64,000 bases of DNA from Paraburkholderia fungorum. GTDB lineage: Bacteria > Pseudomonadota > Gammaproteobacteria > Burkholderiales > Burkholderiaceae. The notes beneath the pieces were generated by a model that saw only the letters and a list, made by a program, of their open reading frames with translations, did no database searches and was not told the DNA's origin. Below, in pieces: positions 1-64,000 of this stretch. A program made the translations under genes and the position numbers. The number at the start of each line of letters is the position of its first letter. Within the stretch, counting starts at the first letter, position 1. Where the stretch lies: NCBI RefSeq assembly GCF_900099835.1, contig NZ_FNKP01000002.1, positions 1,674,001-1,738,000 on the forward strand, in the 5' to 3' direction.

Positions 1-812
1 CGCAGAATCGCGCCGGGATTCGTGCCGATCAGGACGGACAGCGCGTCTTCCTGCTGCGCGATCTGCATCTCGAGAAGGGGGATCGTCTGCTTCGCCGCTT
101 CGTACTCCGACTCGCTTTGCGCCAACTCCATTTGCGACACTTCGCCGCCCTTGAATCGCAGCGTGAATACGCGTACCGATTCGTCACGGCTCTTCACGGT
201 TTCATTCGCGATTTCCAGTTGCCGATCGAGACTGCGCAAGTTGATATAGGACGACGCGACTGAGCCCACCAGCGTCAGGATGGTGCCCCGGCGGCCCTCC
301 TCGCTCGCCAGCAGATTGGCGCGCGCAGCCTCGGTCTGACGGCGCACCTTGCCAAACAGGTCGATCTCCCAAGCCACCGACACGCTTGCGTCGAACTGGT
401 TGTAGATCGGGCTCACGCCATTCGGCACAGGGATTCCCGCTGCCTGCGACGCACGTTGGCGCGACGCATCCGCCCCCGCGCCCAGTTGCGGGAAAAGCGC
501 GGAACGCGTCGTGACGAACTGGGCCCGAAACTCGTCCACCCGCGCGGCCGCCATCTTGACGTCGCGGTTTTCCAGTAGCGCCGTGGCAATCAACTGATTC
601 AGCACGGGGTCCTGAAACTGCTCCCACCACGCCATGTCGGCAATCTGCGCGGACTCGCCCTGCGCGAAACGGTAGGTCGCCGGCACATCGATTTTGGGCC
701 GCGCATAGTCGGGGCCGAGCAGGCAACCGCCCAATGCCAGAACCAGCGCCAACACCGGCAGCGCCAGCACGACGGCGCGAGCGGGCAGACGCGGCAGCAC
801 TCTCCCGTCCAT
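1..812 (-). CDS. RND efflux outer membrane channel lipoprotein (NodT/OprM family), 3' end cut by window edge
   Basis: This is the third component of a tripartite efflux pump, the outer membrane channel that docks on the adaptor and pump encoded just upstream. About 270 N-terminal residues are present; the C-terminal part lies beyond base 1. A signal peptide ends in a lipobox (LGGC, Cys30), so the protein should be lipid-anchored. The motif after it (GPDYARP) and the alternating helix pattern (WWEQFQDPVLNQLI, later ALSVLIGTNPG) are typical of the NodT family. The ATG at 812 lies two bases after the stop of the RND pump gene, so it is the last gene of a tightly packed operon. Family assignment is firm; the drug substrate cannot be read from sequence. 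Confidence 0.92.
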   Translation of the reverse strand, partial: MDGRVLPRLPARAVVLALPVLALVLALGGCLLGPDYARPKIDVPATYRFAQGESAQIADMAWWEQFQDPVLNQLIATALLENRDVKMAAARVDEFRAQFVTTRSALFPQLGAGADASRQRASQAAGIPVPNGVSPIYNQFDASVSVAWEIDLFGKVRRQTEAARANLLASEEGRRGTILTLVGSVASSYINLRSLDRQLEIANETVKSRDESVRVFTLRFKGGEVSQMELAQSESEYEAAKQTIPLLEMQIAQQEDALSVLIGTNPGAIL

Positions 813-814
813 TT

Positions 815-3800
815 TCAGTGACCCTCTTGAGATGACGCGCCAGGCGGCACGCCAGGGTCCGCCGGACCTTTGTCCGGCGTCTGCTTGCCGCTTTGAGAGC
901 GCGACGACATCGATTCAAGCAGGTAATAGAACATCGGAATGAAGAACACCGCGATCACCGTTGCGCCGAGCATGCCGCCGATCACCCCTGTGCCGATCGA
1001 ATGGCGGCTGTTGGCCGACGCACCGGTCGCGATGGCGAGCGGCACGCAGCCGAGAATGAATGCCAGCGACGTCATCACAATAGGACGCAAGCGTTCCTCG
1101 GCTGCGGTCATGGTCGAATCGAATACCGACGCGCCCGTCTCCCGGTTCAGCACCGCGAACTCGAAGATCAGGATCGCGTTCTTCGCGGCGAGCGCGACCA
1201 GCATGGTCAGCCCGATCTGGAAGTAGACGTCGTTGCTCAGGCCGCGTATCAGAATCGCCAGCAGCGCACCGAACAGTGCGAACGGCACCGCCATCAGCAC
1301 GCCAATCGGCAGGCTCCACTTCTCGTACTGGCCGGCGAGGATCAGGAACACCATCACCAGACCGAACACGAACACCAGTCCCGAGGTGCCGCCCGATTGC
1401 CGCTCCTCGTAAGCCTCACCGCTCCACGCGACGTCGTAGCCGGGCGGCATCTGCGTCGCCAGTTCCTCGAGAGTCGAGATCACCTGACCGGAACTGAAAC
1501 CGGGGGCGGCACTCGCCGTGATCTTGATCGCCGGAAAATTATTGAAGCGGGTAACCAGATCCGGCCCGACGACAAAGCTGTAATTCGCCACCGATGTGAC
1601 CGGCAGCATCGAGCCTGTCTTGCTGCGCACGAAAATCTGGTCGAGGTCGTCGGGCTTCAACCGGTACGACGGCTCTGCCTGAAGGATCACCTGCCATAGC
1701 CGGCTCGAACGGTTGAACTGCGAGACATAGAGCGAGCCGAACATGGTCTGCATCGCGCTATACGCATCTTCGACCGGCACGCCCAGCGTCTCGGACTTGT
1801 CGCGGTCCACCTGAAACAGCAATTGCCGGGACGACGCGTTGAAGGTCGACGTCACCCCGGTGAGTTCCCGCCGCTGCTTCGCCCGCAGGAGGAAGTCCTG
1901 CGCGACCTCCGCGAGTTGCGCGATGCTCGCGTCGCCCTTGCTCTGAATCCACACCTCCGTGCCGCCCGTGGTGCCGAGACCTGGAATCGACGGCGGATTC
2001 ACCGGAATGACGACGCCTTGTTTCACGTTCGCGAAATACCGGGCCGCGTCGACTAAAACAGAGCGCGCATTCTGCGTTCTGATGTTCGCCGACGAGTAGC
2101 GCTCGTCGAAACTTTTGAAGCCGACAAAGAACGTTCCCGAGTTGTTTTTGTTCTGGCTATCGAGCAGGCTGAATCCGTCGACCACGGTGATGCTGCCTAC
2201 CGCAGGCTGCTTCATGAAGTAGTCGGTGACCTGCTGGGAGACTTCGCCGGTACGGTCGAGGCTGGCCGCGTCGGGCATGATGACCGCGCCGAGCAGATAG
2301 CCCTGATCTTCCGGCGGCAGGAAGGCCGAAGGAACGGAGCGCAGCATCAGTACCGCGAGCACGATCATGCCCACGAAGAACAGCAGGCCAAAGATAAAAC
2401 GCTTGATGATGAGCCTGACCGCACGCGTGTAGCCCGAGGTCATTTTCGCGAAAGCATTGTCGAACCAGCGGAAAAAGCCCTTCTTTTCGTGATGGGAACT
2501 CTTCAACAGCAACGCGGCGAGTGCCGGCGACAAAGTCAGGGCCACGACGCCGGACAACACCACCGAGATCGCGATCGTAATGGCGAACTGCTTGTACATC
2601 TGCCCCGTGATGCCGCCGAGAAACGCCACCGGCACGAACACTGCGCACAGCACCAGCACGATGGCGATGACCGGTCCGGCCACTTCGTCCATGGCCTTTT
2701 TCGACGCATCTTTTGGATTCAGCTTGTGGACCACCATGTTTCGCTCGACGTTCTCGATCACGACGATCGCATCGTCCACCACGATCCCGATCGCGAGCAC
2801 CATCCCGAACAGGGTCAGCATATTGATCGAAAAGCCCAGCAGCAGCATGAACATGCAGGTGCCGACAATCGAGACCGGCACCGCGACGATCGGAATCAGC
2901 GTTGCGCGCAGGCTTTGCAGAAACACGAACACGACGATCACGACAAGAACCAGCGCTTCGAAAAAGGTATGAATCACATCGGAGATGGAGGCCCGGGTGA
3001 ACTCGGTCGTGTCCATCGCGATTTCGTAGGTCAGCCCCTCGGGAAACGACTTTTTCAGCTCGGCCAGCGTCGCGCGAACCTGCTTCGACACGTCGAGTGC
3101 ATTGGCGCCCGGTTGCTGATAAACCGCGAGGACGGTCGCAGGTTTTCCCTGAAACCGGCTGCGAATCGAGTAATCTTTTTGCCCGAGTTCAGCCCGCCCG
3201 ATGTCCTTGATCCGCACGATCGCCGCACCTCCGTTCGCCGCGCGCACGATGATGTTCTCGAACTCTCTGGGCTCGGTCAGACGGCCCGTCGTCGTCACCG
3301 CGAAGGACTGCTCGACCGACTTTCCTGTCGGCGATTGACCGATGCTGCCGACGGCAAACTGCTGGTTCTGATTGGCGACAACCCGCTGAACATCGGCGGC
3401 GGTCACACCCAATTGCGCCATGCGATCGGGCTTCAGCCAGATACGCATCGCGTAGTCCGGGTTGCCGAAAATACTCGACTGGTTCGCGCCCGGCACGCGT
3501 TTGATGGCATCGAGCACGTACACGTTGGCGAAATTGGCGATATAGACAGGATCGTAGCGATCGGTAGGCGAATAGATCGAGATCACCATCATGAAAGCGG
3601 ACGACTTCTTCTGCACCTGAATGCCCTGCGCCTGGACCGATTGCGGCAGTTGCGGCAGCGCCAGATTCACGCGGTTCTGTACATCCACCTGGGCCAGTTC
3701 GGGGTTCGTGCCGATCTGGAAAAACGCGTTGATCGTCAGGTTGCCCGTCGATGAACTCGACGAGTTCATATAGATCATGTTGTCCGCGCCGTTGACCTGC

Positions 3801-4006
3801 TGCTCGATCGGCGCGGCGACATTGTTCGCCACGACCTCCGCATTGGCACCCGGATACGTCGCGGAAATAGTGATCTGCGGCGGCGTGATGTCAGGATATT
3901 GCGAGACCGGCAGAGAGAACATTGCCAGTGCTCCACCCAGCGTGATGACGATCGAAATGACCGACGCAAATATCGGGCGATCGATGCAGTAGTGCGAGAT
4001 GCTCAT
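815..4006 (-). CDS. HAE1-family RND multidrug efflux pump, inner membrane subunit (AcrB/MexB-like)
   Basis: A proton-driven inner membrane transporter of 1063 residues, the normal length for AcrB/MexB homologues. The N-terminus (MSISHYCIDRPIFASVISI) begins the first membrane helix. The proton-relay Asp pair is present in helix 4 (GIVVDDAIVVIENVERN), and the large periplasmic porter and docking domains follow in the usual duplicated arrangement. I chose the ATG at 4006, preceded by AAAGGGC, over an upstream in-frame codon at 4033 that would overlap the adaptor gene. It sits 13 bases after the adaptor stop and 2 bases before the channel gene, so the three are one transcript. A repeated 21-base element at 5513-5533 lies upstream of the operon. 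Confidence 0.95.
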   Translation of the reverse strand: MSISHYCIDRPIFASVISIVITLGGALAMFSLPVSQYPDITPPQITISATYPGANAEVVANNVAAPIEQQVNGADNMIYMNSSSSSTGNLTINAFFQIGTNPELAQVDVQNRVNLALPQLPQSVQAQGIQVQKKSSAFMMVISIYSPTDRYDPVYIANFANVYVLDAIKRVPGANQSSIFGNPDYAMRIWLKPDRMAQLGVTAADVQRVVANQNQQFAVGSIGQSPTGKSVEQSFAVTTTGRLTEPREFENIIVRAANGGAAIVRIKDIGRAELGQKDYSIRSRFQGKPATVLAVYQQPGANALDVSKQVRATLAELKKSFPEGLTYEIAMDTTEFTRASISDVIHTFFEALVLVVIVVFVFLQSLRATLIPIVAVPVSIVGTCMFMLLLGFSINMLTLFGMVLAIGIVVDDAIVVIENVERNMVVHKLNPKDASKKAMDEVAGPVIAIVLVLCAVFVPVAFLGGITGQMYKQFAITIAISVVLSGVVALTLSPALAALLLKSSHHEKKGFFRWFDNAFAKMTSGYTRAVRLIIKRFIFGLLFFVGMIVLAVLMLRSVPSAFLPPEDQGYLLGAVIMPDAASLDRTGEVSQQVTDYFMKQPAVGSITVVDGFSLLDSQNKNNSGTFFVGFKSFDERYSSANIRTQNARSVLVDAARYFANVKQGVVIPVNPPSIPGLGTTGGTEVWIQSKGDASIAQLAEVAQDFLLRAKQRRELTGVTSTFNASSRQLLFQVDRDKSETLGVPVEDAYSAMQTMFGSLYVSQFNRSSRLWQVILQAEPSYRLKPDDLDQIFVRSKTGSMLPVTSVANYSFVVGPDLVTRFNNFPAIKITASAAPGFSSGQVISTLEELATQMPPGYDVAWSGEAYEERQSGGTSGLVFVFGLVMVFLILAGQYEKWSLPIGVLMAVPFALFGALLAILIRGLSNDVYFQIGLTMLVALAAKNAILIFEFAVLNRETGASVFDSTMTAAEERLRPIVMTSLAFILGCVPLAIATGASANSRHSIGTGVIGGMLGATVIAVFFIPMFYYLLESMSSRSQSGKQTPDKGPADPGVPPGASSQEGH

Positions 4007-4019
4007 ATCGGTTGCCCTT

Positions 4020-5300
4020 TCATTGGGTCGCACCGCTGCTACTGGCTCCCTGCTCCTGCCCCCCGGCCTGCGAGGCAGACGCTGGCGCCGCGCCGTTCGC
4101 TTCAGTCAGCGCCTTGACAACCTTGACCTGCACCCCGGCCGCGACCCGCAGCGCACCGTCTACGACAATGCGCTCGCCCGCCTTGAGTCCTTCCGACACG
4201 AACCAGTCGTCGCCGTGCCAGTCGCCGACTTCGATCACTCGCTGACGCGCCTTCGACTGATCGTCCACGACCCACACGAAATGGCTCTTCGCGCCCTGCA
4301 GGACGGATCGCTGCGGCACCAGAATCGAATTCGGCCGGATCGCACCGGAAATGCGCGCCTTCACGAATTGGCCCGGCCGCAGGACGCCCTTCGGGTTGTC
4401 GAAGACCGCACGCACGAGGAAGGTGCCGGTTTCAGTGTTGAAGGCAGGATTCGCAAAGTCGATGTGCCCCCTCTGCCCGAACTCCGAGCCATCGGCGAGA
4501 ATCAACTGCACTTCAAAATCGTTGTGTTCGGGAAACCGCAATTGCCCCGCTGTGATCTGATCCCGGTACTTCAACATTTCATTTTCCGAAATGCTGAAGT
4601 TCACCCACATCGGGTTCAGTTGATAGACATAGGTCAGCAAGCCGTTGGCATTCGCCGTGACATAACTGCCGTCCTGCTGGCGGGCAAAGCTCGACAGACC
4701 CGTGAGCGGCGACTTGATCGTCGTGTAGCCGAGATTCAACAGCGCCGAGTCGACTTCGCCCTTCGCCGCGATAACTGCCGCTACCGACTGCTTTTCGTTG
4801 CCGACGGCATCGTCGAGATCTTTCTTGCTCAACGCGTTCTGCGCGGCCAGCGGCTCAACGCGCGCGAGATTCGCCCTGGCGACTTCGAGCCGGGCCTGCT
4901 GCTGCGCCAATTGTCCTTTGGCGGTTTGCAACGCGGCCTCGAACGGCTTGCTGTCCATCTGGAACATCGTCTGACCGGCTTTCACTACCTGCCCTTCGAC
5001 GTACAGACGTTTGTCGAGAAAGCCATCCACTCTCGAACGGATCTCCACCTCGCGGGAACTCTGGGTTTGCGCGGTAAATACGAAGTCGACCGGGGTGTCC
5101 TGCTGAACCACCGTCGTCACCGTCACCTCCGGTTCGACAGCCGCGGGCGCGGCGGGTGGTTTCCTGCATGCAGCCAGCAACGTGACGCTCGCTGCGATCA
5201 GCAACAACGCGCGTCCTGCCCGCCGCCGCAAGAGCGATGCATGCGCAAGCGTGCCTATCTGCCACCACGACGCGCGGCGAACAACAGGAGGGGTTTTCAT
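4020..5300 (-). CDS. RND efflux periplasmic adaptor lipoprotein (AcrA/MexA-like membrane fusion protein)
   Basis: The 426-residue adaptor bridges the RND pump and the outer membrane channel. A long positively charged leader precedes a lipobox (LLAAC, Cys45), so it is probably an inner membrane lipoprotein. Next come a lipoyl half-motif (SRVDGFLDKRLYVEGQVVKAGQ), an alpha-helical hairpin (TAKGQLAQQQARLEVARANLARVE), the second lipoyl half (GYTTIKSPLTGL), and beta-barrel and membrane-proximal domains. The C-terminus is a low-complexity Ala/Ser/Gly/Gln tail. I use the ATG at 5300 because the region upstream lacks adaptor-like sequence; the Shine-Dalgarno is weak, so the start is less sure than the family. 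It is the first gene of the operon. Confidence 0.92.
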   Translation of the reverse strand: MKTPPVVRRASWWQIGTLAHASLLRRRAGRALLLIAASVTLLAACRKPPAAPAAVEPEVTVTTVVQQDTPVDFVFTAQTQSSREVEIRSRVDGFLDKRLYVEGQVVKAGQTMFQMDSKPFEAALQTAKGQLAQQQARLEVARANLARVEPLAAQNALSKKDLDDAVGNEKQSVAAVIAAKGEVDSALLNLGYTTIKSPLTGLSSFARQQDGSYVTANANGLLTYVYQLNPMWVNFSISENEMLKYRDQITAGQLRFPEHNDFEVQLILADGSEFGQRGHIDFANPAFNTETGTFLVRAVFDNPKGVLRPGQFVKARISGAIRPNSILVPQRSVLQGAKSHFVWVVDDQSKARQRVIEVGDWHGDDWFVSEGLKAGERIVVDGALRVAAGVQVKVVKALTEANGAAPASASQAGGQEQGASSSGATQ

Positions 5301-5512
5301 GGCGCGGCCCGCATGATCACGAGGCCGTCGAGTTGTCGAACGGCACTTGTGTTGCCCATAGATCGACTGCGGCAACACCGGGCAAAATCGCAAGTACAAC
5401 GGACTTGAATTTCATCACGCACGCTCCCGGATTTTCTTTCGAACGATGCCGCCCAGCGCACCGAAAACCGCGTTGGCTACGTGAAGAATGGATGGCTGGA
5501 GAAAACGCGACA

Positions 5513-5533
5513 ATCGGACCTTAGTCTCATATC
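5513..5533 (-). promoter_or_regulatory. Repeated regulatory element, family one (copy A)
   Basis: The plus strand reads ATCGGACCTTAGTCTCATAT followed by C. It matches 17 of 21 bases of the copy at 17917-17937 and 15 of 21 of the copy at 16539-16559. It lies between the receiver gene and the RND adaptor, about 210 bases upstream of the adaptor start. It points the same way relative to its downstream gene as copies B and C do. I infer a binding site or activated promoter, possibly for the adjacent FixJ-type regulator. Confidence 0.55.
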
Positions 5534-5554
5534 GCTTTGCCGAACCGGCGCGCG

Positions 5555-5941
5555 TCATTCCGACGATGCGCCACCAAGCGCCGTCTCCACGGCCCTGATC
5601 AGAATCGCGCCGTTCAATGGCTTGCGCAGATAGGCTTTAGCACCGGACGCCATGGCAGCCTCCCGGGCGGAAGTTTCGTCGTAAGCGGTAATCACGATGA
5701 CGGGCAACGACATCGGCAAAAGTTGACGCTGAACTTCGAGGCCGTTGATGCCCGGCATCTGGACGTCCAGAATCACACACGCCGGCCGGTACGATGGGGC
5801 GGCTGCGAGAGTATCGAGAAACTCGGAACCGCTGGAAAACGTCTCGGCTTCGATTCCAGCCGAGCGCAACAAACGCTTGATGGAGCGGCAGACCGATTCG
5901 TCGTCGTCGATAACAGCAACGATAGGCTTGAGAGTGGCCAT
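5555..5941 (-). CDS. Stand-alone response regulator receiver protein
   Basis: A 128-residue single CheY-like receiver domain with no output domain. The acidic pocket is IDDDE at residues 11-15, the phospho-acceptor is Asp59 in VILDVQMPG, the switch Thr is in VIVITAYDE, and the conserved Lys-Pro is in AYLRKPL. It lies between the RND operon and a FixJ/kinase operon on the same strand and resembles the FixJ receiver in its LDVQMPGINGLEVQ block. A receiver-only protein beside such a pair commonly serves as a phosphate sink or modulator; that role is inference. A copy of the family-one element (6007-6034) lies 66 bases upstream, in opposite orientation. Confidence 0.9.
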   Translation of the reverse strand: MATLKPIVAVIDDDESVCRSIKRLLRSAGIEAETFSSGSEFLDTLAAAPSYRPACVILDVQMPGINGLEVQRQLLPMSLPVIVITAYDETSAREAAMASGAKAYLRKPLNGAILIRAVETALGGASSE

Positions 5942-6006
5942 ATGAGGGCGCGTACGGTTCCCCGTAAATGAGCTTGCGACTCAAGCGTAGCGGCAGATGA
6001 CAAATT

Positions 6007-6034
6007 GCGATATAGGGCTTTGGTCCGCTGTCGC
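6007..6034 (+). promoter_or_regulatory. Repeated regulatory element, family one (copy D, inverted)
   Basis: The plus strand begins GCGATATAGGGCTTTGGTCC and ends with GCTGTCGC. Its reverse complement matches copy C at 16 of 21 core positions and, like copy A, is flanked by GCGACA and TATCGC. It lies upstream of the receiver gene starting at 5941, but is inverted relative to copies A to C. It may work as a dyad rather than a directional promoter. Confidence 0.45.
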
Positions 6035-6088
6035 ATCTGACGAAGTGAGCCCGCCCCGGGCAGGTTAACTGACAGGCGTCGGGTTGAA

Positions 6089-6118
6089 CGCAGAAGATTG
6101 ACGGAGCGCCTTTCTGCG
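6089..6118 (-). terminator. Stem-loop after the kinase/regulator operon
   Basis: A seven-base stem (CGCAGAA at 6089-6095, TTCTGCG at 6112-6118) lies just downstream of the FixJ-type regulator stop at 6134. On the minus strand no clear U-tract follows, so a terminator role is tentative. Confidence 0.3.
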
Positions 6119-6133
6119 GGAACAGCGAGGAAG

Positions 6134-6757
6134 TTAATCGTCGTCGGCTGCGTGCACGCCGCCTTTTTCCGCCAGCCGGACAAGTTCGACGATCGACCTC
6201 GCTTTCATCTTCTCCATCACCCGCGCGCGATGAATCTTGATGGTCTTCTCGGCGGCGCCGAGTTCGCTCGCGACCTGTTTGTTCAGGCGCCCCGTGAGAA
6301 CCAGCGCCATGACTTCGCGTTCGCGACGGGTTAGATGATTGACGCGCTCTTCGATTTCGGTTCGCTGCTGCCGCTTCGCGCACTCTGCCCTGGCACGCGT
6401 GAGCGCCCGCTCTATTGCGGCAAGCACGAGCGATTCGCACACCGGCTTGACCAGAAAATCGACCGCGCCCGCTTTCATCGCATCGGCACACGAACCGACG
6501 TCGCCGTGCCCGGTAAGAAATATGATGGGCAGTAGCTGATTGAGCTTGGACTGCACTTCGAGCCCCGTCAAACCGGGCATCTGCAAATCGAGCACGACGC
6601 AGGCGGGTGTCTTCGTCAGATCCGTTCTTTGCAGCAACGATTCGGGGCTCTCGATGGCTTCGACGTGGTAACCATTGGCACGGAGTAACCGGGCCAACGC
6701 GCATCGCACGGGTGCGTCGTCGTCGACGATAAAGACGCGCGCAGCGGTCTCGTTCAT
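6134..6757 (-). CDS. FixJ/NarL-family response regulator
   Basis: A 207-residue transcription factor with an N-terminal receiver (acidic VDDDA at 11-15, phospho-acceptor Asp57 in VVLDLQMPG, FLVKPV near residue 107) and a C-terminal LuxR-type helix-turn-helix (LTRREREVMALVLTGRLNKQVASELGAAEKTIKIHRARVMEKM). It is the partner of the kinase encoded immediately upstream: the kinase stop and this ATG share an ATGA overlap at 6754-6757, so translation is coupled. This overlap decides the start over an in-frame codon further upstream. It is a candidate activator for the repeated elements at 5513, 6007, 16539 and 17917; that link is inferred from proximity and shared orientation only. Confidence 0.93.
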   Translation of the reverse strand: MNETAARVFIVDDDAPVRCALARLLRANGYHVEAIESPESLLQRTDLTKTPACVVLDLQMPGLTGLEVQSKLNQLLPIIFLTGHGDVGSCADAMKAGAVDFLVKPVCESLVLAAIERALTRARAECAKRQQRTEIEERVNHLTRREREVMALVLTGRLNKQVASELGAAEKTIKIHRARVMEKMKARSIVELVRLAEKGGVHAADDD

Positions 6758-7980
6758 TGCGGCCGGGATCTGCTGTCCTGTTGTGCACCGGGTGCCGCCG
6801 GCAACGTCAGGTGAAACGACGCCCCAACACCCTCGTTGTTCTCCGCCCATAATCGGCCTCCGTGACCAGTGATGATCGTGCGACTAATGGAAAGACCCAG
6901 CCCCAGTCCCAGAGGCTTCGTTGTGTAAAAGGCTCTGAAAATCTTGTGCATCTTGTCGTCCGTCAGACCCTGTCCCCAATCTTTAACCGTAATCCGCACG
7001 CCGCCGCCCGGTTCTTCCCGCACGATCGTCTCGACCCGAAGTCTTTCGGGTGCGCTCTGCCTGACCGCATCGAATGCATTCAGCAATAGATTCAGTACGA
7101 CCTGCTGAAGTTGTACTTTGTCGCCGTACACCAGCGCCAGATTGTCGGCAATATCGAAGCGGGTTTGAATGCCGCGAGTTATTGCGTCGCTATGAACGAG
7201 CTTCGCGGTATCGCGTATCACCTCGCCAACATCCAGAAGACGAAAATCAATATCACCTTTGCGCGCAAACGTGCGGATCTTATGGATCACTTCACTCGCG
7301 CGACAGTTGTCCGTCACGATGTCTTCTAACGCGTCGTGCAATTCGGCGGCGTTGTCCGTCTTCGATTCCATGAACTTCTGCGCCGCCTGAGCATTGAACA
7401 GCATTGCCGTGAGCGGCTGTTTCAACTCATGGGCAAGAGACCCTGCAAGCTCACCCAACGAGGACACTCGCGCGAGATGTTCGAGGTTCTCACTGCTTCG
7501 ATCCACTTCCGCGCAAGCGCTGCGATCCAGTACCACGACAATCTTGACTATGTGGTTCAATCTTCCATGTCTCGTGGTGTTCACCTCAGTGGGAAAGTCG
7601 ATTCCATCACGGCGGCGCGCGACGAGTATCTGGGTCGTTGCCGTCTCCTCCATTCTGTTTTCGACGTTGTTGTCACCGCCTGTCAAATGAGAGTCACAAA
7701 CGGCATGAATGGGGAAAAGCATTTCTGTCGATGCCGCCGTTAGCTCTTCCCGGCTATAGCCGAATAGCTTTATTGCTTTAGCATTGGCAAAGAGAATACG
7801 AGTGTTCTGGTCGGTCATGACGACCGCTACAGGCATCATTTCAAGCGCCTGCCTGAATGGCATCTTTGAGTCCAGGGCCTGGCGGGCGCGACGGCTACTT
7901 CCCCGGAGCCAGGCCGCACATGCCCCCACATTCGCCAGCCATTTCAATCTTGATTCAGCAAACACATAGGTACGGGACAT
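6754..7980 (-). CDS. PAS-domain sensor histidine kinase (FixL-type, cytoplasmic)
   Basis: A 408-residue kinase with no clear membrane helix. A PAS domain (about residues 40-150: MMPVAVVMTDQNTRILFANA, GYSREEL) is followed by a dimerisation/phosphoacceptor helix with His184 (SLAHELKQPLTA). The ATPase domain has an N box at Asn301 (LNLLLNAFDAV), G1 (KDWGQGL) and G2 (GLGLGLSIS). It should phosphorylate the FixJ-type regulator translated from the overlapping downstream gene. The PAS sequence lacks features that would let me claim haem, so oxygen sensing is only one possibility. The DNA upstream (7981-9299) is long and gene-poor. Confidence 0.93.
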   Translation of the reverse strand: MSRTYVFAESRLKWLANVGACAAWLRGSSRRARQALDSKMPFRQALEMMPVAVVMTDQNTRILFANAKAIKLFGYSREELTAASTEMLFPIHAVCDSHLTGGDNNVENRMEETATTQILVARRRDGIDFPTEVNTTRHGRLNHIVKIVVVLDRSACAEVDRSSENLEHLARVSSLGELAGSLAHELKQPLTAMLFNAQAAQKFMESKTDNAAELHDALEDIVTDNCRASEVIHKIRTFARKGDIDFRLLDVGEVIRDTAKLVHSDAITRGIQTRFDIADNLALVYGDKVQLQQVVLNLLLNAFDAVRQSAPERLRVETIVREEPGGGVRITVKDWGQGLTDDKMHKIFRAFYTTKPLGLGLGLSISRTIITGHGGRLWAENNEGVGASFHLTLPAAPGAQQDSRSRPQ

Positions 7981-8140
7981 TGGCTGCCTCTGCGACAGTT
8001 AAGTACCACGGCGGACAGAAGATAACGAGACCCATGTACATTTCCAGGGCGATTATCCGCGAAGCTAGTCGTCTGACCGCTGGTTCGCAAAGCAGAAATC
8101 ATTTGGGGGATGACTGTCGGGAAATCTACTCTTTCGCAGA

Positions 8141-8180
8141 ACCTGGGCTATGAGATGTTCTATTACGTCTAGCCCGAGGT
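8141..8180. repeat. Interrupted inverted repeat upstream of the kinase gene
   Basis: ACCTGGGCTA (8141-8150) pairs with TAGCCCGAGGT (8170-8180) apart from one bulged G; 19 bases separate the arms. It lies about 160 bases upstream of the kinase start on the minus strand. It could be an operator or an RNA stem; I cannot tell which. Confidence 0.4.
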
Positions 8181-8297
8181 ATCTGACCTGCTCGATCAGA
8201 TTGATCATCGGAATCTCCGAACCCGGTTCACACAAATGCGATGGTGCCGGGCTTCTGGTCTATGAGATTGAACGAACTGATTTGACTGCATGGTGGA

Positions 8298-8373
8298 TTG
8301 CCGTGGCCAGCGGCAACTGCACCAAAGTATAGATGATGCAAAACAAATTACGTTGTACCAACGTCATTTTTTT
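8298..8373 (+). terminator. Two stem-loops ending in a T-run; intrinsic terminator, possible small RNA end
   Basis: TTGCCG (8298-8303) pairs with CGGCAA (8311-8316). A second stem, ACGTTG (8350-8355) with CAACGT (8359-8364), is followed after CA by seven Ts (8367-8373). This is the layout of a Rho-independent terminator on the plus strand, yet no plus-strand gene precedes it. An unannotated small transcript starting near 8180-8250 would explain it. Confidence 0.4.
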
Positions 8374-9299
8374 AGACCGCCTCGATTTCCGTATGTATAG
8401 AGATAGTTAATTATCAAAACATGGGAATTCATGCCGAAAGCGTCGAAGTTTGAGCCTTTAATTTATCCGCATTTTGCGTGTACGTTTAATAAAAATCGCT
8501 TCATCCGACACGTTAAAAGTACTCGGATAGGCCCTCGAATTATGCAAAATGAATTTGCTTGATGATCGTCGACACAGTCTGTTCTAGTGAAAGATGCTCA
8601 AGCTGCTATTAAAAATAGCTTCAGGGTTATCCCGGAACAGATACGCGGGTTGGCGATAACCCTTAGAGTGGTAACGCACAGATAACGATATTTTTTTGGG
8701 CAGGCTCTCGTACAGATTCGAACCAGGCGTATGACCCGCTATGTATAGAGCCGCGATTCTCCAGACCTTGCGTTTACCCTCGTGTCGGCTTCCATCTGCA
8801 GCCTCCTCAAACAAGGCCCACTTATCCTTTGAAATCCGTCAATACTCGCATCAAATGGAAAGATTAAATTTTTAATTGCATCGGATAATCGTTCTATCGA
8901 TGCGTTAGCAAATCCACGTCAGGCGAGAACCATACTCAATTGACTCCTGGAGAAAGCCGCACGCCAGTCGCGTCTGTTTGTCTGGAAAGCAGAAGTGTTC
9001 GTTGATGACAACATCGACTATTGGCAAATAACGCAGACCACAGGGCCGATTTCAGCTACGTCGATTTGCCCACGAGTTTCGCGAGCATCTATCAGTTCAG
9101 CCCAACAAAACCAAACCGGGATTGAATCGTCGTTGTCCGCGCAACACTACGATCCAACATCGCTTATTGCAGTTCGCACGTAACATTTCTGGAGCAACTC
9201 CGCGCGCTGCAATGTATAGGACCGTGGCTTAGCAAACTGTCCGAAATGGTCCCGCGCACAAGCAGAACATAGCGGCGGAATTTTGCACAGCTGTCGTAC

Positions 9300-11642
9300 T
9301 TATCGGTTCTTCTGATCGACGGAAGCATCATCTGCCAGTGACGACGGGCCCCGGCTTCCGGCCGATGTATTGAGCAGCATCTGCGGCACTGGAATTTCAA
9401 TTCCAGCCTCGTCCATCTTCCGCTTGAGTCTCGCGTTGAAAGCGCGCGCGATGCTCCACTGCTGCAATGGCCGCGTCTTGATCTGCGCTTTCACCACGAT
9501 CCAGTTGGCTTCGAAGCGGTCGAGCCCCCACACCTCGACGGGCCCGAGAATTTCCTTGCGAAGGTTGAAGTCGGTGAGCAGCTCGGCACTCACCTCGACA
9601 ATCATTCGCGTGACGTTTTCCAGATCGGCATTGAACGGCACGCGTACCTCGAAGACCGCGTTGGCAAAGTCGCGCGACAGGTTCTTTACGATCTTGATCT
9701 GCGAGAAAGGAATGGTGTGAACCGCGCCTTGTCCATCGCGTAACCGCACGGTGCGGATTGTGAGGTCCATGACCGTGCCGGCATGCTCGCTGCCGACCTC
9801 GATCCAGTCCCCTACCGAAATCGTCTCCTCGACAATGATAAAGAGCCCCGTGATCAGATCGGTGACGAGCGCCTTCGCACCGAACCCCACGGCAAGACCG
9901 ATCACGCCGGCGCCGGCAAGCAGCGGCGTCAGATTGATGCCCAGGCTAGCCGCGGCGACCACGGCAGCCAGGCTCGCCACCGTTGCGAACACGCCGTTAC
10001 GCACGAGAGGCAACATCGTGCGTGCGCGCACGCCGGGATCAAGTGTCCTGTTACGCGAACTGTTTGGCCCTATTGCCTTGAGGATGACGGTGTCGCAAAT
10101 GATCCACATGAACCAGGCGCCGAATACCGTTGCAATGACGACGATCAATCCATGTCTGAAGCCAGGTGTCATCGCACTGTGCCTGATCGTGCGCGCGATC
10201 GGACCGCTCCAGAGGTCCAGTTCGAACCGGATGAAGGCGAGCCACGTCGCGAAAACGACCAGCGTACTGGCGAATCGCAACAGCCTCATCAGATGCGGCG
10301 CACGGCGATGTATGCGCGTGTCGCTTCGCCGCGTCACGTGCAGCAGCAGCGCGGAGATGAAAAGCGTGAGGACGAGCAGGAGCGCACTGAGCAGTGACGG
10401 CTGCAAAACGCTCTCTTCCGAGCCGCGTGCATCGATAATCGCCACCACCGACGCAATCGCGATCAACAGGATTGGAATATGCCAAAGCGAAGCGAGTATA
10501 TCGAGCGCTTCCGTGGCGAGTTTGTGATCGCGCCTTTGCGCATACGGGCGGTTGCGTATCAGATGCGTAACAGGCCGTCGGAAAGCGAGCGCGAAATATC
10601 CGATCAGAACGGCCGCCGTCACATTGGCGGAGGCCGACACGACCCCGGCGAGGTTCGCACCAAGCAGGCGAATGACGTCAGGATTAGCCGTCGCGTCGCC
10701 AAGTGCACCCGATGCTCCGATCACAAAAAGCGGCCAGCGGCTTCGGGTGAGCAGCTGATGTAATGCAACCCGCCGATGCGCGGTGTTAAAAATCGAGAAG
10801 GTGATCATGCAGATCGCCGAAAAGATCGCGCCCGCGACGATCGCGTAAGCGATCACGAGTCCCAGCGTGCTGCCCAGCGTGTCGAGCACCTGTTGCACGA
10901 ACAGCACGACCGCCACAAATGCGACGACCCACGGCGCCGTTCGCCAGACAGCGAAGATCAACAACTCAAGTGATGTCGGATTCGGTTCGAGTGCGACCTT
11001 CCAGCGATACCTCGCAACAATGCGCGTCTGCAAATAGATCAACAGGCCTGCGCACGCGCCCCAGCATGCGAGCGTCGCGGTCATCCAGAGCAGGACATGG
11101 CCGAACGACTCCCCGTTCCTGCCGGCCAGAATGGCCCGCAGCTCGCCGAGCGCGGCGGAAGAACGGGTTGCCCAATAATGCAAGGGTGTGCGGCCCTCGC
11201 TCAGGTCCGTCTCGACGGACGCAATGCCCGAAGCAATGGCTCCGAGCAGATCGCTACTGGGCTGAGCGGCGGACGCGGGCGCCTCGGGTGCGGCACTGCG
11301 CGAACCTGCACGCAGTCCCTTCAAATGGGAGACGAGCGCTTTTCGTTGCGTATCGTTTTCCAGCGTGGCGATCAGGGTATCGAGCGCGCGTGCCTGCTCG
11401 GCCTGACTGGCCGCCGACGGTGCCGACGCAGCTTGCGCGGTCGAGGCTGACGCGTTACCGCTCAGTTTCGGCAGGCCCGTGGCCAGTGGCGCAGCAACCG
11501 CTCCATGCAGACCCAGTAGACACAGAACCAGAAGGCTGACTAAAGCCAGACGCACGGCCCAGATCGCACTCGATCCAAGCTGTAAAACAGCGCAGGTGTA
11601 CGGCCGGGTGAACGCGTGAGCATGGTTGGATTCTCGCTGCAT
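9300..11642 (-). CDS. MscS-family mechanosensitive ion channel (YbiO-like)
   Basis: A 780-residue inner membrane channel that would open on membrane tension during hypo-osmotic shock. A long leader with a hydrophobic segment ends near AVAA (about residue 51), followed by a periplasmic helical region and about ten membrane helices. The C-terminal third is the MscS core: a Gly/Ala-rich pore helix (LLAGAGVIGLAVGFGAKALVTDLITGLFIIVEE), the beta domain (VGDWIEVGSEHAGTVMDLTIRTVRLRDGQG) and a cytoplasmic end (GIEIPVPQ). Overall layout and length match E. coli YbiO better than the short MscS. I chose the ATG at 11642; a GTG at 11711 would add 23 residues that do not resemble a leader. It lies 93 bases after the AspT-like gene. 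Confidence 0.88.
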   Translation of the reverse strand: MQRESNHAHAFTRPYTCAVLQLGSSAIWAVRLALVSLLVLCLLGLHGAVAAPLATGLPKLSGNASASTAQAASAPSAASQAEQARALDTLIATLENDTQRKALVSHLKGLRAGSRSAAPEAPASAAQPSSDLLGAIASGIASVETDLSEGRTPLHYWATRSSAALGELRAILAGRNGESFGHVLLWMTATLACWGACAGLLIYLQTRIVARYRWKVALEPNPTSLELLIFAVWRTAPWVVAFVAVVLFVQQVLDTLGSTLGLVIAYAIVAGAIFSAICMITFSIFNTAHRRVALHQLLTRSRWPLFVIGASGALGDATANPDVIRLLGANLAGVVSASANVTAAVLIGYFALAFRRPVTHLIRNRPYAQRRDHKLATEALDILASLWHIPILLIAIASVVAIIDARGSEESVLQPSLLSALLLVLTLFISALLLHVTRRSDTRIHRRAPHLMRLLRFASTLVVFATWLAFIRFELDLWSGPIARTIRHSAMTPGFRHGLIVVIATVFGAWFMWIICDTVILKAIGPNSSRNRTLDPGVRARTMLPLVRNGVFATVASLAAVVAAASLGINLTPLLAGAGVIGLAVGFGAKALVTDLITGLFIIVEETISVGDWIEVGSEHAGTVMDLTIRTVRLRDGQGAVHTIPFSQIKIVKNLSRDFANAVFEVRVPFNADLENVTRMIVEVSAELLTDFNLRKEILGPVEVWGLDRFEANWIVVKAQIKTRPLQQWSIARAFNARLKRKMDEAGIEIPVPQMLLNTSAGSRGPSSLADDASVDQKNR

Positions 11643-11735
11643 AGGATATGACGCGCATGCGGTCCCCGTACGAAACAGCGTTGATATCGGTGCCCCCCGC
11701 GCCCGCTCCACGTCTGCAAGGCCACGGTGACCGGC

Positions 11736-13436
11736 CTACGCCATCAACGCGACCATGATCGATCCACCGGTGGTCAGCAGGATATTCGACGTGGCATAGG
11801 GCACCGTGTAGCCCAGCACCGGAATGCGGCTGCCCGCCTTGTCCTGCACGGCAGCCAGAGCGGCGGTAAAGGTCTGTGCGCCGGCCAGTGCGCCCAGCAG
11901 CATTAATGGGTTCATCCGCAATACGTAGCGGCCCACCAGAAGCGCCACCGCCTGTGGCACCAAAGTCACTACCGCACCGGCCACCAGAATGCCGAGTCCC
12001 AGTTCCCTCACCGCGCGCACGAACTCGGGACCCGCCTGGAGACCCGAGCACGCAACGAAGGCTGCCAGCCCGAAGTTGATCATCAGATCGAGTGCCGGCT
12101 GGGGAATGTCGCCAAGCGTCGGCCGCAGCGAGCGAAACCAGCCCAGCAGCAACCCGGCGACCAGCGTGCCGACGCTCACGCTCAGCGTCAGCCTGATGTT
12201 GCCGAGCACCACGTAAGGCAGACCAATCAGCGCACCGCACACTATGCCGAGCCCGAGTATGGACAGACTGGACGCATGGCTGGGACGCAGTGCGTAGCCG
12301 ATCTCCGTCGTCGCCCGTTCGACCGCGCGTTGCGGGCCGACCAGTTCGAGCACGTCGCCACGGTCCAGGAGCGTTCCAGTACCGATCGGGATCTGCTGCG
12401 CTCCCCGCATGATCGAGCGCAGCCCGACGCTGCGAAAGTCGAATTCCGGTACCCGCATCAGCGCTTCGAGCGGAACCCCGCACAGTGCTTTGTTCGTCAC
12501 CGTCACTTTCAGTATTTCGATAGGAAACTGCAGCAATTCCGGGTCGTGTAACTCGGTGCCGAATCGCGGACCTATCTTCACCAGAGCAGGCATCTGTCCG
12601 TAGAGGGTGACCGTGTCGTCTGTATGCAGCACGGTTTCCGGGCGAACCTCGATCGCATTGCCGTCGCGCAGGATGTGCTCGACGAAATAACGCAGCGGTG
12701 CTTCGCTACGCTCGGCCTCGTCGACCCGCCTGCCTGCGAATCCGCTACTGGAAAGACGATACGAACGCACCGCAAATTTTTGGTGTGCTGTAAATACGCC
12801 CGCCGTTTCGCGCCGGATGCCGAATTTTTTCTCCAGCGCGGCCGCTTCCTCGCGCAGGTCGACGCGCAGAAGACGCGGCGCCAGCGAACTGACAAACAGG
12901 ATCATGCCGATAGCACCGAAGAGGTACGTCAGCGCATCGGCGACGGCCACGTGATTGGCCAGCAGTTTGCGTTCAGCAAGAGGCAAAGGCAGGTTCATGA
13001 TGGCATCGGTTGCGGTACCGATTGCGGCTGACTGCGTGAGTCCACCGCAAAAGATTCCGGCGGCTATCCCCAGGTCGAGCCTGAACAGACGCGCCATCGA
13101 CCATGCGGTGGCAAGCCCCACCACCATCACCGTGACGGACAGGAGCATTGGCTTGACGCCGTCCTCCTTGAGTGCCTGAAAGAACTGCGGACCGGCAGCA
13201 TAGCCATTGGCAAACAGAAATAGCAGGAATAATCCCCAGCGGAGTTCGCGGCTGACTTCCACATGCAGTTGCCCGATCCCCAACGCGACGATCAGCGACG
13301 CGGTGACCGTACCCAGTGAGAACTTGCCGAACCTGATACCGCCGACCCAGTAGCCGATGCCCACGGCAAGAAACATCGCCAGCTCCGGCGCACCCTGCAG
13401 CGACTTTGTCAGCCAGTCTATAAGCACTTTAATCAC
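11736..13436 (-). CDS. AspT/YidE-type amino acid antiporter (AAE family) with two TrkA-C domains
   Basis: A 566-residue membrane exchanger built from two homologous membrane halves (about 1-165 and 390-566) around a cytoplasmic middle carrying two TrkA-C-type domains (about 210-290 and 295-375). The paired motifs NGYAAGPQFF and SGLQAGPEFV are the repeated family signature. AspT itself exchanges aspartate for alanine with an aspartate decarboxylase, which consumes a cytoplasmic proton. Here the upstream gene is an Orn/Lys/Arg decarboxylase on the same strand, so I infer exchange of an amino acid for its amine. Substrate identity is not visible in the sequence. Initiation at the ATG at 13436 gives a normal N-terminus. 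Confidence 0.88.
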   Translation of the reverse strand: MIKVLIDWLTKSLQGAPELAMFLAVGIGYWVGGIRFGKFSLGTVTASLIVALGIGQLHVEVSRELRWGLFLLFLFANGYAAGPQFFQALKEDGVKPMLLSVTVMVVGLATAWSMARLFRLDLGIAAGIFCGGLTQSAAIGTATDAIMNLPLPLAERKLLANHVAVADALTYLFGAIGMILFVSSLAPRLLRVDLREEAAALEKKFGIRRETAGVFTAHQKFAVRSYRLSSSGFAGRRVDEAERSEAPLRYFVEHILRDGNAIEVRPETVLHTDDTVTLYGQMPALVKIGPRFGTELHDPELLQFPIEILKVTVTNKALCGVPLEALMRVPEFDFRSVGLRSIMRGAQQIPIGTGTLLDRGDVLELVGPQRAVERATTEIGYALRPSHASSLSILGLGIVCGALIGLPYVVLGNIRLTLSVSVGTLVAGLLLGWFRSLRPTLGDIPQPALDLMINFGLAAFVACSGLQAGPEFVRAVRELGLGILVAGAVVTLVPQAVALLVGRYVLRMNPLMLLGALAGAQTFTAALAAVQDKAGSRIPVLGYTVPYATSNILLTTGGSIMVALMA

Positions 13437-13668
13437 CGCCTCGACATGCGATGAGGTTCGTCCTCAAACTGCAGGCTGAGCCCGTTGTTGAACCGGCGCG
13501 TTGGCCACGATGGCCGAAGCCGTCGGCGATAAACCGCAACTTGCGTGGCCCTACGGCGATGCCCGTCATAAGGAACGGCAGGCTTTAAAAACTCGCCGCC
13601 AGCCGCTTGAGTCGCCGCTCCATTACACCCCTCGCGTCGCGGTGCAGGTATGGCTGCGGTCGGCGCAT

Positions 13669-16416
13669 CTAGCGCCGAAGTGCGTCCAACGCATCCGGCT
13701 TGAGCAGTTCCAGTCCCCGCGCGGCGTTGTAGCCGTGAATTTCCTTCACATCCAGCTTGCGCATGAACGCAATGGTTTCCGGCGTAATGACCTGACCGGG
13801 GACCATGATCGGGAATCCCGGCGGATACGGAATCACGAATTTGGCCGACACCAGTTCCGGACCGTTCTTCAGACGATCGTCGATCAGCCCGTCATTCAAA
13901 CGGATCCACTCGCATGCCTCCGGGTTGTAGGCGAGATAGAACGCTGCGCGCATGTCGCCTTCGGATGTCGCGCTCGCGCTGTTCTCGCGCAACGCATTGT
14001 GGAAGCGGCTGAAGTTCGGCAGTTCCGGGACATCCTCGACGAGCGCCTTGACGCGCGCCTCGAAGCCCGCGCGCACGCTTTCGCCGCCTTGATCCAACTC
14101 CCGTTCAAGCGAGCGTGAAATGTCGGCGAGCGCCTTGATCAGATGCGCCATGTCGCTGCGGGTGTTATTGATATTGATCTGCACCAGCACACTGTTACGC
14201 GAGGTCTTGTTGATCTGGATGTCGTAAGACTCGGCGAGCAATCCCTTGAAACGGGTACCGTCGTAACCCGCGTTGCCGCACAGTAGTGTGATGCGCGTGG
14301 GATCGAGAAAGAACTCGTCCTCGCGCAGCGCTCGCGTGGCATCGGAGATGGTCTTTCCGGCCATTCCGTAATCCGCGAAGCCGGACCTCCGATACTCGTC
14401 GGGGATCATCTCCGCCGGGGTGGCCGCACGGAAGAAGCGGGAAATCAGCGGATGATGGTTGATTTCCTTGCGGATCTCGATCGCCAGTTGAATCGCGCGT
14501 TGTACGAGTTCGTATCCCTCCAGCTCCATCTGCCGCCGGGCCACGTCGATCGACGCGATGATCTGCAGGTTCGGCGAAGTCGACGTATGGGTAAAGAAGG
14601 CCTCCTTGAACTGTGCCTCGACGGTGTGAAAAGCTTCGTCGGCCACGACGATGATCGACGCCTGGCGCAAAGCTGACATCGACTTGTGAATCGAGTCGGT
14701 CTCGTAGACCCGGATGCTGGCCAGATCCGGGTCAGGCAGAAGCGGCATGTCGAGCAGCCGGGAGTCGGTCGGTTCGAAGTCGGCAGAGGATCGTTTGAAG
14801 GCTTCGTATTTCTCCCGGTACGCGGGATCGCGCATCAGCTCGCGCAGTTTCGCGGCCCCGCCCATCGCCGTGCGCATTCGCAGCAGCGGCGAAAAGCGGG
14901 CATAGCCGAACCAGGCTTCATCCCAGAGGAAAATCAGGTCGGGCTTGATGGCCAGACATTCGAGCATGGTCTGTTCGACATTGGCCACGTGGCCATCGAA
15001 GGTGCAATTGGTCAGCACCAGCATCCTGGCCCGATCGAGCTTGCCCTCGGCCTTCAGCGCGAGCAGCGCCTGTTTGATGGGGCGTATCGCCAGGCTGCCG
15101 TACATCGAGTACTGGGTGAGCGGATAGGCGTCGATATAGAGAGGCTGCGCACCTGCCAGCACGATGCCGTAGTGATGCGACTTGTGGCAGTCGCGGTCGA
15201 TCAGCACGATATCGCCCGGCGTCAGCAGCGCCTGATGCACGATCTTGTTGGCCGTGGAGGTGCCGTTGGTCACGAAGAAGGAGCGGTCTCCCCCCAGCGC
15301 ACGCGCAGCCTTGTCCTGCGACGCCTTGATGTTGCCGGTGGGCTCGAGCAGGCTGTCCAGCCCGCCCGTGGTGGCCGACGATTCGGCGAGGAACAGGTTG
15401 GCGCCATAGAACTCGCCCATGTCCCGGATCCAGTTCGATTTGAAGATCGACTTGCCTCTTGCCACCGGCAGCGCGTGGAAGGTTCCGATCGGGCGTGCGG
15501 CGTAGTGCTTGAGGTTGTCGAAGTACGGCGTTTCATAGCGGTCCCGGATGCCGTCCAGGATGGCCAGATGAATCTCCATCGGTTCTTCCGCGCCGTAGAA
15601 GATCCGGCGCAGGGGGGCGGCGGCATCCGAGCCCGCCAATTGGGCCACGTCGCGATCGGTGGAGAGAAACACATCGAGTTCCGGGCGCAGCCCCCGCACG
15701 AGCCGAGCCAGCGCCGAACCCATGTCGTCCATCCGTGCGCCCGTTCCTGCAGGCGTATTGCGCACGATGATGTCGCGCAATGCAGGAGACGTATATTGCG
15801 ACGCAAAGCTGAAACCATCGACAATCACCACCGACTGCAGGTTGTAGTTAAAAATCGTAGCGAGTATCGCGTCCTCGAAGCTGCCGACCACGACCATTTC
15901 GTAGACGAAGCTGTCGTCGTTGCGACGCAGGCGGTGAAAGCTTTCGCGGATATCAGGCCACGTAGACCGTTCGCCGGCGGCCACCACGAGCGTTTCGAAA
16001 TAGGGCTTACGGCTTTGCCCGTGGCCGATGGAAGGCGGAAGGAAATCCGGCAGGCGCAGTTCGCCTTCCTCCTCCGCTTTCCACGCTTCCTTGTCGTCCC
16101 GGTAGCTGTTCGACATCAGTGCTGCACTGATTCGCTGCACGAGACGCGACAGGGTATCCCACTCGCCCGCTGCGAGTCGTTCATGCAGCTGCGCCATCAG
16201 ATAGGGGCCCGGATAGCCGTTCAGATCTTCCAGCGGCGCGAGGTCATTGAGCACTTCCAGCGCCTGATCGCGCAGGCCGACGGTATCCTGCTGCGGCTGG
16301 GTGGCCAACGCACGCACGATCCGGTTCAGGCTGCGCCAGTGATCGACCCGCGCCTCCGCAGCCGAAAAGAACTGATTGAGGCCGAACGCCGGTACAAGCC
16401 TTGCGGCGGATTCCAT
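13669..16416 (-). CDS. PLP-dependent Orn/Lys/Arg decarboxylase, long form
   Basis: A fold-type I decarboxylase that turns a basic amino acid into a polyamine or diamine plus CO2 and consumes a proton. The PLP lysine is Lys578 in SIHKSMSALRQAS. The cofactor-binding block is FFVTNGTSTANKIVHQ (380-395) with RDCHKSHHYG (408-417), and Asp499 lies in LWDEAW. The C-terminal domain has the usual PYPPGFPIMVPGQ. At 915 residues it is about 160-200 longer than E. coli AdiA or LdcI, with an extended N-terminal region (to about residue 150). Which amino acid it uses cannot be decided here. It is followed 232 bases on by the AspT-like antiporter, and a family-one element sits about 125 bases upstream. Confidence 0.92.
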   Translation of the reverse strand: MESAARLVPAFGLNQFFSAAEARVDHWRSLNRIVRALATQPQQDTVGLRDQALEVLNDLAPLEDLNGYPGPYLMAQLHERLAAGEWDTLSRLVQRISAALMSNSYRDDKEAWKAEEEGELRLPDFLPPSIGHGQSRKPYFETLVVAAGERSTWPDIRESFHRLRRNDDSFVYEMVVVGSFEDAILATIFNYNLQSVVIVDGFSFASQYTSPALRDIIVRNTPAGTGARMDDMGSALARLVRGLRPELDVFLSTDRDVAQLAGSDAAAPLRRIFYGAEEPMEIHLAILDGIRDRYETPYFDNLKHYAARPIGTFHALPVARGKSIFKSNWIRDMGEFYGANLFLAESSATTGGLDSLLEPTGNIKASQDKAARALGGDRSFFVTNGTSTANKIVHQALLTPGDIVLIDRDCHKSHHYGIVLAGAQPLYIDAYPLTQYSMYGSLAIRPIKQALLALKAEGKLDRARMLVLTNCTFDGHVANVEQTMLECLAIKPDLIFLWDEAWFGYARFSPLLRMRTAMGGAAKLRELMRDPAYREKYEAFKRSSADFEPTDSRLLDMPLLPDPDLASIRVYETDSIHKSMSALRQASIIVVADEAFHTVEAQFKEAFFTHTSTSPNLQIIASIDVARRQMELEGYELVQRAIQLAIEIRKEINHHPLISRFFRAATPAEMIPDEYRRSGFADYGMAGKTISDATRALREDEFFLDPTRITLLCGNAGYDGTRFKGLLAESYDIQINKTSRNSVLVQININNTRSDMAHLIKALADISRSLERELDQGGESVRAGFEARVKALVEDVPELPNFSRFHNALRENSASATSEGDMRAAFYLAYNPEACEWIRLNDGLIDDRLKNGPELVSAKFVIPYPPGFPIMVPGQVITPETIAFMRKLDVKEIHGYNAARGLELLKPDALDALRR

Positions 16417-16538
16417 GTCGAGTCTCCTGATATTCCCTGAGCGGTGACAGCCTGTCGTTCACGGGGGTGCTGGGAGCAGTGAGTGTTCGTGGTTCACTTT
16501 TGACCTCACCACGATGACGACTCTCTGCCGACGCGTAA

Positions 16539-16559
16539 ATCGGCCTTTGGTCTTATGCC
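16539..16559 (-). promoter_or_regulatory. Repeated regulatory element, family one (copy B)
   Basis: The plus strand reads ATCGGCCTTTGGTCTTATGC followed by C, 15 of 21 identical to copies A and C. It lies in the 246-base gap upstream of the decarboxylase (start 16416) and downstream of the AI-2E permease, oriented as copies A and C are toward the minus-strand gene. I infer a regulator site for the decarboxylase operon. Confidence 0.55.
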
Positions 16560-16662
16560 CGCACCGAGCCGGCCGCACCCGCTGCGAGGTGGACAGACGT
16601 TCTGTCCCAATGTCGTTTTCGACCGGCAGCGTGGATGCACTGACGGGCGAACCCCGTCATCG

Positions 16663-17766
16663 TCAGCCGGGCGTCGTTTCCTTCAGGCGCTCCGGGCTGG
16701 CGTCGTCTCTGACCCAGCGCCAGAACAGCTGATAGCCCACCGAGAGCATCACGGGACCGATGAACAGGCCGATGACGCCTCCCGTCACCATGCCGCCGAG
16801 CGCGCCGATCAGCACCACCGGCATCGGCACGGCGACCCCGCGGCCCAGCAGCAATGGCTTAAGGACGTTGTCGGCCAGACCCGCGACGAACACATACACG
16901 GCGAAGATGACCGTGACGGTGCTCACCCCTTGCGTGGCGATCACGAAGACAATCACCGGAATCGTGATCAGGGTGGCGGGCAACTGCATGATCCCGAGCA
17001 GCAGCACGGCGAGCGCAAGCAGACCCGCCCCCGGAATACCCATGACGACGAATCCGATACCGATCAACAGCATCTGGATAAACGCGATGCCGACCACGCC
17101 CTGAGCGACCGCGCGAATGGTGGCGGTGCACAGGTCGGCGATCTGCGGGCCGTTCTCCGGGCCTGAGATACGCGACGCAATCTGCACCGCGCTGTTGTGG
17201 CCTTTCTCACCGTGCGCCATCAGGATCCCGGCGACAATCAACGCGACAAAAAAGAGCAGCAGCCCCGCGCCGAGCCCGGTGACCATTCCGAGCAGCGCGA
17301 GCCCGGCATCCTTGAGTTGGGGTGCGAACTTCTGCGCGAGGCCGGTGAGGTCTGTCGTGGCCTGCAGCCAGTAGTCGTACAGGAGCTTGCCTACCAGCGG
17401 CCAGCTGGCGATTGCCTGCGTGGGTGGCGGAACGCGGAAGGTGCCGGCTTTGAACGCGGCCATCGCATGATCGATCGATGCAGCTACAGCGACGCCCAGC
17501 AGATAGGTCGGCACGAGAATCACCGCAAACGCGACGAGAACGATCAGCGAGGCGATCAGGCCTTCCTTGCCGCCGAAGGTGCGCCTGAGTCTCACCTGAA
17601 CCGGATACAGCGTGATCGCGAGGATTAACGCCCAGACCATGAGGTTGAGGAACGGAACGAAAATCCGGAAACAGAAGATGGCCAGAACAGCGACGAGTCC
17701 CGCGCGGATCAGAACATCGAGCAATTCTCTAGCCCATAACCGTCGGGTAGCCGGTGCGATCAACAT
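16663..17766 (-). CDS. AI-2E family transporter (membrane permease)
   Basis: A 367-residue polytopic inner membrane protein of the AI-2E/UPF0118 family. It has two N-terminal helices, a helical soluble segment (about 70-150), and a C-terminal bundle with the family block VFVAGLADNVLKPLLLGRGVAVPMPVVLIGALGGM. Known members export autoinducer-2 or act as Na+/H+ antiporters; which applies here is unknown. The ATG at 17766 follows GGGGGAGA at ideal spacing and is preferred to an upstream in-frame start at 17880. It is on the same strand as the decarboxylase cluster but 246 bases away with its own family-one element (17917-17937), so it is probably a separate transcript under shared control. Confidence 0.88.
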   Translation of the reverse strand: MLIAPATRRLWARELLDVLIRAGLVAVLAIFCFRIFVPFLNLMVWALILAITLYPVQVRLRRTFGGKEGLIASLIVLVAFAVILVPTYLLGVAVAASIDHAMAAFKAGTFRVPPPTQAIASWPLVGKLLYDYWLQATTDLTGLAQKFAPQLKDAGLALLGMVTGLGAGLLLFFVALIVAGILMAHGEKGHNSAVQIASRISGPENGPQIADLCTATIRAVAQGVVGIAFIQMLLIGIGFVVMGIPGAGLLALAVLLLGIMQLPATLITIPVIVFVIATQGVSTVTVIFAVYVFVAGLADNVLKPLLLGRGVAVPMPVVLIGALGGMVTGGVIGLFIGPVMLSVGYQLFWRWVRDDASPERLKETTPG

Positions 17767-18123
17767 AACTTGTCTCCCCCGCAGGTGACCACAACCCTCT
17801 CTCTGGCGACCAGTCGTGGCGGGCCCAGGACCATGCAGGCCGCGCAGTCGAACCACGCTGCGACGTGCGTCGGCAAGCAATCACGTCAAGAATGAGCCTC
17901 CCGGGCACCGGCTGGCATCGGACCTTGGACCTATATCAAGCAGGGAATGCTTTGCGATATATGAAAGGCGGGGTATTTGAAGCATGACGGAGTTCCGTGC
18001 CCGGACCGGCAGCCTACCGTCCGCGATTAGGTCAAACAGATGACACGCCCGCTCATAAGCCACGGCGCGATACTCCGCGAAACCGACTATGTTCGGGGCC
18101 GATCATGTTAGCGGAGTACTTCC
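17767..18123. other. Divergent intergenic region between AI-2E permease and lipoprotein
   Basis: This gap of 357 bases carries the family-one element at 17917-17937 for the leftward permease gene. A weaker GCGATATA match at 17957-17964 is in the opposite orientation. The rightward lipoprotein has a GGAG ribosome site just before 18124. I see no gene in it. Confidence 0.6.
17917..17937 (-). promoter_or_regulatory. Repeated regulatory element, family one (copy C)
   Basis: The plus strand reads ATCGGACCTTGGACCTATAT followed by C, 17 of 21 identical to copy A. It contains GGACC-TT-GGACC, a tandem half-site. It lies about 150 bases upstream of the AI-2E permease start at 17766, in the same relative orientation as copies A and B. 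Confidence 0.55.
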
Positions 18124-18627
18124 ATGCTTAAACGACTCGCATTTCTCAGCGCGTGCACTGCGGCGTTAATGCTCGCGAGTTGCACCGAGCCGCATCAACG
18201 GGTTGAGGCGGGAGCAGACCAGTCCGAACTGATTGCCCGGCTGGGACCGCCCAAGGAAACCTACGATCTGCCGGATGGGGGAAAGCGCTTGATGTGGCCG
18301 ACCCAGCCCATGGGTTCGACGACAACGGCGGCCGACCTCGACGCTTCCGGCAAAGTGCTAGGAGTTCGACAGGTACTTCGGGACAGCGAATTCCATCGCG
18401 CCGAAATCGGCAAGTGGACCCGGAATGACGTGCTCGTCAACTTTGGCCGCCCTTTCGAAACCGGCTACTTCAAGAGAACGAACCGGGAGGTGTGGTCATA
18501 CCGGTACATGGAAAACAACATTGAACATCTGATCTATCACTTTTACTTCGACGATCAGGGCGTGCTCCGCCAGACACAAAGATCGCCCGATCCGAAATTC
18601 GATCCGAGCCAGCGCAACCGGTTCTAG
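18124..18627 (+). CDS. Small conserved lipoprotein, BamE/SmpA-like fold
   Basis: A 167-residue protein with a signal peptide and lipobox (LASC, Cys20), so probably an outer membrane or periplasmic lipoprotein. Two similar blocks follow: a LIARLGPPKETYDLPDGGKRL repeat unit, then DVLVNFGRPFETGYFKRTNREVWSYRY. These resemble the tandem SmpA/OmlA (BamE-like) motif of a G-x-P turn followed by a tryptophan/tyrosine-rich strand. The function of this family in Burkholderiaceae is not known to me; assembly or integrity of the envelope is a guess from the fold. The ATG follows GGAGTACTTCC. It stands alone: upstream is the divergent AI-2E permease and downstream is the convergent pqiB. Confidence 0.75.
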   Translation: MLKRLAFLSACTAALMLASCTEPHQRVEAGADQSELIARLGPPKETYDLPDGGKRLMWPTQPMGSTTTAADLDASGKVLGVRQVLRDSEFHRAEIGKWTRNDVLVNFGRPFETGYFKRTNREVWSYRYMENNIEHLIYHFYFDDQGVLRQTQRSPDPKFDPSQRNRF

Positions 18628-18792
18628 CGGCGGCGGGCTCTTTGCGCTGCGCGGCGCGTCAGTTTGTCAGCGGGTAGTTCTTGAGCTGTTTTCCAAGCCG
18701 GGTATCGGGCGTCCAGCGATTCGCTATCCGGCCATCAACGCATTCGAGCGGCTTGTCGCGACCTGATGCGCCTGGAAATTCTGGCTTTCTGA

Positions 18793-20439
18793 TCATCGCG
18801 CATCCGCCTTCTTGCCGCGAATCAGCGACTCTGGATGCTGCTCCAGATAGTCCGCCAACGAGCGGACCGACACAGCCGCACGCGACAACTCCTGCATCGT
18901 TTCGACCGTGTTTTGCTGCAACGGCGAATCACTTTGCAATGCACGATTTGCGGATGTCAGCGTCTCGCGCGCCGCCGCCAACGTTGCCTTGGCATCGGGC
19001 GCAAGATCCGAATTCATCGTATTGAGCAGTCCGTCCGCGTCATTGATTGTCTTGCGTAAATCCTTGCTGATTCCGTCGAAAGGAATGGCATTCAGCTTAG
19101 CGACCAGACTCGTGATGGATTCCTGCAAACCCTGCAGATTCCCCGGTACAGTCGGCAATTGCGGCGTTTCTTTGTGCCAGTCCACAGCCGCCTTCGGCGC
19201 TGACGGAAAGAAATCAATGGCGACATAGAGCTGCCCCGTCAGCAGACTTCCGGTACGCAGTTGCGCACGCAATCCCTTCGACACCAGGTAGTCCGCGAAT
19301 TGCTTGCGCTCCGATGCCGTGTTCTTGCGACTCGGGTCCCAGTTCTCTCGCGAGATCAGACGCTCCGGAAAAAGTTTGACCACGACCGGAATATCGAATG
19401 ACTTTTTCACAGGATCGAAGCGCGCGGAAATAGCCGCCACTTCTCCCACTACGATGCCCCGGAAATCTACCGGCGCACCGACAGTCAATCCGCGTACCGA
19501 CTCGTTGAAATTCAGCACGTACTGGTCCACTATCGTGTCATGCTGTTTCATTGCATCAGAGCGGTTGGCGAACAGCACATACTGATGTCGTGTATCCGCT
19601 TCGATTTTTTCGGTCGATTCCGGCGGGTTTTCAAAAGCGAGCCCACCGATCAACACCGATGCCATCGACTCCGTATCGATCTTCACGCCCGACGTGTCCA
19701 GCGTGACATCAACGCCGCTCGCATGCCAGAAGCGGCTGTCGTTCGTGACATATTTATCGTACGGCGCGTTGATGAAGACGTGCAGCGTCATCCCTGCGCC
19801 GTCGGGATCGAGCGCATACGAGATCACCTGGCCGACCTGGAGCCGCCGGAAAAATATCGGCGAGCCAATGTCGAGCGAGCCGATATTTGCGCTCTTCAGT
19901 ACATACTCCCGCCCTGGGGTGCCGGATGCGAGCACAGGTGGCGACTCCAGCCCTGTGAAGTCGCGCCGAGCCTTGCTGGAAGCGCCGATATCCATCCCGA
20001 TGTGAGAGCCGGAAATCAACGTGCTGATGCCCGACACCGTGCCGCCTGCAATACGCGGACGAACGACCCAGAAGCGCGTGTCGTCGACCAGCATGCTCGC
20101 CGCGTTTCGCGACATATCGGCCCGCGCCAGCACGGTTTTGTGATCGTCGGAAAGCGCGAGACTTTTGATCACGCCAACATCGACATTCTTGAACTTGATT
20201 TTGGTTTTACCGGCTTCGATGCCATCTCCGGTTGTAAAACGGATGACGATAGTCGGCCCCTCGTTCATCACGGACTGAACTGCGAGCCACCCGGCAATCA
20301 GCACCGCGACGATCGGCACGATCCATATCAACTGGATACGCCACTTCGATTGCCCGGTCGCAACCGCCGTGGGGAACTCGGGCATCTCGTGATCACTGTT
20401 CTCTTCGGGTGCCTTATCCACGTTCCGTCTCCACGGCAT
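18793..20439 (-). CDS. pqiB: PqiB-type MCE-domain intermembrane lipid transport protein
   Basis: A 548-residue protein, the length of E. coli PqiB (546). One N-terminal membrane helix (about residues 33-52, IQLIWIVPIVAVLIAGW) anchors a periplasmic part with three MCE domains. The first begins at PTIVIRFTTGDGIEAGKTKIKFKNVDVG, the second near GREYVLKSANIGSLDIGSPIFFRR, and the third near VLNFNESVRGLTVGAPVDFRG. A C-terminal coiled coil follows (ALQSDSPLQQNTVETMQELSRAAVSVRSLADYLEQHPE). Known PqiB hexamers form a needle that spans the periplasm for lipid movement. The start at 20439 overlaps the pqiA end by 26 bases, so the two are coupled. No pqiC lipoprotein gene follows. Confidence 0.92.
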   Translation of the reverse strand: MPWRRNVDKAPEENSDHEMPEFPTAVATGQSKWRIQLIWIVPIVAVLIAGWLAVQSVMNEGPTIVIRFTTGDGIEAGKTKIKFKNVDVGVIKSLALSDDHKTVLARADMSRNAASMLVDDTRFWVVRPRIAGGTVSGISTLISGSHIGMDIGASSKARRDFTGLESPPVLASGTPGREYVLKSANIGSLDIGSPIFFRRLQVGQVISYALDPDGAGMTLHVFINAPYDKYVTNDSRFWHASGVDVTLDTSGVKIDTESMASVLIGGLAFENPPESTEKIEADTRHQYVLFANRSDAMKQHDTIVDQYVLNFNESVRGLTVGAPVDFRGIVVGEVAAISARFDPVKKSFDIPVVVKLFPERLISRENWDPSRKNTASERKQFADYLVSKGLRAQLRTGSLLTGQLYVAIDFFPSAPKAAVDWHKETPQLPTVPGNLQGLQESITSLVAKLNAIPFDGISKDLRKTINDADGLLNTMNSDLAPDAKATLAAARETLTSANRALQSDSPLQQNTVETMQELSRAAVSVRSLADYLEQHPESLIRGKKADAR

Positions 20440-21709
20440 CCCATATCAACCGTGGATCGAACGACAATGTCGCGAGCATGGTCAGTACGACAACCGCGCC
20501 AAACGCTATCGCGCCGGGGCCTGCATTGATCGTTGCGATAGAACCGAATTGCACGAGTGCGGCCAGAATCGTAATGACGTAGATATCGAGCATCGACCAG
20601 CGGCCGATCCGTTCGAGCAAACGGTAATTGTGCGTCCTTTGTTTTGGAATCAGCGTGGAACGTAGCTGGACGCTGCCAGCGAGAAAAGCCAACGAGAAGA
20701 TCTTGAGCATGGGTACCACGATACTTGCGATGAAAACGATAGCGGCGAGCGACCACGATCCCGAAGTCCAGAGAAATACGACACCACTGAGTATCGTGTC
20801 GGACTGGGTTCGGAACAGGGTTTGCGTCACCATCACCGGCAACGAAACAGCAGGGATATAGAGAACGATGGCGGCGATAAGAAACGCCCACGTTCGCGTG
20901 AGACTGCGCGGTTTACGAACGTGCAGGACGTTGCTGCAACGCTGACATTCCGGGCGTGGAATGGAACCGAACGGTGCGCACAGCGAGCCGCAGTCGGTAC
21001 ACGCGGACACGCCCGCGCGCGCTGCAGTTTTCTGCGCACGAAGTCGAAGCTTTTCTGCAACCGGCCCGGAATCTGAAGTGCGAGTGCGCGTCAGACGAAC
21101 CCAAAGCTCGCGGAAGTCCAGTTCAGCCGTGGTCGCCGTCAGCAGTACCGCAACCGCGCCGAATGAGCACAAACCCACACCCGGAACGACAGTCGCGACG
21201 TGCTGGAGTTTGACCAGTGCGATCAACATCGCAAGCATCAGTACTTCGATCATTCCCCACGGAGCAACATGCTGAAGCAGACGCAGAACAATGTCGGGGC
21301 GAAGCGGCAACGCCCGGCGACGCGTTGGAAAAAGCAGCGGGACACGAATCGATAAAAGTAGATAGATCACCGCCAGCATGTGGACCGAAGGCATCACGAT
21401 CGTGGTCAATACGACGAGACCGGCGATTGGCCACATCCCTTCCGTATAGAGCGCCGACGCTGCGCCAGCCAGCGTGCTTTCCATCAGTTCGCCCTTGACC
21501 CAAACTTCCACGACCGGGAACAGATTCGCCACGACGAACAGAATCGCGGCGGCCACCGTAAGTGCGAGAACGCGATCGTGGTTTGCCGTGCGACTACGGT
21601 AGAGCGCTGCATCACAGCGATGGCAACCCACGCGACCGCCGTCCGGCGGCGAGACTTTCCACTGCAACAGATCGCACTCCCGACACGCGATCAAGGTGGC
21701 TTTACTCAT
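20414..21709 (-). CDS. pqiA: PqiA-type inner membrane protein
   Basis: A 431-residue inner membrane protein with two PqiA repeats, each an N-terminal Zn-ribbon followed by four membrane helices. The first ribbon is CRECDLLQ with CHRC; the second is CTDCGSLC with CQRC (about residue 250). Characteristic helices are ANLFPVVEVWVKGE and ALPVMVTQTL-like segments followed by GMWPIAGLVV and GSWSLAAIVF. PqiA is the membrane partner of the MCE protein PqiB, encoded next and overlapping by 26 bases. I take the ATG at 21709 (MSKATL); another lies three codons upstream. The divergent spacer to its right carries a long-range inverted repeat (21807-21935). Confidence 0.92.
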   Translation of the reverse strand: MSKATLIACRECDLLQWKVSPPDGGRVGCHRCDAALYRSRTANHDRVLALTVAAAILFVVANLFPVVEVWVKGELMESTLAGAASALYTEGMWPIAGLVVLTTIVMPSVHMLAVIYLLLSIRVPLLFPTRRRALPLRPDIVLRLLQHVAPWGMIEVLMLAMLIALVKLQHVATVVPGVGLCSFGAVAVLLTATTAELDFRELWVRLTRTRTSDSGPVAEKLRLRAQKTAARAGVSACTDCGSLCAPFGSIPRPECQRCSNVLHVRKPRSLTRTWAFLIAAIVLYIPAVSLPVMVTQTLFRTQSDTILSGVVFLWTSGSWSLAAIVFIASIVVPMLKIFSLAFLAGSVQLRSTLIPKQRTHNYRLLERIGRWSMLDIYVITILAALVQFGSIATINAGPGAIAFGAVVVLTMLATLSFDPRLIWDAVETERG

Positions 21710-21806
21710 TCTGGGCATCCGCTTTCACGCGTCGGTTGACCGCGTGCACGCCCTCTTGCAGGCGCCGATTTATATGAGGCGCAAGACTATCATTGTGGAA
21801 ATTCTT

Positions 21807-21935
21807 TGTAAACCGTCCGTCTGGTTTGTTTTTATATAAAAATCAACTTTGGTGCTCCCCACCGGGGTAACACACAAAAAAGACAAATTTCACGGTTCAG
21901 CCAATCTCATAAACAGACCGGGCAGACGGTTTACA
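21807..21935. promoter_or_regulatory. Widely spaced inverted repeat between divergent pqiA and a lipoprotein gene
   Basis: TGTAAACCGTC (21807-21817) and its exact reverse complement GACGGTTTACA (21925-21935) face each other in the 322-base divergent spacer. Similarity extends to 17 of 21 bases. Each copy lies about 100 bases from the start of one of the divergent genes, which fits a regulator that controls both. The remaining spacer is AT-rich, with no gene. Confidence 0.55.
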
Positions 21936-22031
21936 TCTGAATTCTACAGTGTTACTGTGCGGGCTTCGATGGATCCTCCATGTACCGAACCACACGTTCG
22001 GCATCCAATTCGCCCATCTGGAACAGACAAA

Positions 22032-22694
22032 ATGATGAACACCCGACTCGCCGCAGCACTCGTGACTGGCGCCACCGCCTTGACGCTTTCCGCCTGCGCA
22101 GGCGTGCAACCGGTTGCTTATAGCGGCCTTTCGTCCACGTCGCAAATGACGAAGAACCGCGCGGGCGATTCAGACAAGGTGCCGTACCAGTACGCCGCGC
22201 CGGTCGTGTGGTCGCGATACACCAAGGTCACGGTGGACCCTGTCGTTGTCTATCAGGGCAGCGACAATCAGTTTGGCGACATGAAGGCCGAGGACAAAAC
22301 CGTACTGGCCGAGTACATGCAAAAAACCTTCTCCGACGCGCTCTCCAAACATTTCGACGTCACGACGCAGGCGGGTCCGGACAGCCTGCGCGTCAAGCTG
22401 ACGCTCACCGGCGCGGAAACGACCACGCCATTCGTTGGACAGTTCACTCACTTCGACATTGGCGGAAATGTCTATAACGGCGTGCAGGCGATTTTTGGTG
22501 GGAAGGCCGCATTTAGCGGCTCCGTTTCTTATGCCGTCGAAGTGTATGACGGTACGAACGGTCGTCTGTTGAAAGCGTATGTGTCGAAACAGTATCCGAA
22601 TGCGATGAACCTGGCCGCCGCGTTCGGCTCGCTGGGCGCGGCAAAAACCGGCCTGGACAAGGGAGCTGACGCGTTGGTGGCTCAACTGCACTGA
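22032..22694 (+). CDS. DUF3313-family lipoprotein
   Basis: A 220-residue predicted lipoprotein with signal peptide and lipobox (LSAC, Cys22). The body contains KNRAGDSDKVPYQYAAPVVWSRYTKVTVDPVVVY, YMQKTFSDALSKHFDVTTQAGPDSLRVKLTLTGAETTTP and a Gly-rich segment ending in GADALVAQLH, all typical of DUF3313. Its cellular role is unknown. I use the first of two adjacent ATG codons (22032 and 22035) after GGAACA; a longer in-frame extension to 21849 would bury the signal peptide. It is divergent from pqiA and shares the paired operator-like sequence in the spacer, which makes a link to envelope lipid stress plausible but unproven. Confidence 0.85.
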   Translation: MMNTRLAAALVTGATALTLSACAGVQPVAYSGLSSTSQMTKNRAGDSDKVPYQYAAPVVWSRYTKVTVDPVVVYQGSDNQFGDMKAEDKTVLAEYMQKTFSDALSKHFDVTTQAGPDSLRVKLTLTGAETTTPFVGQFTHFDIGGNVYNGVQAIFGGKAAFSGSVSYAVEVYDGTNGRLLKAYVSKQYPNAMNLAAAFGSLGAAKTGLDKGADALVAQLH

Positions 22695-23051
22695 CCGGCA
22701 TCGGCGGAATACCTGGAACGCCGCGTTTTGTTTCTGCTAAAGAGACTGCGGAGTTGCGCGACTGCCGGTCGCCGATGCATGGGCCGGATTGCGAGGGGCC
22801 TGTGTGATGTCGTCACTGGCCGGCTTTAACCCTGCGTGGGCGTGAGCGCCCCTAACAGGCGCAGTTATCTCTCAGCGACAGAAGCACGATCGAACGCAGT
22901 GGTTCGCAGCGCGTCCAGCCTGCCCCTTTCGGTATCAAACCTGATTCCCGATGTGATTCCCGTGCGGGTCAATCTGTTAATCTCGCGGTTTTGACCCGGG
23001 CGGCACAGTGACCGCCGTTGGTGCGTACACTTTTACATCACACAGGAAGAC
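22695..23051. other. Intergenic region upstream of the TetR-family gene
   Basis: No gene seen. Two direct copies of TGATTCCCG lie close together near 22942-22962, followed by CCCGTGCGGG. This is a possible operator cluster for the TetR regulator just downstream. The regulator's ribosome site is AGGAAG before 23052. Confidence 0.5.
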
Positions 23052-23630
23052 ATGGACAACGCGACCCGTTCAGAGCGATCCCGCAGCGCCGCCATCAGGG
23101 CTGCTTTGGCAATCTTGACGCGCGATGGTCCCGGTGGACTGACTTTCGACTCGCTCTCGCGCGAAAGTGGAATCAGCAAAGGCGGCCTGCTGCATCAGTT
23201 CGGCACCAAAGCCGGCGTCCTCAAAGCCCTGCTTGCTTATCAGCGGGAACATTTTGAGTCGTTCGCCGCCGGTTTTCTCGCTGCCAAAGGGGAGTCGCTC
23301 CCTCATCCCGTGCTGTCTTCGCAGATCGCTGTCATGCGGGAGACCATCAACCAGCCGAATTCGGTCGCGCGATCCATTCTGGCCGCACTCGTAGAAGATC
23401 CCGCTTTGCTGGAGGAGATTCGCGTGCAGGATCAGGTGAACATGCGCAAGATTCGTAGCGAAGCGGAAGATCCCGATATGGCGCTCGTGCGCCTGGCCGC
23501 GGCACGAGGTCTCGCTTACACCACCTTGCTCGGAATGAGTTCGTTTTCCGATGCGCAGCGCGAGAGACTTTTCAAGCTGCTGATGGATGACAAGCGCTGG
23601 CAGTCTCTCGAAGAGTCTCAGGCGAAATAG
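23052..23630 (+). CDS. TetR/AcrR-family transcriptional regulator
   Basis: A 192-residue regulator. The N-terminal TetR helix-turn-helix spans about residues 10-57 (IRAALAILTRDGPGGLTFDSLSRESGISKGGLLHQFGTKAGVLKALL). A helical ligand/dimer domain follows, with VARSILAALVEDPALLEEIR and LAAARGLAYTTLLGMSSFSDAQRERLFKLL. The recognition helix reads SKGGLLHQF rather than the more common KGTLYHHF. No efflux or enzyme gene lies directly beside it on the same strand (downstream is the convergent GGDEF/EAL gene), so its target may be itself or a distant gene. The ATG at 23052 follows AGGAAG. Confidence 0.9.
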   Translation: MDNATRSERSRSAAIRAALAILTRDGPGGLTFDSLSRESGISKGGLLHQFGTKAGVLKALLAYQREHFESFAAGFLAAKGESLPHPVLSSQIAVMRETINQPNSVARSILAALVEDPALLEEIRVQDQVNMRKIRSEAEDPDMALVRLAAARGLAYTTLLGMSSFSDAQRERLFKLLMDDKRWQSLEESQAK

Positions 23631-23776
23631 AAACTGGCGGCACTGTTAGTGCAATTCGCGAAGGCAGTCGAGTTGCCTGAACATGACCCAGCCAGCGCTT
23701 TCCCTTCCAATTCAGTTACCAGAAGAAGTCCGCGCACGATTGCAGGAACACCATCGTGCATCGAGCGCGGAACCAC

Positions 23777-26700
23777 TCACGCCACCATCCGCGCGCTACT
23801 CCAGTACCACAATTCAGCAGGCGACAAAGCTTTCGAGAAAAGGAAACCCTGCAGTTCATCGCATCCGATATTGCGCAGAATGCGCGCCTGATGCTCGCTC
23901 TCGACACCTTCGGCAACCACCCGAAGACCCAGTTCATGTCCAAGCTCGACGATCGCCCGAATGATCGCGAGATCGGCCGGTGCATCGAGCATGTCCTGTA
24001 CGAACGCACGGTCGATCTTCAGGCGATCGAGAGGAAACCGGTTCAGATAGTTGAGACTCGAGTAACCAATACCAAAGTCATCGAGGGAAATCTTGACGCC
24101 AAGCTTGCGGATCGCCTGAATCGTTTGAAGATAGTTCTCCGCGTTGTCCATCAGCACCGTCTCGGTAATCTCGAGTTCGAGCCGCTCGGGTGCGACGCGA
24201 TATTGCGCGAGACTGTCCGCGAGAGTCTCCAGCAGATCTGGATCGCGCAGTTGTATCGCCGACAGATTGATCGACACGCGCAAATGCATCCGCCCCTCTT
24301 CATCCCACTCGGCGAGTTGCCGGCAGGCTTCGTCGATCACCCATGCACCGATCGGGATGATGAGCCGCGTATCTTCCGCGACCGGAATGAATTGCACCGG
24401 CGACACCGTGCCGATCTGCGGACTGTTCCACCGCAATAGACCTTCGACGGCAACCAGTTCGCCCGTGCGCGCATCGACGCACGGCTGATACGCAAGCCGG
24501 AACTCGCGCTCCGTAATCGCCGTGCGCAGACACGCTTCGAGCGTCAACCGGTAGCGCGCGCGTTCGGCCATATCGGGCGAGAAGAACTTGACGAGATTGC
24601 GGCCGGCCGCTTTCGCCTGATACATCGCGGCGTCCGCGTTCTGCATCAGGGTTTCGATGTCTTCGCCGTCGTCCGGGAAAAGCGCGACGCCGACACTGCA
24701 CGACACCGGCAACGCAGCGCCGCCAAGTTCATGCGGCTGCCGCACGAGCGGCAACAGGCGGTCTTCGATGGCGCGCGTCACGTCCGCCGTGTTGCTCACA
24801 CCGTTGAGGATCACGGTGAACTCGTCGCCACCCAGCCGGCTAACCGTGTCGTTGCTGCGCACAGCTTGCAGCAGTCGTCGCGACACCGAGCGCAACAGAT
24901 TGTCGCCAATATGATGACCGAGCGAATCGTTGATGTTCTTGAAACGGTCCAGGTCGATGAAGAGCACCGCGGCGCGTTGGCCCGTGCGCCGCGCATTGGC
25001 GAGCGCGACGCCCAGGCGCTTCACGAACAGTTCGCGGTTCGGCAATTCCGTCAGCACGTCGTGCTCGGCGAGAAACTGGATGCGCGCCTCGCTTTTCTTG
25101 CGGTCCGTGATGTCGATCAACGTGCAGATGTAGTGCGACAGATTCGCCCGGCGGTCGCGCACGGCGCTCACCATCAGCCACGCCGGATAGTCGCTGCCCG
25201 CCCGCCGCCGCACCTGCGCTTCGCCGTGCCACGCGCTCAGACGGTCGACGGAATCGATGACGGACGGGAAAATATCGCCCTGCTCCTGCGCGCCGAAAAG
25301 GAAAGCCGGCTCCTTGCCGGCGACATCGTCGGCACGGTAGCCAGTGGCCCGATAAAACGACGCGTTGGCGGTCACGAGCCGTCGTTGTGCATCGAGAATC
25401 AGAATGGCCTCGGATGATGCTTCGAACACCTTGCCCCACAATTCCAGCCGCTGCTCCATCAGCTTGATCTGGTTGATGGGAGTGAAAGCCGTCAACACCG
25501 CGTCGCGTCCCTGGAAGTCGAGGCGCCGCGCCGACAGCATCGCCCACGTGGGTTCACCACTGGCCAGCCAGCGCACCTCGAATTCGTCCACGGCGTCGCG
25601 GTCGGAGAGTTGCTGGAAAAACCGCGCGCGCACTTCGGAGTCGAGCCCGTAGCCCCATGGGTCAACCGTGCAGCCGTTCAGCCAGGCCAGCGCGGGCCGG
25701 TTCGCATGCAGCACCTCGTGGCCGGGAATCGCGGTCACGACCATCGGCACCGGCGTCGCTTCGACGAGCGCGTATTGCGCCGCCGACGCTCTCGCGGTCG
25801 CAGCGAGTTCCTTCTGCACGTCGCGCTCGCGGTCGAGCTGCGCCAGCATGTCGTTGAAGCCTCGCACGAGCTGGCCGATCTCATCCTGACTGTGCCAGTT
25901 GGCGCGCAATGAATGGTCGCCTGTGCGGCGTACGGTATCCATCACACGCGCAAGCTGGCGCAACGGGCGCGACACCTGCTGGGCGACGAAATACACCATG
26001 CTGAGAATCGCGCACAGCAGAAAAAATGCCGTCCCGAGGTGTAGCCACATGCGCTGAAAAAGACCGCGCACGCGGGCATGCAGAAGACTTTCGAGTTGAC
26101 TGCCGGTCATACTCCACGCGTCGCTCACGCTCGTGATGACCTGCTGCTGCGCGGCATCGAGCGCGGCCAGCGTGGCCGTGTCCGCGCCATTGTCGACCGC
26201 TGCGCCAGCCACATGGCGATAGGTTTCGATGGCGGCGAGCATGCGTGCAATCGACGGTCCGATCGTGCCGCTCAGCGTGCCGTTCGCCGCCGAAGCTTCC
26301 GCGTAGTCGGAGCGTAGCCCCTGCAGTACTGCATCGAGTTGCCCCTCCAGCACGAGGTAGCGGGTACGCATCTCGTCGCGGCTCATCGGTGCGTCGTGCA
26401 ATCTCGCGCCGGCATTGTGCAGATGACGGCCGATCCGGTTGATGTCGTTGAGCAGTTCCGGGTAGCGCAGAATCGACAGCGACATCGCGTAGTAGCTGTC
26501 GAGGTCCGGGTCCAGAATCAGGTTGGACTGGTTGCCGATTCGCGTCACCAGCGCGCGCGTCGCTTCGAGTCCATCGTCCACCGTCGCTGCGCTCGCGTGC
26601 GGTGTCGAGATCGCGGCGAGTGCCGTGCGGACCTTTTCGTTTATCTCCGCGCTTTGCATGTTCGCGCCGAAGCGGTGCTCGGCGTCGGCGAGCTTACTCG

Positions 26701-26956
26701 CGGTTTCCTGCGAGTGAGGCGCGGTCCGCGGCTGGCCCGCCCCCGCCATGGCAAAGTCGATGACCGCATCGTGCACGATTGCAACGTAGGCATTGCCAAC
26801 CAGTTCCTTGTCGGAGAAGTCGATCGCAATGTACTTCTCGTGGATCAGAATGCCGCTGATGTAGACCACCGCGCTGAGGTCGAGCAGATAAATCAGCAGC
26901 AACTTGCGGCCGACGCGAAGACGTCCGAGAAAATGGAAGAACGGGTTGCGATTCAT
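23777..26956 (-). CDS. Membrane GGDEF/EAL cyclic-di-GMP enzyme with HAMP and PAS domains
   Basis: A 1059-residue signalling protein. A membrane helix near residues 18-38, a periplasmic helical sensor (to about 300), a second helix, then a HAMP segment (SRPLRQLARVMDTVRRTGDHS) are followed by two PAS regions, a GGDEF domain and an EAL domain. GGDEF is intact (SRLGGDEFTVIL) with an inhibitory-site RxxD (RSND) five residues ahead, so it should make cyclic-di-GMP and be product-inhibited. The EAL signature is EGL (VAVEGLLRW), but DDFGIGYSSL, LKIDRAFV and VAEGVE are present, so phosphodiesterase activity is possible. The ATG at 26956 is preferred to a GTG four codons upstream. No neighbour suggests its output. 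Confidence 0.92.
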   Translation of the reverse strand: MNRNPFFHFLGRLRVGRKLLLIYLLDLSAVVYISGILIHEKYIAIDFSDKELVGNAYVAIVHDAVIDFAMAGAGQPRTAPHSQETASKLADAEHRFGANMQSAEINEKVRTALAAISTPHASAATVDDGLEATRALVTRIGNQSNLILDPDLDSYYAMSLSILRYPELLNDINRIGRHLHNAGARLHDAPMSRDEMRTRYLVLEGQLDAVLQGLRSDYAEASAANGTLSGTIGPSIARMLAAIETYRHVAGAAVDNGADTATLAALDAAQQQVITSVSDAWSMTGSQLESLLHARVRGLFQRMWLHLGTAFFLLCAILSMVYFVAQQVSRPLRQLARVMDTVRRTGDHSLRANWHSQDEIGQLVRGFNDMLAQLDRERDVQKELAATARASAAQYALVEATPVPMVVTAIPGHEVLHANRPALAWLNGCTVDPWGYGLDSEVRARFFQQLSDRDAVDEFEVRWLASGEPTWAMLSARRLDFQGRDAVLTAFTPINQIKLMEQRLELWGKVFEASSEAILILDAQRRLVTANASFYRATGYRADDVAGKEPAFLFGAQEQGDIFPSVIDSVDRLSAWHGEAQVRRRAGSDYPAWLMVSAVRDRRANLSHYICTLIDITDRKKSEARIQFLAEHDVLTELPNRELFVKRLGVALANARRTGQRAAVLFIDLDRFKNINDSLGHHIGDNLLRSVSRRLLQAVRSNDTVSRLGGDEFTVILNGVSNTADVTRAIEDRLLPLVRQPHELGGAALPVSCSVGVALFPDDGEDIETLMQNADAAMYQAKAAGRNLVKFFSPDMAERARYRLTLEACLRTAITEREFRLAYQPCVDARTGELVAVEGLLRWNSPQIGTVSPVQFIPVAEDTRLIIPIGAWVIDEACRQLAEWDEEGRMHLRVSINLSAIQLRDPDLLETLADSLAQYRVAPERLELEITETVLMDNAENYLQTIQAIRKLGVKISLDDFGIGYSSLNYLNRFPLDRLKIDRAFVQDMLDAPADLAIIRAIVELGHELGLRVVAEGVESEHQARILRNIGCDELQGFLFSKALSPAELWYWSSARMVA

Positions 26957-27507
26957 CGGCGAAAGCACTCGATCGCAAAGCGTTTATTCAGGGTGCGGTA
27001 TGCCTGACGTTTCACTGCTTGTCTCCGTGCACGGAACGTCGAACCCGGGTTGGGTCCGACTGAGGGAACCCCCTCAGTCATCCTATCGACCAGCGAAATT
27101 TTTTCTTTAGCATTTGCTTAAAATTCGCCAGAACGGTGCCTGAAATGCGACAGCACGGTGCGAAAAAGCCAGTGCACGCCTTGTTTTGGGTCGATCGCTG
27201 GACCCGGTTTTCGAGGGGCGGTCTGTAATGAGACCTTCGCTCGATGAGGAGCGAAGGCGCACGTCCCATCCTGATCCGAGCGTTCGATAGAAAGGCGGGA
27301 GATCTTCACGCACAGGCTCAGCGCACGACCTGACAGCCACGCGAATATGACGGCTGAGTACGCGGATCTGACACAGGTACCGCCTTGCGAACCGAACACG
27401 TAGCCAGTTGCAGTTCGACGGCAACCGGCGCAGTCTTCTGATCGGGAGATTCATCAATCTGATCGCCGCGGCGGTGCGAGCAAGCGGATCTTGCAACGGA
27501 GCAGCAC
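26957..27507. other. Divergent intergenic region (GGDEF/EAL gene and membrane protein)
   Basis: No gene seen in 551 bases. A perfect nine-base stem, CCTTCGCTC (27234-27242) with GAGCGAAGG (27249-27257), lies 250 bases upstream of the plus-strand gene. It has no T-run, so it is more likely an RNA stem or operator than a terminator. GGGTC and GACCC arms near 27188-27205 form a weaker dyad. Confidence 0.5.
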
Positions 27508-28725
27508 ATGGCCATTTCCGAAGACCGTAGCGCCGCCGAACCCGACACGTCCAGTGACGTCTCTGGAGTCGAACTCTCACTGGTGCGCGACGACCTCGCG
27601 TTTCGCTTCCAGCGCAAGCTTGGACTGATTCCTGCAAAAGGGATGGGGACGGCCCGTCGCGCCGTCATCTTCGCTGCGATCACCTGGCTACCACTCGTGA
27701 TATGGGCCGTCGCCACCGGTCGAGGCAACTCGATCGACGGCGCGGACACTCTGTTCGGTCATTTCGGCATTCACGTGCGCTGTCTCGTGGCGATTCCGTT
27801 ATTCATCTTCGCAGAAGACGTAGCGCAGAAATCCGTGCCGCCGTTGCTGCGTTACTTCGTGCAGTCGGGTCTCGTACCAACGGAGAAGATTCCGCTATAC
27901 CGGGCCTTGATTGCCAGCGTGATCAAGCTCAGGAACGGTGTTCTCCCGTGGGTGCTCATTATCGGCGCAGTGATTGCATGGTCCAGCGCGGGCGCTGTCT
28001 TCCGGCAATTCGAGGACATATCGTGGGCGACTGCCGGTGGCGAAGGCGGCGCGGAGATGACTTTCGGCGGCTGGTGGTTCGTGCTGGTAATCCGGCCGAT
28101 TTTCACCGCGCTTCTGCTCGCCTGGTTATGGCGCGCGTGCCTCGTCTGCGTGCTCACTTTCAGACTCGCGCGCTTTCCGTTGGCGCTGGTGCCCACGCAC
28201 CCGGATCGCGTGGGCGGCCTCGGCTTTTTCGAGCGCATCATGTTCGTCTTCAGCCCGGTCGCGTTTGCTGTCTCCGCAGTCACAGCCGCGTCGTTCGCGC
28301 ACGAAGTCGTGTATCACGACGTGCAGGTAATGGCGATCAAAGGCGCCCTGGTGGCTAGCGCGGTATTGGTCACGATCGTTTTTCTTCTGCCGATGGTGCC
28401 GCTTGCGCTAGTGTTGGGAAGCACGAGGCGCAAGGCAATGATGGACTACGGCAGCCTCGTGGGACACCACGGCAGGCTGGTGCATCGACGTTGGGTGCAA
28501 GGTGAAGAGATCGGCTCGCCCGCTATTCTTGACGCGGCCGAACTGGGCCCCGTTGCCGATGTGCAGACCATCTATGCGGCGGTCCAGAATATGCGCTCAT
28601 TTCCGATTGGCAAGCGCGGCATCGTTGCTATCGCCGTTCCGGCTGTCTTGCCCATGTTATTTGTTGCAGGCATGCAGTTGCCGATGCAAGGCCTCGTATT
28701 GAAGGTTCTCAAGACGCTGATTTAA
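27508..28725 (+). CDS. Uncharacterised polytopic membrane protein
   Basis: A 405-residue protein I do not recognise by name. After about 50 polar residues it has around six membrane helices: AVIFAAITWLPLVIWAV, CLVAIPLFIFAEDVA, GVLPWVLIIGAVIAW, FVLVIRPIFTALLLAWLW, IMFVFSPVAFAVSAV and ALVASAVLVTIVFLLPMVPLALVLG. A cytoplasmic stretch and one more C-terminal helix follow. Charged conserved-looking pieces are LVPTHPDRVGGLGFFE and STRRKAMMDYGSLVGHHGRLVHRRWV. Proteins of this general shape occur widely in Proteobacteria with no known role. It is monocistronic, divergent from the GGDEF/EAL gene and followed by an AT-rich gap. The ATG follows GGAGCAGCAC. Confidence 0.75.
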   Translation: MAISEDRSAAEPDTSSDVSGVELSLVRDDLAFRFQRKLGLIPAKGMGTARRAVIFAAITWLPLVIWAVATGRGNSIDGADTLFGHFGIHVRCLVAIPLFIFAEDVAQKSVPPLLRYFVQSGLVPTEKIPLYRALIASVIKLRNGVLPWVLIIGAVIAWSSAGAVFRQFEDISWATAGGEGGAEMTFGGWWFVLVIRPIFTALLLAWLWRACLVCVLTFRLARFPLALVPTHPDRVGGLGFFERIMFVFSPVAFAVSAVTAASFAHEVVYHDVQVMAIKGALVASAVLVTIVFLLPMVPLALVLGSTRRKAMMDYGSLVGHHGRLVHRRWVQGEEIGSPAILDAAELGPVADVQTIYAAVQNMRSFPIGKRGIVAIAVPAVLPMLFVAGMQLPMQGLVLKVLKTLI

Positions 28726-29054
28726 TTTGCGCCTGACTTATACCATTGCCTTCTGCCAGCGCCCCCATTGCCTGAATAGAAATGCGATGCCGGCTTTTCA
28801 TAGAATCAACTCTCGAACCAATTCTTTAGTTACTGAATAAAGCAAAACCATTCCCCCATTTCATTCCGCCCCCACAAAGCACCTTGTCATTATGTAAAGG
28901 ACTAATATAGGATGATATGGATACCGTAACGGCACTACTTCGCAAAACCAAGTGATTAAAAAATCACTACTCTGCGAAGGAAAAATCGACCAGAAAAACG
29001 ATAAGACCACATTGTCACGATGTTAAATAAGCTTACAAGCCGCCCGGACATAGC
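28726..29054. other. AT-rich promoter region upstream of the second histidine kinase
   Basis: No gene seen in 329 bases. It contains possible promoter hexamers (TATAGGATGATAT near 28904-28918) and the nested dyad at 28938-28979. No copy of either repeated element family is present here, so the kinase/regulator operon itself does not look self-activated. Confidence 0.5.
28938..28979. repeat. Nested inverted repeat upstream of kinase start
   Basis: Outer arms CTTCGCA (28938-28944) and TGCGAAG (28973-28979) enclose inner arms AGTGATT (28951-28957) and AATCACT (28962-28968) around AAAA. The two concentric dyads, 75 bases before the ATG, could be a tandem operator or a leader RNA stem. Confidence 0.5.
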
Positions 29055-31064
29055 GTGGACATGCGCGACTTCCCTGAATTCGTGTACGAGGACATTAGCA
29101 GGAAAAATTCGGCCCAAATAATGCGCCAGGGCAGAGTATTGCCGCGACACATCATTTTCCTTTTTCTGGTTGCGCTGATATTGAGCGCCTCGCCCGGTGC
29201 TTACGCGCATCCATGGCGGGTGGTTATTTTGCCAGGTGCCGACCCCTCTCTACCGGCGGCCTTCGAACAGATCCAGACTCTTCGTAGCACGCTCTCCGCA
29301 GTTGCGCCCGACGGTGTGGATTTTTATACCGATTCGCTCGACGGCTTGCGCTTCGACAGTGCCGCGCTAATGCCCGACTTCCTTGCCTTGATGAGACGGA
29401 AGTACGAGCACCGGCAGGTCGACATCGTCATTGGACTGGCCGACTTCGCGTTGGAGTTCACGCGCAAATATCACGCGGAAATCTGGCCTGGCGTGCCGGT
29501 CGTGATTTCCAGCATCGATGATCGCCGGCTCGCGGGACTGCCCCCCGACTTCGCGCATGTGCCGATGCGACTCGACATCGACGGTACGCTGGCCATGGCC
29601 GAAAGCCTCCAACCCGATGCGCACCGTCTGGTGGTAGTAGGCGGCGTCAGCGAGTTCGATCGCGACGGCGCGGACCGGGCTGCCGCCGTCGCGGCGCAAC
29701 GCACTAGCCACAAATGGCGGGTCGAAGTCTGGCGAGGTCTGTCGTTGCCCGAACTGCGCCAGCGTCTCGCAACGCTCGACAGGCACAGCGCGGTCCTGTA
29801 CGCAGGCATGTTCCGCGATCGTGAAGGCCGTACTTATTTTCCCTACGAAGTCGTCGGCCCAATGGCCGAGGTGTCCGGCGCACCCATCTATAGCTGGTAT
29901 CCCACGTATCTTCCGTACGGCCTGACGGGCGGGTCCGTTATCAGCTTCAGGAAAAACGGCCAGATCACGGGCGAACTTGCTGCATCGATATTGCTCGGCA
30001 AGCAGGCGGCACCGGGTGCCATGACGTCGATGGGAGCGTCGCATTGCGTCGCGAACGTGACACGGCTGGAAAAACTCGGGCTTCGCGCCGATTCGTTGCC
30101 GCCGGATTGCGAATTGATCGACGTACCGCCGTCGATCTGGCGTCAGTATCGTGGCGCCGTCGTGCTCGCGCTGGCGGTTTTAGCCATGCAGGCCCTGACG
30201 ATTGCTGCACTGCTCTGGCAGCGTCGCGGGCGGCATGTCGCGGAGGATGAGGCCACCCTTCGGCGCGCAGAACTGGCGCGTGCAGCGCGCTTCGCGGCTG
30301 CGGGCGAACTGAGCGCTTCGATTGCCCATGAAGTCGGTCAGCCGCTAGGGGCCATTCTCAGCAACGCGGATGCCGCGAGCATGATGATCGACAAACCCGA
30401 GCCTAATCTCGAGGAATTGCACGCCATCCTGGCCGATGTACGGCGCGACGCGCTGCGCGCCAACGAGGTGGTGCAACGTCTGCGTACCCTGCTGCAAAAA
30501 CAGTCGGTGGCATTCGGTCCGGTAGGTATCGACGATACGGTCGCTGAAACGCTCGCCCTGCTCGGCCCGGAATCGCGGCGCCGCAACGTGACAATCGAAG
30601 CGAGCCTGGACGCGGGCGGGATTCAACTTCAAGGTGACCGGATCCAGTTGCAGCAGGTCCTGCTCAACCTCGCCATCAACGCACTGGACGCGATGCAGGA
30701 GACGCCGCCGTCTGCACGCATCCTGTCGATCTCGACACGTAAGAGCGGCAACGGGCTCGAAATAACCGTGGCCGATCGCGGCCACGGCATTCCGGCGGGA
30801 GAAAAAAAGCGACTGTTCGAGTCGCTCTATACGACCAAGCCGCACGGTATGGGCCTGGGCTTATCCATCGTCAGGACCATCGTCGAGGCCCACCGTGGCC
30901 GCGTCACCGTTGCGGATCGGGACGGCGGGGGCAGCGTCTTCAGGGTGTGGCTGCCGGAGCGCGGCACGCCGGCTCATGCTGCGAACCGCCGGGCCAGCCG
31001 GCATGGCGCCGCCGAGACGAACCTGACCCAGCAGCATCCAACGATACAGGGAGGACGCTTGTGA
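29055..31064 (+). CDS. Membrane histidine kinase with periplasmic binding-protein-like sensor
   Basis: A 669-residue kinase. A signal/anchor helix (about residues 31-50, ending PGAYA) leads into a roughly 310-residue periplasmic domain resembling ABC-type solute-binding proteins (WRVVILPGADPSLPAAFEQ, VDIVIGLADFALEF, YFPYEVVGPMAEVSGAPIYS). A second helix (366-388) follows, then His425 (SIAHEVGQPLGA), N box (LLNLAINALDAM), ADRGHGIP and GMGLGLSIV. It should sense a small periplasmic ligand and phosphorylate the FixJ-type regulator, whose GTG overlaps its stop (31061-31064). Several in-frame starts exist (29055, 29061, 29121); I keep the first. The overlap and a downstream sulfatase cluster suggest a sulfated ligand, but that is speculation. 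Confidence 0.9.
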   Translation: MDMRDFPEFVYEDISRKNSAQIMRQGRVLPRHIIFLFLVALILSASPGAYAHPWRVVILPGADPSLPAAFEQIQTLRSTLSAVAPDGVDFYTDSLDGLRFDSAALMPDFLALMRRKYEHRQVDIVIGLADFALEFTRKYHAEIWPGVPVVISSIDDRRLAGLPPDFAHVPMRLDIDGTLAMAESLQPDAHRLVVVGGVSEFDRDGADRAAAVAAQRTSHKWRVEVWRGLSLPELRQRLATLDRHSAVLYAGMFRDREGRTYFPYEVVGPMAEVSGAPIYSWYPTYLPYGLTGGSVISFRKNGQITGELAASILLGKQAAPGAMTSMGASHCVANVTRLEKLGLRADSLPPDCELIDVPPSIWRQYRGAVVLALAVLAMQALTIAALLWQRRGRHVAEDEATLRRAELARAARFAAAGELSASIAHEVGQPLGAILSNADAASMMIDKPEPNLEELHAILADVRRDALRANEVVQRLRTLLQKQSVAFGPVGIDDTVAETLALLGPESRRRNVTIEASLDAGGIQLQGDRIQLQQVLLNLAINALDAMQETPPSARILSISTRKSGNGLEITVADRGHGIPAGEKKRLFESLYTTKPHGMGLGLSIVRTIVEAHRGRVTVADRDGGGSVFRVWLPERGTPAHAANRRASRHGAAETNLTQQHPTIQGGRL

Positions 31065-31756
31065 GTGACCCTATCGACACCGTCGTTCACGTAGTCGACG
31101 ACGACGAATCCATGCGCACCGCGCTGACCCGACTGCTCACGCAGGCCGGGTATCGGGTAAAGGCTTACTCGTCAGCCGGAGAGTTTCTGGTGGCCGAGCC
31201 CGATGTGCGGTCTGCGTGCCTGATTCTGGACCTCGAGCTTCCCGGCCCCGGCGGCCTCGAATTGCAGCATGCGCTTCATCGGCTGGGACGCGAAATGCCG
31301 ATTGTTTTCATCAGCGCGCATCGTGATATTCCCAGTACCGTGCAAGCGATCAAGGCAGGGGCCCGGGATTTTCTCCTCAAGCCGATCAACACGCAGATGC
31401 TTCTCGCTGCGGTCGAGAGTGCGGTCGCAGTAACGGCTCCAGAGTCGCCCCCGGAAAGCACGGCCGAACCCTTCGCAACGCCCTTGACCGATCGCGAGCG
31501 GGCGGTGCTGCGTGGCGTGGTGACCGGGCGGCTCAACAAACAGATCGCCGCCGAACTGGCATTGAGCGAGCGGACCATCAAGACATGCCGGGCTCACCTG
31601 ATGCACAAGCTGAACGCCCATTCGCTTGCCGAACTCGTGAGGCTGGCCGAGCCGATCTTCCATATCGGTAGGAGCAGGCCCGGTCAGATTGCCCCAACGG
31701 GCAATTTCGTTGCCCCTTCCCCGGATAGCGTAAGCGTCCCGCCGCTCCGATACTGA
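31061..31756 (+). CDS. FixJ/NarL-family response regulator (GTG start)
   Basis: A 231-residue regulator: receiver with VVDDDE (11-16), phospho-acceptor Asp57 in LILDLELPG, and FLLKPI. A LuxR-type helix-turn-helix follows (LTDRERAVLRGVVTGRLNKQIAAELALSERTIKTCRAHLMHKL), then a tail of about 35 residues. The GTG at 31061 sits behind AGGGAGG and overlaps the kinase stop (GTGA), which decides the start. It is the partner of that kinase. The C-terminal coding stretch contains a copy of the 41-base family-two element (31688-31728), which probably explains its unusual sequence tail. I propose it binds family two (31688, 37234, 38330); this is inference from location and element shape. Confidence 0.93.
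   Translation: MSDPIDTVVHVVDDDESMRTALTRLLTQAGYRVKAYSSAGEFLVAEPDVRSACLILDLELPGPGGLELQHALHRLGREMPIVFISAHRDIPSTVQAIKAGARDFLLKPINTQMLLAAVESAVAVTAPESPPESTAEPFATPLTDRERAVLRGVVTGRLNKQIAAELALSERTIKTCRAHLMHKLNAHSLAELVRLAEPIFHIGRSRPGQIAPTGNFVAPSPDSVSVPPLRY
31688..31728 (+). promoter_or_regulatory. Family-two regulatory element, copy 1 (inside the end of the regulator gene)
   Basis: ATTGCCC-CAAC-GGGCAAT (31688-31705) is a perfect seven-base dyad. It is followed by a third half-site TTGCCC (31710-31715) and CCGGATAG at the right end. It matches copy 3 at about 32 of 41 positions. It lies about 135 bases before the sulfatase-maturation gene and points toward it, so a promoter nested in the coding end is likely. 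Confidence 0.65.
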
Positions 31757-31863
31757 TGATCCGTACGAGGCGCTCCCGACGCTAGTCGAGCGGACTCGCC
31801 ATACGTGTATGGCGCGCTTCGTCTTGCCCGTTCCGTCGTTGCAATCCAACTTGCTGGCTGATC

Positions 31864-32850
31864 ATGGTCCATCCCTCACCCGAAGCGACCAACGACAACA
31901 TCGAGCCCAATTCGCCCGCCGCGCCACCGGGTATGGTCCAGATTGGCGGCGACCTGTTTGTCATGGGATCGGATCATCATTACCCGGAGGAAGCGCCGGC
32001 GCACAAGGTGCGCGTGAACGACTTCTGGATAGACCGCCATGCCGTGACGAACGCCGAATTCGGGCGCTTCATCGACGCTACCGGACACATCACGACAGCC
32101 GAGCGCCCCGCTAATCCAGACGACTATCCGGGCGCGCTGCCCGAGTTGCTGCAGCCGTCCTCGGTCGTGTTCGCCCGACCGCCCGGGCGTGTGGATCTGC
32201 GCAATCACTACAACTGGTGGACCTATATGCGCGGCGCCGACTGGCGCCATCCGCGCGGCCCCGCCAGCTCGCTTGACGGGCTCCTCGACCATCCCGTCGT
32301 GCATGTCACTTACGAAGACGCCGAAGCCTACGCAAAGTGGGCCGGCAAGGACCTGCCCACCGAAGCCGAATGGGAGTTCGCCGCGCGCGGCGGTCTCGAC
32401 GACGCCGAGTTTGTCTGGGGCGCCGAATTCACACCCAACGGCCAGCAGATGGCCAACACGTGGCAAGGCGAATTCCCGTGGCAGAACCTTCTTGAAGACG
32501 GCTACGAATGGACCGCGCCGGTCGGCTCTTTTCCGCCGAACGGCTATGGGCTGTACGACATGGCGGGCAACGTGTGGGAGTGGACCAGCGACTGGTATCA
32601 GGACCACGGGAAGATCGTGAAAGCATGCTGCACGCTCGACAATCCGCGCGGCGGAACGCGGGAGGCAAGTGTCGATGCGCGCTCCCCTCAAGTCAGGATT
32701 GCACGCAAGGTGATGAAAGGCGGCTCGTACCTGTGCGCGCCGAATTACTGCAGGCGCTATCGGCCGGCCGCCCGGATGGCGCAACCGGTCGATACATCCA
32801 CCTGCCATGTCGGCTTTCGTTGCGTCGTTCGCGACACGGTTCCCGGTTAA
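31864..32850 (+). CDS. Formylglycine-generating enzyme (sulfatase-modifying factor, SUMF1/FGE)
   Basis: A 328-residue FGE-family protein that oxidises the active-site cysteine of type I sulfatases to formylglycine. Both active-site cysteines of aerobic FGE are visible, Cys291 and Cys296, in KGGSYLCAPNYCRRYRPAAR, four residues apart as in the human enzyme. Family blocks include MVQIGGDLFVMGSD, PVVHVTYEDAEAYAKWAGKDLPTEAEWEFAARGG and GYGLYDMAGNVWEWTSDWY. No signal peptide is seen, so it acts in the cytoplasm, matching the signal-less sulfatase encoded 96 bases downstream, its likely client. The ATG at 31864 has a weak ribosome site; an internal ATG at 31933 is possible. A family-two element lies upstream. 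Confidence 0.94.
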   Translation: MVHPSPEATNDNIEPNSPAAPPGMVQIGGDLFVMGSDHHYPEEAPAHKVRVNDFWIDRHAVTNAEFGRFIDATGHITTAERPANPDDYPGALPELLQPSSVVFARPPGRVDLRNHYNWWTYMRGADWRHPRGPASSLDGLLDHPVVHVTYEDAEAYAKWAGKDLPTEAEWEFAARGGLDDAEFVWGAEFTPNGQQMANTWQGEFPWQNLLEDGYEWTAPVGSFPPNGYGLYDMAGNVWEWTSDWYQDHGKIVKACCTLDNPRGGTREASVDARSPQVRIARKVMKGGSYLCAPNYCRRYRPAARMAQPVDTSTCHVGFRCVVRDTVPG

Positions 32851-32946
32851 GTCCGACAGCCAATACGACCTCTTGCAGACCCGTCGACGACAGGGTCGCG
32901 AGAGTTTCGCTACCGGTTACGGTGGCTCTACGCAAAGGAGTTTTTC

Positions 32947-34458
32947 ATGGCGGCGAAGAAGAAAACCAACTTCCTGATCCTTTGGGGAGACGACATCGGT
33001 CAGTCCAACCTCAGCATCTTCAGCAAGGGCGTGATGGGATACCGCACGCCCAATATCGACAGCATCGGCGAGGACGGCATGGTGTTCACCGACTATTACG
33101 GCGAACAGAGTTGCACGGCCGGTCGCGCGTCGTTCATCACGGGACAATGCGGATTGCGCACGGGACTGACCAAGGTCGGCCTGCCTGGCGCGCCGCTCGG
33201 CATGAGCGCCGAAGATCCGAACATTCCCGAGTTGCTCAAGGGTCTCGGGTACAGCACGGGCCAGTTCGGCAAGAACCACTTCGGCGATCGCGACGAGCAT
33301 CTGCCGACCGTGCACGGCTTCGACGAATTCTTCGGCAATCTCTATCACCTGAATGCCGAGGAAGAGCCTGAATTGCCCGATTATCCCGATCCCAAAGAGT
33401 TTCCCGACTTTCACAAGAAGTACGGCCCGCGCGGCGTGCTGCACTGCTGGTCGGACGGCAAGGGCGGCCAGAAAATCGACAATACCGGTCCGCTCACGCG
33501 CGAGCGGATGAAAACGGTCGACACCGAGTTTCTCGCGGCCGCCAAGGAATTCATCCAGAAGGCGCACAAGGAAGACAAGCCGTTCTTCGTCTGGTTCAAC
33601 ACCTCGCATATGCATTTCCGCACGCATATCGAGGACCGGATTCGCGGTCAGGCGGGACGCTGGCAGTCGGAGTATCACGACTGCATGATCGAACACGACA
33701 AGCATATCGGCGAGATGCTCGCGCTACTCGACGAACTCGGCATAGCAGACGACACGATGGTCATGTACAGCACCGACAACGGTCCGCACATGAACTCGTG
33801 GCCCGATGCCGGTATGACACCGTTCCGCAACGAGAAGAACTCGAACTGGGAAGGCGCATACCGCGTGCCCTGTCTGGTTCGCTGGCCGGGCGTGATCAAG
33901 CCGGGCACGGTGTGCAACGAGATCGTCAGTCACCTCGACTGGCTGCCGACCATCGTCGACGCGGCGGGCGACCCCGACGTCAAGGACAAACTGACGAAGG
34001 GCTTCGAGGCCAATGGCAAGACCTTCAAGGTGCATCTGGACGGCTTCAGTCTGATGCCCTACTTCACCGGTAAGGCGAAGAAACCTGAACGTAAGGGCTT
34101 CTTCTATTTCACCGACGACGGCGACCTCGCCTGTCTGCGCTTCGACAACTGGAAAGTCGTGTTCATGGAACAGCGCACGGCAGGCACGTTGCGAATCTGG
34201 GCGGAGCCACTGGTCACGTTGCGCGTGCCGAAAATCTTCAACCTGCGCACGGACCCCTATGAGCGGGCGGATATAACGTCCAACACCTATTACGACTGGC
34301 TGCTCGACCACACCTTCATCCTTGTGCCGGCGCAGGCTGGCGTGGGCGAATTTTTGCAGACGTTCAAAGCCTTCCCGCCAAGGCAGAAAGCGGCCAGCTT
34401 CGGCGTGGATCAGGTGATCGACAAGATGACCGACGCCGCCGGCGGTGGTCATCGCTGA
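32947..34458 (+). CDS. Type I sulfatase, formylglycine-dependent, no export signal
   Basis: A 503-residue sulfatase that hydrolyses a sulfate ester. The metal-binding pair is Asp15-Asp16 (LWGDDIG), the cysteine to be converted is Cys56 in SCTAGRASFITG (Ala where most sulfatases have Pro), Lys109 and His111 lie in GKNHFGD, and Asp277-Asn278 in STDNGPH. There is no signal peptide, so it is probably cytoplasmic like Pseudomonas AtsA. The ATG follows AAAGGAG. The FGE that should activate it is the gene before. Downstream come a BASS transporter and DUF202, suggesting uptake of a sulfated organic anion followed by desulfation. The substrate (aryl, choline or other sulfate) is not decided by sequence. 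Confidence 0.93.
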   Translation: MAAKKKTNFLILWGDDIGQSNLSIFSKGVMGYRTPNIDSIGEDGMVFTDYYGEQSCTAGRASFITGQCGLRTGLTKVGLPGAPLGMSAEDPNIPELLKGLGYSTGQFGKNHFGDRDEHLPTVHGFDEFFGNLYHLNAEEEPELPDYPDPKEFPDFHKKYGPRGVLHCWSDGKGGQKIDNTGPLTRERMKTVDTEFLAAAKEFIQKAHKEDKPFFVWFNTSHMHFRTHIEDRIRGQAGRWQSEYHDCMIEHDKHIGEMLALLDELGIADDTMVMYSTDNGPHMNSWPDAGMTPFRNEKNSNWEGAYRVPCLVRWPGVIKPGTVCNEIVSHLDWLPTIVDAAGDPDVKDKLTKGFEANGKTFKVHLDGFSLMPYFTGKAKKPERKGFFYFTDDGDLACLRFDNWKVVFMEQRTAGTLRIWAEPLVTLRVPKIFNLRTDPYERADITSNTYYDWLLDHTFILVPAQAGVGEFLQTFKAFPPRQKAASFGVDQVIDKMTDAAGGGHR

Positions 34459-34552
34459 TTGCTCCTTCGTGCTCATTGCGCACGGCCTGGCTCGGGTGGC
34501 GTCGTTGCTAATGTCCCCCGAGTCCGTTCTTCCCCGGACACCAGGATAGGCC

Positions 34553-35416
34553 ATGGACGCCAAGGCCCTGATTCTCCTCGCGCTCAAGATCGCGATCGCA
34601 GGGACGGTGTTGACCTACGGCCTTCAGGCTAAACGCGACGATATGCTGTATATCGTCCATCGGCCCGGCCTGCTTCTACGCTCGCTCATCGCGATGCTGG
34701 TGCTCATGCCGCTGCTAGTGGGCGTGTGCGTCTATTTTCTGGATCTGCGGCTGCCGACAGCCGTCGTGCTCACGGCGCTCGCCATTTCGCCCGTGCCGCC
34801 GATGCTACCCAAAAAGCAGGAGAAAGCGGGCGGCATCGCACCCTATAGCCTCGGCCTGCTCGTCGTGCTCGCGCTGGTGTCGATCGTCACGGTGCCGCTT
34901 ACGCTCGTGCTCCTCGACTGGCTTTTCGCGCTGCCACAGGGCGTCGGACCGGTCGCGATCATGGCAATCGTCCTGAAGATGATCATCTCGCCGCTCGCGC
35001 TCGGGCTCGTCGTCGCGAAGCTGATGCCAGGTATCGCCGCGAGCGTGAGCCGGCCCATCCACCGCTTCGCCACCGTGCTGCTGCTCGCGGCGTCGCTCGT
35101 CCTGCTCGCGACGACGTGGCACGCGATCTGGCTGACCACCAGCCTGTGGACCGTGGTGTCCATCGCGGCGTTCGTGGTGGTCGGTCTTGCCGTCGGTCAC
35201 TGGCTCGGCGGTCCGGCGCCGGAGCATGCGTCGGTGCTGGCGCTGTCGACCGCTTCGCGCCATCCCGCCATTGCGCTGGCCATCTCGACGGCCAGCTACC
35301 CTGGCGAGCAGTTTGCGCCCACGCTCGCGCTTTATCTTCTGCTGTGTACCGTGCTGGTCATTCCTTACGTGAGATGGCAACGCCGCCGTTCGGCCCTCCT
35401 CTCCGGCTCGCCATGA
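34553..35416 (+). CDS. BASS-type (bile acid:sodium symporter family) transporter
   Basis: A 287-residue membrane protein with about nine helices. The first lies at residues 5-22; CVYFLDLRLPTAVVLTALAISPVPPMLPKK and the late motif VLALSTASRHPAIALAISTASYPG match the core of bile acid/Na+ symporter family proteins. It would move an organic anion with sodium. The ATG follows AGGATAGG. It lies 94 bases after the sulfatase and 10 bases before DUF202, so it is probably in the same operon. I infer import of the sulfated substrate or handling of a product. This fits the neighbourhood but has no direct support. Confidence 0.8.
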   Translation: MDAKALILLALKIAIAGTVLTYGLQAKRDDMLYIVHRPGLLLRSLIAMLVLMPLLVGVCVYFLDLRLPTAVVLTALAISPVPPMLPKKQEKAGGIAPYSLGLLVVLALVSIVTVPLTLVLLDWLFALPQGVGPVAIMAIVLKMIISPLALGLVVAKLMPGIAASVSRPIHRFATVLLLAASLVLLATTWHAIWLTTSLWTVVSIAAFVVVGLAVGHWLGGPAPEHASVLALSTASRHPAIALAISTASYPGEQFAPTLALYLLLCTVLVIPYVRWQRRRSALLSGSP

Positions 35417-35426
35417 AGGAGACGAC

Positions 35427-35888
35427 ATGACATTGCCTGGCGGCCGCGATCCTGCGGCGATACCGAGCACCGATGCCGCCGCAGTCGTGAAGCCCGACGA
35501 GGGCACGCTGCAAACGCGGGCGAGAACCTCGCTGGCGGTCGAGCGCACTTTTCTCGCCGTCGAACGCACACTGATGGCATGGCTTCGCACATCGCTGTCG
35601 ATGATCAGCTTCGGCTTCACGCTGGCGAAATTCTTCGAATACCTGGTGCATGAGAACGGCGCGCCCATCGTCGGCCGATTTGGTGGAACCTGGTCGCCGC
35701 GCATGGTGGGCACGGCGATGGTCGTAATCGGTACCGTGGCCCTGCTTGCCGCCGTCGTTCAGCACGCGCGCCGGGTCAGCGCGTTACGTCGCGAGGGGCT
35801 CGTGCCGCAATGGAACCTCGCTTTCTGGATCGCCATCGCCGTGTCGGCTCTCGGCACGTTCGCGCTGGTCTCTATCGTGCTCGACTGA
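35427..35888 (+). CDS. DUF202 (YidH-like) small membrane protein
   Basis: A 153-residue protein with a polar N-terminus and three membrane helices: the DUF202 signature AVERTLMAWLRTSLSMISFGFTLAKFFEYL, then MVGTAMVVIGTVALLAAVVQHA, then AFWIAIAVSALGTFALVSIVLD. It resembles E. coli YidH, whose gene is near a sulfatase-like gene in enterobacteria; its biochemical role is unknown. The ATG follows AAGGAGACGAC. It is last in the FGE-sulfatase-BASS-DUF202 series, and the outer membrane barrel gene is convergent downstream. Confidence 0.85.
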   Translation: MTLPGGRDPAAIPSTDAAAVVKPDEGTLQTRARTSLAVERTFLAVERTLMAWLRTSLSMISFGFTLAKFFEYLVHENGAPIVGRFGGTWSPRMVGTAMVVIGTVALLAAVVQHARRVSALRREGLVPQWNLAFWIAIAVSALGTFALVSIVLD

Positions 35889-36022
35889 AGGCGGCAACGT
35901 ACGGCCGCGAAAGCGAAATGCACATGCGCTTGCTGCGAGTACGCGCGGCGGGTGTATGAGGCAACCACGCCCGACTCGCAGCGTCGTTTGGTACGGTCCT
36001 TTGCGAATAGACTATTTCGCGC

Positions 36023-37099
36023 CTAGAAGCTGAGCGCCAGCCCCAGCGATGCACCCGTCACGTCCTTGCCGAACGCATAACGCGCGACGATTCGAAAGCG
36101 CGAGAAGAGCTTCGTCACAGCGCCCGTATCGATTTCAAGACCCGCGCCCAGCGACGTGAGCTGATTGAAACCGAGGATATTCGCCTGACTGCCGAGGTAG
36201 GTGGAATGGGACAGCTCGAGCACGTAACGCAGTGGCCGATGCAATGCGAGCAAGCCGGTCGGCGCGCGCCAGCGTGCATAAAGATTGGTGGACTGCGCGC
36301 TGGCCGAGCCCCGCACCGCACTGGAAGAGCCAAAGCTTTGCAGATAAATGTTCGTGTAGCGCAGTTCCAGATCGAACTCATAAGGCTCCTGGCGAGGGTA
36401 CCAGCCGAGCATCAGCGAGCCGCCAAGGCCATACGCACTGAGGGAACCGTTGCGGATGAAGTCGATGTTGCTGTCCGTCTTGTGGTTGATCAGGAATTGC
36501 GCGGCGCTCGCATCGCTCAACACCTCGCCCAACGAAAAATTGAAGATCGGCCGGATGACCAGATCCTTCTTTTCGTTCAGCGGAAAGTCCCAGCCGATTC
36601 CGCCCGTCGCTGCCACGTTTGTCCAGCGTGTAGGCAGCGCGCGCTGCTCCTGCCCGTTCGAGGTGACAAACGTCGGATCGTAACGAGACCCGCCGAGCGC
36701 GCCTTCCAGGTACAGCGGAAAGCTCTGGCTCAGCGTAAAGCCGCCGCCGAACTGGGTCATGTTCAACGAGGGGTTGCCGGTCGAACCATTGCGAATGCCC
36801 AGCGTACTCGCCGACAGATCGGGCGTGACTGAGAAAGACAGTAGCGCGAGCACGGCGTTCGCGCGACGTTGCACGTCCGGCCCGGTAAAAGTCGACGCGC
36901 TTTGTGCCACGGCACTGCCAGGAACGAGCCATTGAGCGCTCGCCAAAAGCAATCCTTGAACGAGAAGCCGGATGCACCGGTGGCGAGCACGTCGATGGCA
37001 ATCGATGGTCGCGATTTGCGAACCGGTGTCAGGCGCTGTGCCGCTTTGCGACACGAATCGCACGACGGCGCGGAGGATGGAATGCCGGCTCAGCTGCAT
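36023..37099 (-). CDS. Outer membrane beta-barrel protein (solitary autotransporter-barrel-like)
   Basis: A 358-residue protein with a long basic leader and a hydrophobic stretch ending SAVAQS (about residues 46-66), then alternating beta-strands with aromatic ends, finishing on Phe (GASLGLALSF). The strand pattern (FTLSQSFPLYLEGALGGSRYDP, YEFDLELRYTNIYLQSF, RFRIVARYAFGKDVTGASLG) resembles solitary autotransporter-type barrels without a passenger. No enzyme motif is visible. It may be a channel for a substrate handled by the neighbouring sulfatase operon. The start codon (37099) lacks a clear ribosome site. A family-two element, pointing toward this gene, lies 135 bases upstream (37234-37274). 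Confidence 0.75.
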   Translation of the reverse strand: MQLSRHSILRAVVRFVSQSGTAPDTGSQIATIDCHRRARHRCIRLLVQGLLLASAQWLVPGSAVAQSASTFTGPDVQRRANAVLALLSFSVTPDLSASTLGIRNGSTGNPSLNMTQFGGGFTLSQSFPLYLEGALGGSRYDPTFVTSNGQEQRALPTRWTNVAATGGIGWDFPLNEKKDLVIRPIFNFSLGEVLSDASAAQFLINHKTDSNIDFIRNGSLSAYGLGGSLMLGWYPRQEPYEFDLELRYTNIYLQSFGSSSAVRGSASAQSTNLYARWRAPTGLLALHRPLRYVLELSHSTYLGSQANILGFNQLTSLGAGLEIDTGAVTKLFSRFRIVARYAFGKDVTGASLGLALSF

Positions 37100-37465
37100 G
37101 GACGAAACAGACCGCAGTGATCGATTGCGTTAGGCAATATCTTTCCCGGCAGATGGCCTGGATCCAGATGCGCGGACGGCTACGACTTTTTCCAACGAGC
37201 TTTTCGGAGTGTTGTTCATCCACCCGCACGTCACCATAGGTAGTTAGGGCAATCCGGTTGCCCCGTGGGGCAACATCGGATCCAGTCCTTTCCTTTCAGG
37301 GGGATGATCATTTACATTGGTTGCGCGATCGCGCTTTTAAATCGCACCTCTGGTGTCGTGCGTTCCGACCGCTGCCGGTGTAAAACGCGGTAACCGGACC
37401 ACCGCGATGCGAGCCGCCCGCTCGCGCATGGCGCTGCGAGCAACCAGCAACTTATGGGAGGACGC
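37100..37465. other. Divergent intergenic region between barrel and DUF4239 genes
   Basis: A 366-base spacer with no gene seen. It contains the family-two element at 37234-37274, oriented toward the barrel gene. The rightward gene has a strong GGGAGG ribosome site before 37466. Confidence 0.6.
37234..37274 (-). promoter_or_regulatory. Family-two regulatory element, copy 2
   Basis: On the minus strand the dyad GTTGCCCC-AC-GGGGCAAC (37257-37274, eight-base perfect arms) is followed by CGGATTGCCC and CCTATGG. It points toward the barrel gene (start 37099), matching the layout of copies 1 and 3. The dyad centre sits about 26 bases before the -10-like block, as in copy 3, which fits class II activation. 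Confidence 0.65.
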
Positions 37466-38233
37466 ATGCAGCAACTCATAAGACATCCCATCGTCCTGTT
37501 CTTTATTTCGCTCGTGCTGATGTCGGCTGCGGGCTGGATCGGCAGCGCGGTGCTGCGTCCACGCATGCCAATCGGCGATACCTCGCGCGACGACTTCAAA
37601 CTGGTTCAATCCGCGACGTTGACGCTGCTCGCGCTGGTCATCGGTTTCAGCCTCTCCATGGCGGTGAACCGCTACGATCAGCGGAAAAATTATGAAGAGG
37701 AAGAAGCCAACGCCATCGGAACCGAATTCATTCGGGCCGATCTTCTGCCGGCCAGCGCGGCCGCGGCGATTCGCACGGATCTCGCCCGGTATCTCGACTT
37801 GCGAATCCAGTTCTACCAGGCCGAGGACGAACAACGACTCGCGGAGATCAACGCCGCCACGGCGAATCTGCAAGGCAAATTGTGGAACGCGGCGGCCAGC
37901 GGAGCCCTGACCCAGCCGAATCCCGTTTCCGCGCTCGCGGTCGCGGGCATGAACGACGTCATCAACACGCAGGGCTATACGCAGGCTGCGTGGTGGAATC
38001 GCGTCCCGGTGGCCGCGTGGATATTGCTGCTCTCGATAGGCGTGTTCGCCAATATGCTGGTGGGCTATGGCGCGGAAAATTCGAAACACCAGGGACGTCT
38101 TCTGCTAATCATGCCGATCACCGTATCGCTGTCGTTCATGCTGATCGCGGATATAGACAGTCCGCGACACGGCATCATTCGGGTGGTGCCGCAAAACCTG
38201 ATAAGTACGACGTTATCGCTGCCTAAGCCCTGA
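37466..38233 (+). CDS. DUF4239 bestrophin-like membrane protein
   Basis: A 255-residue protein with two N-terminal membrane helices (LFFISLVLMSAAGWIGSAVL and ATLTLLALVIGFSLSMAV), a cytoplasmic helical region rich in charged residues (NYEEEEANAIGTEFIRADLLP onward), and two C-terminal helices (AAWILLLSIGVFANMLVG, LLLIMPITVSLSFMLIADI). This is the DUF4239 layout, sometimes called bestrophin-like; no transport activity is established to my knowledge. The ATG at 37466 follows GGGAGGACGC, and an in-frame ATG four codons earlier is less well placed. It is divergent from the barrel gene and followed by a receiver gene. Confidence 0.8.
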   Translation: MQQLIRHPIVLFFISLVLMSAAGWIGSAVLRPRMPIGDTSRDDFKLVQSATLTLLALVIGFSLSMAVNRYDQRKNYEEEEANAIGTEFIRADLLPASAAAAIRTDLARYLDLRIQFYQAEDEQRLAEINAATANLQGKLWNAAASGALTQPNPVSALAVAGMNDVINTQGYTQAAWWNRVPVAAWILLLSIGVFANMLVGYGAENSKHQGRLLLIMPITVSLSFMLIADIDSPRHGIIRVVPQNLISTTLSLPKP

Positions 38234-38329
38234 TTCCGCGAGGGGCGGTGCTGCTGCCTGTTCACTTGTTGGCCGACCCCGCGCGACAGGTTCCATCAGG
38301 GTGCAGCCAACGCCGGGGACTGGTCGTGG

Positions 38330-38370
38330 TTTGCCCCGAGGGGCAATCGGATTGCCCGATTCCCGGATAG
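38330..38370 (+). promoter_or_regulatory. Family-two regulatory element, copy 3
   Basis: TTGCCCC-GA-GGGGCAA (38331-38346) is a perfect dyad, followed by CGGATTGCCC and CCCGGATAG. It matches copy 1 at about 32 of 41 positions and copy 2 almost throughout its first 28. It ends 48 bases before the receiver gene start at 38419 and points toward it. Confidence 0.65.
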
Positions 38371-38418
38371 CCCCGAAGATTGGCGCACGCGATACTTGAC
38401 GCAAGGATCTTGCGGCCA

Positions 38419-38781
38419 ATGGAAGAAATCAGACACCTGATCGTGATCGTCGAAGATGACGCGGGCATGCGTCGCGCTCTGCAACGCCTGTTGCGCGTAT
38501 CCGGGTTCGACACGCTGCAATTCGACAGTGCTGAGGCTTACGCGCAGTCGAACGAGCCTCGCGTGCCGCATTGCCTCGTACTCGACGTTCAACTGCCCGG
38601 CTTGTCGGGCCCGCAATTCTACGAACAACTCGCTGATCCACGGCCGCCCGCCGTGTTCATCACGTCTCACGACAACCCGGCGACGCGCAGCGCGGTCGCG
38701 ACCGCCGGTTCCCAGGAACTCCTGATCAAGCCGTTCATCGCCAAGGCATTTCTGGATGCTATTGCAAGAGCCGCGCAATGA
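38419..38781 (+). CDS. Stand-alone response regulator receiver protein
   Basis: A 120-residue single receiver domain: acidic VEDDA (11-15), phospho-acceptor Asp56 in LVLDVQLPG, the switch Thr in VFITSHD, and Lys-Pro (LLIKPF). No output domain. It resembles the receiver of the FixJ-type regulator at 31061-31756. A family-two element just upstream suggests that the same regulator activates it, which would make it a feedback phosphate sink or modulator (inferred). I use the ATG at 38419 rather than an upstream TTG at 38380; the ribosome site is weak. The DUF2252 gene follows after 109 bases. Confidence 0.9.
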   Translation: MEEIRHLIVIVEDDAGMRRALQRLLRVSGFDTLQFDSAEAYAQSNEPRVPHCLVLDVQLPGLSGPQFYEQLADPRPPAVFITSHDNPATRSAVATAGSQELLIKPFIAKAFLDAIARAAQ

Positions 38782-38890
38782 GATTCGCCACTTCGAGCCA
38801 ATGGACACGTCATCAGGACGATGTGCACAACACTGGCCGTATTGCCTGCGAATCAATGCCCGAATCAGACAAAGGATAAAGGAGACCAGC

Positions 38891-40303
38891 ATGGCCACAG
38901 TCCAGTCGGTAGCTGAGAGGCAGGCAGCGGGAAAGCAGGCGCGGGAACGTTCGCCACGCTCGAATAACGCGATGATCGGCAATGTAGACCGGGACCCCGT
39001 CCAGTTGTTGCAGGAGAATAGCGAGGGGCGAGTCGTCTCGCTGGTTCCGTTGCGCTATGGCCGCATGTCCGTCTCGCCGTTCACGTTTTATCGCGGCAGC
39101 GCCATCCTCCAGGCTCATGATCTGTCCGGCACGAGCTATTCGGGCATCACGATTCCCGTTTGCGGCGACGCCCATCTGATGAATTTCGGAGGCTTTGCAA
39201 CACCCGAACGGCAACTGGTTTTCGATCTCAACGATTTCGACGAAGTCGCACCCGGCCCGTGGGAATGGGATGTCAAACGGCTCGCGGCCAGTTTTGCGGT
39301 GGCGGGCGAACAGATGGGTGTCGATCGAGGATCGATCAAGGATATCGTCGCGACGGCCATTCACGAGTATCGGGACCGGATGCACAAGTACGCCGAATGC
39401 AGCGCGCTCGAACTCTGGCACGAGATCGTCACGTTTGAACGGATGCTCGAGACTGCCGCCACCAGCGAAGGACGCCAGTTGATCAACCGGGCCATGGAAA
39501 AGGCCGCTGGCCGCACGCACGAGAGCATGTTGGGCAAGATGGCCACCGAGCGCGACGGCCGCTGGACGATTCAGGATGCTCCGCCGGCCCTGTTCCATCC
39601 TGGCGGCCCGAATTCGTTGCTCGGCACCGAGCAGAAATGGACCGACAGCGACGAGTGGAAAGGCGCACTTGCCAGCGCGTTCGATCGCTATCTGCAAACC
39701 ATTTCGCCCGAACGCAGGCAACTGATCGCGCAGTTCGAGCTTCAGGACACCGCGTTCAAGGTCGTCGGCGTCGGCAGTGTCGGCACTTTCTGCCTGGTCA
39801 TGCTGTTTATCGACAGCCATGGCAAGCCGCTTTTCCTGCAGGTGAAAGAGGCTCGACAGTCGGTCGTTGCACGCTATTTCACGAGCGATATCCAGGCGCA
39901 CGAAGGCGAGCGTGTGGTGACCGGTCAGCGCCTGCTGCAAGCCGCGAGCGACTCGTTTCTCGGCTGGACTACGGGTCCGGCGGGTCGCTATTTCTATTTC
40001 CGGCAGTTGCGCGACATGAAAATATCGGCGGAAGTCGAGCGGATGAGCAGCACGATCCTGCAGGGCTATGCCCGCCTGTGCGGCTGGGCGCTGGCTCGCG
40101 CGCATGCCAAGGGCGGCGGCAAGGCCGTGGAAATCGCGGCTTACCTGGGCAGCGGCGGACGGTTCGCCGACTCGCTCACGGATTACGCGCTGGCCTACGC
40201 CGTCCAGAATCTGAAAGACTATGAAACGTTCATTCGGGCATGCCGGAGCGGCAAGCTGGAAGCGCGCAGCGACGAAGACATGGCGGCGGATTTCCGCGTC
40301 TGA
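38891..40303 (+). CDS. DUF2252 family protein
   Basis: A 470-residue soluble protein. DUF2252 proteins have a protein-kinase-like fold of unknown substrate. The visible family core is CGDAHLMNFGGFATPERQLVFDLNDFDEVAPGPWEWDVKRLAASF (about residues 97-141), which contains kinase-like Asp residues (GDAHLMN, FDLNDFD). A second conserved block is GVGSVGTFCLVMLFIDSHGKPLFLQVKEARQS. The ATG at 38891 follows AAAGGAGACCAGC, which decides it over an earlier in-frame start at 38756 overlapping the receiver gene. It is probably co-transcribed with the receiver. Role unknown. Confidence 0.88.
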   Translation: MATVQSVAERQAAGKQARERSPRSNNAMIGNVDRDPVQLLQENSEGRVVSLVPLRYGRMSVSPFTFYRGSAILQAHDLSGTSYSGITIPVCGDAHLMNFGGFATPERQLVFDLNDFDEVAPGPWEWDVKRLAASFAVAGEQMGVDRGSIKDIVATAIHEYRDRMHKYAECSALELWHEIVTFERMLETAATSEGRQLINRAMEKAAGRTHESMLGKMATERDGRWTIQDAPPALFHPGGPNSLLGTEQKWTDSDEWKGALASAFDRYLQTISPERRQLIAQFELQDTAFKVVGVGSVGTFCLVMLFIDSHGKPLFLQVKEARQSVVARYFTSDIQAHEGERVVTGQRLLQAASDSFLGWTTGPAGRYFYFRQLRDMKISAEVERMSSTILQGYARLCGWALARAHAKGGGKAVEIAAYLGSGGRFADSLTDYALAYAVQNLKDYETFIRACRSGKLEARSDEDMAADFRV

Positions 40304-40385
40304 TGATGTGGAGCGTGTCGGGTGTGCTGGCTTGCCTATCGCTCAGCGGCGCAGCACGCAGCCCAGAACGTTCAGGAGAAGCGCG

Positions 40386-41561
40386 ATGACCAGGCCGACC
40401 TCGTGGCTCGTCGCGCTGAGTTACCTCGCGCTGTCATCCCTCGCGATGGGCGCTGGAAACACGCGTTCGGCACCGTTGATGCATGACGGACTGACCTACC
40501 CAAGGCACGTCGCTGCCGTCGTCTACGCAAACCAACCGGACGCCTCTGAGGCCGCAAGCCCAGGCAACCCGTTGCGCGTCGCGATTGCCCCGGTTGCTCC
40601 CTTCGTTCTGCCGCAAACTTCGACGCCGGAAGGCTTCAGCATCGACCTCTGGAACGAGATAGCACGCCGCCTGCACCTCGACTTCACGTGGAAGATCCTG
40701 CCGGAGCAGCCGGCGCTATTGCCCGCGCTGCAACGCGGCGACGTGGATGTCGCCATCGCCGCGATCACCATGACTCAGGATCGGGAGAAGAAGGTCGATT
40801 TTTCCCTCCCCTATTTCGATTCCGGCTTGCAGATCATGGTGCGCACGCAGAACGAAAACTCGTTCACGAGCACGATGTTGTCGATCCCGTGGCTGGCTCT
40901 GGCTCAACTCGTGGGCATCACCATTGCCATCGTCTTTGTTCTCGCCAACCTGGTCCTGCTTACCGAGCGCAAGCGCGATCCTGCTTTCCAGAAGCCCTAT
41001 TGGCGCGCACTCGGCGAAGGCTTATGGGTCACCATGCTGATCATTGCAACGGGCGAACACGGCGAACGCGACGCCCCGGGCGTATGGAAGCGGATTCTCG
41101 TTCCGTCGATGTGGCTGATCGGCGTCGTGCTGATTGCCCAACTGACGGCGACAGTCACGTCATCGCAAACCGTTGCGCGTCTGCAGTCGAACATTCGCGG
41201 TCCCGACGATCTGCCAGGCAAAAAAATCGGCACGGTGCCTGGCACCGTCGCGGCGGAATACCTGATTCAGCGCGGCATTCCATACCTCGACGTGCACACT
41301 GCCGCCGACGGCATCCGAATGCTGACACAGGGAGACGTGCAGGCCATTGTGTATGACGCACCCACCTTGCAGTACTGGACCGCGAGACGCGGCAATGGCG
41401 CGCTGGCCATCGTGGGACCGATATTCAGGCCCGAGAAATATGGCATCGCGGTGGCGAATGGCAGTCCGTTGCGCAAATCGATCAACGAGACCCTTCTTGC
41501 CATGTACGAGGATGGAACTTACGAACAGATATACGGAAAGTGGTTTTCCTCGAGCAAATAG
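40386..41561 (+). CDS. Ionotropic-receptor-like protein: solute-binding domain with two-helix pore
   Basis: A 391-residue protein with the plan of prokaryotic ionotropic glutamate receptors (GluR0 type). A signal peptide (about 1-23) is followed by lobe 1 of a family 3 solute-binding domain (LRVAIAPVAPFVLP, GFSIDLWNEIARRL, GDVDVAIAAITMTQDREKKVDFSLPYFDSGLQI). Membrane helix 1 (167-193), a re-entrant pore segment (208-228), helix 2 (236-258) and lobe 2 (GKKIGTVPGTVAAEYL to the end) complete it. The segment where GluR0 has its TVGYGD-like filter reads ATGEHGE (221-227), so potassium selectivity is doubtful. The true start is the ATG at 40386, after GGAGAAGCGCG. It follows DUF2252 by 82 bases. 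Confidence 0.85.
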   Translation: MTRPTSWLVALSYLALSSLAMGAGNTRSAPLMHDGLTYPRHVAAVVYANQPDASEAASPGNPLRVAIAPVAPFVLPQTSTPEGFSIDLWNEIARRLHLDFTWKILPEQPALLPALQRGDVDVAIAAITMTQDREKKVDFSLPYFDSGLQIMVRTQNENSFTSTMLSIPWLALAQLVGITIAIVFVLANLVLLTERKRDPAFQKPYWRALGEGLWVTMLIIATGEHGERDAPGVWKRILVPSMWLIGVVLIAQLTATVTSSQTVARLQSNIRGPDDLPGKKIGTVPGTVAAEYLIQRGIPYLDVHTAADGIRMLTQGDVQAIVYDAPTLQYWTARRGNGALAIVGPIFRPEKYGIAVANGSPLRKSINETLLAMYEDGTYEQIYGKWFSSSK

Positions 41562-41949
41562 TGGCTTGGCGATAAAGATATTTCGGATATCAGAAGATAT
41601 TTATTTTCAGAACGGATTTAAATGCCGGGATAAAAAACAGGCAACATTAACGCCAATAAACAGGCACTAATGTTGCATTGACAGAGGCATTTTTTCCGAC
41701 ATGCCAATTCGTCATCGACCAATCATTGTTGCGTGAAAAAAATAATTCCTGGCGTTGCCCTTTATCCCTATAGAAACACGCCTCCGTTTAACTAAAACTG
41801 ATGTGATCAGCCACTGGGCAGAATGGCCTGAATACAGCGAATGGGTCTGAACCGGCAGACCCCACGACTTGAGGAATCGCGGCTGGCGACGAGGCTGGCG
41901 CAATGTCGTGGCTGTCATGTCCATTCTGCCGTCGAGGATGGGCGATGCC
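41562..41949. other. AT-rich promoter region upstream of the TpsA gene
   Basis: A 388-base spacer of lower GC with no gene. It holds a perfect nine-base dyad, GCAACATTA (41641-41649) and TAATGTTGC (41668-41676). It also has a partial family-two-like proximal block, TTGCCC (41755-41760) with CTATAG seven bases later, but without the upstream dyad. The AT-rich character suits silencing by an H-NS-like protein, which is inference. Confidence 0.5.
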
Positions 41950-44900
41950 ATGAATCACATTTATCGCTTGTGCTGGAGCCGTTCGTTGAGGCAATGGATC
42001 GTCGCATCGGAGCTTGCGCGTCGACGCTCCGGCAACGGCGGGAGCACGGTCCGTCACGGCGTGCGACATGTGATTACCGTCCTCGCGACCTGCGCCCCGT
42101 TCCTGTGGTCCGGTACGGTGTACTCGGCGGGCGGTCCGATTGGCGGCCAGGTCACTGCAGGCAGCGCAACGATCAGCCAGTCGGGCACGAAGACCACCAT
42201 CCAGCAAGGCAGCCCTACCCTCCAGCTAAGCTGGCAGAGTTTCAACGTGGGCGCGGCCCAATCCGTGGATTTCGTTCAGCCCGGACGCAGTTCAATTGCC
42301 GTCAATCGTATTTTGGGCAGTACCCCCAGTCAGATTCTCGGACGCCTGAGCGCTAACGGGCAGGTGTGGCTCATCAATCCGAACGGCGTGCTGTTCGGGC
42401 CGTCGGCGCAAGTGAACGTTGGAGGAATCGTCGCCTCCACGCTCGATCTCGACTCAGGCACGCTCAACAGCAATAACCGGGTGTTTGCGGGTAACGGCAA
42501 AGGCGCGATCGTCAATCAGGGCTCGATTGTCGCGGCCGACGGCGGTTACGTGGCGCTGCTCGGCAATCACGTGTCGAACCAGGGCATCGTCAGCGCGCGG
42601 CTTGGCACGATTGCACTGGCTGGCGGCAGCGCGGCCACGCTCACCTTTGACGGCTCGCAACTCGTTCACATACAGGTGAGCGCCAGCACGCTCGACAATC
42701 TCGCCGAGAACCGCCAGCTTCTGGTGGCCGATGGTGGTCAGGTCATCATGACCGCCGGCGCGAAGGATGCGCTACTCGCCAGCGCGGTGAACAACACCGG
42801 CAAAATCCGCGCGCAGACCGTCGCGGATCATGACGGCAAAATCGTGCTGCTTGGCAGCATGACGGCGGGATCGGTCAACGTCGGCGGCACGCTGGATGCT
42901 AGCGCGCCGAATGGCGGCAACGGCGGGTCGATCGAAACATCGGCGGCGCAATTCAACCTCGCGCCTGACGCGCACATCACGGCGGCGGCGCCGTCAGGAC
43001 GCGCGGGCACCTGGCTGGTCGACCCAACCGATCTGACCATCGACGCCACCGCCGCGAGCCAGATTTCGAGCACGCTGAACGGCGGCACAAACGTGGTCGA
43101 ACAAACCACGGCGTCGGGCGCGACAGGCGCTGGCGTGCAAACGCCGGGCGCGGGCGACATCAACGTCAATTCCGCGATCGGCTGGACCAACGCGTCGGCG
43201 AGCCTCACGCTGCAGGCGCTCAACGCAATCAACGTGAATGCGGCCGTCACCGGCGCGGGCGCGGTGACCATGCAGGCGGGCACCGGTAACCTGACGATCG
43301 CGGCGGGCGCGGCGATCACGGGAGGCGCAGGCGTCACGCTGGCGACGAACGCGAATTTCATCAACAACGCGGGCGCGGCGGCCGTCAGCACAGGCACTTC
43401 GGCAGCATGGCGCATCGACTCGACCGACCCGCGGCTCGACACCCCAGACGGGCTCACACCCTCGTTCATCCAGTACAACGCGACGTCCAGTACGACCCCG
43501 GCAGCCTCCGGCAACGGCTTCCTCTACAGCCTCGCGCCCACCATCACCCTGACCGGCCTAACCGGCAGCGTGACCAAGGTGTACGACGGCGCGCCCACCG
43601 CCAACCTGACCAGCGCGAATCTGCAGACGACCGGGCTCGTCAACGGCGATGTCGTGGCCAGCGCAACGGGCACGTATGCGACCTCCAACGCCGGCACGGA
43701 CATCGTGGTGAGCTCGCCGACGACCTTCGCCGGCGTCGTCATCCATACGTCGACCGGCATCACGGCGTATGGCTACCAGGCGAGAGGCCAGGCGTCGGCC
43801 GACATCGGCACCATCACGCCTGCACCGCTCACTGCGAGCATCGTCAACAATCCGACGACGGTGTACGACGGCACCACTTCGGCGTCGCTCACGGCCAGCA
43901 ACTATAGCTTTACGGGGTTTGTTGCCGGCCAGGGCGCAAGCGTCAATCAGGCCAGTTCGGTTGCCTACGCGAGCGCCGACGCGGGCACCGGTATTGCCGT
44001 CAACGCCGCGTTCACGCCGAGCAATTTCGTCGCCAATAGCGGCACCAATCTGGCCAATTACACGTTGCCCACTGCGGCGACCGGACCCGGCACCATCACG
44101 CCCGCGCCTTTGCTGATCAGCGGGCTCATCGCCAGCAACAAGGTCTATGACGGCACCCGCGCCGCCACGCTCGACTCGACCGGCGCGTCGCTGTTCGGCG
44201 TGATCAGCGGGGACAGCGGACAGGTCGCGCTGCAAACAGGCGGCGCAACGGGCACCTTCGTTTCGCCCAACGTCGGCAACCACATCTCCGTCGTGCCGTC
44301 GGGCTTCACGCTGACGGGTGCCAAAGCAGGCGATTACGAGATTTCGCCACCGGCCTATCTCGCCGCCAACATCACGCCGAAGACCGTCACGATTACCGGT
44401 GTCACCGCCAACGACAAGGTGTATGACGCCACCACCACGGCGACGCTAAACCTGGGCAGCGCCACCGTCTCAGGGCTCGTGCCGTCCGACGCCGGCACTG
44501 TCACGCTCTCGACGCTCGCGGCCACCGGCACGTTCAGTCAGTCCGATGTCGGCAACGCGCTGCCTGTTTCGGCCAACGGCTTCTCTCTGGGCGGCCCGGG
44601 GGCCGGCAATTACACCGTGGCCGGGATCAGCGGCCTCGCCGCGAACATCACGCCGGCACCGCTGACGATCACGTTTGTCGGCTCGCCGACCAAGGTGTAT
44701 GACGGCAGCGCCACTGCCACGCTGACCCAGTCGAACTACACCATCTCGGGTTTCGTGGGCGGACAGAGCGCCGCGATCGGACAAAATTCGGCTTCCTATG
44801 CGACGGCTAACGCAGGCACCGGCATTACTGTCACCGCTGCGCTCAGACCTTCTGATTTCGTGCCCGCCGCTGGCACATCAATGTCGAATTACACGTTTCC

Positions 44901-47900
44901 GGGGAGCCTGTCGACGCCGACCGGCATCATCACGCCCGCGCCCGTCGAAGTCGACATCATCAACAATCCCACCAAGGTATTCGACGGCACGGCGACCGCG
45001 TCGCTTGGGGCCGGCAACTATCAGGTGCTCGGCGCGATTCCGGGCGAATCCATCGCCCTGAATCCGGCTCCGGCGACCGGTGCTTATGCCACCTCCAACG
45101 TCGGCTATCAGGGCGTGAGCGCGACACTGGGCGTGGGCAATTTCCAGGCGGGCGCGAACACCCTGCTCTCCAACTACGACCTGCCGGCCACCGCAACCGG
45201 CATGGGCACCATCGTGAAGCGGCCGATCAACGGTGAAGTGACGGCGTCGATCACCAACAATCCGTCGAAGACCTACGACGGCAACACGATCGCCACCATC
45301 CCCGCCAACGACTTCACGTTCAGCGGCTTCATCGGCACGGACAGCGCGACGGTGTCGAACACCATCACCGGTCAGTACGCGACGAAGAACGCAGGCTCGC
45401 AGGCAGTGACAGCTTCGCTGGCGCAAGCTGATATCACCCCGGGGGCGGGCACGAACCTGAACAACTATTCGTTCCCGATCTCGGCATACGGGACGGGCAC
45501 CATCCTCCCGGCCCAACTCGTCGTCACGATCATCGGCAACCCGACCAAGGTCTATAACGGCGACAACGTCGCGCGAATTGGCAGCAGCAACCTGCAGACC
45601 ACCGGATTCGTCAGCGGCGAAGGCGCGAGCATCACGCCAAGCGCGCAATTCAGCTACGCGCAGGCCAACGCGGGCACCTGGGCGATTAATGGCTCGCTCG
45701 TGCCGGGCAACTATACGGCCAACAGCGGCACGCTCCTCACCAACTACCTGCTGCCGACGATGGCGTCCGGTCCCGGCACGATCACGCCCGCGCCGGTTTT
45801 TATCCTCAACACCTTCGCGAGCAACAAGGTCTATGACACGACGACCGCCGACACGCTCAATGTCAGCAGCGCGTCGCTTTCGGGCGTGATTGCCGGCGAC
45901 ACCGGCAACGTCACACTCAATACCTCCACCACGGGTACGTTCGCGCAATCCAGTGTCGGCAACGGAATTGCCGTGGCGGCGAGCGGCTTCAGCATTTCGG
46001 GCAGTGCGGCGGGCAATTACACCTTGCAGCCGCTCACCGGGCTCACCGCGAACATCACGCCCGCGCCGTTGATCGTGAACGGCGCCGTGGCGAATAACAA
46101 ACCCTATGACGGCACGACCGCCGCCACGATCAACAGCAGTAACGCGACGGTGTCCGGCGTGCTCGGCACCGACAGCGTCACGCTCGCGTCGGGCAGCGCC
46201 AGCGGTCAGTTCCCCACGTCGAACGTGGGCACCAATCTTCAGGTCACCGCGAGCGGCTTTACGCTGAGCGGCGCCCAGGCGGGTAACTATGCGGTGTCGC
46301 AGCCGTCGAACCTGCTCGCGGACATCACGCCCGCGCCGCTCACGGTGACGATCATCGGCAACCCGGTCAAGGAATACGACGGGACAAAATCGGTGACGCT
46401 GGGCGCGTCCGACTTCGCGATTACGGGCTTCGTCGGCAACCAGAGCGCCACGGTCACGCAGACTGCATCGAGCGGCTATCTCTCGCCGAATGTCGGCACG
46501 AACGTCGGCCTCGGTGCGACGCTGGAACCGTCGGACTACACCTCGGCGCTGGGCACCAACCTGTCGAACTACAACCTGCCCACCCAGGCGAGCGGCACGC
46601 TCGGTCAGATTACGGCAAGGGTCATCAACCTGACCGGCACGCGTGTTTACGACGCCACCACCAATGCCGATGCCAGCCTGTTCTCGAGCGCCGGTCAGGT
46701 TAGCGGCGTCAACGGCGAAACATTGACGGTGAGCGGCGTCGGCACGCTGTCGACGAAAGACGTCGGCAGACAGATTCCTTTCTCCAACTTCGGCACGCTG
46801 GCGCTGGGCAACGGCACCGGACTCGCGGCCAACTACACCCTCGCGGGCGGCACCGACTGGGTGACCATTACGCCCGCGATGCTCACGGTGCTCAATACGA
46901 TTGCGCTCAACAAGACCTACGACGGCACGACCACGGCAACTTTGCAGAACGCACTGCTGAGCGGTGTGCTGGGCAGCGACAGCGTCGTGCTGGGTAACAG
47001 CGCAACCGGCAACTTCAACAACAAGAATGTGGGCACGGGCAAGCCGGTGAGCACAGGCATGACGATCTCCGGCACGGACGCGGCCAACTACACGCTGGCG
47101 CAGCCCACTGGCGTCACGGCCGATATCACCGCCGCGCTCATCGGCGTGACGGCCACCGGCATCAACAAGCAGTACGACGGCACGACGGCCGCCCAGGTCA
47201 ACCTGGCGAGCCCCGGACTGGTGGCGGGTGACAACGTGAGCTTCTCCGGCTACACCGCCACCTTCTCGCAGGCCAATGTCGGCAGCAATCTGCCGGTTGC
47301 GGTGATAGGCATCGGACTGAGCGGCGCCGATGCAGGCAACTACACGTTGCTGAATTCCACAGCCAACACCACGGCGAATATCACGCCGCGCGTGCTGAAC
47401 CTTCAGGGCACGCGTGTCTACGACACCACGACCAATGCTGTCTCCAGCCTGTTCGCGACGAGCGGCTCGATCAATGGCGTCAACGGCGAGTCGTTGACCC
47501 TGAGCGGCACCGGCACGCTCCCCAGCAAAAACGTGGGCAACCAGGTGGCGCTTTCCAGTTTCGGCACACTCGCGCTCAGCGACGGCACCGGCCTTGCGAG
47601 CAACTACACGCTCACCGGCGGCACGGATTGGGTAACGGTCACCCCTGCCACGCTGACCGTGGCGAATACAGTGGCGCAGAGCAAGCAGTACGACGGCAAC
47701 ACCAACGCCCAGTTGACCGGGGCCACCCTGCAAGGTGTATTGGGATCGGACAACGTCGTCCTCGGCGCCGACACAGTGGGTCAGTTCAACGACAAAAACG
47801 TGGGCACCGGCAAGCCGGTCACCACCAGCATGACGACCTCGGGCACCGATGCAGGCAACTATCTGCTGGTGCAGCCGGCCGGCCTCACCGCGAGCATTAC

Positions 47901-50900
47901 GACGCTGCCGATCATCGTGGTCAGCGCGACCGGCAGCAACAAGGTCTACGACGCAACGACGACCGCCACGGTCGCACTGACAAGCGCCAACGTCGTGCCC
48001 GGCGACAACGTGACGTTCAGCGACAGCGCCGCGAATTTCGCCACGAAAAATGTCGGTACCAACATCGGCATTACGGTGTCGGGCATCAGCGTGAGCGGTG
48101 CCGATGCAGGCAATTACGCGCTGCAGACCACCTCCGCGACCACCAGCGCCAACATCACGCCCTTCGTGCTGAACCTGCAGGGTGCGCGTGTTTATGATTC
48201 GACGACCAGCGCAAACGCCGCGCTATTCGGCAGTAACGGCGTGCTCACCGGCACCGGCGGCGAAACGCTGACGCTGTCCGGCGCCGGCACGCTGGCCAGC
48301 AAGAACGTGAACGCGGCGCAGCCGTTTGCCACGAACGGTCTTGGCGGCTTCACGCTCACCGGCAATAGCGGCGCGCTGTCCAGCAACTACACGTTCGCGG
48401 GCGGCACCGACTGGGTCAACATCACGCCTGCGACGCTCGGCGTGACCGGCACAACGGTCAACCCGAAGGTCTACGACAGCACGACGGCGGCCACACTCAG
48501 CGGCGCCAGCCTCACCGGACTCTTCGCGGGCGACGCCGTGACGCTCGGCAACGACACCACCGGCACGTTCGCCGACAAGAACGTGGGCAACGGCAAGGCC
48601 GTCACGCCGTCGACGATGACCATCAGCGGCAACGACGCCGGCAACTATGTGCTGACGCAACCGGCAGGCCTCACCGGCAACATCACGCCGCTCGGCATCA
48701 CCGTGAACGCAACGGCCCAGAACAAAACCTACGACGGCACCACCGCCGCCACCACGAGCGTCGCGAGCAACGGCGTGCTGCCTGGCGACACCGTCAACTT
48801 CAGCTTCACGCCCGGCAACGCGAACTTCGCCACGCCGAACGCGGGCAACGGCATCCTGGTCACCGTCAACGGCATTGCAGCGAGCGGCGCCGACGTGGGC
48901 AATTACACGTATAACGCCACCGCGACGACCACCGCAAACATCCTGCCCTTCGTGCTGAATCTCACCGCCACGCGCACTTACGACAGCACGGCGAGCGCCA
49001 GCGCCAGCCTGTTCGGCAACAACGGGGTGCTCACCGGGACGAATGGTGAAACGCTGACGCTCTCCGGCACCGGCACGCTCATCACGAAGAACGTGGGCTC
49101 GCAGATACCGTTCACCGCCACCGGCCTCAACGGCTCGCTCACGGGCAACGGCGGCGCCTTGCCCGGCAACTACACGTTCGCGGGCGGCACCGACTGGGTG
49201 ACGATCATCCCGCTTGCGATCACAGTCAACGCGAGCGCCGAGAACCGCTATTACAACGGCTTGACCAGCGCCACGGCGGCGATCATTGCCACCGGCGTGC
49301 TGCCAGGCGACACCGTGAATTTCGCCTTTACCGGCGCGAACTTCGCCACGCCGAATGCGGGCAACGGCATTCCCGTCACTGTGAACGGCATTTCGGCGAC
49401 CGGCGCGGCCGCCACGAATTACACGTACAACACCACCGCGACGACGTCAGCAAACATCCTGCCGTACGTGCTGGGTCTGCAGGGAACGCGTGTCTATGAC
49501 GGCACCACGGGTGCCAACGCCGCGCTGTTCGGCAACAACGGCGTGCTGACCGGCGCGGATGGAGAAACGCTGACGCTATCGGGCAGCGGCACGCTCGCGG
49601 GCAAGAACGTGAACAGCCAGCAGGCGTTCGCGGCGAACGGCATCGCGGGCTTTACGCTCAGCGGCAACAACGGCGCACTGGCGAGCAACTACACGCTCGG
49701 CAACGGCATCGGCGACTGGGTCAGCATCACGCCGAAGCCGATCTCGATCACCGCCATCGGCGACAACAAGATTTATGACGGCACGACGGCAGCACAGCTC
49801 GCGAGTTTCAACGTGACAGGCCTTATCGCTGGCGACAACGTATCGGTCGGCTACACGGGTGCGAACTTCATCACGCGCAATGTCGGCACGAATATTCCGA
49901 TCACGGTCGGCCTTTACGGCGACGGGACGGACATCGCCAACTACACGTTCGGCAGCACGGTGGTGGTCACGAGCGCGAACATTACCCCGCGCGCATTGAC
50001 GATCACGGCCGGTGCGCAGAACAAGACTTACGACGCCACCACGACCGCGCTGCTCAGCGGACTGACCGTGAACGGCCTCGTGGCGGGCGACAGCGCCACC
50101 TTTACGGCCGGCAGCGCAAACTTCGCCACGCCCAACGTGGGCAACAACATCAGCGTGAGCGTGGCGGGGATAGCGGGCACCGGCAGCGACCTCGGCAACT
50201 ACACCTACAACAATACGGCCACGACCTCCGCCGACATCCTCCCGGCCGTGCTGAACCTGACGGGCAGCCGTGTCTACGACGGCACGAATCAGGCAGGCGC
50301 CAGCCTCTTTGGCAACGGCGGCCAGCTCGCGGGTGTCGCTGGCCAGACACTGACGCTGACCGGCAGCGGCACCGTATCGAGCCGCAACGTCGGGCAACAG
50401 CAGCCGTTCTCGGCGGGCGGCCTCTCGGGCTATACGTTGACCGGCAACGGCTCCACGCTCGCCAGCAATTACACGCTGGCTGGCGGCGTCGACTGGGTCA
50501 GCATCACGCCGCTGGCGGTCACCGTGACCGCGACAGGTGCGAACAAAATCTATGACAGCACGCGCACGGCGACAGTCAGTCTGGCCAGCAGCGGAATTCT
50601 GAGCGGTGATAGCGTGAGTTTTAGCGCGCAGTCGTCCAACTTCGTCACGCCCAATGCAGGCAACAACATTCCCGTTCTGGTGACGGGAATCGCGGGCAGC
50701 GGCGCGGATGTGGGCAACTACACGTTCAACAGCGTGGCAACCACCTCGGCCGCCATTACGCCGTTCGTCGTCAACCTCACCGGCAGCCGCGTGTACGACG
50801 CGGGCACCAGTGCGACGGCGAGCCTGTTCGGCACGCAAGGCACGCTGGAAGGCGTGAACGGCGAAACCCTGACGCTGTCCGGCACTGGGACGCTGTCCAC

Positions 50901-51516
50901 GAAAAACGTCGGCAACCAGGTTGCGTTCGCGTCCGGCGGCCTCGGCGGGTACGCGCTCACCGGCAATGGCGCGGCGCTCGCGAGCAACTACACGCTGCTG
51001 GGCGGCGTTGACTGGGTCAGCATTACGCCCGCGACACTCACCGTATTGGGAACCCGGACAACCAACCGGACCTACGACGGCACCGTCCTCGACGCGCTTT
51101 CCGGCGACCGACTTTCCGGCGTGCTGGGCAGCGACGGCGTGGCGCTCGGTAACGATAGCGTGGGCTATTTCAAGGACCCCAGCCCCGGCATCAACAAGCC
51201 GGTCGGCACGGCAATGACGATCAACGGTCCCGACGCTGGCAATTACGTCCTCGTGCAGCCTTCGGGCCTGAGCGCCGACATCGTGACGCCGGTCGCGCCG
51301 GTACCTTCAGGAGCGCTCGCGAATGTACTGGCGCCGCTCGGGGCAAACGGCGTGGATACGCCCTACGGCACTGCCTCTGATTCCGCGCGGGGCCATTACT
51401 CCGGCAATCAGATGGAGTCGGATCAGTCCAACCAGCGCAACGTGTCACGGTCCGACTTTCAACCGGGCCTGGCGCTGACGGTGCTCAACGGCGGGGTTCA
51501 CCTGCCCGCACATTGA
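41950..51516 (+). CDS. Two-partner secretion exoprotein (TpsA), YDG-repeat filamentous adhesin
   Basis: A 3188-residue secreted surface protein. It starts with an extended signal peptide (ESPR: MNHIYRLCWSRSLRQWIVASELARR) and a long leader ending VYSAG. The TPS secretion domain follows (GSATISQSGTKTTIQQGSPTLQLSWQSFNVG, VNRILGSTPSQILGRLSANGQVWLINPNGVLFG), then a beta-helix region to about residue 530. About 29 YDG-type repeats then cover almost all the remainder, ending in a polar tail (PVAPVPSG onward). There is no toxin domain and no CDI-like C-terminus. It should be exported through the TpsB encoded next, whose ATG overlaps its stop. A role in adhesion or biofilm is typical of the family. 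The ATG at 41950 is set by the ESPR. Confidence 0.93.
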   Translation: MNHIYRLCWSRSLRQWIVASELARRRSGNGGSTVRHGVRHVITVLATCAPFLWSGTVYSAGGPIGGQVTAGSATISQSGTKTTIQQGSPTLQLSWQSFNVGAAQSVDFVQPGRSSIAVNRILGSTPSQILGRLSANGQVWLINPNGVLFGPSAQVNVGGIVASTLDLDSGTLNSNNRVFAGNGKGAIVNQGSIVAADGGYVALLGNHVSNQGIVSARLGTIALAGGSAATLTFDGSQLVHIQVSASTLDNLAENRQLLVADGGQVIMTAGAKDALLASAVNNTGKIRAQTVADHDGKIVLLGSMTAGSVNVGGTLDASAPNGGNGGSIETSAAQFNLAPDAHITAAAPSGRAGTWLVDPTDLTIDATAASQISSTLNGGTNVVEQTTASGATGAGVQTPGAGDINVNSAIGWTNASASLTLQALNAINVNAAVTGAGAVTMQAGTGNLTIAAGAAITGGAGVTLATNANFINNAGAAAVSTGTSAAWRIDSTDPRLDTPDGLTPSFIQYNATSSTTPAASGNGFLYSLAPTITLTGLTGSVTKVYDGAPTANLTSANLQTTGLVNGDVVASATGTYATSNAGTDIVVSSPTTFAGVVIHTSTGITAYGYQARGQASADIGTITPAPLTASIVNNPTTVYDGTTSASLTASNYSFTGFVAGQGASVNQASSVAYASADAGTGIAVNAAFTPSNFVANSGTNLANYTLPTAATGPGTITPAPLLISGLIASNKVYDGTRAATLDSTGASLFGVISGDSGQVALQTGGATGTFVSPNVGNHISVVPSGFTLTGAKAGDYEISPPAYLAANITPKTVTITGVTANDKVYDATTTATLNLGSATVSGLVPSDAGTVTLSTLAATGTFSQSDVGNALPVSANGFSLGGPGAGNYTVAGISGLAANITPAPLTITFVGSPTKVYDGSATATLTQSNYTISGFVGGQSAAIGQNSASYATANAGTGITVTAALRPSDFVPAAGTSMSNYTFPGSLSTPTGIITPAPVEVDIINNPTKVFDGTATASLGAGNYQVLGAIPGESIALNPAPATGAYATSNVGYQGVSATLGVGNFQAGANTLLSNYDLPATATGMGTIVKRPINGEVTASITNNPSKTYDGNTIATIPANDFTFSGFIGTDSATVSNTITGQYATKNAGSQAVTASLAQADITPGAGTNLNNYSFPISAYGTGTILPAQLVVTIIGNPTKVYNGDNVARIGSSNLQTTGFVSGEGASITPSAQFSYAQANAGTWAINGSLVPGNYTANSGTLLTNYLLPTMASGPGTITPAPVFILNTFASNKVYDTTTADTLNVSSASLSGVIAGDTGNVTLNTSTTGTFAQSSVGNGIAVAASGFSISGSAAGNYTLQPLTGLTANITPAPLIVNGAVANNKPYDGTTAATINSSNATVSGVLGTDSVTLASGSASGQFPTSNVGTNLQVTASGFTLSGAQAGNYAVSQPSNLLADITPAPLTVTIIGNPVKEYDGTKSVTLGASDFAITGFVGNQSATVTQTASSGYLSPNVGTNVGLGATLEPSDYTSALGTNLSNYNLPTQASGTLGQITARVINLTGTRVYDATTNADASLFSSAGQVSGVNGETLTVSGVGTLSTKDVGRQIPFSNFGTLALGNGTGLAANYTLAGGTDWVTITPAMLTVLNTIALNKTYDGTTTATLQNALLSGVLGSDSVVLGNSATGNFNNKNVGTGKPVSTGMTISGTDAANYTLAQPTGVTADITAALIGVTATGINKQYDGTTAAQVNLASPGLVAGDNVSFSGYTATFSQANVGSNLPVAVIGIGLSGADAGNYTLLNSTANTTANITPRVLNLQGTRVYDTTTNAVSSLFATSGSINGVNGESLTLSGTGTLPSKNVGNQVALSSFGTLALSDGTGLASNYTLTGGTDWVTVTPATLTVANTVAQSKQYDGNTNAQLTGATLQGVLGSDNVVLGADTVGQFNDKNVGTGKPVTTSMTTSGTDAGNYLLVQPAGLTASITTLPIIVVSATGSNKVYDATTTATVALTSANVVPGDNVTFSDSAANFATKNVGTNIGITVSGISVSGADAGNYALQTTSATTSANITPFVLNLQGARVYDSTTSANAALFGSNGVLTGTGGETLTLSGAGTLASKNVNAAQPFATNGLGGFTLTGNSGALSSNYTFAGGTDWVNITPATLGVTGTTVNPKVYDSTTAATLSGASLTGLFAGDAVTLGNDTTGTFADKNVGNGKAVTPSTMTISGNDAGNYVLTQPAGLTGNITPLGITVNATAQNKTYDGTTAATTSVASNGVLPGDTVNFSFTPGNANFATPNAGNGILVTVNGIAASGADVGNYTYNATATTTANILPFVLNLTATRTYDSTASASASLFGNNGVLTGTNGETLTLSGTGTLITKNVGSQIPFTATGLNGSLTGNGGALPGNYTFAGGTDWVTIIPLAITVNASAENRYYNGLTSATAAIIATGVLPGDTVNFAFTGANFATPNAGNGIPVTVNGISATGAAATNYTYNTTATTSANILPYVLGLQGTRVYDGTTGANAALFGNNGVLTGADGETLTLSGSGTLAGKNVNSQQAFAANGIAGFTLSGNNGALASNYTLGNGIGDWVSITPKPISITAIGDNKIYDGTTAAQLASFNVTGLIAGDNVSVGYTGANFITRNVGTNIPITVGLYGDGTDIANYTFGSTVVVTSANITPRALTITAGAQNKTYDATTTALLSGLTVNGLVAGDSATFTAGSANFATPNVGNNISVSVAGIAGTGSDLGNYTYNNTATTSADILPAVLNLTGSRVYDGTNQAGASLFGNGGQLAGVAGQTLTLTGSGTVSSRNVGQQQPFSAGGLSGYTLTGNGSTLASNYTLAGGVDWVSITPLAVTVTATGANKIYDSTRTATVSLASSGILSGDSVSFSAQSSNFVTPNAGNNIPVLVTGIAGSGADVGNYTFNSVATTSAAITPFVVNLTGSRVYDAGTSATASLFGTQGTLEGVNGETLTLSGTGTLSTKNVGNQVAFASGGLGGYALTGNGAALASNYTLLGGVDWVSITPATLTVLGTRTTNRTYDGTVLDALSGDRLSGVLGSDGVALGNDSVGYFKDPSPGINKPVGTAMTINGPDAGNYVLVQPSGLSADIVTPVAPVPSGALANVLAPLGANGVDTPYGTASDSARGHYSGNQMESDQSNQRNVSRSDFQPGLALTVLNGGVHLPAH
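43540..51290 (+). repeat. About 29 in-frame YDG-type protein repeats
   Basis: Counting the YDG/YDA/YDS/YDT-type motif (for example VYDGTTSASL, VYDATTTATL, TYDGTTAATT) gives 29 units of roughly 75-100 residues. Seven long units share an RVYD-SLF start, a GETLTLSGTGTL-KNVG middle and an NYTLAGG-DWVSITP end. They occur only in the C-terminal half and there alternate with shorter units. DNA identity between units is moderate, so this is an old repeat array rather than a recent tandem expansion. Confidence 0.85.
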
Positions 51517-53291
51517 TGAAGTCTGAACGCACGCAATCGACCCGGCGCGCGCTGCGCGGCCCACGACATCTTCGAACCGTCGACATGACCGAGATTCGCA
51601 CGAACCGCTTACGCAGAACCCGAATCTGTGCCGCCATGGCTCTTGCCACGGCCGCGCTTGCCGCGCAAGCTCAGGTCCGCGCGACGGCACCCCCGAACAG
51701 CGGCAGCGGCCAGCTGCTTCAGCAGGTGCCGCAGCGCCCGGTTCAACCACCGCCCTCGAATCTCGATCTGACGATCCAGCCGCAGAACGCGGCCCCGGCG
51801 GACAACACGAAAACTTTCCCGGTCCGCACGATCGAGATCACCGGCAACACGGAACTGCCGACCGAACTGCTGCATCAGGTCGTGGCGTCGAGCGAAGGCC
51901 GCGACCTCACGCTGAGCGATCTGAACGCGCTGGCCGAGCGCATCAGCGACGTGTATCACCAGCATGGCTTTCCGCTCGCCACCGCCTACGTGCCCGCGCA
52001 GACGATCGACAACGGGATCGTGCGGATCGACGTTGCCGAGGCGCGTTATGGCGCGGTGTCGATGAACAATCAGAGCGCGGTATCGAACCGCGTACTGAAC
52101 AGCACGCTCGCGGCTCTCCAGTCCGGGCAGCCCGTCAGCGAATTCACGCTCGAACGCACGTTGCTGCTGCTTCAGGACATCCCCGGGGCGCAGGTGAACT
52201 CGACGCTACGGCCAGGCGACGAGGTGGGCACCTCCGATCTGCTCGTCGGCGTGACGCCGGCGCAGCGTTTTACCGGCGACGCCGGGGTCGACAACTTCGG
52301 CGACCCATACAGCGGGCGCGTGCGCGGCAGCGCCAATCTCAACATCAACGGGCCGTTCAATCAGGGCGACCTGCTCGACTTCAGCGCGTTGACATCGGGC
52401 CACGGCATGACCTACGGACGCATGGACTATCGCTACCTGCTCAACGGTCAGGGCACGACGCTCGGTGCCACGGTGTCGGCGCTCGACTACCACCTGGGCA
52501 ACGATCTGTCCGATCTCGAGTCGCACGGGTCGGCCTTCGTGGGCGGCGTGGTGCTCGCGCAGCCGCTGATCCGCAATACGCGCGGCAATCTGTATGGACA
52601 GGTCGAGTACGACTTCAGAAGACTCAACGACAACATCGACGTGATCGGGCTGCAGAACGACCGTCACACGAACAGCGTGACGACCACGCTGGCAGGCGAT
52701 GAACTCGATGCAACCGGCGTGATCAACGCGCATCTGGCGATGACGTATGGCGTGCTCTCCGCGAATAATCTCCAGACCGACATCATCGATCAGCTCGGGG
52801 CGGACACAGCGGGCCATTACGTCAAGCTCGCATTGTCGATGTCGCGTCTGCAGCAACTCGCGCGCGACGACGCCCTCTACTTTGGCTTCTCAGGACAACT
52901 GGCGAGCAAGAACCTGGACACGTCGGAACAGTTCTACCTCGGCGGCCCGGATAGCGTGCGAGGCTACGACGTGGGTGTCCTGTCGGGTTCGCGCGGCTAT
53001 TTCGCGACGCTTGAATACCGGCACGATATGACGTTTCAGCAGATCCCCGGTATCTGGCAGTTTTCCGCGTTCGTCGATACCGGCTGGGTGCAGCTGTTCA
53101 AGAACACGTTCGTGCCGGGGCCCAACACGGGTCAACTGAGCAGCGCGGGGTTCGGCGTGCAGTGGAACGGGCCTTACAAGCTACTCGTTACGGCCAGCGT
53201 CGCGTTTCCGTTCGGACGCACGCCGGAAATACTCGGCACGAATGCCAACACGTCCGTGCATTGCTGGTTGCAGGCGCGCAAGTCGTTCTAG
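51516..53291 (+). CDS. TpsB outer membrane transporter (FhaC/ShlB family)
   Basis: A 591-residue Omp85-superfamily transporter that secretes the TpsA protein. A signal peptide (AAMALATAALAAQAQ) and Pro-rich linker precede two POTRA domains (FPVRTIEITGNTELPTELLHQVV, FPLATAYVPAQTIDNGIVRIDVAEARYG, then VSEFTLERTLLLLQDIPGAQVNSTL) and a 16-strand barrel with the conserved loop motif VRGY (GGPDSVRGYDVG), ending in ARKSF. The ATG at 51516 overlaps the TpsA stop (TGATG), so translation is coupled; an internal ATG at 51585 placed directly before the signal peptide is the alternative. The gene converges on the LysR gene with a four-base overlap. Confidence 0.93.
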   Translation: MKSERTQSTRRALRGPRHLRTVDMTEIRTNRLRRTRICAAMALATAALAAQAQVRATAPPNSGSGQLLQQVPQRPVQPPPSNLDLTIQPQNAAPADNTKTFPVRTIEITGNTELPTELLHQVVASSEGRDLTLSDLNALAERISDVYHQHGFPLATAYVPAQTIDNGIVRIDVAEARYGAVSMNNQSAVSNRVLNSTLAALQSGQPVSEFTLERTLLLLQDIPGAQVNSTLRPGDEVGTSDLLVGVTPAQRFTGDAGVDNFGDPYSGRVRGSANLNINGPFNQGDLLDFSALTSGHGMTYGRMDYRYLLNGQGTTLGATVSALDYHLGNDLSDLESHGSAFVGGVVLAQPLIRNTRGNLYGQVEYDFRRLNDNIDVIGLQNDRHTNSVTTTLAGDELDATGVINAHLAMTYGVLSANNLQTDIIDQLGADTAGHYVKLALSMSRLQQLARDDALYFGFSGQLASKNLDTSEQFYLGGPDSVRGYDVGVLSGSRGYFATLEYRHDMTFQQIPGIWQFSAFVDTGWVQLFKNTFVPGPNTGQLSSAGFGVQWNGPYKLLVTASVAFPFGRTPEILGTNANTSVHCWLQARKSF

Positions 53292-54253
53292 TCTGACGTT
53301 GTCGTGAAATTCGCGGCGTGCGGGAGGTTGATTGCCGCTCCCGTTTCCCGCGCATTGATTTCCCGCGCATTGCCCAGCAGCACCTCGCGAAATATCGCCA
53401 CCAGCGGCCGCAGATTCACCTTATGCCAGGCGGCCCATAGCGGCGTGCGATACGTCATCCACGGGACCTCGCGCAGCACTACGCCCACAGGCGCCTGACG
53501 GCGCAGCCCGCTCTGGATCATCGTCGAACCGAGTCCGGCGGCCACCAGTCCCAATGCGGTGAGCGGCTCCGTCGCTTCCATCGAAATCCTCGGCGTGAAA
53601 CCGGCCCGCGCACACGCGGCGACGAAGTTGTCGTGCTTCAGCGCGCCCTCTTTCTGCAAAACCGCAATCCAGTCGAGCGCGGCCAGCGCGTCGGGCGTGA
53701 GATCGCGCGCCGTCGCCAGCGGATGCGAATCCGGCAGCGCTAGCAACATGGGATCGTCGAGCAACAGCGCGCTGTCGAGGTCGGGGTCGTCGCCGACCGG
53801 CGGCTCGCACACCAGTGCGATGTCGAGACTGCGCTGCCGCAAGCCCTCCAGTTGATCGACCGATTGCATGTTGTAAAGCGCGATATGCACGGCAGGCCGC
53901 GTTTCCCGAAGCGTGCGCAGCGCGTCGGACAGCACGCCGGAATGCATCGCGTTTTCCAGATAGCCGATGCACAGTCCGCCTTCGTCGCCCCGCCCCAACC
54001 TGCGCGCGAGCGATTCGAGACGCGTGGCGTGCGTCAGCAGCGCACGCGTTTCGGCCAGGAACGTGCGACCGTCCGCAGTGAGGCGAATGCGCTGCTGGCT
54101 GCGCTCGAACAGCGTCAGACCCAACCGCTCCTCCAGTTGCGCAATCTGGCGGCTCAACGGCGATTGCGAAATGTGCAGACGTTCCGCGGCGCGGCCCACG
54201 TGCTCTTCTTCCGCGACGGCGACGAAATATTGAAGCTGACGAATATCCAGCAC
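53288..54253 (-). CDS. LysR-type transcriptional regulator
   Basis: A 321-residue regulator. The winged helix-turn-helix is at the N-terminus (MLDIRQLQYFVAVAEEEHVGRAAERLHISQSPLSRQIAQLEERLGLTLFERS), with an effector-binding domain after about residue 90 (GLCIGYLENAMHSG, LDIALVCEPPVGDDPDLDSALLL). Translation begins at a GTG (54253) behind GGAG. It is divergent from the aldo/keto reductase gene, and a seven-base dyad with LysR-type spacing (54268-54291) lies between them. So it probably controls the reductase/SRPBCC pair in response to a substrate of that enzyme. The inducer is unknown. Confidence 0.93.
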   Translation of the reverse strand: MLDIRQLQYFVAVAEEEHVGRAAERLHISQSPLSRQIAQLEERLGLTLFERSQQRIRLTADGRTFLAETRALLTHATRLESLARRLGRGDEGGLCIGYLENAMHSGVLSDALRTLRETRPAVHIALYNMQSVDQLEGLRQRSLDIALVCEPPVGDDPDLDSALLLDDPMLLALPDSHPLATARDLTPDALAALDWIAVLQKEGALKHDNFVAACARAGFTPRISMEATEPLTALGLVAAGLGSTMIQSGLRRQAPVGVVLREVPWMTYRTPLWAAWHKVNLRPLVAIFREVLLGNAREINARETGAAINLPHAANFTTTSD

Positions 54254-54267
54254 TTAAGACTCCACAG

Positions 54268-54291
54268 GACATAACCTTAGCCAATTATGTC
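54268..54291. promoter_or_regulatory. Candidate LysR operator
   Basis: GACATAA (54268-54274) and TTATGTC (54285-54291) form a perfect dyad separated by ten bases, inside the divergent LysR/reductase spacer. The arm and spacing pattern (ATAA-N10-TTAT) fits LysR-type operators of the T-N11-A class. Confidence 0.65.
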
Positions 54292-54359
54292 TTGGACGGA
54301 CTGACAACGCCACCCTAAACTTGCCTCACCTTCACAGAGTTATCAGGCAGGGAAACATC

Positions 54360-55394
54360 ATGGGAATCAGAAATCGACTGCAAGGCAAGCTGGGCTTCGG
54401 CACGGCGCCGCTGGGAAATATGTACCGCAATATCCCCGAAACCGAGGCGATGGCCACCGTGGACGCCGCGTGGGATCACGGCGTGCGCTTTTTCGACACC
54501 GCCCCGTTCTACGGCGCGGGTCTGGCCGAAATCCGGCTCGGCGCGGCGCTGCAAAAACACCGTCGCGACGACTATGTGCTGAGTTCGAAAGTCGGCCGTC
54601 TGATCCTCGACGAAATCGAGGAACCGGCCAGCCGTGATCTCGGCGAGAAAGGCGGCCTGTTCGAGCACGGCCGCCCGAACAAAATAATCAACGACTATTC
54701 CGCCGACGCCACGCTGCGCTCGATCGAAGACAGCCTCAAGCGCCTGAATACCGACCGCCTCGACATCGTCTGGGTCCACGATATCGCGCAGGATTTTTAT
54801 GGCGATGAATGGCTCGCGCAATTCGACATCGCGCGCAAGGGTGCGTTTCGCGTGCTGACGCGTCTTCGCGACGAAGGCGTGATCAACGCGTGGGGACTCG
54901 GCGTGAATCGCGTGGAGCCGTGCGAACTGACGCTCGACCTGAGCGAAGCGCAACCCGACGCGTTTCTTCTGGCCGGACGCTACACGCTGCTCGATCATGA
55001 GCGCGCGCTGCAGCGTCTAATGCCTGCGGCTGCGCGCCACGACGTGGATATCGTGGTCGGCGGTCCGTACAGCTCGGGCGTGCTCGCTGGCGGTACGCAC
55101 TTCGAATATCAGAAGGCTTCGCCGGAGATTCTGGCGAAGGTCGCGCGCATCAACGCAATCGCGCAGCGCTACAACGTGAGCGTGAAGGCCGCCGCTTTGC
55201 AGTTCTCGCTGGCTAATCCGGCCGTCGCTGCGGTTATTCCGGGCGCTAGCCGTCCCGAACGGATCACGGAAGATTTCGCCGCGCTGTCGGCAATCATTCC
55301 GGCAGGCTTCTGGCATGAATTGCGCGAAGAAAAACTCATCGCGGCCGATGCGCCTGTGCCTTCATCTTCGCTTTCAAACGCAGCGGGAGCATGA
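54360..55394 (+). CDS. Aldo/keto reductase (sugar or pyridoxal dehydrogenase-like)
   Basis: A 344-residue NAD(P)-dependent oxidoreductase with a TIM-barrel fold. The catalytic tetrad is visible: Asp and Tyr in FFDTAPFYGAG, Lys in LSSKVGR, His in DIVWVHDIAQDFYG. The C-terminal cofactor-binding sequence is AVIPGASRPERITEDF. The sequence resembles L-fucose/D-threo-aldose 1-dehydrogenases and pyridoxal 4-dehydrogenase, which oxidise rather than reduce; I cannot choose between them. The ATG at 54360 follows GCAGGGAAAC. It is divergent from a LysR gene with an operator-like dyad between, and is followed one base after its stop by an SRPBCC gene. Confidence 0.9.
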   Translation: MGIRNRLQGKLGFGTAPLGNMYRNIPETEAMATVDAAWDHGVRFFDTAPFYGAGLAEIRLGAALQKHRRDDYVLSSKVGRLILDEIEEPASRDLGEKGGLFEHGRPNKIINDYSADATLRSIEDSLKRLNTDRLDIVWVHDIAQDFYGDEWLAQFDIARKGAFRVLTRLRDEGVINAWGLGVNRVEPCELTLDLSEAQPDAFLLAGRYTLLDHERALQRLMPAAARHDVDIVVGGPYSSGVLAGGTHFEYQKASPEILAKVARINAIAQRYNVSVKAAALQFSLANPAVAAVIPGASRPERITEDFAALSAIIPAGFWHELREEKLIAADAPVPSSSLSNAAGA

Positions 55395-55395
55395 A

Positions 55396-55827
55396 ATGCC
55401 GACTACCTCTGCTTCTATCGAAGTTCCCGTTTCCGCGAGCCGCGTATGGCAGTTGATTGGCGGATTCAACTCGCTGCCGGACTGGCTGCCGTTCGTCCCG
55501 CATAGCGAGTTGAGCGAAGGCGGTCGAGTGAGGAATCTGAAGACGGTCGACGGCGAGACGATTGTCGAGCGCCTGGAGGCTTTCGACGAAAAAGGCCGCT
55601 CGTACAGCTACTCTTTCGTTCAAGCGCCGTTTCCCGCGAAGGACTATCTCGCCACGCTTAGCGTGCAGGACGTTGCGGGCAAGGAGGCATCTGTCGTGCA
55701 GTGGTCGGGGAGTTTTACGCCTGTCGGCGTCAGCGACAACGAAGTGACGGAACTCTTTCACGGTATCTACGTGGAAGGTCTTGCCGCGTTGAAGCAGTCG
55801 CTCGCGACTCGATCATCGATCGACTAA
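55396..55827 (+). CDS. SRPBCC (START/Bet v1-like) family protein
   Basis: A 143-residue single-domain protein with a hydrophobic ligand pocket fold. The N-terminal ASIEVPVSASRVWQLIGGFNSLPDWLPFV and C-terminal GIYVEGLAALKQSLA helix are typical of the polyketide cyclase/MxaD-like branch. The start at 55396 lies one base after the reductase stop, so the two genes form one transcript. It may bind or hydrate a product of the reductase, but the ligand is unknown. An intrinsic terminator (55863-55891) follows. Confidence 0.88.
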   Translation: MPTTSASIEVPVSASRVWQLIGGFNSLPDWLPFVPHSELSEGGRVRNLKTVDGETIVERLEAFDEKGRSYSYSFVQAPFPAKDYLATLSVQDVAGKEASVVQWSGSFTPVGVSDNEVTELFHGIYVEGLAALKQSLATRSSID

Positions 55828-55862
55828 AAACTGCTTTTTGTAGCGGGCTGGCGCAGATATAA

Positions 55863-55891
55863 AAAGACCGTCCATGATCTGGACGGTCTTT
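55863..55891. terminator. Strong bidirectional intrinsic terminator
   Basis: AAAGACCGTCC (55863-55873) and GGACGGTCTTT (55881-55891) form an eleven-base stem around ATGATCT. It has A-rich and T-rich flanks on both strands. It lies between the convergent SRPBCC (plus) and debranching-enzyme (minus) genes and can stop both. Confidence 0.85.
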
Positions 55892-55911
55892 CAACCCGCT
55901 TCACTTCAGGC

Positions 55912-58194
55912 TCAAAGCAGCGCCACTACCCGCACATCGCCCTGTTCCGCCGACGCCACCACCTTCTCGCCAATCCGGCGGAACGTGATCGACACCGACG
56001 AATCGCCGACCCGCAAATCGCCGATTTCAAGCCAGTCGATACCTTCGGGCAGCATCGGCTGTTCGATCACGACTTCGCGCCGTTCGGCATCGATCGTGAT
56101 GCCGAGACACGCTTCCAGCATCATGAACGGCGACCCCGCCGCCCACGCTTGCGGCAGACACGCGACCGGATATGCAGTAGGCGGCTCGCCCCGTCGACGC
56201 GGAAAGCCGCAGAAGAGTTCGGGCAAACGCATGTCGAAATTCACGGCTGCCTGGAACAGCGCCTGCAACAGCCGCACCGCCGACGCCTTGCCGCCGTAAT
56301 GCGACAAACCGCGCGCGCACAGCGCATTGTCGTGCGGCCAGACCGAGCCGTTGTGATACGCCATCGGGTTGAAACGCGCCTGGCTCGCCGCCAGCGTACG
56401 CACACCCCATCCGGTATGAAACAGCGTGGAATCGAGCGCGCGCACCACCGACTCGCCGCGCTCCCGCGAAGGCAGCCCGAAAGCCAGCAGATGCCCCGCA
56501 TTCGATGCCATCACGCGACACAGTTCGCCATGACCGTCGAGCGCGATGCCGTAAAAGCCGGACTCTTCCATCCAGTACTTTTCTTCGACGCATTGACGGA
56601 TTTTCTTCGCGCGTTCGCTGTATTGCGCCGACTGTTCGCGCAGGCCGCGCAACTTCGCGAAGCGCGCCATCGTGTCGAACGCGGCGCTCGCGTAGGCCTG
56701 CACTTCGACCAGCGCGATCGGGCCGTCGGGGAAGCGTCCGTCAGCGTGAAAGACCGAATCGTGACTGTCTTTCCAGCCCTGATTCGCGAGACCGCCATCC
56801 GACTCGCGCTGATAGTCGAGCAGGCCGTAGCGGTTCTTGTCGCACACGCCCGCGACCCACTGCGTCGCGCGTTCGAGGGCCGGCCACAATTCGTCGATCA
56901 GCGCGAGATCGCCCGTGCGGTCTGCGTATGCGCCGGCCAGCACGACGAACAGCGGCGTGGTGTCGACGCCGCCGTAGTACAGCGCGAACGGCACTTCGCC
57001 GGCGGCAGCCATTTCGCCCTTGCGCATCTCGTGCATGATCTTGCCAGGCGCCGCGTCGCGGAACGGCGAGTTCTCGCGCGCCTGATGTTCGGCCAGAAAA
57101 CGCAGCACGCCTGCGGCAAGCTCCGGTTGCATCCACAGTGTCTGCAACGATGTGATGACCGCATCGCGGCCGAACGGCGTCGAGAACCACGGAATGCCCG
57201 CATACGGATACGGACCGGTGGCGAGGTCGGTGGTCAGCAGGCCGAGGTCGGCGAGCGACCGGTCGATCCACGCGTTGAACAGCGGGTTGCTGGAGCGCAC
57301 GCGCGCTGTGGCGCGGCGGCGTTCGCGCATCACCAGGTGCGCGTCGACCAGCGCGGCGCGCACGGCGGCACGGCCCACGCGCGGACGCTCCGCATCGATT
57401 TGCGACAGATGTCCTTCGCTCAACGCATGCATCGGTTGCGAGACATCGGCACCGGGCCGGTCGGCGTTATTCGCGACCACCTGCACCGACACCGACAGAT
57501 AAATCGACACACACGCCTGCGCCGGCAGTTTCACCGTGTAGTCGGCGCGGTCGGCGAACAGCTTGTCGGGTTCCGGCGAGAACGCGATCTGCACGTTGCG
57601 GGTGACATCGTCGAGGCCGAGATAGCTGAGCAGCACCTCGCGATTTTCGATACGCGCCGGCTCTATGCGCCCCTGTTTGTCGCGTTTCAGACCGCGCACT
57701 TCGAACATGTCGCGGAAGTCGCTGGAAAACGAAATGGACAGCGGCACCACGGCGTCGCTCGTGCCGTAGTTCGTGAGTTCGATAGCCTCGTTGAGCACCG
57801 TGCCCGACAGCACGCGCACGCGCTCGACGTGGATCACGCCTTCCGGCGTGCTGTCGCCGCCGAGCGGCGGCAACGGACGGTTGGTCAGATGGGCGGTGAA
57901 TGACGTGTTGTCGCTGCTGACGCTGCCCGACAGCAGCGACGGCGCGCGTCCGCCGAAGGTCAGACGCAATTGCGACAGAACGCGGGTGTCGTTGACGAAC
58001 AGGCCGTCGTCATGACCGGTGATATCGCCGAGCGGGTCGTTGACGATGAAGGTATCGCCCGACTTCAGCACATGCTGGGCCGCACTCGCGACATTGAGAT
58101 TTTCCGTCGGGATGAATACGCCGTCCGGTTCGGGCTCGCGGTGATCGATACCGCCCGCAAGGGACACGCCACCGAGGGCTTCTGGCTGCTGCAT
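55912..58194 (-). CDS. Amylo-alpha-1,6-glucosidase/glycogen-debranching-type enzyme
   Basis: A 760-residue protein. The N-terminal domain (about 30-230: FIVNDPLGDITGHDDGLFVNDTRVLSQLRLTFGGRAP) is of the GDE_N_bis type. A long (alpha/alpha)6 glycosidase domain follows, with PWFSTPFGRDAVITSLQTLW and GLANQGWKDSHDSVFHADG, and YHNGSVWPHDNALCARGLSHYG near residue 610. These bacterial proteins are annotated as amylo-alpha-1,6-glucosidases, though few have been tested. The ATG at 58194 sits behind AGGAG at good spacing, and a GTG three codons upstream would overlap that ribosome site. It is not next to other glycogen genes; citrate synthase follows upstream on the same strand with a 343-base gap. Confidence 0.9.
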   Translation of the reverse strand: MQQPEALGGVSLAGGIDHREPEPDGVFIPTENLNVASAAQHVLKSGDTFIVNDPLGDITGHDDGLFVNDTRVLSQLRLTFGGRAPSLLSGSVSSDNTSFTAHLTNRPLPPLGGDSTPEGVIHVERVRVLSGTVLNEAIELTNYGTSDAVVPLSISFSSDFRDMFEVRGLKRDKQGRIEPARIENREVLLSYLGLDDVTRNVQIAFSPEPDKLFADRADYTVKLPAQACVSIYLSVSVQVVANNADRPGADVSQPMHALSEGHLSQIDAERPRVGRAAVRAALVDAHLVMRERRRATARVRSSNPLFNAWIDRSLADLGLLTTDLATGPYPYAGIPWFSTPFGRDAVITSLQTLWMQPELAAGVLRFLAEHQARENSPFRDAAPGKIMHEMRKGEMAAAGEVPFALYYGGVDTTPLFVVLAGAYADRTGDLALIDELWPALERATQWVAGVCDKNRYGLLDYQRESDGGLANQGWKDSHDSVFHADGRFPDGPIALVEVQAYASAAFDTMARFAKLRGLREQSAQYSERAKKIRQCVEEKYWMEESGFYGIALDGHGELCRVMASNAGHLLAFGLPSRERGESVVRALDSTLFHTGWGVRTLAASQARFNPMAYHNGSVWPHDNALCARGLSHYGGKASAVRLLQALFQAAVNFDMRLPELFCGFPRRRGEPPTAYPVACLPQAWAAGSPFMMLEACLGITIDAERREVVIEQPMLPEGIDWLEIGDLRVGDSSVSITFRRIGEKVVASAEQGDVRVVALL

Positions 58195-58537
58195 CAGGGT
58201 CACTCCTATGAATTCGCTTGTACGTTCGCGCTTGTGCGTCCGGCCTCACATTCGGTTACCGCTGGGTGTGCCGCCTGGCGTTGTCTGCTGCTGCCTGCTG
58301 CTGCCTTGTCATGCCGCGCCGCACCCGGTCGCTTCCGATTGTAGAGGGTCTGTTCGCGTCAGACGAACTTATCACAGGGGAGTTTCAGTTTTTTTAGTGG
58401 CACAGGACGTGCAGGGATTTGAGCGCGTAAACGCAGCGCGGCGCTCCTTTGTGGGGAGCGCCGCGTGGGTGCCGGGCCAATGACAGCCCGAGCGTTTGAA
58501 GCGTTAAAAACGCGCTAGAAGCGTATTGAAAGCCGGT
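58195..58537. other. Gap between citrate synthase and the debranching-type enzyme gene
   Basis: A 343-base spacer with no gene. It contains a perfect eleven-base stem at 58437-58465 near the end of citrate synthase. An AT-rich run (TTTTTTTAG near 58390) lies nearer the debranching gene and may carry its promoter. Confidence 0.5.
58437..58465 (-). terminator. GC-rich stem-loop downstream of citrate synthase
   Basis: CGCGGCGCTCC (58437-58447) pairs with GGAGCGCCGCG (58455-58465), 72 bases after the gltA stop on the minus strand. No U-tract follows directly, so it may be an mRNA-stabilising stem rather than a classic terminator. Confidence 0.5.
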
Positions 58538-59836
58538 TTATCGTTGTGCGATCGGCTTCGCTTCACGTTGCGTTTCGCCGACGAACAATTGGCGCGGACG
58601 GCCAATTTTCTGTTCGGGATCGGCGATCATTTCGTTCCATTGCGCAATCCAGCCCACCGTACGCGCCATCGCGAAGATGCAGGTGAACATCGCGGTCGGA
58701 ATGCCCAGTGCGCGCTGCACGATGCCCGAGTAAAAGTCGACGTTCGGGTACAGCTTGCGCGACACGAAGTATTCGTCTTCCAGAGCGATCTTTTCCAGCG
58801 CCATGGCGAGCTTGAACAGCGGGTCGTCATGCAGACCCAGTTCTTCCAGTACTTCGTGGCAGGTTTCACGCATCAGCTTCGCGCGCGGATCGTAGTTCTT
58901 GTACACACGGTGACCGAAGCCCATCAGCTTCACGCCGGAGTTCTTGTCCTTCACCTTCGCGATGAACTCGGGGATGTTGTCGACCGAGCCGATTTCTTCG
59001 AGCATGTTCAGCGCGGCTTCGTTCGCGCCGCCGTGCGCCGGGCCCCACAGACATGCAATACCCGCTGCGATACACGCGAACGGATTCGCCCCCGACGAAC
59101 CCGCAAGACGCACGGTCGAGGTCGACGCATTCTGTTCATGGTCTGCGTGCAGGATCAGGATACGGTCGAGCGCGCGCACCAGCACGTCGTTGACCTGGTA
59201 CTCTTCGGCCGGATTCGCGAACATCATGCGCATGAAATTCGCGCTGTACGACAGGTCGTTCTTCGGATAAACGAACGGCTGACCCACCGTGTACTTGTAC
59301 GCCATCGCGACCAGCGTCGGCAGCTTCGCGATCATGCGCACGGCCGAGATTTCGCGGTGCTCTGCGTTATTGATGTCGAGCGAGTCGTGATAGAACGCCG
59401 ACAATGCGCCGACTGCAGCGACCAGAATCGCCATCGGATGCGCGTCGCGACGGAAGCCGCGGAAGAAGAAGTGCATCTGGTCGTGCACCATCGTGTGATT
59501 CGTCACAGTCTTGACGAACTCTTCCTTCTCTTTAGCATTCGGCAGTTCGCCCTTCAGCAGCAAATAGCAGCTTTCGAGGAAGTCGGCGTTCTGCGCGAGG
59601 TTCTCGATCGGGTAGCCGCGATACAGCAGCTCGCCCTTGTCGCCGTCGATATACGTGATGGCGGAGTTACAGGCCGCCGTCGACATGAAGCCCGGGTCGT
59701 ACGTGAACTTGCCGGTCTGGCCGTACAGCTTGCGGATGTCGATTACATCCGGTCCAAGCGAGCCTTGATAGATCGGCAGTTCGATTGTCTGGTCGCTGTC
59801 GGAAAAGCTCAGCGTTGCGTGTGTCTTCGAATTCAT
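58538..59836 (-). CDS. gltA: Citrate synthase (type II, hexameric)
   Basis: A 432-residue enzyme that condenses oxaloacetate and acetyl-CoA to citrate, the entry step of the TCA cycle. The catalytic residues are visible: His in [15 protein letters not shown], His in [17 protein letters not shown], and Asp in [16 protein letters not shown]. The N-terminal extension ([44 protein letters not shown]) marks the Gram-negative NADH-regulated class. The ATG follows AAAAGGAACGCATAG. Succinate dehydrogenase genes, often linked to it in Burkholderiaceae, would lie upstream but are replaced here by a divergent small gene. Confidence 0.97.
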
Positions 59837-60264
59837 CTATGCGTTCCTTTTACTTTCACATCGCACTCGTGCCGGCATGCGCGGCCTGCGTATCGTATGA
59901 ACTTGCGATACAGGGATTGGCGCAATGCATGCTCAGGCTCCGGTTGGCATTCTAAGGTCCAGAGCGCCTTTGATTGCGACGAAACGTCGCAACAATCCAT
60001 CTCGGCTGGCGCAACATTCGTTGTCCAGCAAGGCTCCAGATACATCGGCTGCAAAAGAAAGCAGCAGCTTGAGCTGGATTGCCAGCTAAATGAAAGTTAG
60101 AGCATTGCCAGCAACAATGTTTTGCGGTAGTCAAGCTGCGTTTACCCGTGTGCATCTGCGATACTGGTTGCGTGTTTTGCTTCCCCTAGTAACTCACACG
60201 CTGTCTTTGGCCCGCCGTCCTACGGCGGGCTTTTTTAATCAGCTAAAAGAACAGGATGGACCAG
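59837..60264. other. Divergent region between gltA and a small gene, with hairpins and a terminator
   Basis: A 428-base spacer with no protein gene seen. An eight-base stem TTGCGACG/CGTCGCAA with an AAA loop (59974-59992) lies about 140 bases upstream of gltA. A six-base stem GCGTGT (60170-60175)/ACACGC (60196-60201) precedes a strong plus-strand terminator (60210-60236). The terminator is 29 bases before the small gene, so the region may encode a small RNA or an attenuated leader. Confidence 0.55.
60210..60236 (+). terminator. Strong intrinsic terminator upstream of a small gene
   Basis: GCCCGCCG (60210-60217) pairs with CGGCGGGC (60223-60230), followed by six Ts (60231-60236). It is a textbook plus-strand Rho-independent terminator, but there is no annotated plus-strand gene before it. 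It ends 28 bases ahead of the ATG at 60265. Confidence 0.85.
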
Positions 60265-60666
60265 ATGAATGCCTCTCTCGAAACGCTGTTTCCGGATCAT
60301 GTCCACACGGAAGACAACATTGTCACCGCGCTGAATCACCAGGACATCGTGGTTGCTTTGTCGGCAGCGCTCAAGAAGCAGGACGTTGCGGTACTGCACA
60401 TGCTCTACCCGCGCACCGACGCACGCACGCATCGCAGTCTCGATACGCTCGTGAATGTCATGCGCGGCCACGGTCTGCATGAAGTCGCGGATCTGATCGC
60501 TGAAGAAGCGCACTATCTGCTGTTCAGGGACCCGGTGAAGGCGTGGAAAGCGTTCCACGAAATTCGCAACGACTCGCTCGCGATCGGCGTGCATCTGTAC
60601 TATCACGGCCTCGTTGGCGAAGCAGCGGAAGTCGCGCTCGATAAGGACGCGCATCGCAAGGCCTGA
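60265..60666 (+). CDS. Small conserved hypothetical protein
   Basis: A 133-residue, mostly helical, acidic protein that I do not recognise. It has no signal peptide, membrane helix or cysteine cluster. Notable features are paired His/Asp positions (FPDHVHTEDN, HMLYPRTDARTHRSL, GHGLHEVADLIAEEAHYLLF, GVHLYYHGLVG) that might bind metal. I use the ATG at 60265, eight bases after AGGA; an ATG at 60256 lies directly on that ribosome site. It is divergent from gltA and sits just behind an intrinsic terminator, which suggests conditional expression. Confidence 0.7.
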   Translation: MNASLETLFPDHVHTEDNIVTALNHQDIVVALSAALKKQDVAVLHMLYPRTDARTHRSLDTLVNVMRGHGLHEVADLIAEEAHYLLFRDPVKAWKAFHEIRNDSLAIGVHLYYHGLVGEAAEVALDKDAHRKA

Positions 60667-60705
60667 GGTTTGGCGCTGACAGGCTAGCGCCAGCAATCGA
60701 AAAGA

Positions 60706-60731
60706 TCGGGCACTCGGGGTAGAGTGCCCGA
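60706..60731. terminator. Stem-loop between convergent genes
   Basis: TCGGGCACTC (60706-60715) pairs with GAGTGCCCGA (60722-60731). On the minus strand it is followed by TCTTTTC. It lies between the small gene (plus) and the hydrolase (minus). A second stem, TGGCGCT/AGCGCCA (60671-60692), is adjacent. Probable terminators for the convergent pair. Confidence 0.6.
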
Positions 60732-60896
60732 GTTGAATAGCGCGAACAGATCGAGTCGTTTGACTGTTTGAATGAGCGACTCAAGCGGATCGACACGCGT
60801 GCATTAAAAGCAGGCGCGCAGTGCATTTGCAGCGCGCGCTTTCACTGCATGAACTGCACGACCGAGCTGCAGTTCATCGCGTCGATATTCAATCGC

Positions 60897-61760
60897 TTAT
60901 TGCGCGTTCGCCGCTTTAATAAAGCCGTCGAGAAACCGGTTGAATGCACCCGGATGCGCGAGGTTCATCCCGTGCGACGCGCCGCGCACCGTCTCGCGAC
61001 GTGCATCGGGTAGCCACGTTTGCAGGGTAGCCGCCGTCCTGCGGAACATATCGGGACTCTTCTCTCCGTCGATCAGCAGAACCGGGCAACGCACCTCGGC
61101 TGCCTGCTCCTGCGCGTAACCCGGCAACGGGTCCTGCAATTGCAGTGCGAGCGTGTGCGCATTATCGGTAGCCATTCTGCGGAAGGCGGGCGTGCTCATC
61201 GCCCATGAACCGGGCCGGCTGACCGAATCGACGAACAGGTTCAGGCCGCCTTCCACATCGCCCGTTTCGATCAGTTGCGCCGCTTTCGCACGCAACGCGT
61301 TCACCTTCTCCGGAAAACGCGAGGCCGGCTGACCCGCTATCCGCAACTGGCCGCCCGGATCGGCGAGCGTCAACGTGCGCAGCCGCTCGGGATGACGCCG
61401 CGCCAGCTGGAACACGACCGAGCCGCCGCGCGAATGCCCGACCACATGCGCTGCTCCAGCACCGAGACGGTCGATAAATTCCGCGACTTCGTTGGTGTGC
61501 GCGCTCCAGCTGAACGGATGGCCGGGTGCGGTCGCGGTCTGCGGCCAGTAATGCGACAGACTCACCGCGACACAGCGATACTGCTTCGACAGCCCGTCGA
61601 GTTGCGGTTGCCAGTAGCGGTAATCGCACAGCGATCCATGCACGAACAGCAGCAGTTCGCCCTCGCCTGCTTCGATATACGGCATGCGCAAACCGTTCTG
61701 CAATTCGATGAAAGACGGCGAAGACGATGAAATGGACGAAGCGGAAACAGGTTGATTCAC
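60897..61760 (-). CDS. Alpha/beta-fold hydrolase
   Basis: A 287-residue hydrolase. The oxyanion region is LLLFVHGSLCDYRYW, the nucleophile elbow is GHSRGG (Ser near residue 110), and the acid (VLLIDGEKSPDMFR) and His (VRGASHGMNLAHPGAFN) complete the triad. The sequence is of the general esterase/epoxide hydrolase/peroxidase-like branch, and the substrate is unknown. There is no signal peptide; a Ser-rich N-terminus (SASSISSSSPS) precedes the fold. It is a single gene between the small conserved gene (convergent) and the MreB paralogue (same strand, 229 bases upstream). Confidence 0.9.
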   Translation of the reverse strand: MNQPVSASSISSSSPSFIELQNGLRMPYIEAGEGELLLFVHGSLCDYRYWQPQLDGLSKQYRCVAVSLSHYWPQTATAPGHPFSWSAHTNEVAEFIDRLGAGAAHVVGHSRGGSVVFQLARRHPERLRTLTLADPGGQLRIAGQPASRFPEKVNALRAKAAQLIETGDVEGGLNLFVDSVSRPGSWAMSTPAFRRMATDNAHTLALQLQDPLPGYAQEQAAEVRCPVLLIDGEKSPDMFRRTAATLQTWLPDARRETVRGASHGMNLAHPGAFNRFLDGFIKAANAQ

Positions 61761-61989
61761 GGGCGGTTCACATGCAGCGCATCAGCTTCGGCAAGCGTTG
61801 CGCGAGCAAGAATCGAAGGTGGTTAAAAGAGACGGACGTTCCGTCGACTGTTCTCTCCCGCGCGCGTTGAATTGCAGCGCGGCGGCTATTGTCACACAGT
61901 CAATTGCAGCATGTCAGAAGCGAGATCGTGCGCACGCCTCCCCTCTCCTCGCCTCGCGCAAGCTGACAAAAAGCCTTCATCGAAGCATC

Positions 61990-63042
61990 TTATTCAAACG
62001 CCGCGTCATCCAGCAAACCTCGGGCAGCGGCCGCGCTTGCGCCTCGCACCGCGCAGGTCAGCGGTTCGTCGGCGACACGCACGTCGAGTCCAAGCTCCTG
62101 GGTCAAACGGGTTCCGAGGTGGTTAAGCAACGCGCCGCCGCCCGTCAGCACGATGCCGTGGTCCGCGATGTCCGTCACCAGCTCGGCGGGCGCCATTTCG
62201 AGTCCGCGCTTGACTGCGCCGATCACCTGACGCAACGGCCCGTCGATGGCCTCGGCGATATCCTGATTGCTCAGTTGCACCGTGCGCGGCAGGCCGTCGT
62301 CGACGCTGCGTCCGGTCGCGTTCATGTATTCGCGCGGCACGTCGCGCAGCGCCGAACCGATGCTCTTCTTCACGTGTTCGGCGGTCTGCTCGCCCAGCAG
62401 CACGCCATACAGATTGCGCACATAGGTGACGATGGCCGCGTCGAACGTGTCGCCGCCCACGCGGATCGAGCCGCTATACGCGGTGCCGCCCAGCGCGATC
62501 ACGCCGACTTCAGTCGTTCCGCCGCCGATGTCGACCACCATCGAGCCGGTCGCGTCCGACACCGGCAAACCCGCGCCGACCGCCGACGCCAGCGATTCGC
62601 CGATCAGGCTCACCTTCCATGCGCCCGCGGCAACAGCGGCTTCCCGGATCGCGCGCAATTCGACCTGAGTCGCACCGGCCGGCACGCACAGCGTGAACGC
62701 GGCGCGGCGGCTAAAGAACGGCCGTGGCCGCGCCATGTGGACGAACTGACGGATCATGTGCTCGGCGGCGGAGTAATTGGCGATCACGCCATGGCGCAGC
62801 GGCCGCACGGCTTCGACGTTGCGCGGCGCGCGGCCGAGCAACCGGCGAGCCTCGGTGCCGACCGCGGCAACGCGCCGGGGTCCCGCAGCGGAGTCGTTCT
62901 GGAAACAGACAACGGAGGGTTGATTGAGCAGCATACCGCCGTCGTCGGTATAGATAAGGGTGTTGGCCGTGCCGAGATCCATCGCCACGGAATGACGGAA
63001 AAGCCGCTCGAAAAGCGGGTAATACGGCGTTGGTCTGGCCAT
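61990..63042 (-). CDS. MreB-like actin homologue (rod-shape protein paralogue)
   Basis: A 350-residue protein of the MreB/actin family. Phosphate loop 1 (VAMDLGTANTLIYTDDGGMLLNQPSVV), phosphate loop 2 (SMVVDIGGGTTEVGVIALGG) and the adenosine motif (HGIVLTGGGALLNHLGTRL) are all intact, so it should bind ATP and polymerise under the inner membrane. There is an N-terminal amphipathic stretch (YPLFERLFRHS). It is not followed by mreC, mreD or other cell-shape genes: the neighbours are two alpha/beta hydrolases. In the main dcw-type locus MreB is linked to mreCD, so this is probably a second copy with a divergent sequence. Role inferred only. Confidence 0.9.
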   Translation of the reverse strand: MARPTPYYPLFERLFRHSVAMDLGTANTLIYTDDGGMLLNQPSVVCFQNDSAAGPRRVAAVGTEARRLLGRAPRNVEAVRPLRHGVIANYSAAEHMIRQFVHMARPRPFFSRRAAFTLCVPAGATQVELRAIREAAVAAGAWKVSLIGESLASAVGAGLPVSDATGSMVVDIGGGTTEVGVIALGGTAYSGSIRVGGDTFDAAIVTYVRNLYGVLLGEQTAEHVKKSIGSALRDVPREYMNATGRSVDDGLPRTVQLSNQDIAEAIDGPLRQVIGAVKRGLEMAPAELVTDIADHGIVLTGGGALLNHLGTRLTQELGLDVRVADEPLTCAVRGASAAAARGLLDDAAFE

Positions 63043-63230
63043 ATGAAGGCTCTGATGTGTCGTTATCCGCCCGTTCAGGCAGTATGAAATGCACCCCCGG
63101 TCACGCGGATCGCACGGTACGCCTGCCCAGGCGTGGTGCGCTCCGCGAAGCGGCGGGTGATTTTCATGCTAATGAGCAGTTAACGACAAGCAGATCGAAA
63201 TCTTTAGAGCCGCTTTTATTCAGGGCCGTG

Positions 63231-63890
63231 TCAACCGCGCGACAAAGCACCCAGCGCGCGTTCCAGCGCTTCGTGGCCGAGCGCCACGCCGTCGGCGTTG
63301 ATGGTGTGGCCGATGCCGGGCAACGCGTACGCGTCGATCGTGTAGCCGGCCTGGCTAAAGGCGTCGGCGGCGTCTTCGAGTTCCTTGACGGGGATTACTT
63401 CGTCGTCCTCGCCGTGGATCAGCGTGAGCGGCGTACCGTTCTGCGCGGTGATCGGCGAAGCGAGCCGCCCCGAATACGCGACGACGCCCGCCGCGCCTTC
63501 CGCGCTGGTCGCGACGTGGTGCATCGCCATGATCGAGCCTTGCGAGAAGCCGACCAGCGCGAGGCGGCCGAACGGCACCTGCCAGTGCGCGAGTTCGGCT
63601 TCGAGCATGCCGCGCAGCGCCGGATAGGCAGCGGCCACGCGTGCCTCGCGATTGCCGGGCGTGACGTCGCGCAGGCTGAACCATTGACGGCCGCCGAAGC
63701 CGCCGTCGAACGGATCGGTGCCGTCGAGCGACGTGAACGCCACGTCGGGCAGGCTCTCGCTCCAGATGTCCGCGAGCGGCATCAGATCGCGCGCATTGCT
63801 GCCGACGCCGTGCATCAGCACGACGAGGCCCCTGGCCGGCGCGGCGGCGGGTGCGCGCCGCCAGCCATGTTCGAATTGCTCCCAGGCCAT
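63231..63890 (-). CDS. Alpha/beta hydrolase, phospholipase/carboxylesterase (YpfH-like)
   Basis: A 219-residue serine hydrolase. The N-terminal GLVVLMHGVGSNARDLMPLAD, the nucleophile motif GFSQGS (Ser near 115), Asp in IHGEDDEVIPVKE and His in GIGHTINADG form the triad. It resembles the phospholipase/carboxylesterase family including E. coli YpfH. It has no signal peptide and is cytoplasmic. The ATG at 63890 follows AAAGGAAAC. It lies 188 bases upstream of the MreB paralogue on the same strand; no functional link is evident. The remaining 110 bases of the window to the right hold no gene that I can see. Confidence 0.92.
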   Translation of the reverse strand: MAWEQFEHGWRRAPAAAPARGLVVLMHGVGSNARDLMPLADIWSESLPDVAFTSLDGTDPFDGGFGGRQWFSLRDVTPGNREARVAAAYPALRGMLEAELAHWQVPFGRLALVGFSQGSIMAMHHVATSAEGAAGVVAYSGRLASPITAQNGTPLTLIHGEDDEVIPVKELEDAADAFSQAGYTIDAYALPGIGHTINADGVALGHEALERALGALSRG

Positions 63891-64000
63891 AACTGTTTCC
63901 TTTCTATCGCTTACTTCTGTTGATGAATGATTCGTTGCGCGCCCACGCGCGGCGTTCTGCGTTCTGCGCCTTGCGTGTCGGGTTTCGCATTTCGCGTATC

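Follow-up and report, generated by a model that had tools for sequence, protein, structure and literature searches.

A TTGCCC-dyad promoter element, very probably the site of one nearby FixJ-type regulator, defines a small candidate regulon in some Burkholderiaceae

The stretch of DNA studied here (hereafter the window: 64,000 nucleotides of the Paraburkholderia fungorum assembly GCF_900099835.1, contig NZ_FNKP01000002.1) carries on its forward strand the genes of a two-component system, a sensor histidine kinase (29055..31064) and a FixJ-type response regulator (31061..31756). The kinase has a periplasmic domain followed by HisKA (just below the Pfam cut-off) and HATPase_c. No PDB entry gives a useful sequence match to its sensor domain, for which a type-I solute-binding fold is predicted. 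The regulator has the REC + GerE organisation of FixJ/NarL-type proteins (Response_reg 87.1 bits for a cut-off of 30.2, GerE 69 bits for a cut-off of 23.5), with LSERTIKTCRAHLMHK as recognition helix; it scores 181.8 bits with the NCBIfam FixJ equivalog NF006900, below the curated cut-off of 255. The protein encoded at 27508-28725 belongs to no Pfam or NCBIfam family.

Past the regulator, on the same strand, come the genes for an FGE-type sulfatase-modifying enzyme (PF03781; 31864..32850) and for a sulfatase (PF00884; 32947..34458) with the CxAxR-type site C-T-A-G-R, so that the signature of a type I sulfatase (C-x-[P/A]-x-R, here CTAGR) is found together with an FGE-family partner in the preceding gene. 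An SBF-family membrane protein (34553..35416, +; 25.5 bits for a cut-off of 24.3) and a DUF202 membrane protein (35427..35888, +) possibly belong to the same operon. On the opposite strand lies the gene of an outer-membrane protein that is barrel-like by appearance (36023..37099, -) and has no family in Pfam or NCBIfam. Further on, the forward strand encodes a stand-alone receiver protein (38419..38781), in which the acidic pair, Asp, Ser and Lys of receivers can be recognised by eye, a DUF2252 protein (38891..40303) and a large TPS/ESPR/YDG-repeat adhesin-like protein (41869..51516).

Three copies of a TTGCCC/GGGCAA dyad had been reported in this region by the initial annotation, and all three are found at the positions and on the strands given. 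Aligned over 41 bp, they share the consensus TTGCCC-N4-GGGCAA-N5-TTGCCC-N4-YMCCNATRGC. Element 1 (TTGCCC caac GGGCAA tttcg TTGCCC cttc CCCGGATAGC; 31689..31729, +) lies within the 3' end of the regulator ORF and points toward the FGE and sulfatase genes, FGE being the first gene past it; Element 2 (TTGCCC cacg GGGCAA ccgga TTGCCC taac TACCTATGGT; 37233..37273, -) points toward the barrel gene, and Element 3 (TTGCCC cgag GGGCAA tcgga TTGCCC gatt CCCGGATAGC; 38331..38371, +) toward the receiver gene. The third half-site stands at a constant distance (21 bp start-to-start) and is followed by the YMCCNATRGC block and then by a -10-like hexamer at columns 63-68 of the alignment. The ends of the block noted previously vary as NATRGC/T and do not uniformly read GATAG or CTATGG. 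The pattern TTGCCC-N{0,6}-GGGCAA occurs three times in the window for 0.06 expected, and none of 100 shuffles reached three. Operators of NarL-type regulators are 7-2-7 inverted repeats, and such a repeat is present here (TTGCCCC-N2-GGGGCAA in Elements 2 and 3, TTGCCCC-N2-CGGGCAA in Element 1); among 90 distinct sites, the conserved core of the dyad is 6-4-6.

The genome-wide motif search that had been suggested did recover strong copies beyond these three. The pattern TTGCCC-N{3,5}-GGGCAA-N{4,6}-TTGCCC has five matches in the own genome (8.58 Mb) and none in the reversed control. R1, a sequence-only model built from the G000 sites only, gave nine own-genome sites at E<=0.1, eight of them strong. 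With a second model, R2, the matches at E<=1 number 15. They comprise the eight strong sites again (E<1e-9), a half element (E 0.004), one degenerate copy (C4:251734, E 0.01; excluded from both models for a gap longer by one base) and five weak matches at 0.26 or more. When a weight matrix of the 90 distinct sites was run on the window plus five other stretches of the own genome, eight sites scored at least 42, the C4 copy 8.6 and nothing else above 5. The L009 site, inside an FGE gene, was excluded as chance, and L031 was retained because its flanks fit. Matches with up to three mismatches were mostly coding-sequence noise (35 versus 9 in the reversed control), and a search at another motif spacing gave a chance-like result (8 matches versus 4) and was set aside.

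Outside the window, the own genome thus holds five further strong copies, which precede three DUF1254 genes, one alkyl-sulfatase gene and one HAD gene, besides the degenerate copy. The half element (41755..41799, +), reduced to the third half-site, the -35 block and the -10 AAAACT, precedes the large adhesin gene, and in the relative L178 the homologous adhesin gene carries the full element. Target lists differ between genera. The commonest target across sites is the stand-alone receiver, which suggests feedback.

How the element would work as a promoter can be read from the sequences that flank it. The initial annotation had proposed an activator layout in which the GATAG/CTATGG block is the -10 and transcription starts 6-8 bases past the block; such a geometry would put the third half-site between -35 and -10. 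The activator layout stands in outline; the choice of the -10 block is not supported. In the alignment of 70 flank-distinct site clusters, the -10-like sequence is a different hexamer, some 20 bp downstream of the block and 17 bp past a TRGCNN -35, with A in 63/70 clusters at column 64, A in 49/70 at column 66 and T in 48/70 at column 68. Under the strict pattern NANA[AC]T, the hexamer begins at column 63 in 31 clusters and at column 64 in nine (40/70 together), occurs only elsewhere in three, and is missing from the searched range in 27. It is true that A39, T40 and G42 of the block are nearly invariant (89/90, 90/90 and 85/90) and that TATGGT resembles a weak -10; however, column 43, where a -10 needs T, is mostly C (C in 62/90 sites, T in 21/90). 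In addition, the receiver alignment begins 46-49 nt past column 46 in 15 of 20 receiver targets (further on in the other five); in those 15, this would leave a short leader from the newly predicted start. We therefore consider the older geometry quite unlikely: GATAG/TATGG is probably not the -10, and the shared hexamer, enriched at a fixed distance downstream of the proposed activator sites, is predicted to be a sigma-70-like -10. With the -10 there, GATAG would fall on the -35 and the half-sites would span about -72 to -36, an arrangement typical of an activator. The predicted -10 sequences are, from the alignment, GATACT for Element 1 (31749..31754, +; 17-bp spacer from TAGCGT at 31726-31731; start at about 31761) and, by the same reasoning, AACACT for Element 2 (37208..37213, -; start at about 37201) and GATACT for Element 3 (38391..38396, +; start at about 38403, 16 nt before the ATG at 38419). 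Starts are consequently expected some 33 nt past GATAG.

The same geometry bears on the sign of regulation. That the regulator binds the element and acts as a repressor might be argued from the proximal half-site, which abuts the -35, but we think this improbable, since a -10 at columns 63-68 places every half-site at or upstream of -35 and none over -10/+1, and since the -35 is poor, as in activator-dependent promoters.

The identity of the binder is addressed by the distribution of the element. Among 299 genomes of the family, the exact motif is present in 19, that is, in 19 of the 21 with a regulator match of at least 200 bits and in none of the 278 others (Fisher 4e-28); without the source genome the first figure becomes 18/20, and none of eight genomes with a match of 168-191 bits has the motif. 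R1 sites at E<1e-3 occur in 20/20 other close-homologue genomes (including the two without the exact motif) and in one of 21 selected genomes that lack a close regulator homologue. This one, G204, has kept its site. DUF1254 genes occur in 15/21 genomes lacking a close homologue. For a control paralogue, the other FixJ-type regulator of the window (6134-6850), the association is weak: the motif is in 6 of 37 genomes at 200 bits or more (p 0.02) and in 13 of 107 at E<=1e-48 (p 0.003). Part of this co-occurrence is co-inheritance, given that the genomes share ancestry and that a regulator gene is found within 50 kb of 65 of the 93 sites; the other 28, across 11 genomes, are more than 50 kb away or on other contigs.

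Co-occurrence alone cannot name the binder, and the site could belong to another DNA-binding protein travelling with the two-component system. A LysR-family gene, the only other DNA-binding regulator among the Pfam-scanned recurrent families (the scan covered all but FAM 18 and 20-23), is indeed present in 8 of 35 regulator loci. Nevertheless, only the kinase family (31/35) and the merged regulator/receiver family (34/35) are near-universal there, the next families reaching 18/35, and the site follows the recognition helix itself. In 80 named loci, a site is found within 10 kb in 34 of the 35 with the helix signature ERT[IV]K[ST]CRA versus 1 of the 45 without it; 16 of the 35 are apparently among the contigs behind the matrix, and the remaining 19 all have a site as well. 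L260, at 47% overall identity, has both the signature helix and a nearby site; the exceptions are L217, which has the signature but no ungapped site scoring at least 25, and L238 (KHCRA), which has a site. A different binder is thus very unlikely in our opinion, and the earlier proposal of one regulon with the neighbouring regulator as likely binder gains strong support from these sequence comparisons. Finally, rpoN is common in the family and the sigma-54 promoter consensus is TGGCAC-N5-TTGCW. Reading GGGCAA-N5-TTGCCC as a -24/-12 promoter, with GG and GC at the sigma-54 spacing of 12 (a GG-N10-GC core is present in nearly all 90 distinct sites), is nonetheless extremely improbable, because the T position is G in 90/90 sites, the C position reads A and never C, the W (A/T) position is C in 89/90, the upstream TTGCCC is conserved to about the same degree, the regulator has no AAA+ domain by Pfam, and none of the 278 family genomes (of 299) without a close regulator homologue has the exact motif.

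Among solved structures, the best relatives of the regulator family alignment are 1yio, which we take to be StyR, and FixJ (5xso), with the same REC + GerE organisation (E 3.8e-59 and 1.2e-51, respectively). The regulator's own helix reads ERTIKTCRA, compared with K-x-HR in most other FixJ-type regulators seen here. TtrS/TtrR is similar in combining a FixJ-like regulator with a kinase whose sensor is of the periplasmic binding type, but both proteins are far below the corresponding cut-offs (134.7 bits for 290 with the TtrR equivalog NF040749; 107.2 for 750 with the TtrS model, in a match that does not extend over the sensor). Two further parallels concern layout. In PMC5715377, CrbR is a LuxR-family response regulator whose ACTU site, an imperfect inverted repeat, spans -52 to -36 immediately ahead of an RpoD promoter, the position predicted for the proximal site here (-51 to -36); CrbR controls acetate genes of Gammaproteobacteria. 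DevR/DosR promoters, as described in PMC3029386, have close-packed primary and secondary sites bound cooperatively, the start-proximal one overlapping the -35; the organism, signal and targets are different. In the portion of PMC9045368 consulted, TTGCCC appears only within listed RpoD promoters of Cupriavidus, and the open-access texts that our search brought up, as far as they were displayed, contain no description of the element. The kind of system is familiar; as far as we looked, the regulator, the site and the target list appear undescribed.

Taken together, these comparisons make it highly probable that the element acts as the operator/promoter of a single regulon and is recognised by the FixJ-type regulator at 31061-31756. 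What computation shows is the motif with its constant spacing, the -10 signature, the genes targeted, and the joint occurrence of the element with the regulator and with that protein's recognition helix; binding, phosphorylation dependence, activation, feedback and signal are steps that we infer, in the following model. The kinase (29055-31064) would phosphorylate the regulator, which would then bind as a tandem pair of dimers spaced by 21 bp, at a strong site (the dyad TTGCCC-N4-GGGCAA, centre at about -64.5) and at a weaker one (the third TTGCCC with the YMCCNA block, centre at about -43.5) abutting the degenerate -35 (TRGCNN). Once bound, the regulator would bring sigma-70 RNA polymerase to the -10 (columns 63-68), and the regulon would include sulfatases and their FGE activator, alkyl sulfatases, DUF1254/1214 proteins, outer-membrane barrels and the stand-alone receiver, which may feed back on the kinase.

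In sum, a single two-component regulator encoded nearby very probably binds this element and thereby activates a small regulon in some Burkholderiaceae. This turns an inferred motif into a defined regulon, which has a candidate regulator, predicted starts and a composite promoter of rigid layout, 70 bp long, and whose list of targets groups sulfatases with uncharacterised DUF1254/DUF1214 and barrel proteins. It offers a handle on possible two-component control of organosulfate hydrolysis in some members of the family, and the recognition-helix signature predicts the operator across genera. More tentatively, and with doubts that somewhat outweigh our confidence, one may imagine a self-limiting circuit that senses a small and possibly aromatic ligand in the periplasm and responds by switching on genes for sulfate-ester hydrolysis and for the envelope, independently of sulfur starvation, the receiver damping the kinase. 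The gene set concerned would be FGE and arylsulfatases, alkyl sulfatases, DUF1254/1214 proteins, barrels and an adhesin. If such a circuit exists, the pair formed by helix signature and operator would make the regulon readable from sequence across Burkholderiaceae.

The three copies of the TTGCCC-dyad element claimed in the initial annotation do exist, and their coordinates and strands were confirmed (copy 1 at 31689-31729, plus strand; copy 2 at 37233-37273, minus strand; copy 3 at 38331-38371, plus strand). Each reads, in order, TTGCCC, 4 bases, GGGCAA, 5 bases, TTGCCC, 4 bases and YMCCNATRGC. The dyad alone occurs 3 times in the window against 0.06 expected, a number reached by 0 of 100 shuffles. 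The same annotation had proposed a genome-wide motif search, and this search of the organism's own genome (8.58 Mb, 4 contigs) brought up five more strong copies (C2:1772535; C2:1789076, minus strand; C3:489693; C3:491629; C3:709897, minus strand) and a degenerate one with a longer gap (C4:251734). Compared with the ORFs, the eight strong sites have as targets the FGE and sulfatase genes, the barrel, the receiver, three DUF1254/DUF1214 genes, an alkyl-sulfatase-type metallo-beta-lactamase gene and a HAD-family gene. The alkyl-sulfatase target (L050:1793-4321, that is C2:1786292-1788820) is divided among three ORFs and is probably a broken gene; full-length homologues are present in relatives. 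A half element at 41755-41799 (plus strand), consisting of the third half-site, the -35 block and a -10 AAAACT, with the upstream dyad absent, precedes a 3215-aa TPS/YDG adhesin-like gene, and a homologous gene in a relative has the full element (L178:7252).

The pairing of this element with the FixJ-type regulator at 31061-31756, until now an inference, is strongly supported by their distribution. In 299 family genomes we looked both for the exact 27-base motif and for the regulator protein, the latter at E<=1e-48 with the nine best candidates of each genome scored. The motif occurs in 19 genomes (reversed control, 0 across all 299), and all 19 fall within the 21 that have a regulator match of at least 200 bits, the two others being G168 and G245; it is absent from the remaining 278 family genomes, including all 8 with a regulator at 168-191 bits, and from 368 other genomes of the class. 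The association has a Fisher p-value of 4e-28, with the proviso that the genomes are related and the p-value overstates their independence. A sequence-only model, derived from 8 sites in the window's own genome and run on 42 chosen genomes, gave sites at E<1e-3 in all 21 genomes with a close regulator homologue, G168 and G245 included, and, among 21 chosen genomes without one, in 1 (G204) at E<1e-3 and 2 at E<=0.1. As a control, the window's other FixJ-type regulator (6134-6850) was sought in these 299 genomes too: 107 match at E<=1e-48, 13 of them with the motif (p 0.003), and 37 at 200 bits or more, 6 with the motif (p 0.02), a weak association far below 19 of 21. This other regulator adjoins its own stand-alone receiver (5555-6850, minus strand), with homologues in other genomes. 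The G204 site (L189:7530-7572) adjoins a DUF2092-family gene and faces away from it; neither a receiver nor a regulator match was found in that stretch, and the site may be a relict or be served by a diverged regulator.

Could inheritance of a single cluster account for this distribution? Of 93 sites scoring at least 24 in regulator-bearing genomes, 65 lie within 50 kb of a regulator gene; the other 28, found in 11 genomes, are farther away or on other contigs, so that co-inheritance of one cluster does not explain everything. Of 103 scanned sites, 97 are followed by the start of a homologue to one of the 23 query proteins, themselves taken from the same loci, and 6 are not. The main target families are the stand-alone receiver (20), DUF1254 (12), the barrel (10), alkyl sulfatase (9), a family like window 27508-28725 (9), GGDEF (7), a small lipoprotein-like family (7), FGE (6) and arylsulfatases (5). 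DUF1254 genes also occur widely where the regulator is lacking, in 15 of 21 genomes of that kind. The script assigned a receiver target to 18 of 21 genomes; the window's genome was added by eye, since for copy 3 the script picked the next gene instead, and the target scan did not find one in G101 and G133. The 405-aa protein encoded at 27508-28725 has no Pfam or NCBIfam match; its homologues are element targets at 9 sites in other genomes, and no element site was found before the window's copy.

The recognition helix follows the same pattern. Named genomes (Paraburkholderia, Caballeronia, Pandoraea, Cupriavidus and distant phyla) were scanned with a regulator alignment, and the best 80 of 264 relatives gave 80 loci, each the regulator with up to 10 kb per side. 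A site scoring at least 25 is present in 34 of the 35 loci whose best regulator match carries the helix ERT[IV]K[ST]CRA and in 1 of the 45 without it, although one scan pattern included this signature, so that the loci were not chosen independently of it. Sixteen of the 35 lie on contigs whose lengths equal those of contigs that supplied sites to the scoring matrix; the remaining 19 all have a site. In L260 the regulator is just 47% identical overall, yet it keeps the helix, and a site is there too. Two loci break the pattern: L217, with the signature and no ungapped site, and L238, with helix KHCRA and a site nonetheless. In G098 (locus L316) the regulator helix is ERTIKLCRSG, and about 1.4 kb from its gene lies a proximal half only (C1:621184-621233, minus strand: TTGCCCC, CCGGATTGC, GATACT), possibly an intermediate form of the operator.

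Eight genomes have an element at the 3' end of the regulator gene. In six the stop codon lies 7-11 nt before the element and a receiver gene follows; in the window and in G081 the regulator ORF extends into the element or across it. The window's regulator has 231 aa, against 192-222 in 24 other copies, and its ORF passes through copy 1; its tail past the GerE domain probably stems from reading on into promoter DNA. A decayed-looking copy follows the regulator stop codon in L125 (just below 7797, minus strand), a genome with another receiver target nearby.

The initial annotation expected transcription to start 6-8 bases past GATAG. Our alignment of 70 flank-distinct clusters (from 131 contexts) predicts otherwise, placing the -10 at alignment columns 63-68 and GATAG over the -35. 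Beyond the 41-base element, these are the only columns with more than a little information: A stands at column 64 in 63 clusters and at 66 in 49, A or C at 67 in 66, and T at 68 in 48. The strict hexamer NANA[AC]T begins at column 63 in 31 clusters, at 64 in 9 and only at other positions in 3, and is missing from 27 within the range searched. This block can be read as a sigma-70 -10 lying 17 bp downstream of TRGCNN (columns 40-45), in which the T and G of the -35 consensus TTGACA are retained. The predicted -10 boxes are GATACT at 31749-31754 (copy 1), AACACT at 37213-37208 (copy 2) and GATACT at 38391-38396 (copy 3, with a 16-nt leader between predicted start and ATG 38419). Such a -10 would put the dyad centre at about -64.5 and a weaker second dimer site at about -43.5. 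Among 11 divergent pairs within 120 bp, eight have one dyad common to two elements, offset by 26 bp.

The regulator has the ordinary domain architecture of a FixJ/NarL-type protein and scores under the NCBIfam cut-offs for both FixJ and TtrR; its closest solved structures are FixJ and 1yio (StyR). Searches of an open-access library gave no paper that appears to describe the element. The layout proposed here is that described for DevR, whose primary and secondary sites lie side by side and whose proximal site overlaps -35 (PMC3029386), and for CrbR, with an inverted repeat spanning -52 to -36 (PMC5715377).

The periplasmic domain of the kinase (29055-31064) has a predicted type-I binding fold, of good confidence (mean pLDDT 88.6), and comes closest in structure to substrate-binding proteins of the ABC_sub_bind family (E 1e-12, TM-score about 0.7, 18% identity), the top match having been solved with L-Trp. 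With such a domain, the likely signal is a small periplasmic ligand. The phosphorylated regulator would then occupy the two dimer sites and bring in RNA polymerase. Among the targets, the sulfatase, with its CTAGR site and FGE partner, is consistent with type I sulfatases, and the receiver, which by eye keeps the conserved receiver residues with the output domain absent, would suit a phosphate sink or a brake on the kinase.
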